DNA from: Deferrisomatales bacterium
Lineage (GTDB): Bacteria > Desulfobacterota > Deferrisomatia > Deferrisomatales > Deferrisomataceae
Direction: 5' to 3'
Assembly (NCBI GenBank): GCA_024277875.1
Contig: JAJRUI010000025.1
Coordinates: 1 to 48,701 of the forward strand
Length of the DNA stretch: 48,701 nucleotides
Shown: positions 1 through 48,701 of the stretch, piece after piece
Layout: every line of letters begins with the position of its first letter
Numbering within the stretch: the stretch's first letter is position 1
Program-made: the position numbers and the translations under genes
The notes under the pieces: generated by a model
The model's database searches: none
The model's input: the letters and a program-made list of their open reading frames with translations, nothing else
What the model was told of the DNA's origin: nothing

Positions 1-392
1 CAACCATGAGCGCCCTCACCAGGCTCTCGACTGGGACACGCCGGCCGAGCGGCGGACCAAGAAGCTCGGAATCCAAGCGGCAGCATGATCACTCACGAGG
101 GGTTTTCTCCGACGAAAAGTGTCTTGACTTATCCGGGACACAACAGGGCCACGTCCGGGGCCACCCGGTAAACGGCGGCGTCGTCCGAGGTCTTGAACCC
201 CCTAAAAGGTTCGGCTCGTCGCACCGGGGAAGGTGCTTCAGCGCATCCGACAGGACCGTCGGATCTACCTTGGCCGCTCACCCGCAGGTACGCGACACGC
301 CCATCAGGGTCTTTTTCTTCCGAAAGGGATTCATGGCTTCTTCTCCCCTTCAACCCACGGCTCGATCCACGAACAGGTCCTACGCGATCTGC
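1..392. other. left-edge stretch with no recognisable gene
   Basis: Open frames exist on both strands, but none has a recognisable domain, a convincing ribosome binding site or hydrophobic segments. The stretch lies just downstream (in the minus-strand sense) of a truncated tauE gene. No missing TauE membrane segments can be read here on the minus strand in any frame. Short inverted repeats are scattered through it. It may be decayed intergenic sequence. Confidence 0.5.
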
Positions 393-453
393 CCTCGTGA
401 TTTGGCACCCCCTCCGTGGGGTGCGCGCAGGCCGCTTTTCAGCGGCCTGCCAG
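393..453. repeat. MITE-like multi-hairpin element, partial copy that truncates tauE
   Basis: This contains the same modules as the fuller copies at 29736-29895 and 43042-43276: the tract TCGTGATTTGGC, a CCGTGGGG-type hairpin, then a terminal hairpin ending CCTGCCAG (446-453), close to CCTGCTAG in the other copies. Read on the minus strand, the tauE frame runs into this end and stops at a TGA inside it (439-441). That fits insertion of the element into tauE. The left boundary is uncertain. Confidence 0.55.
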
Positions 454-717
454 AAAGATCGCTGGCGTCATCACCCCCGCAAGACCCCGCTCCACCATGC
501 CCCGCTGGGCGTGGGAGAACGCGCCCACCTCTGTGGCCACCAGAGCACGGGTCGCCGCAAGCCCGCTGACTTGGTGCATGGAAAGGGCCGGAAGCCCGAG
601 CCAAGGCGGCACGTAGAGCAGGAGCGGCGCGGCCAGAATGCCGCCGTCGATCCCGAGCAGGCCGGACAACATGCCGACCACAAACCCGCTACCCGCCACC
701 GCCAGTCTGAGCGCCAT
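439..717 (-). pseudogene. TauE/SafE-family permease, truncated N-terminal fragment
   Basis: About 92 residues from ATG 717 (a GTG at 738 is also in frame). The start is typical of the TauE/SafE (sulfite/organosulfonate exporter) family: a first membrane segment and the glycine-rich GMLSGLLGIDGGIL motif. A second segment and the SGLAATRALVATEVGAF stretch follow, matching the family's second and third helices. Full-length members have about 250-300 residues and 7-8 helices. Here the frame ends in the repeat element at 393-453 and no continuation is visible, so it is very likely nonfunctional. It lies 79 bp downstream of the ZraP-like gene on the same strand and may once have ended that operon. 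Confidence 0.7.
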
Positions 718-795
718 GGCGCGAGGATAGCGGCCCACTGGCTCGGCTGCCAGGTCCGGAGGCGCCCAGGGGCACCCCCGGACCGGCCGCCCTGC

Positions 796-1254
796 CTACC
801 ACCGGCAGCCGTACCATCCGGGCCCTCCGGACCGGGCCACCTGCCGCGACCCGGCCATCCACCCGTGGTCGTCGTGCCACCGGCAGGCCCAGGGGCCAGG
901 CATCCAGCCGCCGACCACGCCGGCGCCTTCCAGCTCGGCCCATGCCTTGGCACGGAGACCCGCATATTCCTTCTCCAGGTCGTAGAGCTGCTGGCGCAAC
1001 TCCCCGGCCCGGGCCGTGTCGCCCGAGGCCAGGGCCCCGTCCAGTTCCCGGGCGGTGGTGCGCATCTTGGCCGTCAGGGTCGTAAATTCGTCCGCGTACT
1101 TCTGGCGGATTTCCGCCGCCTGGGTCTGCGCCGCAGGGTCGACCGAGACCCCGGCAGGGTAGCATCCCCAGCACGCCTCGGCCTTGCCCGCCAGGGCCGC
1201 TCCGGCCAGGGTCACCACCAGGGCTCCTGCGATCCACAAGCGCTTCGTGTTCAT
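796..1254 (-). CDS. periplasmic ZraP/CpxP/Spy-like heavy-metal resistance protein
   Basis: 152 residues from ATG 1254, preceded by AAGGAGG at good spacing. An N-terminal signal peptide (about residues 1-27, ending in an Ala-rich stretch) is followed by the small motif CWGCYP. An all-helical charged core follows (AAEIRQKYADEFTTLTAKM and the next helix), typical of the zinc-resistance-associated ZraP / CpxP / Spy group of periplasmic chaperones. The C-terminus is rich in Trp, Gly and His, a plausible metal-binding tail. Its start overlaps the upstream zinc-ribbon gene by 4 bp (ATGA). ZraP is classically controlled by the sigma54 regulator ZraR. Here a sigma54 promoter lies at 1798-1814 and a sigma54 response regulator is encoded immediately upstream. 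Family assignment rests on architecture and context; exact ligand unknown. Confidence 0.65.
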   Translation of the reverse strand: MNTKRLWIAGALVVTLAGAALAGKAEACWGCYPAGVSVDPAAQTQAAEIRQKYADEFTTLTAKMRTTARELDGALASGDTARAGELRQQLYDLEKEYAGLRAKAWAELEGAGVVGGWMPGPWACRWHDDHGWMAGSRQVARSGGPGWYGCRW

Positions 1255-1604
1255 GACGTACCTCCTTCTTGGGTTGGGGGTTGGGAAGATGCGTTTCCGG
1301 CGGCCTCGCGGCCGCAGTAGGGGCAAAACGTCCAGTCCGCGTCCACCACCCGGCAGCACCCCGGGCAGTGGGTCTTGATGTCGATTCCGCACCGGGGGCA
1401 CCGGAAGAACACGGGTTCCACCGGCGCGCCGCAGGCGTGACACGTCTGCCCGGCATGCCGTGCCGTGGGCCGGTCCCGGCGTATGGCCCGGACCACCAGC
1501 CACACGAGGAGCCCGAACACCAGGAGCCCGAGCAGCCCGCCCCACGGCCCCATCAGCCCGTGCCAGGGTATCCACTGCATCCAGCTTCCGGGGGAACAGA
1601 ACAT
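1251..1604 (-). CDS. small membrane protein with C-terminal double zinc ribbon
   Basis: 117 residues from ATG 1604, with AGGAGG shortly upstream. One hydrophobic segment (about residues 19-40, Gly/Leu/Val-rich) is followed by basic residues, so the C-terminus is predicted cytoplasmic. The C-terminal half carries four CxxC-type knuckles (CHAC, CPRC, CPGC, CPYC), a double zinc-ribbon/rubredoxin-like fold. It is translationally coupled to the downstream ZraP-like gene (ATGA overlap) and follows the 43-aa lipoprotein by 4 bp. The role is unknown; a metal sensor or scaffold at the membrane is an inference from Cys content and operon context. Confidence 0.7.
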   Translation of the reverse strand: MFCSPGSWMQWIPWHGLMGPWGGLLGLLVFGLLVWLVVRAIRRDRPTARHAGQTCHACGAPVEPVFFRCPRCGIDIKTHCPGCCRVVDADWTFCPYCGREAAGNASSQPPTQEGGTS

Positions 1605-1608
1605 CGGC

Positions 1609-1740
1609 TCACCTCCTGGGGCAGCCCGGGCCGTGGCTCGTGTGGCCCGGTCCGTAGCCGTGGTGCGGGTAACATCCGGTCAGGGCAAGCGCCCCGACGG
1701 CCAGGCCGACGATGGCCAGAACGGTCCACAGCGTTCTCAT
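1609..1740 (-). CDS. 43-residue small lipoprotein
   Basis: The ATG at 1740 is preceded by AAAGGAGG. The peptide begins MRTLWTVLAI and has a clean type-II signal peptide with lipobox LTGC (Cys 23). The mature part is only about 20 residues and rich in His, Gly and Pro (three spaced His residues and a second Cys). The stop lies 4 bp before the next start. It is the first gene after the sigma54 promoter at 1798-1814, so it probably heads a three-gene metal-stress operon. No family can be assigned; a small surface metal-binding lipoprotein is a guess. Confidence 0.7.
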   Translation of the reverse strand: MRTLWTVLAIVGLAVGALALTGCYPHHGYGPGHTSHGPGCPRR

Positions 1741-1797
1741 GGCGAGACCTCCTTTGCTTCACTTCAAGGGTTCGAGAGCGTTCGTACCAGGATGTAG

Positions 1798-1814
1798 AGC
1801 ACAGGGCGTGCCAA
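1798..1814 (-). promoter_or_regulatory. sigma54 (-24/-12) promoter of the lipoprotein/zinc-ribbon/ZraP-like operon
   Basis: Read on the minus strand, TGGCACGCCCTGTGCT gives GG (1811-1812), exactly 10 bp, then GC (1799-1800). This is the required GG-N10-GC spacing, with a full TGGCACG -24 half. The predicted start is near 1787, leaving a leader of about 47 nt to the ATG at 1740. The gene immediately upstream encodes a sigma54-activating response regulator, which supports the call. No clear enhancer site was identified. Confidence 0.8.
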
Positions 1815-1950
1815 AGAGGAACTTTTGCTGCAACGACGCGAAAAGATGGAACAAAAAAGGAGGATGGCGTTGAGGGGTGGGGCGGAGGGTGCCCAAAAAC
1901 AAGACGCCGGGATCAGGAGAAGAACGCCAGCTGCCCAGAATTTTGACGGG

Positions 1951-3323
1951 TCAGGACCGGCCGTACTCCTTGAACTTGTTCAGAAGGGTCTGACGGGAGA
2001 TGCCGAGGATCCGGGCGGCCCGGGTGCGGTTGCCGCCGGTCTTCTCCAGGGTTCGCAGGATCAGTTCGCGCTCGGCGTCCTTGAGGGTGGGGGGACCCGG
2101 TTCGGGGGTCGCAGGGGCCTCCGTGGGTGGGGCGCCCGGGCCTCCCAACACCGGGGGCAGCTCGCGGGGTGTGATCCGGTCGCCCAGGCACAGGATCACG
2201 GCCCGCTCCGCGGCGTTTTGAAGCTCGCGCACGTTGCCAGGCCAGTCGTGGCGCACCAGAAGGTCCATTGCCTCGGGCGTGAACCCCGCCACGGATTTCC
2301 CGTTTTTCTCGGCGTACAGCCGCAGGAACTGCCCGGCCAGAACGGGGATGTCCTCGGGCCGTTCCCGTAGCGGCGGCAGGCGCACCGGGACCACGCTCAG
2401 GCGGTAGTACAGGTCCTGGCGGAATGCGCCTTCGGCAACCATGGCCTCCAGGTCCCGGTGGGTGGCTGCGATCACGCGCACGTCTACACGCAGGGTGCGG
2501 GTTCCCCCCAGGCGCTCGAACTCGCCCTCCTGGAGCACCCGCAGTACCTTGGCCTGGGTGGCCGGGCTCATGTCCCCGATCTCGTCCAGGAACAGGGTGC
2601 CGCCGTGGGCCAGCTCGAACCGGCCCTTGCGCTGGGCGGTGGCGCCGGTGAAGGCGCCCCGCTCGTGGCCGAACAGCTCGCTCTCGAGCAGGTTCTCGTG
2701 TAGCGCCGCGCAGTTGACCTTGACAAACTGCCGGTCGCGCCGCGGGCTGTTCTGGTGGATCGCATTGGCCACGAGCTCCTTGCCCGTGCCCGACTCGCCT
2801 GTAATCAGCACGGTGGCGTCTGAGGGGGCCACGAGGGCCAGGGTCTCGAACAACTCGCGCATGGGCCGGCTCCGGCCGATGATGCTCGAAAAGTCGAACC
2901 GCTCCCCCAGCCGCTCCCGGAGCAGCCGGACCTCCTGCTCCAGCCGGTGGAACTCCAACGCTTTGTCCAGCACCCGGTAGAGGTCGGCCACGTCCACCGG
3001 CTTGGCCAGGTAGTCGAAGGCGCCCTTCTTCATGGCGGCCACGGCCGTGTCCACCGAGGCGTAGGCCGTGAGCACGACCACGGGCAGGTCCGGCCGAACG
3101 GCCTTGATCGCCTCCAGGGCCTCGATGCCCCCCACCCGGGGCATCCTGAGGTCCAGGAGCGCCGCGTCCACCGGATGGGTGTGCACGGCCCCCACCCCGG
3201 CGTCTCCGTCGCCGGCCTCCAGGGTCTCGTACCCGCCCTCGGCCAGAAGCGCCCGGAGCATGGTCCGGTGGCCCCGATCGTCGTCCACCACAAGAATCCG
3301 GGGTTTTGAAGAAGTGCCGTGGG

Positions 3324-3327
<4 letters not shown>
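1951..3327 (-). CDS. sigma54-dependent response regulator (NtrC/ZraR type)
   Basis: 458 residues from GTG 3327. The GTG overlaps the stop of the P-type ATPase (GTGA), and the conserved receiver starts only nine residues later. Domains: REC (about 8-120; phospho-acceptor Asp 59 in LLDLRMP, Lys in LAKP); AAA+ sigma54-interaction domain with Walker A GESGTGKE, the sigma54-contacting GAFTGA loop, Walker [12 protein letters not shown] and R-finger region; Fis-type C-terminal HTH ([16 protein letters not shown]). No partner histidine kinase is in the window, so the signal is unknown. Position between a metal ATPase operon and a sigma54-driven ZraP-like operon suggests that it controls envelope metal stress, as ZraR does. 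Confidence 0.92.
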
Positions 3328-5518
<2,191 letters not shown>

Positions 5519-5522
<4 letters not shown>

Positions 5523-5863
5523 CCCTCCTTGACGTGGCGCAGCCCCTCGGCGAACAGGGTGCGCACGTGGTCATCGTCGAGGCTGTAGTAGACGAGCTTC
5601 CCCTCCCGGCGGAAGCGGACCAGCCGGTGGGCCCTGAGGAGCCTCAACTGGTGGCTCACTGCGCTCTGGGAAACCGACAGGAGGTCGGCCAGGTCGCAAA
5701 CGCACAGCTCCCGGACCGACAGGGCCAGGAGGATGCGGGCCCGGGTGGGGTCTCCCAGCACCTTGAACGTCTCGGCCAGGGCGTCCACCGGGGCGTCGTC
5801 CACGACCCGGCGGGCCGCGGCCACGGCGTCCGGGTGGACCAGGGTTTCAGCGCAGGTATCCAT
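5519..5863 (-). CDS. ArsR/SmtB-family metal-responsive repressor (CadC/CzrA-like)
   Basis: 114 residues, winged-helix HTH (LSVSQSAVSHQLRLLR recognition region). Two metal-site signatures are present together: ELCVCDL in the alpha3 helix (Cys 54, Cys 56), as in CadC/ArsR; and D-x-H-x10-H in the alpha5 helix (Asp 97, His 99, His 110), as in SmtB/CzrA Zn sensors. An N-terminal Cys (residue 4) could add to a CadC-type alpha3N site. It starts the operon with the ATPase (ATGA overlap) and presumably represses its own promoter at 5874-5924, releasing DNA on Zn/Cd/Pb binding. Confidence 0.93.
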
Positions 5864-5873
5864 GGCGTCTCCG

Positions 5874-5924
5874 TGATCACTTGATCATGTGCTCATATAT
5901 AGAACAAGTGCCCCCAGGCTGCAA
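5874..5924 (-). promoter_or_regulatory. promoter and probable ArsR operator of the arsR-zntA operon
   Basis: On the minus strand a -35 TTGCAG (5919-5924) and a -10 TATATA (5896-5901) are separated by exactly 17 bp. Just downstream, across the predicted start, lie two TGATCA hexamers (5874-5879 and 5882-5887), and next to them ATATGAGCACATGATCA, resembling the AT-rich TGA...TCA operators of SmtB/CadC repressors. An ACTTG...CAAGT inverted repeat spans the site. The promoter hexamers are strong; the operator boundaries are inferred. Confidence 0.7.
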
Positions 5925-5928
5925 GCCG

Positions 5929-5953
5929 AAAAGGGCCCGGCCCGCGCCCGGGT
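5929..5953 (-). terminator. possible weak terminator after the TlpA-like gene
   Basis: Read on the minus strand, a GC-only hairpin (GGGC...GCCC) directly after the tlpA-like stop is followed by TTTT (5929-5932). The stem can pair in several registers and the U-run is short, so activity is uncertain. It would separate the tlpA operon from the arsR promoter. Confidence 0.4.
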
Positions 5954-5954
5954 C

Positions 5955-6572
5955 TCATCTTTCCAGGAGCCGGCCCACTTCCCCCTCGATCACCGGCGCC
6001 AGCTCCGGTTTGTAGCCGGTGTGGATCGCCCGGACCTTCCCGTCCGTGCCCACGAGCACGGTGACGGGCACGGCCCACGGGGCGTAGTGCGCGGCCACGG
6101 CCCGGTCCGGGTCCAGGACAACCGGGTACGGGATGGCGATCCCTCGTGCCTCCAGGGCGCTCCGGAGCCGCTCCGGACCGCTGTTGTCGATGTTGACGCC
6201 GAGAACCTGGAGGCCGGCGGGGCCGTACGTCGCCTGGATCTCGGCGAGGAGCGGCAGTTCTTCCAGGCAGGGTGCGCAGGTGATGCTCCAGAACTGGACC
6301 AGGACGGCCTGCCGTGCCAGCACCTCGGACAGGGTGAGGCTGCCCCCGCCGAGGAGGGGGCCGGTGAAGTCGAAATAGGACCTGCCCACCTCGACCACGT
6401 CGTCCCCCGGGAGGCACGGCCTCGCCACCGGGGTCACCGGCCCTTCCGGCCGGGGGCCGGCGCACCCCCACGGGAAGGCCAGGGCTGCGAGCATGAACGC
6501 CCACCCCAGGCGTCTTTGCCGTGGCCCGGAACGGCGCCCGTCGCCGGCCCCACGGGAGGGGTTTTTCAGCAT
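5955..6572 (-). CDS. TlpA/ResA-like thioredoxin-fold protein, exported or lipid-anchored
   Basis: The mature part is a TlpA-type domain: the redox motif CAPC in SITCAPCLEELP, the cis-Pro region (PWAVPVTVLV) and the family's extra helix (GPERLRSALEARG). It would be a periplasmic disulfide reductant. The long start (ATG 6572, 205 aa) is preferred because it includes RQRRLGWAF, basic residues before the hydrophobic stretch; ATG 6494 gives 179 aa with a short signal. A Cys after PWG could be a weak lipobox. The long start codon lies inside a repeat-element fragment, so its first residues MLKNP are repeat-derived. It lies 53 bp downstream of the NapH-like gene; electrons might pass between them (inference). 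Confidence 0.75.
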   Translation of the reverse strand: MLKNPSRGAGDGRRSGPRQRRLGWAFMLAALAFPWGCAGPRPEGPVTPVARPCLPGDDVVEVGRSYFDFTGPLLGGGSLTLSEVLARQAVLVQFWSITCAPCLEELPLLAEIQATYGPAGLQVLGVNIDNSGPERLRSALEARGIAIPYPVVLDPDRAVAAHYAPWAVPVTVLVGTDGKVRAIHTGYKPELAPVIEGEVGRLLER

Positions 6573-6576
6573 CCTG
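6549..6576. repeat. fragment of the multi-hairpin element at the tlpA start
   Basis: On the minus strand it reads AGGATGCTGAAAAACCCC, then a CCCGTGGG-like tract, the same as the left end of the copies at 27120 and 29736. It contains the candidate start codon of the TlpA-like gene. Confidence 0.55.
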
Positions 6577-6625
6577 GTCGAGCGCCGGGTTCCGCGGGGA
6601 GGCCCGGCACGCCGGCCCGGAGCGG

Positions 6626-7462
6626 TCACGCCGCCTGCCCCGCGGGTTCGTCCCCGGGGGACACGGCCTGTTTCCCCGGGTCCAGCACCGTGGTGACCGT
6701 GATCGCCTCGCACGCCGTGCAGTCCAGGCATCGGATGCACTGGCCGGTGTTCGCGCCCTCGTAGACCTTGATCTCCATGGGGCACACCTCGAGACACTTG
6801 TCGCAGTGGGTGCACGTCGATGGTTCCCACCGCAGCCGGACGAGGCTCCACCGGTTAAACAGGCCGAACAGCGCCCCCAGGGGACAGGTGGTCTGGCAGA
6901 ACGGCCGTTTCGCGACCACGGACGAGACCGTGAAGAAGATGAGGATCGCGACCTTGATCCAGAACAACTCCGTGATCATCTTCCGGATGTCTTCGCTAAT
7001 GGTGACCCACGGCAGCCCGCCGGTCAGGGTGCCCATCGGGCACAGTTTCGAGAACCAGTTCTCGGATGTGATCCACGGGATCACGAACACCAGCAGCACC
7101 AGCACGGCATACCGCAGCGGCCGCAGGGTGCGGGGGACCGGGATCTTGACCGAGGGAAACTTGTGGAGCAGGTCCTGGAAGAACCCGAACGGGCACAGGA
7201 GCCCGCACGGCAGGCGCCCCACGAACGCCCCGACCGAGCCCAGGAAGCCCAGCACGTAGTACGGGATGCTCCGGATCACCATGAAGTGCTGGAGGGCTCC
7301 GAGCGGGCAGGAGAACACGGCCGCAGGGCACGCGTAGCAGTTGAGCACGGGCACGCAGAACCCCTTGGTGGCGCCCTGGTACACCGCTTTAGCCCAGAAC
7401 CCCTTGACCCACCCGTTCGCCCCCAGGGTCATGCCCAACTGGAAGTAACGGCGCCATCTCAT
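6626..7462 (-). CDS. NapH/MauN-like 4Fe-4S polyferredoxin membrane protein
   Basis: 278 residues from ATG 7462, preceded by GGGAGGA; longer frames upstream lack a site. Several hydrophobic segments carry the paired Cys motifs typical of Fer4_5 membrane Fe-S proteins (CGLLCPFG and CQTTCPLG, each near the end of a helix). Two cytoplasmic-type clusters follow at the C-terminus: CTHCDKCLEVCP and CIRCLDCTAC. An extra Cys-rich loop lies near residue 40 (CYACPAAVFSCPLGA). Such proteins move electrons from quinol or cytosolic donors across the membrane to periplasmic acceptors. Between a Cys-rich secreted protein and a TlpA-like thioredoxin it may supply reductant to a periplasmic thiol or metal-handling system; the true partner is unknown. 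Confidence 0.85.
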   Translation of the reverse strand: MRWRRYFQLGMTLGANGWVKGFWAKAVYQGATKGFCVPVLNCYACPAAVFSCPLGALQHFMVIRSIPYYVLGFLGSVGAFVGRLPCGLLCPFGFFQDLLHKFPSVKIPVPRTLRPLRYAVLVLLVFVIPWITSENWFSKLCPMGTLTGGLPWVTISEDIRKMITELFWIKVAILIFFTVSSVVAKRPFCQTTCPLGALFGLFNRWSLVRLRWEPSTCTHCDKCLEVCPMEIKVYEGANTGQCIRCLDCTACEAITVTTVLDPGKQAVSPGDEPAGQAA

Positions 7463-7606
7463 CTCGTCCTCCCGGTGGTGCTCGGCGCACGTCCGGGTCG
7501 ATCGACTCGGGGTGCATGCCGACAACGGCCGTTCGTTTGTTTCGGAGCAGCGGATTCGGCAGGGGCCGTGGCAGGAGGGCTGGAAGCGGCCGCCCCTGCG
7601 TGGTCG

Positions 7607-7933
7607 TCAGGCGTTCGTGATGGGAACCGGTGGGAGCGGGCCGGCCGGCGGACCGGGAAGTCCTGGCACGGTGCCGGAGGAGAGGTTCTCCAGGGCGGGA
7701 GATCCGAAGAACAGGCCGGTGGTCGCCGGTAGTCGGGGCGCACAACAAGTGCAACTCCCGAACGCGCACTCCCCGGCCGGGGTGGGGTCCTGGTCGGCAC
7801 GGGCTTCCGGCCGAACGCGTTCCACGGCCGGGCACGCCGACGTCGTCTTTGCACAAATAGAGGGCGCAAGCACCTGGGCGGCGAACAGCACCAGGCCCAG
7901 CACGCCCAGCAACGTTCGGAGAAAAGGCTTCAT
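7607..7933 (-). CDS. hypothetical secreted Cys-rich protein
   Basis: 108 residues from ATG 7933. The signal peptide is clear (MKPFLRTLLGVLGLVLFAAQ, cleavage near the following LAPS). The mature part holds six cysteines, including the tight cluster CAFGSCTCC, and ends Pro/Gly-rich. No known family is recognised. It is the first gene after a good sigma70 promoter (7965-7993), followed by the 4Fe-4S membrane protein and TlpA-like genes on the same strand. A periplasmic substrate or metal chaperone served by that pair is a guess. Confidence 0.6.
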   Translation of the reverse strand: MKPFLRTLLGVLGLVLFAAQVLAPSICAKTTSACPAVERVRPEARADQDPTPAGECAFGSCTCCAPRLPATTGLFFGSPALENLSSGTVPGLPGPPAGPLPPVPITNA

Positions 7934-7964
7934 GGGCGGCCCCGAAACGGTGAGTGTGACGAGC

Positions 7965-7993
7965 ACTCTAGAAACATTCTCCACCCGGGTCAA
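7965..7993 (-). promoter_or_regulatory. sigma70-type promoter of the Cys-rich/NapH/TlpA operon
   Basis: Minus-strand TTGACC (7988-7993), a 17-bp spacer and TAGAGT (7965-7970). It lies 32 bp upstream of the ATG at 7933, in the gap after iorB. Confidence 0.65.
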
Positions 7994-8075
7994 GACGGCA
8001 CGACAGGCCCCCATGGGCCCCGGCGCACTGCATCCTCTCCGGTACGGAGGGTGCCGGTCCGGTTTTCGGGTCGAC

Positions 8076-8642
8076 TCAGGCCGTCCGCCCGGCCTCGAGC
8101 GCGGCCAGGTTGGCCTCCCTGTGTTGCGGGGAACTCATGGCCTCGGCCGCGTCCCGGATCTCGCCGAACCCGAACGGGAACGCGTCCCGGGTGCACGCGT
8201 GCCCGAGCACGATCAGGTTGGCGAGAAGCGGGGAGTCCAGGCCTGCGGCCAGGGTGTCCGCGTCCACGGTGGCCACGCCCACCCCGGCCTTTTCCAGGAG
8301 GTGGGTCACGGACGGGTCGGGAAACGGCCGCTGGTTCGACGCGTTCACCACGCACAGCGCGCCGCCGGTGACCCGCAGGCACGGCAGGGCCCGGTTGGCC
8401 TCCACCGGGTCCAGCCCGAGCAGGAGGTCGGCGTCCCCGTCCGCCACGAGGGGGCTCCAGAACGCCCCGAACTTGAGGTGGGCGGCAACCGAGCCGCCCC
8501 GCTGGCTCATGCCGTGGGTCTCGCACCCGATCACGGGAAGCCCACGGGACCGGGCAGCCTCGGTGAGGAGCCGGGAGGTGAACAGCACCCCCTGGCCCCC
8601 GATGCCGGCGATCACGATCTGGGTGTTCTCGGGTCGGTTCAC
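8076..8642 (-). CDS. iorB: indolepyruvate ferredoxin oxidoreductase, beta subunit
   Basis: 188 residues from GTG 8642, overlapping the iorA stop (GTGA). It has the gamma domain of 2-oxoacid:acceptor oxidoreductases: the start IVIAGIGGQGVLFTSRLL and the THGMSQRGGSVAAHLKFG motif diagnostic of IorB. The length is usual for the family. With IorA it oxidises aryl pyruvates (indolepyruvate, phenylpyruvate) with CoA to aryl-acetyl-CoA and CO2, reducing ferredoxin or, here, possibly a fused flavin module. Its location next to the indoleacetyl-CoA-type degradation genes makes indolepyruvate the likely substrate (inference). Confidence 0.93.
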   Translation of the reverse strand: MNRPENTQIVIAGIGGQGVLFTSRLLTEAARSRGLPVIGCETHGMSQRGGSVAAHLKFGAFWSPLVADGDADLLLGLDPVEANRALPCLRVTGGALCVVNASNQRPFPDPSVTHLLEKAGVGVATVDADTLAAGLDSPLLANLIVLGHACTRDAFPFGFGEIRDAAEAMSSPQHREANLAALEAGRTA

Positions 8643-11600
8643 GACAGCTCCTTTTTCGAGGGCTGGATCGCGCCCTGGGGGCACACCTGGATGCACAGGC
8701 CGCACGCGATGCACACCCGGTCGTCCACATGGACCCGGCCGTCCGCGTCCGGGACCAGGGCCGGACACTCGAACCAGGTGGTGCAGTAGCCGCATCCCAC
8801 GCAAGTGCCCGTGGCCGGCATCGCGATCGCGCCCCGCGGGCACTCCACCTCGCACAGCCGGCACAGGGTGCACTTGGCCGGGTCCACCCGGTATCCGGCC
8901 TCGGTGCGTTCGATCGCGCCCTCAGGACAGACGTGCAGGCAGATGTCGCACCGGGTGCACACCCCGCAGTGGAAACACCGGGTACCGGCCTCGCGGACCG
9001 CCCGACCCGGCGGCAGGCCCTGGTCCACCTCGTCGAAACTCCAGATCGCCTCGTCCGGGGGCAGGCGGCGGATGTCGGCCGGGGCCTCGGCCGGGAACCG
9101 GTGGAGCCGGATCTCCCCGAGCTCGGGCACGTCCGGAGCCCGACCGTCCCGGGGCGGGTCGTCCAGGGGTTCGCCGGCCAGGTCCGCGAGGATCGCGGCG
9201 GCCGCCCTGCGGCCCGCGGCCACTGCCGCGGCTACGGTGCCCGCGCCGCCTGCCGCGGCGTCCCCGGCCATGTACACCCGGCGGCTGCGGGTGCGGCCCC
9301 ACGGGTCGACCGGGCCGCCGCCGTCACCCGTCCCCACGACGGGAACGTCCGGCTCGGCGCCCACCGCGCAGATCACGGTGTCCACCTCGACCCAGAACTC
9401 GGCGGCCGGTCCCTCGCCGCCCGGGGGCACGGCGAACGCCCCGGTCTCGGCCTGGGACGTGTCCCGGAGCCGCAGCGCGAGCCGGCGCGACCGGCCGGCC
9501 TCCACGGCCTGGGGGGCCACCTGGAACCGGAAGAAGATGCCCTCTGCCCTGGCCGCATCCACCTCGCCTGGGATCGCCCGGAGCCGGTCCGCGTCCCGGC
9601 GGTAGTACACGGTGACCTCCGCTCCCAGCCGGCGGGCGGTCCGGGCCGCGTCGATCGCCGTGTTCCCGCCGCCGATCACGGCCACCCGCCGGCCCGGGTC
9701 CACGGCTTCCCCCTCTCGCACCCGGCGGAGGAACCCGAGACCGGGCCACACCCTGTCCCGATCGAACCCGGGCGCGTCCACGGTGCGCTCGCGCCATGCG
9801 CCCGTGGCCACGAGCACCGCGTCGAACCGGTCCAGGTCGGAGAAGGGCACGTCCTCGCCCACCCGGGCGCCGGTGTGGATCTGGACGCCCAGGCCGGTGA
9901 CCCGGGCGACCTCCCGGTCGAGAACGTCGGCCGGGAGCCGATACTCGGGGATCGCCCACCGCAGCAGGCCTCCCGGCTCGGGCCGGGCCTCGAACACCTC
10001 CACCCGGTGACCGCCCCGGGCCAGGTGGTACGCTGCGGTCAGGCCGGCCGGCCCGGCGCCCACCACGGCCACCTTCCGGCTACCGGCGTCCGGGTCCGGG
10101 GCGGGAGCCGGCTCCGGCGCCCGGTCCCCGGCGGCCCGCTCCACCGCGTGGACCGCCACCGCGCCGTCCAGCCCGCTCCGGTTGCACGCGGTCTCGCACG
10201 GGTGCGGGCACACCCGCCCCAGGGTGGCGGGAAACGGGTGCGCCTCCAGCAGGACGCGGGCCGCCTCGTCCCACTGGCCGTCGCCGGCCAGGGCCAGCAT
10301 CCGCTCCACGTCGCTGCCGGCCGGGCATGCGTCCCGGCACGGGCTCACCCGGTCCCGGTGCTCGGGCAGCCACGCCGGATCCCAGCTCCCGGCGGTCAGG
10401 CGGGGCGCAGGGCCGTGGCGCACCTCCACCGGCGTGGGGACCCGGTCGGGGCCCAGCCCCTTGATCCGGGTGACGCACGGGTACCGGGTGATGATCACCG
10501 CCACCCCGCCGTCGGGCGCCCGGGCGTGGTCGGCCGCATCGAACAGGACCTTCTGGAACGCGGCCACGTCGTGGGGGTCCACGTCGGCCACCACGTACTC
10601 CACCCCGCACCCGCGCACCAGCCCTTCCAGGTCCACGGCCCGGCCGGGATGGCCGTCGGCCGTGACACCGAACTCGGGGGTGGGCTGCATGCCGGTCATG
10701 CCCGTGACCTCGTTGTCGAGGATCAGCAGCACGAACCGGGCGCCGTTGTACACGGCGTTCTCCAGGGACGCGGCGCCGGAGTGGTAGAACGTGCTGTCGC
10801 CGATGGTGGCCAGGATCGGCGGTGGCTCGCCGTCCTGGGCGTGGGCGTGGTAGAACCCGGCCGCCATCGAGATCGACGCGCCCATGTCGTGCACGGTGTC
10901 CACCGAGCCCAGGTTCAGGCCCAGGGTGTAGCACCCGATGTCCCCGGGGAACAGCCCGTCCGGGAACGCCCGCCGGAGGCCGTAGAACGTGGCCCGGTGG
11001 CCGCAGCCCGGGCACAGGGTGGGGCGCCGCAGGGGCAGGCCCAGTCCGTCGGACGCCTGGCGGAGTCCGCCGTCGGGCAGGGGGGCGGGCTCGAGGCCCG
11101 CCTCCCGGGCGGCCCCGGCCACCAGGGCCCGCACCCGTTCCGGGCCCAGTTCGCCGGCCGTGGGCACGTGGCCGCTCATGCGACCCCACACCGGAGCCAC
11201 GGATCGGAGCTGGAGTTCCACGGCCGCGTCGGGCTCCTCCAGCACAAGCAACCGGTCGCACCGCTCGGCCAGGGCGTCCACCAGGGGGGCGGGCAGCGGG
11301 TGGGGAGTGACCAGCTTGAGCACGGCCACCTGGTCGGCCAGGCCCAGGGGGCCGAGCGCCTCGGCCAGGTACGCGTAGCTCACGCCGCACGCCACGATGC
11401 CCAGGGCGTGGCGGTCCGCCGGCAGGAGGAGCTGGTTCTCCGGCCACTCGGCGAACTCCCGGCCGATGGCCTCGAGCTTCTCGTTGAGCTTTTTGTGCAG
11501 TTCCAGCCGTGCTCGCGGGGTGGCCGCCCACCGCCGGGGGTTCTTCTCGAACCGGGCCGTCCTGCGGCCCGCCCGCACCGGTCCGCAGCTCACCGACTGG

Positions 11601-12124
11601 CGGGCGTGGCAGATCCGCAGGGTGGGTCGCAGGATCACGGGCACCTGGTAGCGTTCGGACAGGTCGAACGCCCGGGCACACAGGTCCTTGGCCTCCTCCG
11701 GGGTGGTGGGGTCGAGCACGGGCAGCTTGGCGAACCGGGCGAACAGCCGGGTGTCCTGTTCGGTCTGGGAGCTGTGGGGTCCGGGGTCGTCGGCCACGAC
11801 CAGCACCAGACCTCCGACCACCCCGATGTACGCCGCGGACAGGGCCGGGTCGGCCGCCACGTTGAGCCCCACCTGCTTCATGGCCACCGCGGTGCGCTTG
11901 CCCGAGTACGCCGCGGCCAGGGCGGTCTCCAGGGCGACCTTTTCGTTGGTGGACCATTCGGTGTACAGGTCCAGGCCCAGCTCCTCCTTGAACCGCACGA
12001 GCCCGGGAAGGATCTCGGAACTCGGCGTTCCGGGGTACGACGTGGCGAACTGGCAGCCCGCCTCGGCCAGACCCCGGGCGATGGCCTCGTTGCCCAACAG
12101 CACCCGCTGCTCCGCCCTGTGCAT
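8639..12124 (-). CDS. iorA: IorA fused to GltD-like NAD(P)H/FAD oxidoreductase and ferredoxin domains
   Basis: 1161 residues from ATG 12124 (GAGGAGT upstream); ordinary IorA has about 600. Order: IorA pyrimidine/TPP part (about 1-580) with YPGTPSSEI, the CPGCGH cluster motif, GDIGCYTLG and the TPP/Mg motif GDSTFYHSG; then a GltD-type module starting with the Fe-S adapter CRDACPAGS (near 595), a FAD Rossmann motif VVGAGPAGLTAAYHLA (near 688) and an NAD(P)H motif VIGGGNTAIDAARTARRLG (near 811); then a C-terminal polyferredoxin (from about 1045) with four CxxCxxC...CP-type groups. The usual IorA ferredoxin tail is kept but the flavoprotein is inserted before it. The fusion could pass electrons from ketoacid oxidation directly to NAD(P)+, or take part in bifurcation. 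It is a single uninterrupted frame. Confidence 0.9.
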   Translation of the reverse strand: MHRAEQRVLLGNEAIARGLAEAGCQFATSYPGTPSSEILPGLVRFKEELGLDLYTEWSTNEKVALETALAAAYSGKRTAVAMKQVGLNVAADPALSAAYIGVVGGLVLVVADDPGPHSSQTEQDTRLFARFAKLPVLDPTTPEEAKDLCARAFDLSERYQVPVILRPTLRICHARQSVSCGPVRAGRRTARFEKNPRRWAATPRARLELHKKLNEKLEAIGREFAEWPENQLLLPADRHALGIVACGVSYAYLAEALGPLGLADQVAVLKLVTPHPLPAPLVDALAERCDRLLVLEEPDAAVELQLRSVAPVWGRMSGHVPTAGELGPERVRALVAGAAREAGLEPAPLPDGGLRQASDGLGLPLRRPTLCPGCGHRATFYGLRRAFPDGLFPGDIGCYTLGLNLGSVDTVHDMGASISMAAGFYHAHAQDGEPPPILATIGDSTFYHSGAASLENAVYNGARFVLLILDNEVTGMTGMQPTPEFGVTADGHPGRAVDLEGLVRGCGVEYVVADVDPHDVAAFQKVLFDAADHARAPDGGVAVIITRYPCVTRIKGLGPDRVPTPVEVRHGPAPRLTAGSWDPAWLPEHRDRVSPCRDACPAGSDVERMLALAGDGQWDEAARVLLEAHPFPATLGRVCPHPCETACNRSGLDGAVAVHAVERAAGDRAPEPAPAPDPDAGSRKVAVVGAGPAGLTAAYHLARGGHRVEVFEARPEPGGLLRWAIPEYRLPADVLDREVARVTGLGVQIHTGARVGEDVPFSDLDRFDAVLVATGAWRERTVDAPGFDRDRVWPGLGFLRRVREGEAVDPGRRVAVIGGGNTAIDAARTARRLGAEVTVYYRRDADRLRAIPGEVDAARAEGIFFRFQVAPQAVEAGRSRRLALRLRDTSQAETGAFAVPPGGEGPAAEFWVEVDTVICAVGAEPDVPVVGTGDGGGPVDPWGRTRSRRVYMAGDAAAGGAGTVAAAVAAGRRAAAAILADLAGEPLDDPPRDGRAPDVPELGEIRLHRFPAEAPADIRRLPPDEAIWSFDEVDQGLPPGRAVREAGTRCFHCGVCTRCDICLHVCPEGAIERTEAGYRVDPAKCTLCRLCEVECPRGAIAMPATGTCVGCGYCTTWFECPALVPDADGRVHVDDRVCIACGLCIQVCPQGAIQPSKKELS

Positions 12125-12166
12125 GGTGTGGGACTCCTCGCGCTGAAAAGGGGAAAAGGGGAAAAG

Positions 12167-12195
12167 GGGGCGGAGCGCTGCCAGCGCTCCGCCCC
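12167..12195 (-). terminator. strong hairpin between trpB2 and iorA
   Basis: A perfect 13-bp GC stem (12167-12179 with 12183-12195) and 3-nt loop, starting 7 bp after the trpB2 stop. On the minus strand it is followed by repeated CCCCTTTT tracts rather than a pure U-run. It may partly terminate or stabilise the 3' end, reducing iorAB expression relative to trpB2. Confidence 0.55.
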
Positions 12196-12202
12196 GCAAG
12201 GC

Positions 12203-13564
12203 TCACGCTGCGGGCAGGTCCCGGATCGCGGACCACGCCTTGTCGAGTTCCTCCTGGGGAAGCTCGTATTCCTCGAGCTTCTTGGAGAAGTACGCGTCGT
12301 AGGCGGACATGTCGAAGTTGCCGTGGCCCGACAGGAGGAACAGGATCGTCTTCTCCTTGCCCTCCTCCTTGGCCTTGAGCGCCTCGTTGATCGCGCCGCG
12401 GATCGCGTGGCTGGACTCGGGCGCGGGCACGATGCCCTCGGAACGTGCGAACAGCACGGCCGCGTCGAAGCACTCCACCTGGTGGAACGCCTCGGCTCGC
12501 ATCAGGTCGTCCTTCAGGAGCTGGCTCACCAGGGGCGCCATGCCGTGGTAGCGGAGCCCGCCGGCGTGGATGCCGGCCGGAACGAACGTGTGCCCCAGGG
12601 TGTGCATCGGCATCAGGGGGGTCATCCCCACGGTGTCGCCGAAATCGTAGTGGAAGTGCCCCTTGGTCAGGGTGGGGCACGCCGTGGGCTCGCACCCGAT
12701 CACGTCCAGGTCCCGGCCCGCGATCTTGTCGCGCAGGAACGGGAACGTGAGGCCCGCGAAGTTGCTGCCCCCGCCGCAGCACCCGATCACCACGTCCGGG
12801 TAGTCTCCGGCCAGCTCCATCTGCTTCTGGGCCTCCTGGCCCACCACGGTCTGGTGCAGGAGCACGTGGTTGAGCACCGAGCCCAGGGAGTACTTGGTGT
12901 CCTCCCGGCTGGCCGCGTCCTCCACCGCCTCGGAGATCGCGATGCCCAGGGAGCCCGTGCTGTCCGGGTCCTCGGCCAGGATCTTGCGGCCGGCCTCGGT
13001 CTCGTTGGACGGGCTCGGGATGACGCTGGCGCCCCAGGTCTGCATCAGGCTGCGGCGGTAGGGCTTCTGCTCGTACGAGATCTTGACCATGTACACCTTG
13101 GCCTCGAGCCCGAAGAACTGGCACGCCAGGGCCAGGGCGCTGCCCCACTGGCCCGCGCCGGTCTCGGTGGCGATCCGCTTCACCCCTTCCTTCTTGTTGT
13201 AGTACGCCTGGGCCACGCTCGTGTTGGGCTTGTGGCTGCCCGCCGGGCTGGTGCCCTCGTACTTGTAGTAGATCTTGGCCGGGGTGCCGAGGGCCTGCTC
13301 CAGGCGGTGGGCCCGGAACAGGGGGGTGGGCCGCCACAGGGCGAGGATGTCGAGCACCTCCGGCGGGATGTCGATCCACCGCTGGGTGCTCACCTCCTGC
13401 TCGATCAGGGACATCGGGAACAGGGGCGCCAGGTCCTGGGGCCCGATCGGTTCCTTCGTGCCCGGGTTGAGCGGTGGTTTCATCGGGTTGGGCATGTCGG
13501 CGGCGATGTTGTACCACTGGCGGGGGATGTCCTTCTCTGTGAGCAGATACCGGGTCTGGGCCAT
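12203..13564 (-). CDS. trpB: TrpB2-type tryptophan synthase beta-like PLP enzyme
   Basis: 453 residues from ATG 13564, with AAAGGAGG 7 bp upstream. The PLP lysine is in [18 protein letters not shown] and the phosphate-binding GGGSNFAG loop are intact. The long N-terminus ([16 protein letters not shown]... preceded by about 80 residues) and TETGAGQWG are features of TrpB2, the form that acts without TrpA on free indole plus serine. No trpA is in the window. Proximity to iorAB and to genes of an indoleacetate-type route suggests that it handles free indole, channelling it to tryptophan and then, through an aminotransferase not seen here, to indolepyruvate. That use is inference; salvage biosynthesis is the alternative. 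Confidence 0.92.
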
Positions 13565-13660
13565 CGCCAACCTCCTTTTTCTGGCGGGGAGACAAAGGGT
13601 TTTCCGGGCTGCCGGCGGCCTGGTCCCCGCGAACGGGCCGCCCCCGGGTTCAGGAACGGT

Positions 13661-14809
13661 TCACCGCCTGGCCCGCGTCACCTGCCGGGCGAACCGGGCG
13701 AAGCTCTCCACGTTGTGGGCGGGGTAGAACCCGTCCAGGTACGGCAGGGCGGCTGCCATGCCCCGGCACAGGGGCCGGTAGTCCGGGTCTCCCTTGAGGG
13801 GGTTGAGCCAGTACACCCGGGCCGCAGCCGAGCGGAGCCGGATCACCTCGCGCCGGAGAACGGCCGGGTCGCCCCGGTCCCACCCGTCGCTGAAGATCAC
13901 CACCACCGCGCCGCGCAGCCGGCCCCGGCGTTCCTGCCACCGGTTGAAGCTGGCCAGGCACTCGCCGATCCGGGTGCCCCCGGACCAGCCGCTCGTCTGT
14001 TCCATCACCCGTTCCACGGCCCGGACGGCGTCCCGCTCCCTGAGGAACTCGGTGAGGTGGAACAGCCGGGTCGAGAACGCGTACACGTCGGCGTCGGGGT
14101 CGTGGCGGCCCAGGGCGTGGGCCAGGAGCAGGAAGAACCGGTTGTACGGGTTCATGGAGCCGGACACGTCCCCCAGCAGCGCGATCCGGCGGCGGGTGAT
14201 CTTCTTCTCCCGGTGCACCAGGCGCAGGATCTCGCCGCCGTACCGGGCGTTCTCGCGCAGCAGGCGGCGCATCGCGAGCCTCCGGCCGTGAAGGGTGGGC
14301 CGGTGCCGGCGGCCGGGCCGGGTGGTGAGGCGGGCCAGGAGCGCCAGGAGGATCTCCCGGAGGCGGGCGTCCTCGTCCGGTGCCAGGTCCCTGAGGTCGC
14401 GGCGGACCAGGATCTCGTCGCGGGTCGTTCCACCGGCCGCGTCGACCCCGGGCGGGCCTGCAGCGCCGCCCGGGGTCGGCGGCGTGGGCGCCGGGGCGTA
14501 CACCGGTACGGCGCCCAGGCGCGCGGTCTCCCGGGGGGGCAACCGGTCCACCCCCTCGTCCCAGAACAGGTGGTACAGCCGGTCGAACGCGTCGAACCGC
14601 TCCCGGTCGGCCACCAGGTTGGCCCGGAGCGCCCAGTACATCCGCTCCCGGTCGTCCACCCCCACGGCGTCCACGGCCCGGCACGCGTCCACCACGGCCC
14701 GAGGATGGGGCCGCAGCCCGGCTTCCTTGAGCAGCCGGGAGAACGCCACAATCTGTCCGGCCATGCCGGCGGGGGGCGTCGTGGAGGGGATCTGGGGTCG
14801 GGTGGGCAT
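13661..14809 (-). CDS. CoxE-family VWA-domain maturation protein
   Basis: 382 residues from ATG 14809; an internal ATG at 14764 is less likely because it has no ribosome site. The C-terminal half is a von Willebrand A domain with the MIDAS motif in LLGDVSGSM and later SGGTRIG and FSDGWDRGD. The N-terminal half is basic and Pro-rich. CoxE proteins work with the AAA+ ATPase CoxD in maturing molybdenum hydroxylases of the CO-dehydrogenase/xanthine-dehydrogenase family. It is the last gene of the operon that starts at 21133, whose MoxR ATPase (16005-16913) is its likely partner. Confidence 0.88.
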   Translation of the reverse strand: MPTRPQIPSTTPPAGMAGQIVAFSRLLKEAGLRPHPRAVVDACRAVDAVGVDDRERMYWALRANLVADRERFDAFDRLYHLFWDEGVDRLPPRETARLGAVPVYAPAPTPPTPGGAAGPPGVDAAGGTTRDEILVRRDLRDLAPDEDARLREILLALLARLTTRPGRRHRPTLHGRRLAMRRLLRENARYGGEILRLVHREKKITRRRIALLGDVSGSMNPYNRFFLLLAHALGRHDPDADVYAFSTRLFHLTEFLRERDAVRAVERVMEQTSGWSGGTRIGECLASFNRWQERRGRLRGAVVVIFSDGWDRGDPAVLRREVIRLRSAAARVYWLNPLKGDPDYRPLCRGMAAALPYLDGFYPAHNVESFARFARQVTRARR

Positions 14810-14923
14810 CGGCCTGTCAGTCGTCCTGTCGCATCTTCCCTCTCCTCCCAAGGCTCCCGATGGAAAACCGGTGGGGCGGCCCCAGGGGGGCTGCACCCGT
14901 CACGCCGGTCGGCTGGCGACCGT

Positions 14924-15241
14924 TCAAAACGGCTCCACGAAGATCTTCATCCGGCCGCCGCACACGTCTCCCCCCCGGGTGCCCAGGTCGTCGGTGAGGT
15001 CCACCTCGACCAGCTCCGGGGTACGGGTGGCGACGAGGCTGCGCAGGGCCGCGCTCTTGACCTGGCGCTCTCCGCAGCCGCCCCCCACCGACCCGAACAG
15101 CCGCCCGTCTGCGCACACGAGCATCTTGGCGCCCACCGTGCGGGGGGTGGAGCCGTGGGCCTCCACGATCGTGGCCAGGCACACCCCCACGCCGGTCCGG
15201 CGCAGCTCCCGCAGTTTGACCAGCACGTCCCGGTCGGTCAC
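14924..15241 (-). CDS. stand-alone XdhC/CoxI N-terminal domain protein
   Basis: 105 residues from GTG 15241 (GTGA overlap with the upstream gene). It consists only of the XdhC_CoxI domain, with ATIVEAHGSTPRTVGAKM and the GSVGGGCGE motif whose Cys is conserved in XdhC. It ends RGGDVCGGRMKIFVEPF. The C-terminal Rossmann half usual in XdhC is absent, but the neighbouring 257-aa protein provides one, so the pair may act as a split XdhC delivering sulfurated Moco to the hydroxylase. Confidence 0.88.
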   Translation of the reverse strand: MTDRDVLVKLRELRRTGVGVCLATIVEAHGSTPRTVGAKMLVCADGRLFGSVGGGCGERQVKSAALRSLVATRTPELVEVDLTDDLGTRGGDVCGGRMKIFVEPF

Positions 15242-16011
15242 GGGGTCTTCTCCACGGCGGCCCGCAGGGCCCGGGCCTGGGCCGGGCCCTTGCGACGCAC
15301 GCACACCAACTCGGCCACGATGGACAGGGCGATCTCCTCGGGCGACTCGGCGCCGATCGGCAGACCGATCGGGGTGAACACCTGTTCCAGGCGGTCCCGG
15401 GCCGCGCCGGCCCGCTCCAGGGTGTCGAGCACGAACCGCACCCGCCGCCGGCTCCCGATCAGGCCGACGTACGCGGTTTCCCGGGGGAGCACCGCCTCCA
15501 GGCAGTCGGCGTCGTGCTCGTGCCCCCGAGTGATCACCACCGCGTAGGTGACGGGGCCGAACGGCGCCCGCTCCAGGGCGTCCACGAATTCGTCGGCGAT
15601 CACCGCGCAGCCCGGGAACCGGTCGGGGTGGGCGAACTCGGGCCGGTCGTCGATCACCGTGACCGTGAACCCCACGGCCCGGGCGAACCGGGCCAGGGGA
15701 ACCGCGATGTGCCCCGCGCCGCACACCACCAGCTGGGCGCCTTCGGCCAGCACGTCCAGGAACACCCGGATCCCGCTGCCGACGGTCACCGCCTCCCGCC
15801 GGTTCCGGGCCAGGGCGCCGGCTGCCAGCTCCGCCACCTCCCGGTCCAGCCCGGCGTCGCCGACGGAGCCCTCCACGGTGCCGTCCCGGAGGGCCAGGAG
15901 CCGGGCGCCGGGGCGCACGGCCGGGTCGTCCGACGCGATCACGGTGGCCGCGCACACGGCCGTGCCGGCCTGTACCAGCTCCGCCGCCCGGTCCAGGGGG
16001 TCGGTCAGCAC
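15238..16011 (-). CDS. XdhC-family protein with Rossmann C-terminal domain
   Basis: 257 residues from GTG 16011, overlapping the MoxR gene by 7 bp. A reduced XdhC_CoxI domain comes first. Here the GGGC motif of the family reads GSVGDAG, lacking the Cys. A full XdhC C-terminal Rossmann domain follows (VVCGAGHIAVPLARFARAVG, IDDRPEFA, ITRGHEHD, GLIGSRRR). The lost Cys is supplied by the 105-aa neighbour. Role: binding and protecting Moco and handing it to the apo-hydroxylase. Confidence 0.88.
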   Translation of the reverse strand: MLTDPLDRAAELVQAGTAVCAATVIASDDPAVRPGARLLALRDGTVEGSVGDAGLDREVAELAAGALARNRREAVTVGSGIRVFLDVLAEGAQLVVCGAGHIAVPLARFARAVGFTVTVIDDRPEFAHPDRFPGCAVIADEFVDALERAPFGPVTYAVVITRGHEHDADCLEAVLPRETAYVGLIGSRRRVRFVLDTLERAGAARDRLEQVFTPIGLPIGAESPEEIALSIVAELVCVRRKGPAQARALRAAVEKTP

Positions 16012-16913
16012 AGGTTCTCCTTGACCTCGGCCAGGTACGCGCCGCGCCTGTCCGGGTCGCCCCACACTTCGCTGCGAAAAACCTGGATGTCCTGGCGGTT
16101 CTTGAAGATGCACCCCAGGGTCGCCTCCACGGTCTCGGCGTCCAGGGCGTCCCGGTTCAGGGCCAGCAGGGCCGCGGCCCAGTCCAGGGTCTCGGCGATG
16201 CCGGGCCGTTTGAGGAACTCCTCGGTACGGATCCGTTCCATGAACCGGCACACCTGGGCGGCCAGGGCGTCCTCGACCCGGGGCAGGTGGCGCTTGACGA
16301 TCGCGTATTCCTTGTCGAAGTCCGGGTAGTCGATCCAGTGGTACAGGCACCGGCGCTTCAGGGCGTCGTGCACGTCCCGGGTGCGGTTGGACGTGACGAT
16401 CACCAGGGGTTTGACCGCCGCCCGCACCGTGCCCAGTTCGGGGATCGTGATCTGGTACCCGGCCAGGATCTCCAGCAGGAACGCCTCGAACTCCTCGTCG
16501 GCCCGGTCCAGTTCGTCGATCAGGAGCACCGCGGGCCGGGGGCCGGGGTGGCGGATCGCCCGGAGCAGGGGCCGCTCGATCAGGAACTCGTCGCTGAAGA
16601 TCGTGCGGGTCAGGTGCTCCCGATCCGAGCAGGTCTCCTGGAGCTTGATCTCCAGGATCTGGCGCGGGTAGTTCCACTCGTACAGCGCCATGGACGCGTC
16701 CAGCCCCTCGTAGCACTGGAGGCGGATCAGCTCGGTGTCCAGGGCCCGGGCCAGGACCACGGCCAGTTCGGTCTTGCCCACCCCGGGCTCCCCCTCCAAG
16801 AACAGGGGCTTGTGCAGGGCCTGGGCCAGGTACAGGATCGTGGCCACTTCCCGGTCGGCCACGTACCGGTGGCGGGCCAGCACCTCGGTGATCGCCTCGA
16901 TCGACGAGAACAT
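16005..16913 (-). CDS. MoxR/CoxD-type AAA+ ATPase
   Basis: 302 residues. Walker A is GEPGVGKTE, Walker B LLIDELDRADEE, sensor 1 VTSN. The length and the ELIRLQCYEGLD stretch are typical of the MoxR class called CoxD in CO dehydrogenase clusters. CoxD with the VWA protein CoxE remodels the Mo active site of large subunits. The gene sits 9 bp downstream of the VOC gene in the Mo hydroxylase operon, so its client is probably the large subunit at 17350-19635. Confidence 0.92.
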   Translation of the reverse strand: MFSSIEAITEVLARHRYVADREVATILYLAQALHKPLFLEGEPGVGKTELAVVLARALDTELIRLQCYEGLDASMALYEWNYPRQILEIKLQETCSDREHLTRTIFSDEFLIERPLLRAIRHPGPRPAVLLIDELDRADEEFEAFLLEILAGYQITIPELGTVRAAVKPLVIVTSNRTRDVHDALKRRCLYHWIDYPDFDKEYAIVKRHLPRVEDALAAQVCRFMERIRTEEFLKRPGIAETLDWAAALLALNRDALDAETVEATLGCIFKNRQDIQVFRSEVWGDPDRRGAYLAEVKENLC

Positions 16914-16921
16914 CGGGCGGC

Positions 16922-17353
16922 TCAGCCTCCCCCGTCGTAGGAGCCGTCGAACTCACCGTCGATGATCTCGGTGAGCACGCCGTGCAGGTCCTTGGGCGGC
17001 TGGATGAACGCGTACCGGTTGCCCATCAGCTCCCGGGGCTTGCGGTCGATGGTGCGGTACCCCTTGCCGGCCAGTTCTTCGAGGCCGGCGGCCACGTCGT
17101 CCACCTTGTACGAGATCAGGAAGAACCCTTCGCCCCGTTTGTCCAGGAACCGGCCCACCTCGCTGTCCGGGGTGGTGGGCTCCATCAGCTCCAGGGCCAC
17201 GTTGTCCAGGTAGTACCGGGCCACCCGGATGCTCTCGGACGGCGCGGTGTAGTACCCGTCGGGCTCCAGCCCCAGGGCGTCCCGGTACCGCTCCACGGCC
17301 GCGTCCAGGTCGCGGACCACGAAACAGATGTGGTCGATCGCCTTTGCCTTCAT
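16922..17353 (-). CDS. VOC-superfamily protein resembling methylmalonyl-CoA epimerase
   Basis: 143 residues from ATG 17353 (ATGA overlap with the hydroxylase large subunit). The fold and motifs follow methylmalonyl-CoA epimerase: DHICFVVRDLDAAVERYRDALG, VALELMEP, RFLDKRGEG and a final GVLTEIID. Of the four metal ligands of epimerases, the His of DH, the middle Glu and the last Glu are present. The GIHHIAF motif reads GFFLISY (residues 76-82), so one ligand His is replaced by Leu 79. It may be a changed or non-metal epimerase. An epimerase for a substituted malonyl- or succinyl-CoA would fit the B12 mutase encoded at 27630-29739, but this is inference. Confidence 0.75.
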   Translation of the reverse strand: MKAKAIDHICFVVRDLDAAVERYRDALGLEPDGYYTAPSESIRVARYYLDNVALELMEPTTPDSEVGRFLDKRGEGFFLISYKVDDVAAGLEELAGKGYRTIDRKPRELMGNRYAFIQPPKDLHGVLTEIIDGEFDGSYDGGG

Positions 17354-19635
17354 GATGCCTCGTCCTCCGTGCCCTCCCGGGCCTCGATCGTGTCCAGCAC
17401 CCGGTCGGGGGTGTGGGGGAACTCGCGGATGTGGGTGCCGATCGCGTGGGCGATCGCGTTGGCGTACGCCTGGGCCGTGCACATCGAGATCGACAGGCCG
17501 CCCTCCTTGGCGCCGAACGGGCCCACCGGGTCGTCGGCCTCCACGATGAAGTTGTGGATCGGCGGCATGTCCGGCGCCAGCGGGATCTTGTAGTCCAGGA
17601 AGTTCGTGTTCAGGTTGGCCCCCTCGTGCCACCGGAGCGCTTCGAGCAGGATGCCGCCGTGGCCGCCCATGGCCACGCCGCCGTCCATCTGGCCCTCCAC
17701 CTCCTTGGGGTTGATCGCCTTGCCGCAGTCGTGGGACGCCCACACGTCCAGCACGTCCACGAACCCGGTCTCGGGGTCCACCCGGACCTCGACCACCGCG
17801 CTGCCGTAGCTGAACGCCGCGGACAGCTGTCCCTTGGGGTTCTGGATCCACTCGCGCCGCTGGTCCACGTTGGGACCGAAGCTGCCGTGGCCGATCACGC
17901 TCTTGCCCTTCAGTAGGCCCGACCGGACCACCTTGGCCAGGGGCACCGCCCGGGCCGGGGAGCCCTTGACGAACACCTTGCCGTCGGCCAGTTCCAGGTC
18001 CTCGGCGCTGGCCTCGAGCACGTCCGCGGCCACCTCGAACAGCTGCCGCCGGGCGTCCTCGCACGCCAGACGCACCGCGTTGCCGCTCACCAGTGTGGTG
18101 GCCTGGCTGTACGCGCCCTGGTCGATCGGGGTGATCTCGGTGGCGCTGGCCGTGAGCTGGATCTGGTCGATCGGCACCCCCAGGGCCTCGGCCGCGATCT
18201 GGAGCACCACGCCCTCGTTGCCCTGGCCGTTGTCCACCACTCCCGAGATCAGGTGGACGCCGCCGTCCTCGTCGAACTTGACCATGGCCGCGGACCCGCC
18301 CCGGATGCCCATGGGGAACCCGCTCATCACGCTGACGCACCCGATCCCGATGCCGTGCCACGGCGGGAGGCGTTTCCACTTCTCCCGGAACCGGCTCGCC
18401 TCGGCCACGGCCCGGATCGTCTCGTGGCTGGCCATGGACGGGATGTGGCTCTGGGTGGGGGTGTGGTCGCCCGTCTTCAGGGCGTTCTTCAGCCGGATCT
18501 CGATCGGGTCGAGCCCCAGGGCCTCGGCCGCCAGGTCGAGTTGCATGTCCACGTTGCACGCCCACGCCCGGCCGTGGGTGCGGATCATGCCCCGGATCGG
18601 CTTGTTGGTGTACACCCGGTACCCGTTGTACCGCACGTTGGCCACCCGGTAGGTCTGCTCGAAGCACAAAAACGGTACGCTCGTGGCGATCGGCCCGGTG
18701 GACGAGTACGCGCCCCCGTCCATGTGGCAGGTGACGTCCACGGCGTGCAGGGTGCCGTCCTTCTTGAACCCGAACCGGCTCTCCACCACCATCGAATGGC
18801 CCTGGCGTACCGCGATCGAGTTCTCCTCCCGGGTGTACACCAGCCGCACCGGCCGGCGGGTCTTGCGGGACAGCAGGGCCGTGATGTACTCGCCCGGGAA
18901 CATGTCGCTGCGGCCCCCGAACGCCCCGCCGATGGCCACGTGGCGCACGTGGACCTTGGACACCGGCAGCTCCAGGGCGTTGGCCAGCCCCTTGGCCTTG
19001 GTGTGGGGGCTGGCGTTGGGCATCCACACCTCCACCGTGCCCTGGCGGTCGCAGTGGGCCAGCACCGCGTAGGGCTCGGTCATGAAGTAGCTCTCTTCTT
19101 CCGACCGGGTCATCTCGGTGTGGACGTGGTCGCACGCGTCCCAGGCCGCGTCCACGTCACCCACGTGGATCGGCACGTGGATGTTGATGTTTCGCTCGGC
19201 GTGGTCGTGGATCCGGGGCGCGCCGTCCGCGATCGCGTCCAGGGGGTCGAACACGGCCGGAAGGCGCTCGTACTCCACCGCGATCAACGCCACGGCCTCC
19301 TGTGCGATCTCCTCGGTGTCGGCGGCCACGGCCGCGATCTCCTCGCCGATGTACCGCACCCTGTCCCGGGCCAGGAACTCCTGGTCCCGGGTGTACCGGA
19401 ACACGCCCCACTTGACCCCGGACGCATCCCGGGCGGTGATCACGGCCCGCACCCCGGGCAGGGCCTCGGCCCGGGAGGTGTCCACCCGCAGGAGCCGGGC
19501 GTGGGGGTACGGGCTGCGCAGCACGGCCGCGTGGAGCATGAACGGCAGGGCCAGGTCGGCCGTGTACCGGGCCTCCCCCGTGGCCTTGAGCCGGGTGTCC
19601 CGGCGGGGAACGCTCTTTCCCACGTACACGCTCAC
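17350..19635 (-). CDS. xanthine-dehydrogenase-family Mo hydroxylase large subunit (set A)
   Basis: 761 residues from GTG 19635 (GTGA overlap). It has the XdhA/CoxL/HcrA fold: N-terminal RLKATGEARYTADL, GGAFGGRSDMFP, the Mo-cofactor motifs RGMIRTHGR and SGVVDNGQGNEG, and the C-terminal GPFGAKEGGL. The substrate-binding set is closest in layout to 4-hydroxybenzoyl-CoA reductase alpha. The Glu conserved in the family as catalytic base (GVGE in xanthine oxidase, ASE in HcrA) aligns without gaps to Leu 714. Partner small and medium subunits are upstream; CoxD, CoxE and XdhC maturation genes are downstream. The substrate is unknown; an aromatic or indolic CoA ester is inferred from the medium subunit and neighbourhood. 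Confidence 0.88.
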   Translation of the reverse strand: MSVYVGKSVPRRDTRLKATGEARYTADLALPFMLHAAVLRSPYPHARLLRVDTSRAEALPGVRAVITARDASGVKWGVFRYTRDQEFLARDRVRYIGEEIAAVAADTEEIAQEAVALIAVEYERLPAVFDPLDAIADGAPRIHDHAERNINIHVPIHVGDVDAAWDACDHVHTEMTRSEEESYFMTEPYAVLAHCDRQGTVEVWMPNASPHTKAKGLANALELPVSKVHVRHVAIGGAFGGRSDMFPGEYITALLSRKTRRPVRLVYTREENSIAVRQGHSMVVESRFGFKKDGTLHAVDVTCHMDGGAYSSTGPIATSVPFLCFEQTYRVANVRYNGYRVYTNKPIRGMIRTHGRAWACNVDMQLDLAAEALGLDPIEIRLKNALKTGDHTPTQSHIPSMASHETIRAVAEASRFREKWKRLPPWHGIGIGCVSVMSGFPMGIRGGSAAMVKFDEDGGVHLISGVVDNGQGNEGVVLQIAAEALGVPIDQIQLTASATEITPIDQGAYSQATTLVSGNAVRLACEDARRQLFEVAADVLEASAEDLELADGKVFVKGSPARAVPLAKVVRSGLLKGKSVIGHGSFGPNVDQRREWIQNPKGQLSAAFSYGSAVVEVRVDPETGFVDVLDVWASHDCGKAINPKEVEGQMDGGVAMGGHGGILLEALRWHEGANLNTNFLDYKIPLAPDMPPIHNFIVEADDPVGPFGAKEGGLSISMCTAQAYANAIAHAIGTHIREFPHTPDRVLDTIEAREGTEDEAS

Positions 19636-20135
19636 GGCGTCTCCTCCTCGCCGGCCAGCCGTCGGGCGGCCAGTTGCACCGAGTCCACGATCTTGGCGTA
19701 CCCGGTGCACCGGCACACCTGGCCCGACAGGGCCTGGCGGATCTCGGCTTCGTCGGGGGACGGGTTTTCGTCCAGCAGTGCCTTGGCGGTGAGGATCATG
19801 CCCGGGGTGCAGAACCCGCACTGGATGCCGTGGGCGTCCACGAACGCCCGCTGGATCGGGTGCAGGTCGCCGTCCAGGGCGTCGGCCAGCCCCTCGATCG
19901 TGAGGACGGACGCGCCCTGCACGTCGGCGGCCAGGGTCAGGCACGCACGGGCCGGCCGGCCGTCGATCAGCACGGTGCAGGTGCCGCACCCGCCGGTGCC
20001 GCACCCTTCCTTGGCGCCGGTCAGGCCGAGTTCCTCCCGGAGCACCTCCAGCAGGGTGCGGCGGGGTTCCACGAGCAGGTCGTGGTCCTGGCCGTTGACG
20101 GTGAGGGCCAGGACGATCTTTCGGGGGGTGCTCAC
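19632..20135 (-). CDS. Mo hydroxylase [2Fe-2S] small subunit (set A)
   Basis: 167 residues from GTG 20135 (GTGA overlap). The plant-type ferredoxin domain has CGTGGCGTCTV and a downstream Cys (RACLTL). The second, helical [2Fe-2S] domain has CGFCTPGM and CRCTGY. All eight cluster cysteines are present. It carries electrons between the Mo site and the FAD/[4Fe-4S] medium subunit. Confidence 0.95.
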   Translation of the reverse strand: MSTPRKIVLALTVNGQDHDLLVEPRRTLLEVLREELGLTGAKEGCGTGGCGTCTVLIDGRPARACLTLAADVQGASVLTIEGLADALDGDLHPIQRAFVDAHGIQCGFCTPGMILTAKALLDENPSPDEAEIRQALSGQVCRCTGYAKIVDSVQLAARRLAGEEETP

Positions 20136-21133
20136 GACGACGCCTCCCGGGCTCCGACGGCCCGCTGCCACGCCCGGCTGGCCGCGCGCTTTACGGCCAC
20201 GCCCACCACCTTCCGGCGGTACGCAGGGGTGAAGTCCGCGTTCTTCACGGGGCGGGCCGCCCGTCGGGCCGCGTCCGCGGCGGTTTCGAGCGCCTCGGGC
20301 TCCAGGAGCGAGCCCTGGAGCGCTTCTTCTGCCCTGGCCACCCGGACCGGGCCGGAGTCCACCGCGCCCAGCACCACCCGGGCCGAACGACAGGCGCCGT
20401 CGTCCCCGGCCTCCACCCAGACGGCGGCGGACGCCGCGGCAAAGTCCAGACCCCGGCGGGCCCGGATCTTCTCGAACGCGCTGCCCGAACGCCCGGACAG
20501 GGCCGGCACATCGGCCGATAGCACCACCTCGGCGGCTGCCAGGGCCAGCGGCGCCAGCCCCTGGCCGGTGTACAGGTCGGCAACGTCCTTCCGCCGTTCC
20601 CCGTCCGGTCCGGCCACCCGGACCCGTGCGCCCACCGCGGCCAGCGCCGGGGGCAGGTCGGCCGAGAACACGGCGTGGCACCGGTCCCCGCCCGGCACCG
20701 CGTGGCATACCTCGCCCCCGGCCTTGCGGCAGGGCGGGCGGCCGCTTCGCCAGAACGCGGACTGGTTATAGAAGACGCACCGGGTGTCCAGGCACAGGTT
20801 GCCCCCCACCGTGGCCCGGCTCCGGATCGGGGGCGCGGCCACCGAACGGGCCGCCTCGGGGATCGCGGCAACGGACGGGGGCGCGGTCCACCGCTCCAGG
20901 TCCCACAGGGTGGTGGCCGCGCCGATCGCCCACCCGCCGCCCCCGGTGTCGATGCCCGCCGGGCACGCGTCCGCCAGGCTCACCAGGCACTGCGGCCGGC
21001 CGGTGCGGTTCTTCAGGGCGACGACGAGGTCCGTGCCCCCGGCCAGGGCGCGGGCGCCTGGCTCTCCCAGGGCGGCCACAGCGGCGTCCAGGGAGGGAGG
21101 TCGGGTCCATCTTGTGGGCGGCAACCGAAGCAT
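20132..21133 (-). CDS. FAD medium subunit with extra [4Fe-4S] insert, 4-hydroxybenzoyl-CoA reductase beta type (set A)
   Basis: 333 residues from ATG 21133 (CCGGAGG upstream). The FAD motifs are AGGTDLVVALKN and TVGGNLCLDTRC. Between about residues 114 and 155 it carries an insert with Cys 114, 119, 135, 143 and 152, with the pattern CLDTRCVFYNQ...EVCHAVPGGDRCHAVF. This matches the [4Fe-4S]-carrying insert known from HcrB/HbaD. That cluster lets 4-hydroxybenzoyl-CoA reductase receive low-potential electrons from ferredoxin and work reductively. Set A may therefore be a reductase or ferredoxin-coupled enzyme rather than a simple dehydrogenase. It is the first gene of the minus-strand operon. 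Confidence 0.88.
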   Translation of the reverse strand: MLRLPPTRWTRPPSLDAAVAALGEPGARALAGGTDLVVALKNRTGRPQCLVSLADACPAGIDTGGGGWAIGAATTLWDLERWTAPPSVAAIPEAARSVAAPPIRSRATVGGNLCLDTRCVFYNQSAFWRSGRPPCRKAGGEVCHAVPGGDRCHAVFSADLPPALAAVGARVRVAGPDGERRKDVADLYTGQGLAPLALAAAEVVLSADVPALSGRSGSAFEKIRARRGLDFAAASAAVWVEAGDDGACRSARVVLGAVDSGPVRVARAEEALQGSLLEPEALETAADAARRAARPVKNADFTPAYRRKVVGVAVKRAASRAWQRAVGAREASS

Positions 21134-21177
21134 GCGGGCCTCCGGGGAGGGGTAGCGATCTCGACAACGGGGACGAG

Positions 21178-21206
21178 AAGCTAGCAAAGAGTTATGAAGG
21201 TGTCAA
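21178..21206 (-). promoter_or_regulatory. promoter of the set A Mo hydroxylase operon
   Basis: Minus-strand TTGACA (21201-21206), 17 bp, TAGCTT (21178-21183), about 45 bp before the ATG at 21133. The -35 is consensus. Confidence 0.72.
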
Positions 21207-21265
21207 TGCGAGGTTTTGGAACATGAGACGCCAAAGAGCGCGTAATTTCAAAGGAAAAAACTCGG

Positions 21266-21294
21266 TTGACACGCGGGCTCCGCCAGCGTAGACT
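21266..21294 (+). promoter_or_regulatory. promoter of the 21-kb plus-strand catabolic operon
   Basis: TTGACA (21266-21271), 17 bp, TAGACT (21289-21294). It lies about 90 bp upstream of the CoA-transferase start, leaving a leader that contains the TAAAACG repeats. Confidence 0.75.
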
Positions 21295-21310
21295 GCGCGG
21301 ATGCAGATTG

Positions 21311-21359
21311 TAAAACGCAGTTAGGAACAAAATAAAACGGCTGTTTGCAAAATAAAACG
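21311..21359 (+). promoter_or_regulatory. candidate operator: three TAAAACG direct repeats
   Basis: TAAAACG occurs at 21311-21317, 21333-21339 and 21353-21359, spaced 22 and 20 bp, roughly two helical turns. The last two are embedded in the 12-mer CAAAATAAAACG (21328-21339, 21348-21359). They lie downstream of the -10 and before the start codon in a locally AT-rich patch. Binding here would block the plus-strand operon. No regulator gene is adjacent. Confidence 0.5.
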
Positions 21360-21383
21360 ACCCTGCCCCTCAGGAGGCGCCCC

Positions 21384-22577
21384 ATGGACCTTCCCGAGAA
21401 GCTCACCGTGCTCAGCCTGGAGCAGGCCACCGTGCTCCCGTACCTCACCTACCGCCTGGCCGCGGACGGCGCCCGGGTGGTGCGGGTGGAGCACCCGGTG
21501 TACGGGGATCCCAACCGCAAGGTGGGGCAGCCGTTCCGGCCAGACGAGCCTGACATGTGCAGCTACTTCTTCGCGATCAACGCGGGCAAGGAGGCGGTGA
21601 CCCTCAACCTGAAAGACCCCCGGGGCCGCAAGCTGCTCCACGACCTGATCACCGGGCTCGGGGTGGACGTGTTTGCCACCAACCAGCTGCCCAAGAACTA
21701 CGAACCCCTGGGCATCGCGTACGAACAGCTCCGGGCGGTCAAACCAGACCTGATCTGGGTGGGGCTGACCGGGTTCGGCCCGGACTCCAACGAGGCGGCC
21801 TACGACCCGATCCTCCAGGCCCGGGGCGGGCTGATGGGGCTCACGGGCGAGCCGGACGGGCCGCCCCAGGTGGCCGGGATCCCCCTGCCCGACATGGGCA
21901 CCAGCGAGCACGCGTACGGCCAGGTGATGCGGGCGCTGTACAAGCGGGCGGTCACCGGCGAGGGGAGCCGGATCGACGTGGCCATGATCGACTCCACGGT
22001 GAGCTGGCTCGCCCAGCCGATCACCATGGCCCGCACGTTCGGGGTCGAGATGACCCGCCGGGGCAACACCCACGAGTTCTTCGCGCCGGTGAGCGTGTAC
22101 CCGACCCGGGACGGGTACGTGTACCTGGCCGTGGGCAACGACATCCAGTGGCACCGGCTCCTGGCCGTGCCCGGGTTCGAGGGGCTGGCCGACCCGGCCT
22201 ACGAGACCAACGCGGGCCGGATCGCAGACGTGTCGCGGCTGAACGACCGGCTGGCCGAGGTGACCCGGGGGGTCGGCACGGACCAGCTCCTGGCCGCGCT
22301 GCGGGACGCCCGGATCCCGGTGGCCCGGGTGCAGACCGTGGCCGAGGTGTGCGACGACCCGGCCGTGGCCCCCAAGCTGCTCCGGAGCACCGACCCCCGC
22401 ACCGGGTTCGAGGTGACCCTGGCCCCCCCGCCCGTGATGACCGAGCACCTGGAGGCGTCGGGCCGCACCCTGTCGTTCCCGCCCCGGCTGGGCGAGCACA
22501 ACCGGGCGATCTACGGGGACGAGCTGGGGATCGGCGCGGACGGGCTGGACGAACTGAAAAAAGAAGGCGTGGTCTGA
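21384..22577 (+). CDS. class III (CaiB/BaiF) CoA-transferase
   Basis: 397 residues from ATG 21384 (AGGAGG upstream). Family III CoA-transferase fold: RVEHPVYGD, GKEAVTLNLKDPRGRKLL, NQLPKNYEPLGI, the GFG motif (LTGFGPDS) and the catalytic Asp in PLPDMGTSEHAYG. It is first in the plus-strand operon with acyl-CoA dehydrogenase, ETF and B12 mutase genes. In the indoleacetate pathway of Aromatoleum a class III transferase (IaaL) moves CoA among C4 dicarboxylates such as succinate and phenylsuccinate. The same job is proposed here, with (2-aminophenyl)succinate as CoA acceptor. Family sure; substrate inferred from the operon. Confidence 0.9.
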   Translation: MDLPEKLTVLSLEQATVLPYLTYRLAADGARVVRVEHPVYGDPNRKVGQPFRPDEPDMCSYFFAINAGKEAVTLNLKDPRGRKLLHDLITGLGVDVFATNQLPKNYEPLGIAYEQLRAVKPDLIWVGLTGFGPDSNEAAYDPILQARGGLMGLTGEPDGPPQVAGIPLPDMGTSEHAYGQVMRALYKRAVTGEGSRIDVAMIDSTVSWLAQPITMARTFGVEMTRRGNTHEFFAPVSVYPTRDGYVYLAVGNDIQWHRLLAVPGFEGLADPAYETNAGRIADVSRLNDRLAEVTRGVGTDQLLAALRDARIPVARVQTVAEVCDDPAVAPKLLRSTDPRTGFEVTLAPPPVMTEHLEASGRTLSFPPRLGEHNRAIYGDELGIGADGLDELKKEGVV

Positions 22578-22601
22578 CGGCCGAGGAGGGTCTCGAGCAT
22601 C

Positions 22602-23750
22602 ATGGATTTCCGTCTGAGCGAGGAGCAGCAGTTCTTCCGGCAGGCCGTGGCCGACACGGTGGACCGGCTGATCATGCCCCGGGTCGAGCAGATCGACACC
22701 GAGGACGCGATCCCCCAGGACCTGTGGAAGGAGTTCGCAGGGCTGGGCTACCTGGGCCTGCGGTACCCGGAAGACCTGGGCGGCATGGCCGCCGACCCGG
22801 TCACCTGCATGATCTTCTACGAGGAGGTCACGAGGGCGTCGGTGGGGTTTGCCCAGGCCGTGATCATGAACATGTTGATGGGGACCCACTTCCTGTACCG
22901 GTTCGGGAGCCCGGCGATCCGCGAGCGGTGCCTGCTGCCGGCCCTGCGGGGCGAGAAGATCGCCACCATCTGCTTCACCGAGGACCAGTCGGGTTCGGAC
23001 CTTGCGGCCACCCGCACCCTGGCCCGGAAGGTGGACGGCGGCTGGGTGCTCAACGGCACCAAGAACTGGATCACCAACGGGCCCACGGCCGACTTCGCCA
23101 CGGTGCTGGCCACCACGGGCCCTGACAAGGGCATGAAGGGCCTCAATTTCTTCCTGGTGGAGCGGGGCGCCGACGGGTTCCGGTCGGGCCAGGTGCTCCA
23201 CAAGCTGGGGGCCCGGGGCCCGGTGACCGGGGAACTGGTGTTCGAGGACGTGTTCGTACCCGACGAGCACCTGCTCGGCGAGGAGGAGGGCAAGGGGGTC
23301 GTGTACCTGGGCGAGATCCTGGACGAGGTCCGGTGCATGACCGGCGCCATGGCCCTGGGCATTGCGCGCACCGCGTTCGCGGACGGCCTGGAGTACGCGC
23401 GCAAGCGCGAGGCGTTCGGCCGGCCGATCGGAGAGTTCCAGCTGGTCCGGGCCAAGTTCGCCGAGATGGCCACCGACCTCGAGGCCGCCCGGTTGCTCGT
23501 GTATTACGCCGCGTGGATGATCGGGGAGGGGCTCGGACCCCGCAAGGAAGCGGCCATGGCCAAGATGTTCGCCACCGAAGCGTGCCTGAACGTGGTGGAC
23601 GAGGTCACCCGGATCTACGGCGGCAACGGGTTCGCCACCGAGTACGGGCCCCAGCGGTACTTCCGGGACGCCCGGTTCCTGCTGTACGGGGGCGGGACCC
23701 ACGAGGTGCTGAAGAACTTCATCGGCCGGGAGCTGGTGAAGGGACGTTGA
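22602..23750 (+). CDS. acyl-CoA dehydrogenase family protein lacking the usual catalytic Glu
   Basis: 382 residues, normal ACAD length. Motifs: CFTEDQSGSDL (FAD/substrate), NGTKNWITNG, KREAFGRPIGEFQLVRAKFAEM, IYGGNGFATEYGPQRYFRDAR. The C-terminal loop normally reading IYEGT, where Glu is the base that takes the alpha proton, aligns without gaps to YGGGT, so Glu is replaced by Gly 364. A glutaryl-CoA-dehydrogenase-like oxidative decarboxylation, in which loss of CO2 from the alpha carbon replaces proton removal, would not need that base. This fits (2-aminobenzyl)malonyl-CoA oxidation to 2-aminocinnamoyl-CoA. Electrons would go to EtfAB, encoded next. Confidence 0.93.
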   Translation: MDFRLSEEQQFFRQAVADTVDRLIMPRVEQIDTEDAIPQDLWKEFAGLGYLGLRYPEDLGGMAADPVTCMIFYEEVTRASVGFAQAVIMNMLMGTHFLYRFGSPAIRERCLLPALRGEKIATICFTEDQSGSDLAATRTLARKVDGGWVLNGTKNWITNGPTADFATVLATTGPDKGMKGLNFFLVERGADGFRSGQVLHKLGARGPVTGELVFEDVFVPDEHLLGEEEGKGVVYLGEILDEVRCMTGAMALGIARTAFADGLEYARKREAFGRPIGEFQLVRAKFAEMATDLEAARLLVYYAAWMIGEGLGPRKEAAMAKMFATEACLNVVDEVTRIYGGNGFATEYGPQRYFRDARFLLYGGGTHEVLKNFIGRELVKGR

Positions 23751-23786
23751 CGACCGCCGCCGGGCGGCCCTGCGGAGGTGGGAGCG

Positions 23787-24548
23787 ATGGACATCGCCGT
23801 GTTGGTGAAAGAGGTTCCGGACCTGGAGGCCCGGGTCCAGGTGGTGCAGGACGGCGGGGCCCTGGACGTGGAGAACAAGCGGGTCCTGAACTTTTTCGAC
23901 GAGATCGCGGTGGCGGCGGCGCTCCAGCTCAAGGAGGCCGGCGGGGGGGGGCGGGTGTACGCCGTGGGCGCCGGGTCCGGGTTGGAAGCCGTGCGCCGGG
24001 CGATCGCCATGGGCGCGGACGCCGGGTTCCTGGTGGACGACCCTGCCGTGGACGGCGCGGATCCCCTGACCGTGGCCCGGGCCCTGGCCGCCGTGGTCCG
24101 GGCCGAGGGGTTCGACCTGGTGCTGGCCGGCCGGCAGGCCACCGACGACGAGGCCGGCCTGGTGGGACCGATGGTGGCCGAGTTGCTCGGGGTGCCGTGC
24201 GTGGTGGGGGTGACCGCGGCCGAGCCGGCGGACGGCGGCCTGGTCGTGGGCCGCGAGGTGGACGGTGCGTCCGAGCGGTTGTCCGTGCCTGTGCCCGCCG
24301 TGCTCACCGCGGAGAAGGGGTGGGTCGAGCCCCGGGTGCCCCAGGTGATGGGCCTGATGAAGGCGATGAAGGCCGAGATCGGCCGGCGCACCCTGGCCGA
24401 CCTGGGGGTCGAACCGGTGCCCCCCCTGGCCGCGGCCGGGTACCACGGCCCCCGCAGCCGCCCCGCGGTTCGCATGGTGGAGGGCGAGCCCGCCGAGGCG
24501 GCTGGCGAGCTGGTGCGGATCTTGCGGGACGAGGCCCGGGTGTTGTGA
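23787..24548 (+). CDS. etfB: electron transfer flavoprotein, beta subunit
   Basis: 253 residues from ATG 23787, with GGAGG upstream; an in-frame GTG lies three codons earlier. EtfB motifs: IAVLVKEVPD, NFFDEIAVAAALQLKE, LVLAGRQATDDEAGLVGPMVAELLG, and the recognition-loop region VPQVMGLMKAMKAEI. It binds AMP in ordinary ETFs and, with EtfA, takes electrons from acyl-CoA dehydrogenases. A FixC-type quinone oxidoreductase and FixX follow, so the set resembles FixABCX. In that context an electron-bifurcating ETF is possible but not provable from motifs alone. Confidence 0.93.
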   Translation: MDIAVLVKEVPDLEARVQVVQDGGALDVENKRVLNFFDEIAVAAALQLKEAGGGGRVYAVGAGSGLEAVRRAIAMGADAGFLVDDPAVDGADPLTVARALAAVVRAEGFDLVLAGRQATDDEAGLVGPMVAELLGVPCVVGVTAAEPADGGLVVGREVDGASERLSVPVPAVLTAEKGWVEPRVPQVMGLMKAMKAEIGRRTLADLGVEPVPPLAAAGYHGPRSRPAVRMVEGEPAEAAGELVRILRDEARVL

Positions 24549-24575
24549 GCGTTCCGGCCCTGCGAGACCGTCACC

Positions 24576-24598
24576 GAAAACCCACGGATGGGGTTTTC
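24576..24598. repeat. hairpin fragment related to the multi-hairpin element
   Basis: GAAAACCC, a 7-nt loop, GGGTTTTC, with the same ACCCACGGATGGGGT core seen at 43247-43258. It lies in the 103-bp etfB-etfA gap. Confidence 0.45.
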
Positions 24599-24651
24599 AG
24601 TGTTCTGTTTGTGCTCTGCGCTGCCGTCTCCGCGACGGCAAGGGGTGTGTC

Positions 24652-25611
24652 ATGGCGATCTGGGTGATCTGCGAGGAACACGGGGACGGGCTGCGCCGCA
24701 CCACGCAGGAACTGGCGGCCCAGGCCCGCAGGGTGGCGGAGGACGGCGAGCCGGTGGTGGCCCTGGCCGTGGGCGCGTGCGTGGGCCGGGCCGGCTGGCT
24801 GGACGGCCGCGTGCACAGGGTGGTGAAGGTGGCCGGGGGCGGCCTCGTCCCGTTTTCGGCCGACCCGTGGGTGGCGGCCGTGGCAGCCGTGCTGGCCGAG
24901 GCCGAGCCCCGGCTGGTGCTGTGGGGCGAGGGAACGCGGGCCCGGGAGGTGATGCCCCGGGTCGCGGCCCGGCTCGGGTGGCCCGCCGTGGCCAACGCAC
25001 TGGCACTGGAGGCGGCGGACGGGGGAGCCCGGGTCCTGCGGCCGGTGCTGGGCGGCAAGGCGTACCAGTGGGTTTCCCTGGGCGGGGCGCCGGCCCTGGT
25101 GGCGTTCCGGCCCAACAGTTTCGACCCCGAGGTGGCCGCCGATCTGGACACCCGGGTCGAGGAGCGGTCCGCGGAGCCGTGCGAGGACCGGGTCCGGGTG
25201 CTGGAGCGCACCGCGGGCGACGGCGGCCGGGTTCCCCTGACCGAGGCCCAGGTCGTGGTGGCCGGTGGACGCGGGCTCAAGGACGCGGCCAACCTGGCGC
25301 TCCTGGAGGACCTGGCCGACGCCCTGGGCGGGGCCGTGGGCGTGAGCCGCGCGGTCGTGGACGCCGGGTGGGCGGACCACGCGATCCAGGTGGGCAAGTC
25401 GGGCAAGACCGTGTCCCCGGCCCTGTACGTGGTGGCCGGGGTGTCCGGTGCGGTGCACCACACCATGGGCATGGACACCGCCAAGGTGGTGGTCGCGATC
25501 AACACCGATCCCAACGCCCCGATCTTCAAGTACGCGGACTACGGCGTGGTGGGGGACGCCCTCCAGGTGCTCCCCGCCCTGGCCGCGGCGGTCCGGGCCC
25601 TCGGGACGTGA
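24652..25611 (+). CDS. etfA: electron transfer flavoprotein, alpha subunit
   Basis: 319 residues from ATG 24652 (AAGGGGTG upstream). The N-terminal domain is variable. The C-terminal FAD domain is canonical: VVVAGGRGLKD, GVSRAVVDAGWADHAIQVGKSGKTVSP, LYVVAGVSGAVHHTMGM and VAINTDPNAPIFKYADYGVVGD. It pairs with EtfB and, by gene order, with the FixC-like protein that starts 16 bp later. Confidence 0.94.
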   Translation: MAIWVICEEHGDGLRRTTQELAAQARRVAEDGEPVVALAVGACVGRAGWLDGRVHRVVKVAGGGLVPFSADPWVAAVAAVLAEAEPRLVLWGEGTRAREVMPRVAARLGWPAVANALALEAADGGARVLRPVLGGKAYQWVSLGGAPALVAFRPNSFDPEVAADLDTRVEERSAEPCEDRVRVLERTAGDGGRVPLTEAQVVVAGGRGLKDAANLALLEDLADALGGAVGVSRAVVDAGWADHAIQVGKSGKTVSPALYVVAGVSGAVHHTMGMDTAKVVVAINTDPNAPIFKYADYGVVGDALQVLPALAAAVRALGT

Positions 25612-25627
25612 GGGCGGGGGCGCGGCC

Positions 25628-26926
25628 GTGAAGATGGACGCGGTGATCGTGGGGGCCGGCCTGGCCGGCCTGGCCGCGGCCGACCACCTGGCCGGCGCGG
25701 GCCTCCAAGTGGTGGTGCTGGAGCGGGGGGACGGCCCGGGCACCAAGAACGTGACCGGGGGCCGCCTGTACGCGGACAGCGTTCGCGACCTGGTGGCCGA
25801 CTGGGACGGCGCGCCGTGGGAGCGGCCGGTGACCCGGGAGGCGTGGACCCTGGTGGACGGGGACCGGAGCGTGCGGGTCGCGTACGACGACCCCGGCCTC
25901 GGGGGCGGCGCGCCCCACAGCTACACCGTGCTCCGGGGCCGGCTGGATCCGTGGCTCGGGGAGCGGGTGGCGGCCAAGGGCGCGTTCGTGATTCCCCAGA
26001 AGCCCGTGACCGAGCTGCTCCGGGAGGACGGCCGGGTGGCCGGGGTCCGGGTGGACGGGGAGGAGATCCCGGCCGAGGTGGTGATCGTGTGCGACGGGAT
26101 CCTGTCGTTCGTGGGCCAGGCCGCCGGTCTGCGCCGCGTGCCCGGGCCCGGCGCCGTGGCCGTGGGGATCAAGGAGGTGATCGGCCTTCCCTCGGGCACG
26201 ATCGAGGACCGGTTCGGGGTGGGGCCTGACGAGGGCGCGGCTGAGTTGCTCCTGGGCTCCTTCACCGGCGGGTGCATGGGGGGCGGTTTCCTGTACACCA
26301 ACCGGGAGTCGGTGTCGGTGGGGGTGGTGGTGGGGGTCGAGGACCTGATGGCCGGCCCGGCCCTGGGGAACGCGCCGGACCTGCTCGAGGCATTCAAGGC
26401 CCACCCCCGGGTGCGCCGCCTGGTGGAGGGCGGCGAGTTGCTCGAGTACGCCGCGCACCTCATTCCCGAGGCCGGGGCGGCCGGGGTGGGACCGGTGGTG
26501 GCCGACGGCCTGCTGCTGGCCGGCGACGCCGCCGGGCTGGCCCTGAACATGGGGTACACGGTGCGGGGCATGGAGTTCGCCCTGGCCAGCGGCCGGATGG
26601 CCGCACAGGCTGTGGTCGAGGCCCGGGAGCGGGGCGACGCGTCGGCCGCGTCCCTGGCGTCCTACGAGCGCCGCCTAAAGGACAGCTTCGTGTGGCGGTA
26701 CCTGGACGCGTACCGGGACATGCCGGCAATGCTGGAGAATCCGGACCTGTTCGGCCGGTACCCCCGGGAGGTGTGCGACCTGCTGGGGGGGCTGGTGCGG
26801 CTGGGGCGGGACGCCCCTGCCCCGGTGGGGGCCGAGGTGTGGCGGTTCGTGCGCCGGAACCTGCTGAACCCCCGGGACGCCCGTTTCTGGTGGAAGGCCC
26901 GCAAGCTGGGACGCCAGACGTCCTGA
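25628..26926 (+). CDS. fixC: FixC-like ETF:quinone oxidoreductase flavoprotein
   Basis: 432 residues from GTG 25628 (ATG 25634 two codons later is possible). FAD-binding VIVGAGLAGLAAADHLA at the N-terminus, NVTGGRLY, VIVCDGILSFVGQ, and the late motif LLLAGDAAGLALNMGYTVRGMEFALASG are typical of FixC / ETF-QO. The C-terminal [4Fe-4S] domain found in mitochondrial ETF-QO is not in this chain; the separate FixX at 27275 provides it, as in the FixABCX arrangement. It passes electrons from EtfAB into the quinone pool. Confidence 0.92.
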   Translation: MKMDAVIVGAGLAGLAAADHLAGAGLQVVVLERGDGPGTKNVTGGRLYADSVRDLVADWDGAPWERPVTREAWTLVDGDRSVRVAYDDPGLGGGAPHSYTVLRGRLDPWLGERVAAKGAFVIPQKPVTELLREDGRVAGVRVDGEEIPAEVVIVCDGILSFVGQAAGLRRVPGPGAVAVGIKEVIGLPSGTIEDRFGVGPDEGAAELLLGSFTGGCMGGGFLYTNRESVSVGVVVGVEDLMAGPALGNAPDLLEAFKAHPRVRRLVEGGELLEYAAHLIPEAGAAGVGPVVADGLLLAGDAAGLALNMGYTVRGMEFALASGRMAAQAVVEARERGDASAASLASYERRLKDSFVWRYLDAYRDMPAMLENPDLFGRYPREVCDLLGGLVRLGRDAPAPVGAEVWRFVRRNLLNPRDARFWWKARKLGRQTS

Positions 26927-27119
26927 TGGTCAGCGGCATGGCCGGACGACCCCGGGGTGGCGTCTGGTTCCGGCCGGGTGCGAATAGCGGTATCCGATCG
27001 CCGCGCTTCAGCGCCTGGCTGACTGTTGGCGGGTCCTGCGAGAGCGCTGTGTGAAGCCCCAGTGGTGCACCGGACGGTTTTGGTGCGCGGTGAGCAGAGG
27101 GGCCGTACCCGGCGCTTCA

Positions 27120-27185
27120 CTGGCAGGATGCTGAAAAACCCCGTCCGTGGGGTGCGCGCAGGCCGCTTTTTCAGCGACCTGCTAG
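27120..27185. repeat. short (66-bp) copy of the MITE-like hairpin element
   Basis: It begins CTGGCAGG (27120-27127) and ends CCTGCTAG (27178-27185), nearly perfect terminal inverted repeats. Between them are the left-end module GATGCTGAAAAACCCCGTCC and a hairpin. It looks like an internal-deletion derivative of the longer copies. Confidence 0.6.
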
Positions 27186-27239
27186 GCACCACCCCGAACA
27201 GCGTCGAAAGAGAGGACCTGGCAGAACGGCTTGGTTCCC

Positions 27240-27270
27240 ATGACCATTCACGATTGACGATTCACGAGTT
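27240..27270 (+). repeat. degenerate heptamer tandem repeats upstream of fixX
   Basis: These read as heptads TGACCAT, TCACGAT, TGACGAT, TCACGAG, immediately before CCCC-ATG. No Shine-Dalgarno sequence is visible for fixX, whose leader is made of these repeats. Confidence 0.55.
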
Positions 27271-27274
27271 CCCC

Positions 27275-27553
27275 ATGACCGTCGACGAAAAGCTGACCCG
27301 CAACGCGTTCAAGCCGGACGAGGAGAGCCACATCTCGCTGGACGAGGCCGTGTGCCGGTCCCGGTGCACCGAGCGCTACTGCGTGCGGGTGTGCCCGGCC
27401 GCCCTGTACGCGTGGAGCGAGGAGGGCGACCGCATGGTGGTGGAGCACGCCGGGTGCCTGGAGTGCGGTACCTGCCTGGTGGCGTGCAGCCACGGCGCCC
27501 TGGCCTGGCGCTATCCCCGGGGCGGCCGGGGCGTGCAGTACCGGTACGGGTGA
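27275..27553 (+). CDS. fixX: FixX-like ferredoxin
   Basis: 92 residues from ATG 27275. It has the FixX pattern: HISLDEAVC, then [15 protein letters not shown] and [18 protein letters not shown], ending in a basic Gly-rich tail. One ferredoxin cluster is clear from [11 protein letters not shown] plus the earlier CP; the first group is partly degenerate, as usual in FixX. It partners the FixC-like flavoprotein as the Fe-S module of an ETF:quinone oxidoreductase. There is no evident ribosome site; the start is set by the conserved N-terminal region. Confidence 0.9.
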
Positions 27554-27629
27554 CGGAAGGCGGACGACAGGGGCCAGGGAACCGGACTTCCGACTTCTGT
27601 CGTCCGGGTCCCGGCAGGGAGGAGGACGG

Positions 27630-28028
27630 ATGGCGCGGAAGATCAAGGTGCTGGTGGCCAAGCCGGGGCTGGACGGCCACGACCGGGGGGCAAAGGTGGT
27701 GGCCCACGCGATCCGGGACGCGGGCATGGAGGTGGTGTACACCGGCCTGCACCAGAGCGTGGAGGCGATCGTCCAGGCGGCGGTCCAGGAGGACGTGGAC
27801 GTGATCGGCCTGTCGATCATGACCGGCGGCCACCTGCCGATCTGCCGCAAGCTGGTCCGGCTGCTCCGGGAGCAGGGGGCGCAGGACAAGGTGATCCTGG
27901 TGGGGGGGGTGATCCCCCGCAGGGATTTCGAGCCCCTGCGGGAGTTGGGAATCGAGGGAATCTTTCCCGGGGGCACGCCCCTGGAGGAGACCGTAGCATT
28001 CATCCGGGAGAAGTGCGGGGACCGGTGA
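27630..28028 (+). CDS. B12-dependent acyl-CoA mutase, small (cobalamin-binding) subunit
   Basis: 132 residues from ATG 27630 (GGAGGAGG upstream). Stand-alone B12 Rossmann domain with the cobalt-ligand motif DGHDRG (DxHxxG), LSIMTGGH and the GGVIP / [11 protein letters not shown] motifs. It matches small subunits of split methylmalonyl-CoA-type mutases. The paired large subunit follows after 82 bp. The pair corresponds to the mutase proposed for (2-aminophenyl)succinyl-CoA in anaerobic indoleacetate breakdown, although by sequence alone the small subunit is a generic one. Confidence 0.92.
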
Positions 28029-28110
28029 CCCGCTTTCCGGCGCAGTATCCCGGGCGGCAGCCGCCGCCCCTTGCCCCGGCAGCCGTGCTGCCGGAAGTCA
28101 CGGAGTAGCC

Positions 28111-29739
28111 ATGGACGTCGCGCGCTACGTCAAAGACGACAAAGACGTGATCCAGGACGTGATCCTGTCGTCCGGCATCCACGTCAAGCCCAGGTACGGC
28201 CCCGAAGACCTGGACGCGGTCGGGTTCGACTACCAGACAGACCTGGGCGAACCCGGGCAGTACCCGTTCACCCGGAACCTGTTTCCCCAGGGGTACCGCA
28301 CCCGGGAGTGGACGACCCGCCAGTACACGGGGTTCGGCACCCCCCGGGAGACCAACGAGCGGTTCAAGCTGATGATCTCCCACGGCCAGACCGGCCTGAA
28401 CGTGGCGTTCGACCTGCCCACCCAGATGGGCCTCGACTCGGACCACCCCATGGCCGAGGGCGAGGTGGGCCGGGTGGGCATGGCCGTGGACAGCCTGCGG
28501 GATTTCGAGGTGGCGTTCGACGGCATCGACCTGCACCGGGTGGGCGCAGGGCTCACGATCAACGCGGTGGCCGCGATCATGCTCGCCATGTACCAGGCCG
28601 TGGGCGAAAAACTCGGGTTCGACCGCACCCGGATCTCGGCCACTCCCCAGAACGACATCCTCAAGGAGGTGGTGGGGCGGGGCGCGTGGATCTTTCCGCT
28701 GGACCCCGCGATCCGGCTGATCGGCGACACCATCGAGTACGCGATCGAGTCCATGCCCCGCACCAACCCGGTGAGCGTGTGCGGGTACCACATCCGGGAG
28801 TCCGGGGCGACCCCGGCCCAGGAGATGGCCTACGCGTTCCTCATTGCCAACGCGTACATCGACGAGGTGGTGCGCCGGGGGTACGAGCCCGACCGGTTCG
28901 TGGGGCGGTTCAGTTTCAACTTCAACATCTTCGGCAACCTGTGGGAGCAGGTGGCCAAGTTCCGGGCCGGCCGCAAGGTGTGGGCGCGCAACCTGCGGGA
29001 GAAGTACGGCGTGGAGAACCCCCGGAATCTGTGGCTGCGGGGGCTGTTCGCCGGCGGCGGATCGGGCCTGACCAAGGCGGAGCCCGAGAACAACATCATC
29101 CGCGGCGCGTACTTCGCCCTGGCCGCGGCCCTGTCCGGGGCCCAGACCACGGCCCTGTGCTCGTTCGACGAGGCGTTCACCATCCCCACCCCCCGGGCGG
29201 CCCTGCTGAGCCTCAGGACCTGCCAGATCCTGATGGAGGAGGTGGGGATGCGGGACACGGTGGACCCCCTGGCCGGGTCCTACTTCGTCGAGACCCTCAC
29301 CAAGCAGATGGAAGACAAGATCTGCGAGGAGATGGCGGCCATCGAGGACCGGGGCGGGATCGTGGAGTGCATCCGGGACGGGACCGTGCAGCAGAAGCTC
29401 GCCCGCCAGGCGTACGAGTTCGAGCGCGAACTCGAGGCCGGCCGCCTCGTCAAGGTGGGGGTCAACAAGTACGCCTCCGAGGAGGAGCAGGAGGTGGAAC
29501 TCCACGAGTACAACGAGGCGTGGGCCGAGGAAAAGGTCCGGGAACTGTCCGACCTGAAGCGGTCCCGGCCGGCACGCCCCGCGGCCGACGCCCTGCGGGC
29601 CCTGGAGGGGGTGGCCCGGCGGGAGGAGAACGTGATGCCCGCCTTGGTGGCGTGCTGCAAGGCGTACTGCACCGTGGGCGAGATGGCCGACGTGTTCCGG
29701 CAGGTGTTCGGCACGTTCCAGGAGCCGAGGATTTTCTAG
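28111..29739 (+). CDS. B12-dependent acyl-CoA mutase, large subunit, with altered active site
   Basis: 542 residues from ATG 28111 (CGGAG upstream). Methylmalonyl-CoA mutase TIM-barrel family: YPFTRNLFPQGYRTREW, TRQYTGFGT, GLNVAFDLPTQMGLDSDHP, QNDILKE, SVCGYHIRESG. Against Propionibacterium MCM, residues for the substrate carboxylate are kept (Tyr 72 = Tyr 89, Arg 190 = Arg 207, His 227 = His 244). The RTHSQTSG and SLHTNSLDE loops read RGLFAGGG (310-317) and ALCSFDE (348-354), losing His/Gln residues near the substrate and adenosyl. This suggests a dicarboxylyl-CoA substrate with a bulky side group. Its stop codon TAG lies in the left end of the repeat element at 29736. Confidence 0.92.
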   Translation: MDVARYVKDDKDVIQDVILSSGIHVKPRYGPEDLDAVGFDYQTDLGEPGQYPFTRNLFPQGYRTREWTTRQYTGFGTPRETNERFKLMISHGQTGLNVAFDLPTQMGLDSDHPMAEGEVGRVGMAVDSLRDFEVAFDGIDLHRVGAGLTINAVAAIMLAMYQAVGEKLGFDRTRISATPQNDILKEVVGRGAWIFPLDPAIRLIGDTIEYAIESMPRTNPVSVCGYHIRESGATPAQEMAYAFLIANAYIDEVVRRGYEPDRFVGRFSFNFNIFGNLWEQVAKFRAGRKVWARNLREKYGVENPRNLWLRGLFAGGGSGLTKAEPENNIIRGAYFALAAALSGAQTTALCSFDEAFTIPTPRAALLSLRTCQILMEEVGMRDTVDPLAGSYFVETLTKQMEDKICEEMAAIEDRGGIVECIRDGTVQQKLARQAYEFERELEAGRLVKVGVNKYASEEEQEVELHEYNEAWAEEKVRELSDLKRSRPARPAADALRALEGVARREENVMPALVACCKAYCTVGEMADVFRQVFGTFQEPRIF

Positions 29740-29895
29740 AAGGATGCTGAAAAACCCCGTCCGTGGGTTTTTCAGCGACGGCATCTCGGGGACGGCCCCG
29801 TCGATGCCTTTCAAATCACTCGGCTTTTCAAGCCTCGTGATTTGGCGCCCTTTCCGTGGGGCGCGTAGCAGGTTGCTTTTTCCGCAACCTGCTAG
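29736..29895. repeat. MITE-like multi-hairpin element, 160-bp copy
   Basis: Ends CTAGAAGG (29736-29743) and CCTGCTAG (29888-29895). Inside are successive hairpins: GCTGAAAAACCC / GGGTTTTTCAGC, GGGACGGCCCC, AAATCAC...GTGATTT, GCGCCC...GGGGCGC and GTAGCAGGTTGC / GCAACCTGCTA. It is the inverse of the copy at 43042-43276, minus a middle block. It overlaps the mutase stop codon. Confidence 0.7.
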
Positions 29896-29942
29896 CTGTC
29901 GGCTGTCAATCACGAATCACTATTCACGAACCACCAACCACG
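29896..29942 (+). repeat. degenerate heptamer tandem repeats upstream of hyuA
   Basis: Seven consecutive heptads can be read: AGCTGTC, GGCTGTC, AATCACG, AATCACT, ATTCACG, AACCACC, AACCACG. The start codon of the HyuA-type gene follows 11 bp later, without a Shine-Dalgarno sequence. Confidence 0.6.
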
Positions 29943-29952
29943 GGATGGACCC

Positions 29953-32058
29953 ATGGCGTACAAGATCGGCATCGACGTGGGCGGGACGTTCACCGACTTC
30001 CTGCTGACCCGGGACGACGGCTCCAGTGCGATCTACAAGGTGCTGTCCACCCCCAAGGACCCGTCTATCGCCACGGTCCAGGGGATCGAGGAGATGGCCC
30101 GGGACCGGGGGCTCACCGCCGAGCAGTTCCTGTCCGAGGTGACCACCATCGTCCACGGCACCACGGTCACCACCAACGCAACCCTGACCTACTCCGGGGC
30201 CAGGACCGGGCTGCTCACCACCCGGGGGCTCCGGGACGCCCTGGAGATGCGCCGGGGCATCCGGGAGGAGCAGTACAACAACCGGTACCCCAACGCCCGG
30301 CCGGTGATCGAGCGGCGCCTCCGGCTGCCCGTGGACGAGCGCCTGGGCGCCCAGGGCGAGGTGATCACGCCCCTGGACGAGGGCTCGGTGCGGGCCGCGG
30401 TGGAGGTGCTGCGGGCCGAGGGGGTGGAGGCCGTGGCCGTCTGTTTCATGAACGCGTACGCCAACCCGGCCCACGAGGCCCGGGCGGCCGAGCTGGTGCG
30501 CGAGTTGCTGCCCGGCGCGTTCGTGTCGGTGTCCACCGAGGTGGTGCCCGCGATCCGGCTGTACGACCGGGTGTCCACCACCGCGCTCAACGCGTACGTG
30601 GGGCCGGTGTTGCGGCGGTACCTGGAGAGCCTGACCCGCAAGCTCGCCGACCTCCACTACCGGGGCGTGCTGCTGATCATGGCGTCCAACGGCGGGGTGA
30701 TCGCGCCCGAGGTGGCCATGGACCGGCCGGCCACCACCCTGCTGTCCGGGCCGGCCGGCGGGCCGGTGGCCGGGCTCGCGTTCTCCCGGGGCCAGGGGTA
30801 CGCGGACTGCATCACCTGCGACATGGGCGGCACCAGCTTCGACGTGGCCCTGGTGAAGGACGGCAAACCCCTGACCACCACCGAGGGCGACATCAACCGC
30901 CTGCGGATCAGCCTGCCGATGCTCGACGTGGTCACCATCGGCGCGGGCGGCGGCTCGATCGGGTGGATCGACGAGGGAGGGTTGCTGCGCATGGGGCCCC
31001 AGAGCGCGGGCGCCGACCCGGGGCCTGCGTGCTACGGCCGGGGCGGGACCCGCCCGACCTGCACCGACGCGGACCTGCTGCTCGGGTACCTGGATCCGGC
31101 GTTTTTCGCCGGCGGCCGGATCCCCCTGGACGTGGACGCGGCCCGCCGGGCCGTGGACGAGCACGTGGCCGGTCCCCTGGGCCTGGACGTGGACGCGGCC
31201 GCCGCCGGCATGTACGAGGTGATCAACGTGTCCATGGCGGCCGCGGTGCGGGAGATCGCGGTGAACAACGGGTACGACCCCCGGGACTTCCCCCTGGTCA
31301 CGGCCGGCGGGGCCGGCCCGAACCACGCGTGCCAGATCGCCCTGGAGCTGGGGATCCCGGTGATCCTGGTGCCTCGGGAGTCGTCGATCTTCTGCGCCGC
31401 GGGCATGCTCCGCTCGGACCTCAAGCACGACTTCGTGCGCACCTACCCCACCCGGCTGGACGGGATCGACCCGGACCGGTTCCGGGCCCTGTGCCGGGAG
31501 ATGCGCGACCAGGGCCTGGCCCTGCTGGCCGACGAGGGGATCCCGGCCGACCGGGTCACCGTGGGCCTCACCCTGGACCTGCGGTACCTGCGCCAGTACC
31601 ACGAGGTCGGGATCGAGGTGTCGTGGGACGAGGCCGAGGCGTGCGACCCGGCCGCGATCGCGGCCAAGTTCCACCCCCAGCACGACGCCCTGTACGGGTA
31701 CTCCCTGGAGGACAAGGGCACCCCGGTGGAGCTGATGAACATCCGCCTCACCGCGATCGGCCGCACCGACAAGCCGAGCCTCGTCCCGGAGCCCCGGGCG
31801 GGGGAAGACCCGTCCCCGGCGCGCAAGGGCGTGCGCCGGGCGTACCTGCCCGGCGAGCGCGCGTTCGCGGACGTGGTGGTGTACGACGGCATGGCGCTCC
31901 GCCACGGCAACCGGTTCGACGGGCCGGCCGTGATCGAGCAGGTCAACACAACCACGTTCGTCACACCGGAGTTCTCGGTGGTGGTCGACCCCTACGGAAC
32001 CTACACCCTGTACCGCAAGGAACGGGAAGACGAGATCCTCGGGAGGGTCCTCGGATGA
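29953..32058 (+). CDS. hydantoinase/oxoprolinase-family subunit A (ATP-dependent amidohydrolase)
   Basis: 701 residues. HyuA/AcxA family: N-terminal ASKHA nucleotide-binding motif IGIDVGGTFTDFLL, IVHGTTVTTNA, GLRDALEMRRG, LLSGPAGGPVAG, CDMGGTSFDVALV, GAGGGSIGWID and GADPGPACYGRGG. Members hydrolyse lactams or carboxylate ketones with ATP (5-oxoprolinase, N-methylhydantoinase, acetone or acetophenone carboxylase). It is coupled to hyuB by an ATGA overlap. The indoleacetate pathway uses a two-subunit enzyme of this family (IaaC/IaaE) to open the 2-oxoindole lactam, the proposed role here. Carboxylase function cannot be excluded by sequence alone. Confidence 0.9.
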   Translation: MAYKIGIDVGGTFTDFLLTRDDGSSAIYKVLSTPKDPSIATVQGIEEMARDRGLTAEQFLSEVTTIVHGTTVTTNATLTYSGARTGLLTTRGLRDALEMRRGIREEQYNNRYPNARPVIERRLRLPVDERLGAQGEVITPLDEGSVRAAVEVLRAEGVEAVAVCFMNAYANPAHEARAAELVRELLPGAFVSVSTEVVPAIRLYDRVSTTALNAYVGPVLRRYLESLTRKLADLHYRGVLLIMASNGGVIAPEVAMDRPATTLLSGPAGGPVAGLAFSRGQGYADCITCDMGGTSFDVALVKDGKPLTTTEGDINRLRISLPMLDVVTIGAGGGSIGWIDEGGLLRMGPQSAGADPGPACYGRGGTRPTCTDADLLLGYLDPAFFAGGRIPLDVDAARRAVDEHVAGPLGLDVDAAAAGMYEVINVSMAAAVREIAVNNGYDPRDFPLVTAGGAGPNHACQIALELGIPVILVPRESSIFCAAGMLRSDLKHDFVRTYPTRLDGIDPDRFRALCREMRDQGLALLADEGIPADRVTVGLTLDLRYLRQYHEVGIEVSWDEAEACDPAAIAAKFHPQHDALYGYSLEDKGTPVELMNIRLTAIGRTDKPSLVPEPRAGEDPSPARKGVRRAYLPGERAFADVVVYDGMALRHGNRFDGPAVIEQVNTTTFVTPEFSVVVDPYGTYTLYRKEREDEILGRVLG

Positions 32059-33794
32059 GCGGCAACGTGACCATCGACAAGGTGCTGGTCTCGATCCTCC
32101 AGCGCCGGCTGAAGAGCATCACCGAAGAGATGAGCATCGCCATGACCCGGACCACCCGCAGTCCGATCCTGTGCGAGGCCAAGGACTTCGTCACCGGCCT
32201 GTACGACGCCCGGGGCAACATGCTCGAGCAGACCGAGAACCTGCCGATCCTGGCGTTCAGTCTGGCGCCGGTGTGCAAGTACATCATCGAGTACTACGGC
32301 GACGACATCCACCCGGGTGACGTCATCTTCCACAACGACGTGTTCAGCATGGGCAACCAGAACAACGACGTGGCCGTGTACAAGCCGATCTTCTTCGACG
32401 GCGAGCTGGTGGCATGGGCCGCGTGCAAGGGCCACCAGGCCGACATCGGCGGCGCGGTGCAGGGCGGGTACAACCCCCAGGCCACCGAGGTGTGGCAGGA
32501 GGCCCTGCGGATCCCGCCGATCAAGGTGTACGAGAAGGGGCGCCGCCGCAAGGACGTTTGGGATCTCATCTTCGCCAACATCCGCCTGGACATCGTCGAG
32601 GAGGACATGCGGGCCGAGATCGGGTCGTGCGTGGTGGGCGAGCGCGGGATGCTCAAGATCCTGGAGCGGTACGGCCGGGAGGTGTTCGAGGCCCACAAGG
32701 AGCACCTGTTCGACGCCACCGAGAGCATGATGCGCCAGGAGATCCGCACGATCCCGGACGGGGTGTACCGGGGCGAGTCCAAGGCGTACTACGACGGCCA
32801 GAACCCGGGGTCCGAGTACACGATCCGGGTGGCGATCACCGTGGAGGACGGCCGGATCCGGTTCGACTACACCGGCACCGACCCCCAGACCCCGGGGTTC
32901 GTCAACGGCACGTTCACCTCGAGCGCGTCGGCCACGATCCTGACGTTCCTGCAGATGGTCAACCCGGACATGCCCCACAACCAGGGCATGATCCGGCCGA
33001 TCGAGATCACGATCCCCGAGGGCACGATTCTGAACGCGGCGTACCCGGCGGCCACCACCTACGGCAACCACCTGTGCCCCAACAACGCCGACGCGATCAT
33101 GCGGGCCCTGGGCCCGGTGATCCCCGACCGGGTCACGGCCGAGTGGAACGAGCTGCTGTGCAGCCTGACCACGGGCAAGGACCCCCGCAAGGAAGGCGCG
33201 CCGTTCGTGGACATCGGGTTCATGGGCATGAAGGGCGGCTCGGGCGGTATCTACGGGTGCGACGGGTACGATCACATCGGCATGATCGACGCGTCCGGCG
33301 GCGTGCTCGACCAGGACTACGAGATGTTCGAGCAGCAGACGCCCCACCGCCTGATCCGCCACGAGTACTGGTGCGACTCGGCCGGCGCGGGCCGGTGGCG
33401 GGGCGGCCTGGGGGTGGTCACCGAATTCGAGATCGGTGGCGAGGCGGTCAAGCTGGTCACCTTCGGGGACGGCGACGTGGAGCCGGCCCGGGGCGCCCAG
33501 GGCGGCAAGGAGGGCACCCTGAACGTGATCCGGCTGCGCTACCCGGACGGCCGGTGGTACACCTGCACCACCAAGGACATGGTGGCGGACGTGCCCGCCG
33601 GTACCCTGTACTACCAGGAGGCCGGCGGCGGCGGTGGCTGGGGCGACCCGCGCGAGCGGCCCGCCGAAAAGGTGCTGGCCGACGTGCGCAACGGCGTGGT
33701 CTCGCTCGAGCGGGCCCGGGGCGACTACGGGGTTGTGATCGACCCCGAGACCTGGACCGTGGACGAGGCCGCCACCGCCGAACTCCGGAGCTGA
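32055..33794 (+). CDS. hydantoinase/oxoprolinase-family subunit B
   Basis: 579 residues from ATG 32055. HyuB/AcxB family: ILQRRLKSITEEMSIAMTRTTRSPIL, SEAKDF-like CEAKDFVTGLYD, HPGDVIFHNDVFSMG, HQADIGGAVQGG, GMLKILERYG, TGTDPQTPGFVN, GGSGGIYG and the C-terminal GDGDVEPARGAQGG, YYQEAGGGGGWGDP. It is the second half of the ATP-dependent enzyme with HyuA, probably cytosolic. A third subunit, as in acetone carboxylase (AcxC), is absent, which favours hydrolase over carboxylase. Confidence 0.9.
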   Translation: MSGNVTIDKVLVSILQRRLKSITEEMSIAMTRTTRSPILCEAKDFVTGLYDARGNMLEQTENLPILAFSLAPVCKYIIEYYGDDIHPGDVIFHNDVFSMGNQNNDVAVYKPIFFDGELVAWAACKGHQADIGGAVQGGYNPQATEVWQEALRIPPIKVYEKGRRRKDVWDLIFANIRLDIVEEDMRAEIGSCVVGERGMLKILERYGREVFEAHKEHLFDATESMMRQEIRTIPDGVYRGESKAYYDGQNPGSEYTIRVAITVEDGRIRFDYTGTDPQTPGFVNGTFTSSASATILTFLQMVNPDMPHNQGMIRPIEITIPEGTILNAAYPAATTYGNHLCPNNADAIMRALGPVIPDRVTAEWNELLCSLTTGKDPRKEGAPFVDIGFMGMKGGSGGIYGCDGYDHIGMIDASGGVLDQDYEMFEQQTPHRLIRHEYWCDSAGAGRWRGGLGVVTEFEIGGEAVKLVTFGDGDVEPARGAQGGKEGTLNVIRLRYPDGRWYTCTTKDMVADVPAGTLYYQEAGGGGGWGDPRERPAEKVLADVRNGVVSLERARGDYGVVIDPETWTVDEAATAELRS

Positions 33795-33825
33795 CCCCGA
33801 GCCTTCCGAACCGCCGAGGACCACC

Positions 33826-35109
33826 ATGACCCAGACGTTCATGCCCACCGTCCGCACCCCCGAGGAACTGCGCCGGCTCCAACTGGACGGCCTGCGCTGG
33901 ACCGTGCGCCACGCGTACGAGGGGTCCGGGTTCTACCGCCACCGGATGGACGAGGCCGGGGTGGGGCCGGACGACATCCGCACCCTGGACGACATCCGCC
34001 GGCTCCCCCTCACCACGGCCGCCGACCTCCGGGACGGGTACCCGTTCCCCCTGCTCAGCGTGCCTCTGGAACGGGTCGTGCGGATCCACTCGTCGTCCGG
34101 CACCACGGGCAAGCGCAAGATCCTCGCCTACACCCGCAAGGACATCGAAGACTGGACCCACTTCTTCGCCCGGTGTTACGAGATGGCCGGGGTCGGCCCC
34201 GGCGACCGGGTCCAGATCGCGGTGGGCTACGGGCTGTGGACGGCCGGGGTGAGTTTCCAGGCCGCGTGCGAGGCCGTGGGCGCCATGGCGATCCCGGTGG
34301 GCCCGGGCAACCTGGACATGCAGTGCCAGTTCCTGGTGGACCTGGAGCCCAACGTGTTTTGCTGTACCGCGAGCATGGCCCTGCTGCTGGCCGAGGAGGT
34401 GGAGCGCCGGAACCTGCGCGACCGGGTGAAGCTGCGCACCGTGATCCAGGGCTCGGAGCGGTGCAGCGAGGCCATGCGAAACCGGATCCAGGAACTCCTG
34501 GGGGTGGAGCACGTATTCGACATCACGGGCATGACCGAACTGTACGGCCCGGGGGCCGGCCTGGACTGCCACCAGCACCAGGGCATCCACTACTGGGCCG
34601 ACTACTACCTCCTGGAGCTGCTCGACCCCCGGACCCTCAAGCCGGTTGCCGACGGCGAGATCGGCGAGATGGTGGTGACCACCCTGCGCAAGGAGGGCGC
34701 GCCCCTGATCCGGTACCGCACCCGGGACCTGACCCGCGCCCTGCCCGACCCGTGCCCGTGCGGCTCGGTCCTGCCCCGCCACGACCGGATCCTGGGCCGG
34801 GACGACGACATGTTCGTGTACCGGGCCGTCAACGTGTACCCGGGACAGATCGACGAGATCCTGTCCGAGGTGCCCGGGGTGTCCAGCGAGTACAACATCG
34901 TGCTGGAGCGCCGGTTCGGCCGGGACTTCATGACGATCTACGTGGAGCGGGACCCGGCCGGCGATCCCCTGAAGGACGAGGCCGTGGAGGCGGCGGTGGC
35001 CCACCGCATCAAGAGCCACATCCTGGTGTCCGCCGAGGTCAAGGTGGTGGACTACGCGTCCCTGCCCCGGAGCGAGAAGAAGTCCAAACGCGTGTTCGAC
35101 AAGCGGTAG
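33826..35109 (+). CDS. PaaK-like aryl-acetate CoA ligase
   Basis: 427 residues from ATG 33826 (GAGGACC upstream). Phenylacetate-CoA ligase family of adenylate-forming enzymes: IHSSSGTTGKRK (P-loop), GYGLWTAGVSF, GSERCSEAMRNRI, DITGMTELYGPG, YRTRDLTR, RHDRILGRDDDMFVYRAVNVYPGQI, and the C-terminal PaaK domain ending LPRSEKKSKRVFDKR with the catalytic Lys. An indoleacetate-CoA ligase of this family (IaaB) starts the Aromatoleum route. Position between the ring-opening enzyme and a Mo hydroxylase supports indoleacetate as substrate here. Confidence 0.9.
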   Translation: MTQTFMPTVRTPEELRRLQLDGLRWTVRHAYEGSGFYRHRMDEAGVGPDDIRTLDDIRRLPLTTAADLRDGYPFPLLSVPLERVVRIHSSSGTTGKRKILAYTRKDIEDWTHFFARCYEMAGVGPGDRVQIAVGYGLWTAGVSFQAACEAVGAMAIPVGPGNLDMQCQFLVDLEPNVFCCTASMALLLAEEVERRNLRDRVKLRTVIQGSERCSEAMRNRIQELLGVEHVFDITGMTELYGPGAGLDCHQHQGIHYWADYYLLELLDPRTLKPVADGEIGEMVVTTLRKEGAPLIRYRTRDLTRALPDPCPCGSVLPRHDRILGRDDDMFVYRAVNVYPGQIDEILSEVPGVSSEYNIVLERRFGRDFMTIYVERDPAGDPLKDEAVEAAVAHRIKSHILVSAEVKVVDYASLPRSEKKSKRVFDKR

Positions 35110-35142
35110 CGGTCCGCCGCCCGCCCAGCCCGAGGAAAGACC

Positions 35143-35991
35143 ATGGCCCGATTCGCGTACCACCGACCCGCAACCGTGGACGAGGCCCTCGGCCTGCTGG
35201 CCGATCTGGGGCCCGATGCAGTGCCCGTGGCCGGCGCCACGGACGTGTGGGTGAACCTGCGGTCCGGCAAGCTCGCGCCCCGGGCACTGGTTTCCCTGCG
35301 GGCCGTTCCCGGCCTGGCCGGCCTGGACCGGTCGGACGACGGTTTGACCCTGGGCGCGTGCGCGACCCACGCGGCCGTGGAGGACGATTCGTGGATCGCC
35401 GGCCGGCTGCCCGCCCTGCACATGGCGTGCTCCCAGGTGGGATCGCGCCAGGTGCGCAACGTGGGCACCGTGGGCGGCAACCTGTGCAACGCGGCGCCGT
35501 CGGCCGACGCGGCCGTGGCCCTGCTGCTGTACGACGCGGTGTGCCGGGTCGAGGGGCCGGGCGGCGGGCGGGACGTGCCCCTGGACGGGTTCTTCCTGGG
35601 GCCGGGCCGGACCGCGCTCGCCCCGGGCGAGATCCTCACCGGGATCCGGGTGCCCGTTCCCCGGGGCCGGACCGTGGCCGGGTACCACAAGCTCACCCGG
35701 CGCAAGGCGATGGAGCTGCCGATCCTGGGGGTGGGGGTTCGGGTCACCCTGGACGACGGCGGCGCGGTGTCCGAGGCCCGGGTGGCCCTGGGGGTGGCCG
35801 GCCCCACGCCGGTCCGGTGCCCCGGCGCCGAGGCGGCCCTCGCGGGCGGACCCCTCACCGCGGAGCGGGTCGAGGCCGCGGCCGAGACCGCTGCGCGGGA
35901 AGCCCGCGTCCGGGACTCCTGGCGGGGCCAGGCGTGGTACCGGCGGCACATGATCCGGGTGCTGATCCCGCGGATCCTGCTTGGGTGCTGA
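35143..35991 (+). CDS. Mo hydroxylase FAD medium subunit (set B)
   Basis: 282 residues from ATG 35143 (GAGGAAAG upstream). CoxM/XdhB type: PVAGATDVWVNLRSGK, NVGTVGGNLCNAAPSADAAVAL, GPGRTALAPGEILTGI, YHKLTRRKAMELPILGVGV. It has no [4Fe-4S] insert, unlike the set A medium subunit, so it probably passes electrons at higher potential as a dehydrogenase. The stop TGA (35989-35991) lies in the left end of a repeat-element fragment; the last residues (LLGC) may be repeat-derived. Confidence 0.92.
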   Translation: MARFAYHRPATVDEALGLLADLGPDAVPVAGATDVWVNLRSGKLAPRALVSLRAVPGLAGLDRSDDGLTLGACATHAAVEDDSWIAGRLPALHMACSQVGSRQVRNVGTVGGNLCNAAPSADAAVALLLYDAVCRVEGPGGGRDVPLDGFFLGPGRTALAPGEILTGIRVPVPRGRTVAGYHKLTRRKAMELPILGVGVRVTLDDGGAVSEARVALGVAGPTPVRCPGAEAALAGGPLTAERVEAAAETAAREARVRDSWRGQAWYRRHMIRVLIPRILLGC

Positions 35992-36043
35992 AAAACCCCC
36001 ATCCGTGGGTTTTTCAGCGACGGCCTCTCGGGGACGGCCCCGG
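35977..36043. repeat. left-half copy of the multi-hairpin element after the medium subunit gene
   Basis: It holds TGCTGAAAAACCCCCATCCG, then GGGTTTTTCAGC, GACGGC and TCGGGGACGGCCCC in the order seen at 29741-29800. No right end is visible. It contributes the stop codon of the preceding gene and separates the M and S subunit genes by 154 bp. Confidence 0.6.
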
Positions 36044-36145
36044 ACGCGCTCCATCCGTGTGGGGCACACCGCTCGGGCCGCCGTTGCAGCGGATTGCCAA
36101 GAGACCAGAAGCGAGGAACTGGAGAAACCCTTTCGGAGGTGTCCG

Positions 36146-36622
36146 ATGGACGGGGTGGTGGTACGGTTCACGGTGAATGGCGAGGCGGCAGCGGTCCGGG
36201 TGGAGCCCGACTGGACGCTCCTGCGGGCCCTGCGGGAAGGGCTGGAACTGACCGGCGCCAAGGAGGGGTGCGGCGCGGGCGAGTGCGGCGCGTGCACCGT
36301 GATCGTAGACGGCCGGGCCGTGAACGCGTGCCTGTTCCCGGCTGTGGAGGCCGAGGGGGCCGCGATCACCACCATCGAGGGGGTGGCGGCGGCGGACGGT
36401 TCCCTGCACCCGCTCCAGCGCGCGTTCCTGGACAGCGGAGCGGTGCAGTGCGGGTTCTGCACGCCGGGCATGGTGCTGTCGGCCAAGGCCCTGCTCGACC
36501 GCACCCCCCGGCCAACCGAGGACGAGATCCGTACCGCCCTGGCCGGCAACCTGTGCCGGTGCACGGGCTACGTGCAGATCATCGAGGCCGTCCAAGCCGC
36601 GGCCGAGGAGATGAGCGGATGA
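36146..36622 (+). CDS. Mo hydroxylase [2Fe-2S] small subunit (set B)
   Basis: 158 residues from ATG 36146 (GGAGGTGT upstream). The two [2Fe-2S] domains are CGAGECGACTV with NACLFP, and CGFCTPGM with CRCTGY. All cluster cysteines are present. It overlaps the large subunit start by 4 bp (ATGA). It relays electrons from the Mo centre to the FAD subunit. Confidence 0.95.
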   Translation: MDGVVVRFTVNGEAAAVRVEPDWTLLRALREGLELTGAKEGCGAGECGACTVIVDGRAVNACLFPAVEAEGAAITTIEGVAAADGSLHPLQRAFLDSGAVQCGFCTPGMVLSAKALLDRTPRPTEDEIRTALAGNLCRCTGYVQIIEAVQAAAEEMSG

Positions 36623-38940
36623 CCGCGTACGCGTGCGTGGGCCAGCCCCTGCCCAAGGCGGACGGGATCGAGAAGATCACCGGCCGCACGGTCTACATGC
36701 ACGACTTCAAGCTGCCCGGGATGCTGCATGGCCGCATCAAGTTCGCCGACCGGGTGAGCGCCCGGATCGTGTCGATCGACACCTCCGAGGCCGAACGGGT
36801 GCCGGGCGTGCGCGCGGTGATCACCGCCCACAACACGCCCGAGGTCCGGTTCGGGTTCCTCAAGGACAACACGGCCCTCAAGAAAGACCGGGTGCGCCAG
36901 TACCGGGACGAGATCGCGGCTGTGGCCGCCACCACGCCCGAGGCGGCCGAGGAGGCGGTCCGGAAGATCCGGGTGGTGTACGAGGACCTGCCCGCGGTGT
37001 TCGACCCCGAGGAGGCCCTGGGCCCGGACGCGCCCCTCGTCCACGAGGCCGACCCCCGGGGCAAGCCCCTCGAGGACAACCGGCTGCGCCTGCCGTGGAA
37101 GGTGGAGGCCGGCGATCTGGAGCAGGGCGAGGCGGCGGCCGTGCACGTGGCCGAGGGCGAGTACGACGTGGGCTGGGTGACCCACTGCTGCATGGGCACG
37201 TCGGGGTGCGTGGCCGTGTTCGACGGCCGCGGTGACCTCACCGTGTACTCCAACACCCAGATCCCGAGCCTGGCCAAGACCGACTTCCAGGAGGCCCTCA
37301 AGGCCATGGGCGTGCGGGGCCGGGTGCGCGTGGTGAACGCGGCGATTGGGGGCGGTTTCGGCTCGAAGCTCGACACCTACGCGTACGAGTACATCGCGAT
37401 CCTCCTGGCCCACCGCACCCGCAGGCCGGTGAAGGTCGAGTTCGACCGGGAGGAGGAGTTCGTGGCCACCTCGCCCCGGCAGCCCGCCCGGATCCGGGTG
37501 CGCCAGGGGTGCGACGCCGACGGGCGGCTCACGTTCCGCCACATCTCGATGGTGCTGGACAACGGCGCGTACACGTCGTGGGGGGCCACCACGCCCACCG
37601 TGATGATGATGCCGGCCACCAGTCTGTACCGGGTGCCCAACGTGCGGTTCGAGGCCACCTGCGTCTACACCAACAACACCTACTGCCAGGCGATGCGCGG
37701 GTACGGAACGCCCCAGGTGACGTTCGCGATCGAGACCAACCTGGACGAGTTGGCCGACAAGGCCGGCCTGGACCCGTACGAGATGCGCCTGCGCAACGCC
37801 AACGAGCCCGGGGAGACGACCCCCCAGGGGTTCGAGGTGACCACCTGCGGCCACCGGGAGTGCCTGGAAGCGGTGGCCGAGCGCCTGGACTGGGCCGGCA
37901 AGCGGGGCCAGGGGGAAGGCGGTGGTCGCAAACGGCGGGGGGTGGGCATGGCGTGCCTGCTGCACGTGGGCGGGGGGGCCAAGATCTACAAGTCGGACGG
38001 GTGCGGCACCCTGATCAAGATGGACGACCAGGGGTACGTGGACGTGTTCAGCGGGTCCATGGACATCGGCCAGGGCCTGGACACGGTGCTCCGGCAGATC
38101 GTGGCCGAGACCCTCGGCATCGGCACCGACCGGGTCAACGTGATCGTGGGGGACACCGACGTGTGCCCGTGGGACGTGGGCGTGCACGCGTCCCGGTCCA
38201 CGTTTGTCGCGGGCAACGCGGCCCTGGGCGCGGCCCGGATGATCCGGGACCAGATCCTGGCGTTCGCCGAGCAGCTCACCGAAGCGCCCAGGGAGATCCT
38301 GGACCTCCGGGACGGACAGGTGGTGTGCCAGGAGGACCCGTCCAAGAACCTGCCCCTGGAGAAGCTCCTGTACAAGGCCCACTTCGCGAAGACCGGCAAC
38401 ACCATGTTCATGGCGTCCCACTTCTACGAGCCCGACACCCGGCTCCTGGCCGGGGACTTCAAGGGCAACTACTCGGGCACGTACACCTGGGGGTGCCACG
38501 GGGTGGAGGTCGAGGTGGACGTGGACACCGGCCACGTGGAGATCGTGCGGTACGTGGCCGCCCACGACGTGGGACGGGCGATCAACCCGCTGCTGCTCAA
38601 GGGCCAGGTGTACGGCGCCGTGCTCATGGGCATCGGGTACGCCCTGACCGAGGAGATGATCTTCGAGCAGGGCCGGCTCCGGAACGCCAACTTCCGGGAC
38701 TACAAGATCCTCACGGCCCGGGACGCGGTGCCGGTGGAGACGGTGATCGTGGAGACCGACGACCCGGCGGGCCCGTTCGGGGCCAAGGGGATCGGAGAAC
38801 CCGGCCTGGTGCCCACGGCCCCGGCCATCGCCAACGCGATCTACGACGCGGTGGGCGTGCGACTCCACACCCTGCCGATGAAGCCCGAGGTCGTGCTCCG
38901 GGCGCTCCTCGACCGGGACGGGGGACCGGGGCCGGCGTGA
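36619..38940 (+). CDS. xanthine-dehydrogenase-family Mo hydroxylase large subunit (set B)
   Basis: 773 residues from ATG 36619. Motifs: ADGIEKITGRTVYMHD, IGGGFGSKLDTYAYEY, the Moco motif CQAMRGYGTPQ, SGSMDIGQGLDTV, ASRSTFVAGNA, AAHDVGRAINP and GPFGAKGIGEPG with the conserved catalytic Glu. It differs from set A in keeping that Glu. mocA, yqeB, yqeC and xdhC follow directly, the set associated with selenium-dependent molybdenum hydroxylases. Proposed role: C2 hydroxylation of indoleacetyl-CoA (or indoleacetate) using water, as in the Aromatoleum pathway. Family sure; substrate inferred. Confidence 0.93.
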   Translation: MTAYACVGQPLPKADGIEKITGRTVYMHDFKLPGMLHGRIKFADRVSARIVSIDTSEAERVPGVRAVITAHNTPEVRFGFLKDNTALKKDRVRQYRDEIAAVAATTPEAAEEAVRKIRVVYEDLPAVFDPEEALGPDAPLVHEADPRGKPLEDNRLRLPWKVEAGDLEQGEAAAVHVAEGEYDVGWVTHCCMGTSGCVAVFDGRGDLTVYSNTQIPSLAKTDFQEALKAMGVRGRVRVVNAAIGGGFGSKLDTYAYEYIAILLAHRTRRPVKVEFDREEEFVATSPRQPARIRVRQGCDADGRLTFRHISMVLDNGAYTSWGATTPTVMMMPATSLYRVPNVRFEATCVYTNNTYCQAMRGYGTPQVTFAIETNLDELADKAGLDPYEMRLRNANEPGETTPQGFEVTTCGHRECLEAVAERLDWAGKRGQGEGGGRKRRGVGMACLLHVGGGAKIYKSDGCGTLIKMDDQGYVDVFSGSMDIGQGLDTVLRQIVAETLGIGTDRVNVIVGDTDVCPWDVGVHASRSTFVAGNAALGAARMIRDQILAFAEQLTEAPREILDLRDGQVVCQEDPSKNLPLEKLLYKAHFAKTGNTMFMASHFYEPDTRLLAGDFKGNYSGTYTWGCHGVEVEVDVDTGHVEIVRYVAAHDVGRAINPLLLKGQVYGAVLMGIGYALTEEMIFEQGRLRNANFRDYKILTARDAVPVETVIVETDDPAGPFGAKGIGEPGLVPTAPAIANAIYDAVGVRLHTLPMKPEVVLRALLDRDGGPGPA

Positions 38941-39521
38941 CCGCGGGGCTCGTGCTGGCGGCGGGCGCCTCCCGCCGGATGGGGGGGGCGAACAAGCTCC
39001 TGCTGTCGGTGCGGGGCCGCCCCCTGGTGTCCTGGCCGGCCGGTGCCCTGGGGGGCGCCGGCCTCGAGCCCGTGGTCGCGGTGGTCGGCCGGGACGCCGG
39101 CGCGGTGGCCCGCGCCCTGTCCGGCTTGGACGTGCTGTGCGTGCGCAACGACCGGTACCGGGACGGCATGGGCGCGTCCCTGGCCGCGGGGGTCCGGGCC
39201 CTGCCCCGGGAGGTGGACGCCGTGGCCGTCGTGGTGGGCGACCTGCCGGGCCTCCGGCCCGAACTGGTGGCCGCGGTGGTGGCCGCGTTCCGGTCCGACC
39301 CCCGGGGCATCGCCGTGCCTGTGTTCCAGGGGCGCCGGGGCCACCCCGTGGTGTTCGACCTCGGCCGGTACCGGCCCGCCCTGGAGGCCCTGTCCGGGGA
39401 CCGGGGTGCCCGGGACCTGCTGGCCGCCCATCCCGGCGACCTGCTGGAGGTGCCGGTGGACGACCCCGGCGCGGTGCAGGACGTGGACACGCCGGACGCG
39501 TACGAGGAAGTCAGGTTCTAG
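38937..39521 (+). CDS. mocA: molybdenum cofactor cytidylyltransferase (MocA/MobA-like NTP transferase)
   Basis: 194 residues from GTG 38937 (GTGA overlap). N-terminal nucleotide-binding LVLAAGASRRMGGANKLLL with the NK signature of MocA rather than MobA, VVGDLPGLRPELV, and GRRGHPVVF. It makes MCD-Moco, the cofactor form used by xanthine-dehydrogenase-family enzymes. The operon position directly after the set B large subunit supports that. Confidence 0.9.
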   Translation: MTAGLVLAAGASRRMGGANKLLLSVRGRPLVSWPAGALGGAGLEPVVAVVGRDAGAVARALSGLDVLCVRNDRYRDGMGASLAAGVRALPREVDAVAVVVGDLPGLRPELVAAVVAAFRSDPRGIAVPVFQGRRGHPVVFDLGRYRPALEALSGDRGARDLLAAHPGDLLEVPVDDPGAVQDVDTPDAYEEVRF

Positions 39522-39608
39522 ATTCAAGGTTCGAGGTTGGGGGTGGTTCTCGGTGACCGGTTACCGGAAACCCACAACCCGCGACTCACAACCCAAAACC
39601 CAAAGGAA
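39522..39608 (+). repeat. degenerate heptamer tandem repeats between mocA and yqeB
   Basis: Two blocks: ATTCAAG GTTCGAG GTTGGGG just after the mocA stop, and AACCCAC AACCCGC GACTCAC AACCCAA AACCCAA before the yqeB start. The last block runs into AAAGGAA, the ribosome site of yqeB. Confidence 0.6.
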
Positions 39609-39613
39609 CCCCC

Positions 39614-40420
39614 ATGGTTTCACCGCTCACCGATCTTCGCGTACTCGTCCGGGGGGCCGGGGAGATGGCCACGGGCATCGCCCACCGGCTGGTGCGCAGC
39701 CACCTGCGCGTCGCCCTGACCGAGCTGCCCCGGCCGGTCGCGGTGCGCCGCCGGGTGAGCTTCTGCGAGGCCGTGTGGGACGGCGCGTGTACCGTGGAGG
39801 GGCTCACGGCCCGCCGGGTGGACGGCCCGGACGGGATCGACCCGTGCCTGGATGCGGGGGACGTGCCGGTGTCGGTGGACCCCGGCCTGGCGTGCCGGGA
39901 CGCGTGGCAGCCCCACGTTCTGCTGGATGCGGCCGTGGCCAAGCGCAACCTGGGCACCCACCGGGACATGGCCGAGCTGGTCGTCGGGTTCGGGCCCGGG
40001 TTCACCGCGGGCGAGGACGTGGACGTGGTGGTGGAGACGAACCGGGGCCACGACCTCGGGCGGCTGATCTTTCAGGGGCCGCCCCATCCCAACACCGGGG
40101 TGCCGGGCACCACCCTGGGCTACACCACGGAGCGGGTGTTGCGGTGCCCCCGGGACGGCGTGTTCGATCCGGTGGTGGCCATCGGCGACGCGGTGCAGGC
40201 CGGCCAGGTGGTGGCCCGGGTGGACGGCGACGAGATCCGGGCCGGGGTGTCCGGGGTGGTTCGCGGCCTGCTGCGGCCCGGGCTGGCGGTGACCGCGGGC
40301 CTGAAGGCCGGCGACGTGGACCCCCGGGGCGACCCGGCCCTGTGCAGCACGATCTCCGAGAAGGCCCGGGCCCTGGGGGGCAGCGCCCTGGAGGCGATCC
40401 TGATGAGGTTTAACCGGTGA
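39614..40420 (+). CDS. yqeB: YqeB-family protein of the selenium-dependent Mo hydroxylase system
   Basis: 268 residues from ATG 39614 (AAAGGAA upstream). YqeB/EF2563 family: LVRGAGEMATGIAHRLVRSHLRVALTELP in three blocks, RRRVSFCEAVWDGACTVEG, HVLLDAAVAKRNLGTHRDMA and VVVETNRGHDLGR. The family was defined by its co-occurrence with selD, yqeC and a subset of molybdenum hydroxylases that carry labile selenium. No selD is seen in this window. Confidence 0.9.
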   Translation: MVSPLTDLRVLVRGAGEMATGIAHRLVRSHLRVALTELPRPVAVRRRVSFCEAVWDGACTVEGLTARRVDGPDGIDPCLDAGDVPVSVDPGLACRDAWQPHVLLDAAVAKRNLGTHRDMAELVVGFGPGFTAGEDVDVVVETNRGHDLGRLIFQGPPHPNTGVPGTTLGYTTERVLRCPRDGVFDPVVAIGDAVQAGQVVARVDGDEIRAGVSGVVRGLLRPGLAVTAGLKAGDVDPRGDPALCSTISEKARALGGSALEAILMRFNR

Positions 40421-41016
40421 ACCGGGAAGAGGGCCTGATCGTCGAGATCAACCGGTTGTGGGAGCCGGTGTATCCCTACATGGCCGCGTACCTGCTGGCT
40501 GCGTCGGGCCGGTCCGGCGGCGCCCTCCTGGACCTGGGGCCGTTCGCCGGCGGCATCGCGCCGGCGGCCGCGGCCCGGGCGCCGGGCCTGCGGTGCGTGG
40601 TCCGGGACGAGGGCCCCGAGGTGCTGGCGTGGGCCCGGGACCTGGCCGAGCGGGCCGGCGTGGCGGACCGGGTGTCGCTGGTGCGCGCCGGGCCGGACCT
40701 GTCGGACGTGGCCGACGCCGCGTACGACCTGGTGGCCGTGCGGGGGGCGTTCTTCTTCCTCGATGCAGACCTTCTGGCCGCGGTGGGGCGGGTGCTCCGG
40801 CCGGGCGGGCTCGGGTGGGTCGGGGGTGGGTACGGCCCCCTCACGCCGGCAGGGGTGATCGGGCCGATCGCGGACCGCTCCCGGGAGCTGAACGCCCGGC
40901 TCGGGAAACGCCGGGTGTCCGAAGGCGAGGCAGCCGCCCTGGTGCGGGCCGCGGGCCTCGAGGGCCGGGCCCGGGTGAGCGCGGACGGGGGGCTGTGGAT
41001 CGAGGTGCACGGGTGA
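40417..41016 (+). CDS. class I SAM-dependent methyltransferase-like protein
   Basis: 199 residues from GTG 40417, overlapping the yqeB stop by 4 bp and the yqeC start by 4 bp. Rossmann methyltransferase core: LLDLGPFAGGIAPAAAARAPG (motif I), WARDLAERAGVADRVSLV, YDLVAVRGAFFFLDADLLAAVGRVLRPGG. The tight coupling on both sides ties it to the Se-Mo cofactor system, but no such role is known to me. It may act on the pathway's substrate, the cofactor or a partner protein. Confidence 0.8.
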   Translation: MNREEGLIVEINRLWEPVYPYMAAYLLAASGRSGGALLDLGPFAGGIAPAAAARAPGLRCVVRDEGPEVLAWARDLAERAGVADRVSLVRAGPDLSDVADAAYDLVAVRGAFFFLDADLLAAVGRVLRPGGLGWVGGGYGPLTPAGVIGPIADRSRELNARLGKRRVSEGEAAALVRAAGLEGRARVSADGGLWIEVHG

Positions 41017-41801
41017 GCGGGCCGGCGTGCCGGGCCGTGGGGGTGGGCCCGGGGGACCTGGTCGCCGTGGTGGGTGCCGGGGGCAAGACCACCCTGATGT
41101 TCCGGCTGGTGGGCGAACTGCGGCGGGCCGGGGTGCGGGCCGCCGCAGCCACCACCACCAAGATCTTCCGGCCCGACCCGGGCGACGGCGGCCGGGTCGC
41201 GTGCGGCGACGCCGGCGAGCTGGCCCGGATCCTGGCCGGGTGGTCGTGGGCGCTGGACGCGCCGTTCCCCGTGCTGGGCGGCGGTGTCAACGAGGCCGGC
41301 AAGGTGTCCGGCGTGGACCCGGCCGCGTGCCGGGAGCTGCTCCGGGCCGGGCTGGTGGACGCCGTGGTGGTGGAGGCGGACGGCGCGGGCCGCCGGCCGG
41401 TCAAGGCGCCCGAGGCGTGGGAGCCGGTGGTCCCGGACGGCACCACGGTGTTCGCGGCCGTGGTGGGCCTGGGGTGCCTGGGCCGGGCGTTCGACGACCG
41501 CACCGCGTTCCGGCTGGAGCGGATGGCTGCGGTGACCGGGCTCTCCCCCGGGGATCCGATCTCCCCCGGCGCGCTGATCCGGCTCCTGGCCCGGCCCGGC
41601 GGCTTGGTCGAGCGGTGCCCGTCCGGGGCCCGGGCCGTGGCTGTACTGAACCAGGCCGACCTGCCCGGCGCGGCCGGCGCGGGCCGGGGGATCGCCCGGG
41701 CCGTCCTGGCCGGTCCCGGCCGGTTCGGCCGGGTCGTGGTGGCCCGGCTGGCGGCGGACGATCCGATCGTGGAGGTGGTGGACCGTGAAGAACCTGTATG
41801 A
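41013..41801 (+). CDS. yqeC: YqeC-family selenium cofactor biosynthesis protein
   Basis: 262 residues from GTG 41013. P-loop-like VAVVGAGGKTTLMFRL at the N-terminus, then [34 protein letters not shown] and a final LNQAD segment, all YqeC signatures. With YqeB it belongs to the labile-selenium Mo hydroxylase maturation set. It overlaps xdhC by 17 bp. Confidence 0.9.
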   Translation: MSGPACRAVGVGPGDLVAVVGAGGKTTLMFRLVGELRRAGVRAAAATTTKIFRPDPGDGGRVACGDAGELARILAGWSWALDAPFPVLGGGVNEAGKVSGVDPAACRELLRAGLVDAVVVEADGAGRRPVKAPEAWEPVVPDGTTVFAAVVGLGCLGRAFDDRTAFRLERMAAVTGLSPGDPISPGALIRLLARPGGLVERCPSGARAVAVLNQADLPGAAGAGRGIARAVLAGPGRFGRVVVARLAADDPIVEVVDREEPV

Positions 41802-42852
41802 ACGGGTGGCCGGGGAGCTGGAACAGGGCCGGCCCGCGGTGGTCGCGACGATCGCCCGGCGGCTCGGCTCGGCGCCCCGGGGCCAGGGCACCCGGTGCGC
41901 CGTGCTCCGGGACGGCGCCCTGGCGGGCACCATTGGCGGCGGCCTGCTCGAGGCCCGGGTCCGGGAACGGGCGTCCGCAGTGCTGCGCACCGGCCGGGCC
42001 GAGGTGCTCGGGCTCCGCCTGAACGCCAAAGAGCTGGCCGACGACGGCATGATCTGCGGCGGATCGGTGGACGTGGTCCTGGCCCGGTGGGAGCCGGCCC
42101 ACGCCGACCTCGCCCGGGTCGCGGCCGACGCCCTGGCCGGCCGCAGCCCGGCGGTGCTCGTGACCCGGTGGGGCCCCGGAGGCGAACCGGTCCGGTTGGG
42201 GCTGTGGACCGGGAGCGCGTGGGTGGGCCGGGAGCCGGACGACCCCGCCGTCCGGGAGGCCGCCGCCCAGGTTCTGGCGGGCGGCGATCCCCGGTTCCGG
42301 CACGGCGATGGCGGCGGGCTGCTGGCCGAGTTGCTGGACCGGGAGCTGGCCCCCCTGGTGGTCCTGGGCGCGGGCCACGTGGGCCGGGCCCTGGCCCGGG
42401 TGGCGGCAACAGCGGACTTCGAGGTCACGGTGGTGGACGACCGGCCGGAGTTCGCCGACCCCAAGGCGCTGCCGTGGGCCAGCCGGGTCCTGTGCCGGCC
42501 GCTGGCGGGCGCGATCGAAGCGGTGTCTCCGGGTCCGGACGCGTTCGTGGTGGTGTGCACCCGGGGCCACCTGGGCGATGCGGTGTGCGCCGAGGAGGCC
42601 CTGCGGTCGCCGGTGCGGTACGTGGGGGTGATCGGCAGCCGGCGCAAGCGCGCCGCCACCCTGAAGCGGCTCCGGGAGGCGGGGGTGCCCGAAGAGCGGC
42701 TGGCCGCCCTGCGCCTGCCCGTGGGCCTGGATCTCGGGGCCGAGACCCCCGGGGAGATCGCGGTGGCCGTGGTGGCCGAGATGATCCGGTTGCGCCGGTC
42801 GCCGGCAGAAGTCTCCTCGGGTTCCTCGGGGGCCCTACAACGGGGAACGTAA
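41785..42852 (+). CDS. xdhC: XdhC/CoxI-family molybdenum cofactor chaperone
   Basis: 355 residues from GTG 41785. XdhC_CoxI domain at the N-terminus (ATIARRLGSAPRGQGTRCAV, GTIGGGLLEARV), then a Rossmann domain (LVVLGAGHVGRALARVAA, VVDDRPEFADP, VVCTRGHLGD, GVIGSRRKR). The GGGC Cys of many XdhC proteins reads GGGL here, a difference also seen in members tied to selenium-type systems (my inference). It would deliver matured cofactor to the set B large subunit, and is the last gene of the plus-strand operon. Confidence 0.9.
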   Translation: MKNLYERVAGELEQGRPAVVATIARRLGSAPRGQGTRCAVLRDGALAGTIGGGLLEARVRERASAVLRTGRAEVLGLRLNAKELADDGMICGGSVDVVLARWEPAHADLARVAADALAGRSPAVLVTRWGPGGEPVRLGLWTGSAWVGREPDDPAVREAAAQVLAGGDPRFRHGDGGGLLAELLDRELAPLVVLGAGHVGRALARVAATADFEVTVVDDRPEFADPKALPWASRVLCRPLAGAIEAVSPGPDAFVVVCTRGHLGDAVCAEEALRSPVRYVGVIGSRRKRAATLKRLREAGVPEERLAALRLPVGLDLGAETPGEIAVAVVAEMIRLRRSPAEVSSGSSGALQRGT

Positions 42853-42992
42853 CGTTGCCGGATCCGGGGGCCACAGCCGGTGGAGGGGCATGGGGTCTGC
42901 CTCCGGCCGCGCGCGGCGAGTTGGGGAGGCGCACGCGGCACTCCAACAGACCCCATGCCCCGGGTCTGTGATGTTGTGGCGCAGCGGCAACG
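42853..42992. repeat. 140-bp nested palindrome
   Basis: Three arm pairs share one axis. Outer CGTTGCCG (42853-42860) pairs with CGGCAACG (42985-42992). GCCACA (42870-42875) pairs with TGTGGC (42975-42980). A perfect 15-bp pair, GGGGCATGGGGTCTG (42885-42899) with CAGACCCCATGCCCC (42947-42961), lies inside. The tip has GCCTCC/GGAGGC and a GCCGCGCGCGGC palindrome. It begins right at the xdhC stop. It could be a transcript-end structure, a regulatory RNA or a palindromic mobile element; there is no clear U-run. Confidence 0.65.
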
Positions 42993-43041
42993 GAACGCCT
43001 GGAGATAAAAAGGGTTTTTGGCATCCCAACCTCCTGGCATC

Positions 43042-43276
43042 CTAGCAGGTTGCGGAAAAAGCAACCTGCTACGGGCCCCACGGAAGGGGCGCCAAATCAC
43101 GAGGTTTGAAAAACCGAGTGATTTGAAAGGCCTCGACGATTCCGCAGGAAAGCGGAATCGGACGTTTCGTAGAAGCGCCCAACGGGCGAGCCCCATGGAT
43201 GGGGCGAGTCACGGGGCCGTCCCTGAGATGCCGTTGCGGAAAAACCCACGGATGGGGTTTTTCCGCATCCTGCTAG
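43042..43276. repeat. MITE-like multi-hairpin element, longest (235-bp) copy
   Basis: Ends CTAGCAGG (43042-43049) and CCTGCTAG (43269-43276) are perfect 8-bp terminal inverted repeats. A string of about seven hairpins runs between them, including TAGCAGGTTGC / GCAACCTGCTA, AAATCAC / GTGATTT, GATTCCGC / GCGGAATC, GCCCCAT / ATGGGGC and GCGGAAAAACCC / GGGTTTTTCCGC. Its reverse complement aligns along most of its length with the copy at 29736-29895. No transposase is inside. Confidence 0.75.
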
Positions 43277-43303
43277 CGGAAATTACGGGGAAGGAGACCG
43301 GCC

Positions 43304-44308
43304 GTGACCGACCGGTTCGACGCCAGCCGGATCGCGTTCCACAGCCTGTCGCGCAGGCTCGGCCGGCCGTGGGTGGACGCGTACGTGGAGCGGATCCGCC
43401 AACGGGCCCGGACCGAGCCCGGCGCGCGCCGGGCCCTGCCCGCCCTGGCCGGCGCCCGGGCGTTCAACCTGCGGGTCGGCCCGTACGGCGAGGGCCGGGA
43501 AAACCGGGGCCTGCTGGCGTGGTCCGGCGGTCCGGCTGCGGGCCGCCGGCTCGGGGTGGCCCCGGGCGAGCACCGGGGGTGGGTGCTCGACCTGGCCGGC
43601 CGGCTGGGCGCGGCCGCAGCCGGCGTGGCCGTCCTGGACCGGCGCTGGGTGTACGGCCGGGTCCAGCTCAACCCGTACGCGCCCGGCGAGCCCGCGTGCA
43701 AGGCGATCGCCTTCGAGCCGGTGGCCGAACCCCGCGAGACCGACGGCGCCCTGGTCCTGCCCGACGCGGTGAACCGGGCCGTGGTGGTCCTGGTGGCCAT
43801 GGACGCGGGCCGGCTCCGGTCCGGCCGGCCCCTGGAGGCCAGCGTCGAGACCAACCTGGGTTACTCCCGGATGGCCACGGTGGTGGTGTCCCTGGCCGAC
43901 GCGATCCGGGCCGCCGGGTACGTGGCAATCCCGTGCATGAACGACACGGCCCTGTCCGTGCCCCTGGCCGCGGCCGCCGGCCTGGGCCGGCCGGGCCGCC
44001 ACGGCATGCTGATCGCCGACCGCCTGGGGTCGGCGGTGCGGGTGGCCAAGGTGCTCACCGACCTGCCCCTGGAGCCCGACCCCGCCGGCCCGGCCGATCC
44101 CCCCGAATTCTGCGACACTTGCGGGGTGTGCGCGTCTGCGTGCCCGGCCGGCGCGATCCCGGCCGGCGAACGGGGCGAGACCCCGCCGGGCCCGTGCAAC
44201 CGCGCCCACGGCAACCCGTGGCCGGTGGACGCCGAGGCGTGCCTCGCCTGGTGGGTCGAGCACGGCGAGAGCTGCGCCCGGTGCGCCGGGGTGTGCCCCC
44301 TGTCGTGA
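43304..44308 (+). CDS. cytosolic reductive-dehalogenase-like corrinoid/4Fe-4S protein
   Basis: 334 residues from GTG 43304 (AAGGAGA upstream). The C-terminal two-thirds follow the RdhA corrinoid domain: NLGYSRMATVVVSLADAIRA, GYVAIPCMNDTALSVPLAAAAGLGRPGRHGMLI, VRVAKVLTDLPLEPD, then CDTCGVCASACPAGAI (near 269) and a second partial cluster SCARCAGVCP. AGLG-x-x-GR is the RdhA form; QueG has AGLGWxGKN. There is no Tat signal and no rdhB anchor gene nearby, so it is unlike respiratory dehalogenases and probably soluble. The reaction is unknown: a reductive dehalogenation or another B12-Fe-S reduction. Confidence 0.8.
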   Translation: MTDRFDASRIAFHSLSRRLGRPWVDAYVERIRQRARTEPGARRALPALAGARAFNLRVGPYGEGRENRGLLAWSGGPAAGRRLGVAPGEHRGWVLDLAGRLGAAAAGVAVLDRRWVYGRVQLNPYAPGEPACKAIAFEPVAEPRETDGALVLPDAVNRAVVVLVAMDAGRLRSGRPLEASVETNLGYSRMATVVVSLADAIRAAGYVAIPCMNDTALSVPLAAAAGLGRPGRHGMLIADRLGSAVRVAKVLTDLPLEPDPAGPADPPEFCDTCGVCASACPAGAIPAGERGETPPGPCNRAHGNPWPVDAEACLAWWVEHGESCARCAGVCPLS

Positions 44309-44366
44309 ACCGGCGGCGGTGCGCTGGCCGTCCCCGACCCTCCCCTTTTTTCCGCCTTCCGATTTG

Positions 44367-44395
44367 TTGACAGGCGGGATTTCGTTTTGTAGAAA
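44367..44395 (+). promoter_or_regulatory. sigma70-type promoter of the lipoprotein gene
   Basis: TTGACA (44367-44372), 17 bp, TAGAAA (44390-44395). A leader of about 135 nt with GC-rich hairpins (GCCCCGGCC / GGCCGGGGC) follows before the ATG at 44538. Confidence 0.65.
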
Positions 44396-44537
44396 AGTTG
44401 GCGGGAAGCTTCGCGGACAGCAGGGTCCGGTCCACGGGCGGTCCGCGGAACCGTCCGGTTCCGGCGGCGCCCCGGCCCGCGGCCGGGGCGCGCCCTCCCC
44501 CCCCGGATCCGGAAACCACCAGACCGGGAGGTGTTTC

Positions 44538-46292
44538 ATGAAACCCGTCGCCACTCTCCTGTTCCACGCCGTGCGCCTGCCCGTCGTGACGATCGCGTTC
44601 CTCGGTCTCGCCGCGTGCAGCGGGGGCGGCGGGAGCGCCGTTGCGCCGCCCCCGGCCGGGGGGGATCCGTCGGTGGCGGCCCGGACCAGCACGATCGCCC
44701 CGGGCGACGCCGACTGCCCCGCCGGCGGGGTGCTGGTGGAGACCGGCATCGACGAGAACGCTAACGGCGTCCTGGACGACGCCGAGGTGGACACCAGCGA
44801 GAAGGTGTGCCACGGCAGCGACGGAGCGGACGGCCTCGACGCCCTCATCGCGTTGTCTCCGGAGCCGGCGGGCGACAACTGCCCCGGCGGCGGGGTGCGC
44901 ATCGACGCGGGCATCGACGCCGACGGCGACGGCAGCCTGGACCCGGCCGAGGTCACCCAGACCGAGTACGTGTGCAACGCCCGCGACGCCAGTGGGAGCT
45001 GGCAGGAGCCGACCCTGGCCGGGCCCGACAACGATTCGCCGGTGGAAGCTCTCTGGCTGGGGGCGAACGGCAGCGGCACCGCCGTGGCGGTGTGGGTGCA
45101 GGAGGACGACGGGCTCTGGGGCGTCTGGGCGAACCGGTACGAGCCGGGTGCGGGGTGGGGCGGGGCGGAGGAGATCTGGACCGGACCCATCCCGGAGCGG
45201 GTGGACCCCCGGGTCAGGGTGGCGGTGGGCGCCGACGGTACCGCCGTGGCGGTGTGGAACCTGCGGGGCGAGGGGGGCGATCTGGAGGTCTGGACCAACC
45301 GGTACGAGCCGGGTACGGGGTGGGACGGGGCGAAGAGTCTCGCCGCCGCAGATGGTGGGGCACTGCCGTGCGTGGCGGTGGACGCCGAGGGCAACGCGGT
45401 GGTGGTGTGGGTGGTGAACAAGGGCGTCTGGGCTAGCCGGTACGAACCGGGCGTGGGTTGGAGCCCCGCAAAGGAGGTCTCGACCGGCGCCACGGGTGTG
45501 GGGAGACCCCAGGTGGCGGTGGACGGCAGCGGCAACGCCGTGGTCGTGTGGCAGCAGGAGGAGGGCGAGGACTGGTACGTCTGGGCCAACCGGTACGAAG
45601 CGGACGCGGGCCGCTGGGGTACGGCGGAGAGGATCGAGCCCGAAGTCGTTGACATGGTAGGGATAGACTTCCAGTGGCTGGAGGAGGATCTCCGGCCCCA
45701 AGTGGCGGTGAACACCGATGGGACCGCTGTGGCCGTGTGGCAGAACGCCTACATCGAGACCACTGGCACATATACGACGACGGCGGCTGTCATCGGCGCC
45801 AACCGGTACGAGCCGGGCGTGGGCTGGGGGCATGCGGAGTGGATCGTGTCCTCGGTAGACGTGGAGACCCCGCAGGTGGTGGTCACCGACGACGGCGCCG
45901 CAGTGGTGGTGTGGCAGCACGAGGGCTTCCCGAACACGGGCCTGGACGCCGGCGTGGTTCTCAAACGGTACGAGCCGGACGTGGGCTGGGGCCGCGAGAT
46001 CCCCATCGAGACCGGCGCGGGCGGCTCGGCGAACCCCCGGGTGGCCGTGAACGACAACGGCAACGTCGTGGTCGTGTGGGAGCGGTTCGACGGCGCCCGC
46101 ACCAACATCTACGCCAACCGGTACGACCTGGCTTCCGGCTGGGGGATGCCGGCACTCCTCGAGACCAACAACTTGCATTCCGCGCTGGAGCCCGCCGTGG
46201 CGTTGGACCCCGACGGCAACGCGCTGGCCGTGTGGAGGCAAGACACGGGCACGTCCGTCCACGTCTGGTCCAGCCGCTGGCCGGCGCCCTGA
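44538..46292 (+). CDS. lipoprotein with two Cys/Asp-rich repeats and a beta-propeller-like repeat region
   Basis: 584 residues from ATG 44538 (GGGAGGTG upstream). Type-II signal peptide with lipobox LAAC (Cys 27). Residues about 55-150 hold two copies of a roughly 45-residue unit, C..GG..v.tGID.n.nG.LD.aEV....vC, with calcium-like D-x-D/N-x-D/N-G loops. From about 155 to the end there are roughly eight repeats of 50-60 residues built on AVAVW..., VWANRYEPGxGW and PxVAV..dGxAVVVW, a likely beta-propeller. It is a single-gene unit with its own promoter and terminator. An outer-membrane surface role is probable; function unknown. Confidence 0.85.
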   Translation: MKPVATLLFHAVRLPVVTIAFLGLAACSGGGGSAVAPPPAGGDPSVAARTSTIAPGDADCPAGGVLVETGIDENANGVLDDAEVDTSEKVCHGSDGADGLDALIALSPEPAGDNCPGGGVRIDAGIDADGDGSLDPAEVTQTEYVCNARDASGSWQEPTLAGPDNDSPVEALWLGANGSGTAVAVWVQEDDGLWGVWANRYEPGAGWGGAEEIWTGPIPERVDPRVRVAVGADGTAVAVWNLRGEGGDLEVWTNRYEPGTGWDGAKSLAAADGGALPCVAVDAEGNAVVVWVVNKGVWASRYEPGVGWSPAKEVSTGATGVGRPQVAVDGSGNAVVVWQQEEGEDWYVWANRYEADAGRWGTAERIEPEVVDMVGIDFQWLEEDLRPQVAVNTDGTAVAVWQNAYIETTGTYTTTAAVIGANRYEPGVGWGHAEWIVSSVDVETPQVVVTDDGAAVVVWQHEGFPNTGLDAGVVLKRYEPDVGWGREIPIETGAGGSANPRVAVNDNGNVVVVWERFDGARTNIYANRYDLASGWGMPALLETNNLHSALEPAVALDPDGNALAVWRQDTGTSVHVWSSRWPAP

Positions 46293-46348
46293 GGGCGGCG
46301 GCCCCGGAAGGCTCCCCCGATCCCGGCGCGCGTGACAGCAGTAAAAAC

Positions 46349-46384
46349 GCCCCCCGGCGCTCCCTACGCGGGGGGGGCTGTTTT
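46349..46384 (+). terminator. Rho-independent terminator of the lipoprotein gene
   Basis: A GC hairpin (GCCCCCCGGCG with CGCGGGGGGGGC) around a short loop, followed by TGTTTT, starting 57 bp after the stop. Confidence 0.65.
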
Positions 46385-46692
46385 CCGGGGTGTTGTCTCT
46401 AGTATTGCCGGATATCCTATGCCGCGTATCGGCAACCGGGAGCCTGAAAAAAGGGTTCTGTTCCGAATCGTGGGACGCCGGCCGTTCCGGATGCCGATCC
46501 TCTGGTGGCGCGTCGGCGCGGGGCCCCTCCCGCCGGATCGCCCTTGCCTGGCGGGCCGTTCCGGCCGATAACAACCCTGGTGGCGGCCGGGAAGATGGGT
46601 CGCCTGCCGGGCGCGGGCCGCGGAACCGGAGCCTGCGGGCGCGTCCCAGGCACCCCTGTTTACGCCGACGGCTCCGGGGGGCGGATATCTCG
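46385..46692. other. 308-bp upstream region of the membrane protein gene
   Basis: GC-rich and open in several frames but without recognisable domains. Several inverted repeats could form a long structured leader. No promoter of good quality and no known riboswitch consensus could be identified. Confidence 0.45.
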
Positions 46693-47760
46693 TTGACAAC
46701 GGAACTCTGGGTTCTCGTGGTCGAGGCCATGGGGGTGTACTTCCTGGTCCTGTGGGCGCACGCGTTGCGCCACCGGTTCGGGCTGGCGCACTTTTACGCC
46801 CTGCTGGGGGCGATCACCGCCGTCATGTCCTGGGTCACCGACGCCGGCGTGGCCGTACAGGTGAACCAGTTCACGTTCCTGGTCGGCTCCACCGTGTTCT
46901 ACACCTCGCTGCTCCTGGGCGTGTTCGTGGTCTACGTGTTCGACGGGCCGGCGGCCACGCGTATCGCGATCTCGACCGTGGCGGGGGTCTCCGTGCTCGT
47001 GCCGGTCATCGCCGTAGTCCTCCACTTCCAGGTCGGGCTGGCCGGGCAGGCGGACATCGGCTACGTGCCGATCCCGAGCCTGCGGATCAACACGGCGTCG
47101 GTCGTCGCGACCGTGGCGGACCTGGTTTTCCTGGCCGTTGCGTGGGAATATCTGGGGAGCCGGAAGCTGCGGGTGGGCCTGGGGCTCCGGGCGTTCCTGA
47201 CACTGCTGGGCGTCATGTGGCTCGACGTCGTGCTGTTCACGACCGGGGCGTTCGCCGGGACCCCGGACTACCTGGGCGTCCTGGGGGCGACCCTGGCCAG
47301 CCGGGCTGTCATCGCCGTCTTCGCCTGGCCGTTCCTCTACGGGTATCTGGTCTGGCAGAACAGCCGTCCGGGAGCGGTGATCGAACAACGGCCGGCGCTG
47401 GCCATCCTGAAGGAGGTCGCCCACATCCGCGGCGAACTCAGCCTGGCCCAACAGGAGATCGAGCGCCGCAAAAGGGTCGAGCGCGAGAAGGAACGGCTCA
47501 TCGGGGAGTTGCGCGAGACTCTCGCCCGGGTGAAACAACTGGAGGGCCTGCTGCCGGTGTGCGCGGGATGCAACGAGATCCGCGTCGAAACCTCCGGGGA
47601 ACCGGATCGGTGGGTCTCCCTCGAGGCGTACGTGCTCGAGAAGACCTCGGTGGAGTTCTCCCACGGGTTGTGCCCCTCATGCATCAGGCGCTTGTATCCA
47701 GACCTGGCCGACAAGGTTCTTGCCGGCGGCGGGAGCCGGGGGCCGCAGCAGAAAGCTTGA
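46693..47760 (+). CDS. multi-pass membrane protein with cytoplasmic coiled coil and CxxC tail
   Basis: 355 residues if it starts at TTG 46693 (GGGGGCGG upstream; no ATG fits before residue 13, so the start is uncertain). Six or seven hydrophobic helices occupy about residues 5-220, like the membrane sensor domains of signalling proteins. A charged coiled coil follows (LSLAQQEIERRKRVEREKE...). The tail, LLPVCAGCNEIR ... SHGLCPSCIRRLYPDL, is a short Cys-rich module often found at the end of PAS-type sensor proteins. No kinase, GGDEF or other output domain is present. It may be a sensor that relays a redox or metal signal through the Cys module. Confidence 0.75.
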   Translation: MTTELWVLVVEAMGVYFLVLWAHALRHRFGLAHFYALLGAITAVMSWVTDAGVAVQVNQFTFLVGSTVFYTSLLLGVFVVYVFDGPAATRIAISTVAGVSVLVPVIAVVLHFQVGLAGQADIGYVPIPSLRINTASVVATVADLVFLAVAWEYLGSRKLRVGLGLRAFLTLLGVMWLDVVLFTTGAFAGTPDYLGVLGATLASRAVIAVFAWPFLYGYLVWQNSRPGAVIEQRPALAILKEVAHIRGELSLAQQEIERRKRVEREKERLIGELRETLARVKQLEGLLPVCAGCNEIRVETSGEPDRWVSLEAYVLEKTSVEFSHGLCPSCIRRLYPDLADKVLAGGGSRGPQQKA

Positions 47761-47950
47761 CGGACGGCGCGATATGCCCCACCCCTTTCGTGCGCCAAAT
47801 GCCCCAATCCGGGAGACAGCGGGGTGCCTGGGCCCGGTTTCGCGCGGAAGTACGGGGTGGCACGGGGATTGCTTCCTTGGCTGGGCGAACGGCCCCAAAA
47901 ACCCCACAAGGACCGTTCGCCGAGCCTCCAATCGCGAGGCCTCTTCCCCC
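47761..47950. other. intergenic stretch with one inverted repeat
   Basis: No gene is recognised. GGCGAACGG pairs perfectly with CCGTTCGCC across about 20 nt near 47890-47925, before the terminator at 47951. This could be part of a longer 3' structure. Confidence 0.45.
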
Positions 47951-47982
47951 AGCCCCCGGAAGCCCCGGGGGCTCTTTTTTTT
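47951..47982 (+). terminator. strong Rho-independent terminator after the membrane protein gene
   Basis: AGCCCCCGG (47951-47959) pairs with CCGGGGGCT (47965-47973) over a 5-nt loop, followed by C and eight T. It may also protect prfC, encoded convergently, from read-through. Confidence 0.9.
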
Positions 47983-48050
47983 CAGGTTCAAGGTTCAAGG
48001 TTCGAGGTTTCCGGGAACCGGAGCTGGCGGCTGACAGCTGACCGCTGCCT
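47983..48050. repeat. degenerate heptamer tandem repeats at the prfC 3' end
   Basis: AGGTTCA AGGTTCA AGGTTCG AGGTTTC, then after a spacer AGCTGGC GGCTGAC AGCTGAC CGCTGCC. This is the same heptad style as at 29896 and 39522, but here it lies between convergent gene ends. Confidence 0.6.
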
Positions 48051-48053
48051 CCC

Positions 48054-48701
48054 CTACCCCGCCGTGTCCCGGAAGACGACGTCCGGGGTGCGCTCGGCCA
48101 GCCACGACAGGGCCCACTCGCTCTTGAACAACACCACGGGCCGGCCGGTCCGGTCTTCGCACCACAGGGTGCTCGGATCCCGGTCCACGGCGCGCGGGTC
48201 CAGGCCGTCGCCCTCGACCCACCGGGCCACCTCGAACGGCATCGGTTCGAGCTGCACGGTCACGCCGTATTCCCCCTCCAGGCGGTGGCGGAGCACGTCG
48301 AACTGGAGCACGCCCACGGCCCCCACGATCGGGTCTCGGTCGCCGTATGGCTGGCGGAACACCTGGATCGCGCCCTCCTGGCCGAGCTGCTCCAGGCCCT
48401 TGGCCAGCTGCTTGGTCTTGAGCGCGTTCTTCACCCGCACCCGGGCAAAGTGCTCGGGCGAGAAGTGCGGCACCCCCCCGAACGACACGTCCGGCGCCTC
48501 GGACAGGGTGTCGCCGATGTGGAGGGTCCCCTTGTCGTGGATGCCCACCACGTCGCCCGGGAACGCCTCTTCCACCACCACCCGTTCCTGGGCCATGAAC
48601 TGGAGGGGCAGGGCCAGGGCAATCTCCCGGCCGATGCGCGGGTGGCGAACCTTCATGCCCTTGCGGAAGTGGCCCGAGCACACCCGGACGAACGCGATCC
48701 G
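48054..48701 (-). CDS. prfC: peptide chain release factor 3 (RF3), C-terminal part, cut by window end
   Basis: 215 residues visible; the 5' end lies beyond base 48701. The sequence RIAFVRVCSGHFRKGMKV, then FMAQERVVVEEAFPGDVVGIHDKGTLHIGDTLSE, matches domain II of RF3, and VGAVGVLQFDVLRHRLEGEYGV with VLFKSEWALSWL the C-terminal domain. RF3 is a GTPase that removes RF1/RF2 from the ribosome after termination. The G domain is not in the window. It is a housekeeping gene marking the edge of the accessory region. Confidence 0.95.
   Translation of the reverse strand, partial: RIAFVRVCSGHFRKGMKVRHPRIGREIALALPLQFMAQERVVVEEAFPGDVVGIHDKGTLHIGDTLSEAPDVSFGGVPHFSPEHFARVRVKNALKTKQLAKGLEQLGQEGAIQVFRQPYGDRDPIVGAVGVLQFDVLRHRLEGEYGVTVQLEPMPFEVARWVEGDGLDPRAVDRDPSTLWCEDRTGRPVVLFKSEWALSWLAERTPDVVFRDTAG

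Follow-up and report, generated by a model that had tools for sequence, protein, structure and literature searches.

How does an acyl-CoA dehydrogenase oxidize its substrate when the glutamate expected to act as catalytic base is a glycine, and where do the electrons then go? Both questions are raised by an iaaF-type gene in the window, by which we mean the whole stretch of DNA analyzed here, 48,701 nucleotides from a Deferrisomatales bacterium (contig JAJRUI010000025.1 of assembly GCA_024277875.1). The motif, the chemistry and the mechanism have already been published for the IaaF family: GGG replaces YEG in all orthologues of IaaF, the benzylmalonyl-CoA dehydrogenase (Schühle et al., 2021; PMC8360864), and the absence of the Glu from this enzyme has been restated in a later paper (PMC11659651). 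What is new here is the consistent travel of the GGG dehydrogenase with its own electron-transfer genes, which gives a modest angle on the electron acceptor.

A glycine at the position of the base

The open reading frame runs from an ATG start to a single, terminal stop codon. Codons 362-366 read TAC GGG GGC GGG ACC (Y-G-G-G-T), Gly364 being encoded by GGC, and in alignments with solved acyl-CoA dehydrogenases that are gapless from the RDAR segment to the C-terminus, the Glu of IYEGT is aligned with Gly364. This glycine also lies opposite the Glu (YEG or GEG) of paralogues encoded in the same genome. The AlphaFold model of the 382-residue protein has the acyl-CoA dehydrogenase fold (pLDDT 93.4, pTM 0.92) and is nearest to solved butyryl-, glutaryl-, isovaleryl- and short-chain dehydrogenases (TM 0.91-0.95); we recognized no solved GGG enzyme among the best structure matches listed.

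Relatives were gathered by a whole-genome search and by a scan with peptide patterns from the N-terminal half of the protein and, because the scan peptides are N-terminal, the resulting set is unbiased towards the GGG motif. With copies removed, GGG is present in 104 of 104 distinct relatives, which extend down to ~43% identity and come from several phyla, and every match of at least 43% identity that covers the loop has it. No other GGG dehydrogenase is encoded in the genome of the window enzyme, where identity to the remaining acyl-CoA dehydrogenases does not exceed 37-38% and the seven motifs read all carry Glu; in-genome paralogues 27-37% identical to the window enzyme read YEG, VEG, GEG or FEG. 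Since all 104 relatives share GGG while paralogues from the same genome carry Glu, the motif is neither a sequencing error nor a product of chance. In a tree from which published IaaF references are absent, a single branch (SH-aLRT 99) separates 101 GGG rows from 25 other rows. The best match to the window enzyme in a plasmid search is 41.5% identical. The original prediction had placed Gly364 at the position of the base Glu, and the codons, the gapless alignments and the relatives confirm that placement.

The indoleacetate-type cluster and the predicted reaction

Downstream and immediately upstream of the gene lie the genes expected to accompany an IaaF, namely those for a CoA-transferase, B12-dependent mutase subunits, a hydantoinase-type hydrolase and a CoA ligase (Table 1). 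The CoA-transferase gene ends 24 bases upstream of iaaF and is linked to it in relatives as well, and the gene order of the cluster is kept in seven other loci. To judge by its sequence, the iaa-type cluster of the window is complete; the hydantoinase-like pair and the Mo enzyme we take to play the parts assigned to them in the anaerobic indoleacetate pathway. Three of the encoded enzymes, the CoA-transferase, the mutase and the CoA ligase, are the counterparts of IaaL, IaaGH and IaaB, respectively, in anaerobic indoleacetate degradation (named as in PMC8360864). The window enzyme resembles IaaF of Aromatoleum aromaticum both in having GGG for YEG and in having the CoA-transferase, the mutase and further iaa genes nearby.

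Table 1. Features of the window around the iaaF-type gene, with the basis of each assignment
Feature	Coordinates	Strand	Basis
VOC-fold methylmalonyl-CoA-epimerase-like protein	16922..17353	-	TIGR03081, 85 bits; divergent block, linked to iaaF
Family III CoA-transferase, IaaL-like (phenylsuccinyl-CoA transferase)	21384..22577	+	NCBIfam CaiB/succinyl-CoA:mesaconate transferase models, below equivalog cut-offs
iaaF-type acyl-CoA dehydrogenase	22602..23750	+	382 aa; Y-GGG-T motif, alignments, AlphaFold fold
ETF beta subunit	23787..24548	+	Family models; linkage to iaaF (see text)
ETF alpha subunit	24652..25611	+	Family models; linkage to iaaF (see text)
FixC/YdiS-like flavoprotein, putative ETF:quinone oxidoreductase	25628..26926	+	PRK10015 390 bits, FixC 345 bits, below cut-offs
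FixX-like ferredoxin	27275..27553	+	PRK15449, below cut-off
B12-binding small subunit of acyl-CoA mutase, IaaH-like	27630..28028	+	TIGR00640, over cut-off
Acyl-CoA mutase large subunit, IaaG-like	28111..29739	+	TIGR00641, over cut-off; co-occurs with GGG dehydrogenases
Hydantoinase/caprolactamase alpha-like, ring-opening hydrolase subunit	29953..32058	+	Family models
Hydantoinase/caprolactamase beta-like subunit	32055..33794	+	Family models
Phenylacetate-CoA-ligase-like, IaaB-like indoleacetate-CoA ligase	33826..35109	+	TIGR02155, 400 bits (equivalog cut-off not reached)
Mo hydroxylase of the xanthine dehydrogenase family (FAD and Mo/Fe-S subunits), candidate for hydroxylation of the indole ring	35143..38940	+	Family models

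Our main reading, to which we give a probability of about 0.88, is that the protein is an IaaF-type benzylmalonyl-CoA dehydrogenase that would carry out a decarboxylating oxidation without a base and hand its electrons to an ETF. The substrate would be (2-aminobenzyl)malonyl-CoA, delivered by the neighboring B12 mutase; its alpha-carboxylate would leave as CO2 and the electron pair would drive transfer of a hydride from C-beta to FAD, giving 2-aminocinnamoyl-CoA, after which the reduced FAD would pass its electrons to the downstream ETF and on to a FixC/FixX-type quinone reductase. Because decarboxylation would replace deprotonation, the base Glu would be unnecessary and Gly364 could stand in its place; the Gly-Gly-Gly loop may make space for the alpha-carboxylate and block unwanted deprotonation at C2. 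Our analysis establishes the sequence and motif of the window protein, its clade, its gene context and the co-occurrence of GGG enzyme and mutase; we infer that the protein performs the reaction, in what order the chemical steps occur and that the electrons leave through the ETF. For A. aromaticum IaaF (WP_011236983), decarboxylation and FAD reduction have been measured, and elimination of the alpha-carboxylate in place of proton abstraction has been proposed (PMC8360864).

The original prediction had likewise held that decarboxylation makes a base superfluous, an interpretation that agrees with the literature because it is the mechanism proposed by Schühle et al. (2021; PMC8360864), and had suggested a (2-aminobenzyl)malonyl-CoA dehydrogenase, an identity that the GGG clade, the iaa-type cluster and the published enzyme make probable. 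It had asked whether the A. aromaticum homologue shares the change, and both that homologue and the one from Ferroglobus have GGG (PMC8360864). It had also looked to CO2 release and ETF reduction as assays; for A. aromaticum IaaF the former is on record and the general ETF was not reduced (PMC8360864).

The link to the mutase extends beyond the locus. Among 297 genomes sampled evenly from the phylum, with a GGG enzyme counted at E 1e-100 or better, 44 genomes have a GGG enzyme and 57 have a mutase 60-100% identical to that of the window, with a clear gap to the next matches (at most 47%). Both are present in 40 genomes, the GGG enzyme only in 4, the mutase only in 17 and neither in 236; the IaaG-like mutase is thus found in 40 of 44 GGG genomes versus 17 of 253 others (naive Fisher p ~2e-31, a value inflated by relatedness). 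The four GGG genomes with no detectable close mutase are all drafts. Of the seven mutase-only genomes that we looked at again, five have next to the mutase a GGG copy that is more distant; in another, the contig with the mutase starts within etfB, just upstream of which iaaF would lie. The base-free acyl-CoA dehydrogenase mechanism would accordingly be a trait fixed across a multi-phylum clade, one that tracks the mutase making the alpha-carboxylated substrate.

IaaF takes one enantiomer of its substrate, and methylmalonyl-CoA epimerase rescues the other (PMC8360864). Because a second epimerase in the genome, 44% identical to the VOC-fold protein of the window, adjoins an ordinary mutase elsewhere, the window copy is a candidate (2-aminobenzyl)malonyl-CoA epimerase. 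VOC genes also occur in six other iaaF loci and in one iaa cluster. The divergent block further includes a Mo-enzyme operon (17350-21133, - strand) and an accessory ATPase (16005-16913). The best models for this Mo enzyme include the three 4-hydroxybenzoyl-CoA reductase subunits (TIGR03193/4/5, below cut-offs), its beta subunit contains a cysteine-rich segment (Cys114, 119, 135, 143 and 152), and parts of the operon recur near iaaF or iaa genes in seven loci. Since the pathway should yield 2-aminobenzoyl-CoA, our guess is that the enzyme acts reductively on this compound, for example in removal of the amino group. A long open reading frame (8639-12199, - strand) matches the alpha subunit of indolepyruvate:ferredoxin oxidoreductase (TIGR03336, 620 bits vs a cut-off of 651) and, in its second part, NAD(P)-binding, glutamate-synthase-like proteins; its product might feed tryptophan-derived indoleacetyl-CoA to the neighboring pathway. 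IorA-like matches are found in seven other loci. The reading frame at 43304-44308 has a reductive dehalogenase/QueG-like match (TIGR02486, 124 bits, below cut-off).

Linked electron-transfer genes as candidate acceptor

With A. aromaticum IaaF, O2 worked as electron acceptor, and the general ETF and dyes did not; A. aromaticum encodes a single ETF, and in some anaerobes the iaa operon includes an ETF paralogue (PMC8360864). The window differs from A. aromaticum in that dedicated etfBA and FixC/FixX-like genes directly follow the dehydrogenase gene, and these provide a concrete candidate for the acceptor that is missing from the 2021 paper. The EtfB of the window is closest to Paracoccus ETF (1efp) and its EtfA to the bifurcating ETF of C. 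difficile (5ol2). We measured linkage in 77 GGG loci of at least 57% identity, counting EtfB where it lies downstream within 5 kb and treating loci with room for the gene as testable. EtfB is downstream of the GGG gene in 67 of 69 testable loci, EtfA in 63 of 65, FixC in 48 of 61 and FixX in 40 of 54. Taken with the co-occurrence counts, this linkage connects the GGG enzyme with an alpha-carboxylated CoA ester and makes the adjacent ETF its likely acceptor. Because A. aromaticum IaaF used O2 and not the ETF of its own organism, the argument for the ETF step is one from linkage, and by that argument the reduced FAD is most likely re-oxidized by the ETF encoded directly downstream.

The same genes also keep together at a second kind of site. 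We picked 19 loci for the absence of neighboring iaa genes and read the names of the genes there from their protein sequences; in 15 of them, mostly from Syntrophorhabdales, a yqeY-mutS2-dnaG-rpoD block precedes the GGG gene, which is accompanied by etfBA and usually also by FixC/FixX. All members of the branch have been described as lying within iaa operons (PMC8360864), a statement from which these rpoD-linked copies depart. Seven genomes have the GGG gene beside rpoD and a dehydrogenase-free iaa cluster on another contig; all of these clusters have genes for the CoA-transferase and the mutase, and the six with sufficient sequence also have those for the hydantoinase and the ligase. We lean, by a small measure, to the view that what is inherited as a unit is a redox module (GGG dehydrogenase, EtfB, EtfA, FixC and FixX) and not the iaa operon. 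The dehydrogenase of this module would not be an oxidase; its electrons would pass via the ETF of the module to a quinone reductase of the FixCX type. In Syntrophorhabdales the module would have moved to the yqeY-mutS2-dnaG-rpoD site while the other pathway genes stayed elsewhere in the genome. If this is true, it answers the published question of the electron acceptor.

Alternative explanations for the missing glutamate

Other members of the fold have lost the loop Glu, or lose CO2 from their substrates, by other means, and each offers a comparison. Isovaleryl-CoA dehydrogenase (1ivh; 4o5m, 4kto) has the same fold and has also lost the loop Glu (GAG in 4o5m), but it has a replacement base Glu on a core helix. 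The window protein lacks this substitute base of isovaleryl- and long-chain acyl-CoA dehydrogenases: the isovaleryl-type Glu, for which the original prediction had recommended a search, aligns with Val243 (LDYER over LDEVR), and all 104 distinct relatives have Val or Ile there. Judged by sequence, the sole obvious rival base is the adjacent Glu242, a near-invariant marker of the GGG clade (Glu in 102 of 104 relatives, Gln in two) at a position that varies among enzymes keeping the loop Glu. Three arginines, Arg54, Arg244 and Arg337, are the same in every member of the clade. Were Glu242 a second carboxylate that abstracts the C2 proton, like Glu254 of isovaleryl-CoA dehydrogenase, the protein would be an ordinary dehydrogenase of branched or aryl acyl-CoAs; the conservation and clade-specificity of the residue speak for this, as does the Burkholderia isovaleryl-type enzyme 4o5m, which likewise manages without the loop Glu (IGAGT). 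The aligned base is nevertheless Val243 and not Glu242, residue 242 varies in loop-Glu enzymes, the substrate that the pathway provides has an alpha-carboxylate, and decarboxylation by IaaF has been measured (PMC8360864). Because residues that follow each other on a helix (here residues 232-268 of the model) point in directions ~100 degrees apart and two members have Gln, we regard Glu242 as a very improbable base.

Base-free decarboxylating oxidation also has to be set against CO2 loss of another kind and against loss of redox activity. Glutaryl-CoA dehydrogenase combines oxidation with CO2 loss in one acyl-CoA dehydrogenase fold (3mpi/3mpj, TM 0.94-0.95 to the model) but, unlike the window enzyme, keeps YEG and removes a gamma-carboxylate after oxidation (PMC8360864); the window protein has Gly364 in place of the YEG Glu and scores 237 bits with NF045552 against a cut-off of 470. 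In 3-sulfinopropionyl-CoA desulfinase (5af7/5ahs; AGG), loss of the Glu accompanies loss of redox chemistry (PMC8360864), which sets it apart from IaaF. That the window protein is a lyase of this kind, or an inactive paralogue, is hardly credible: the NCBIfam desulfinase model does match, but at 220 bits against the equivalog cut-off of 600 (NF042439), and the adjacent ETF genes, the strong conservation across phyla and the published redox activity of the family all oppose it. Improbable, too, is a GGG decarboxylating dehydrogenase for some other malonyl-type CoA ester, such as benzylmalonyl-CoA from phenylsuccinate or alkylmalonyl-CoA from fumarate-added alkanes. IaaF does accept some alkylmalonyl-CoAs at a low rate (PMC8360864) and in some clade members the gene is next to dnaG-rpoD and not in an iaa operon, but the enzymes expected for indoleacetate (Mo hydroxylase, ligase, hydantoinase pair, CoA-transferase and mutase) are all encoded in the window cluster, and the idea that the rpoD-linked genes serve another pathway is weakened because the same genomes keep an iaa cluster elsewhere.

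Two sets of copies were considered as possible ordinary dehydrogenases, the rpoD-linked genes and the 52%-identical members of tandem pairs, and both were rejected as such since they carry GGG. The tandem pairs consist of GGG dehydrogenases ~52% and ~69% identical to that of the window, both without the Glu (for example, at 8829-11137 of locus L049), and are found in ten further loci. They lie mostly inside one iaa-type operon, where a division of labor or a heteromeric enzyme is possible.
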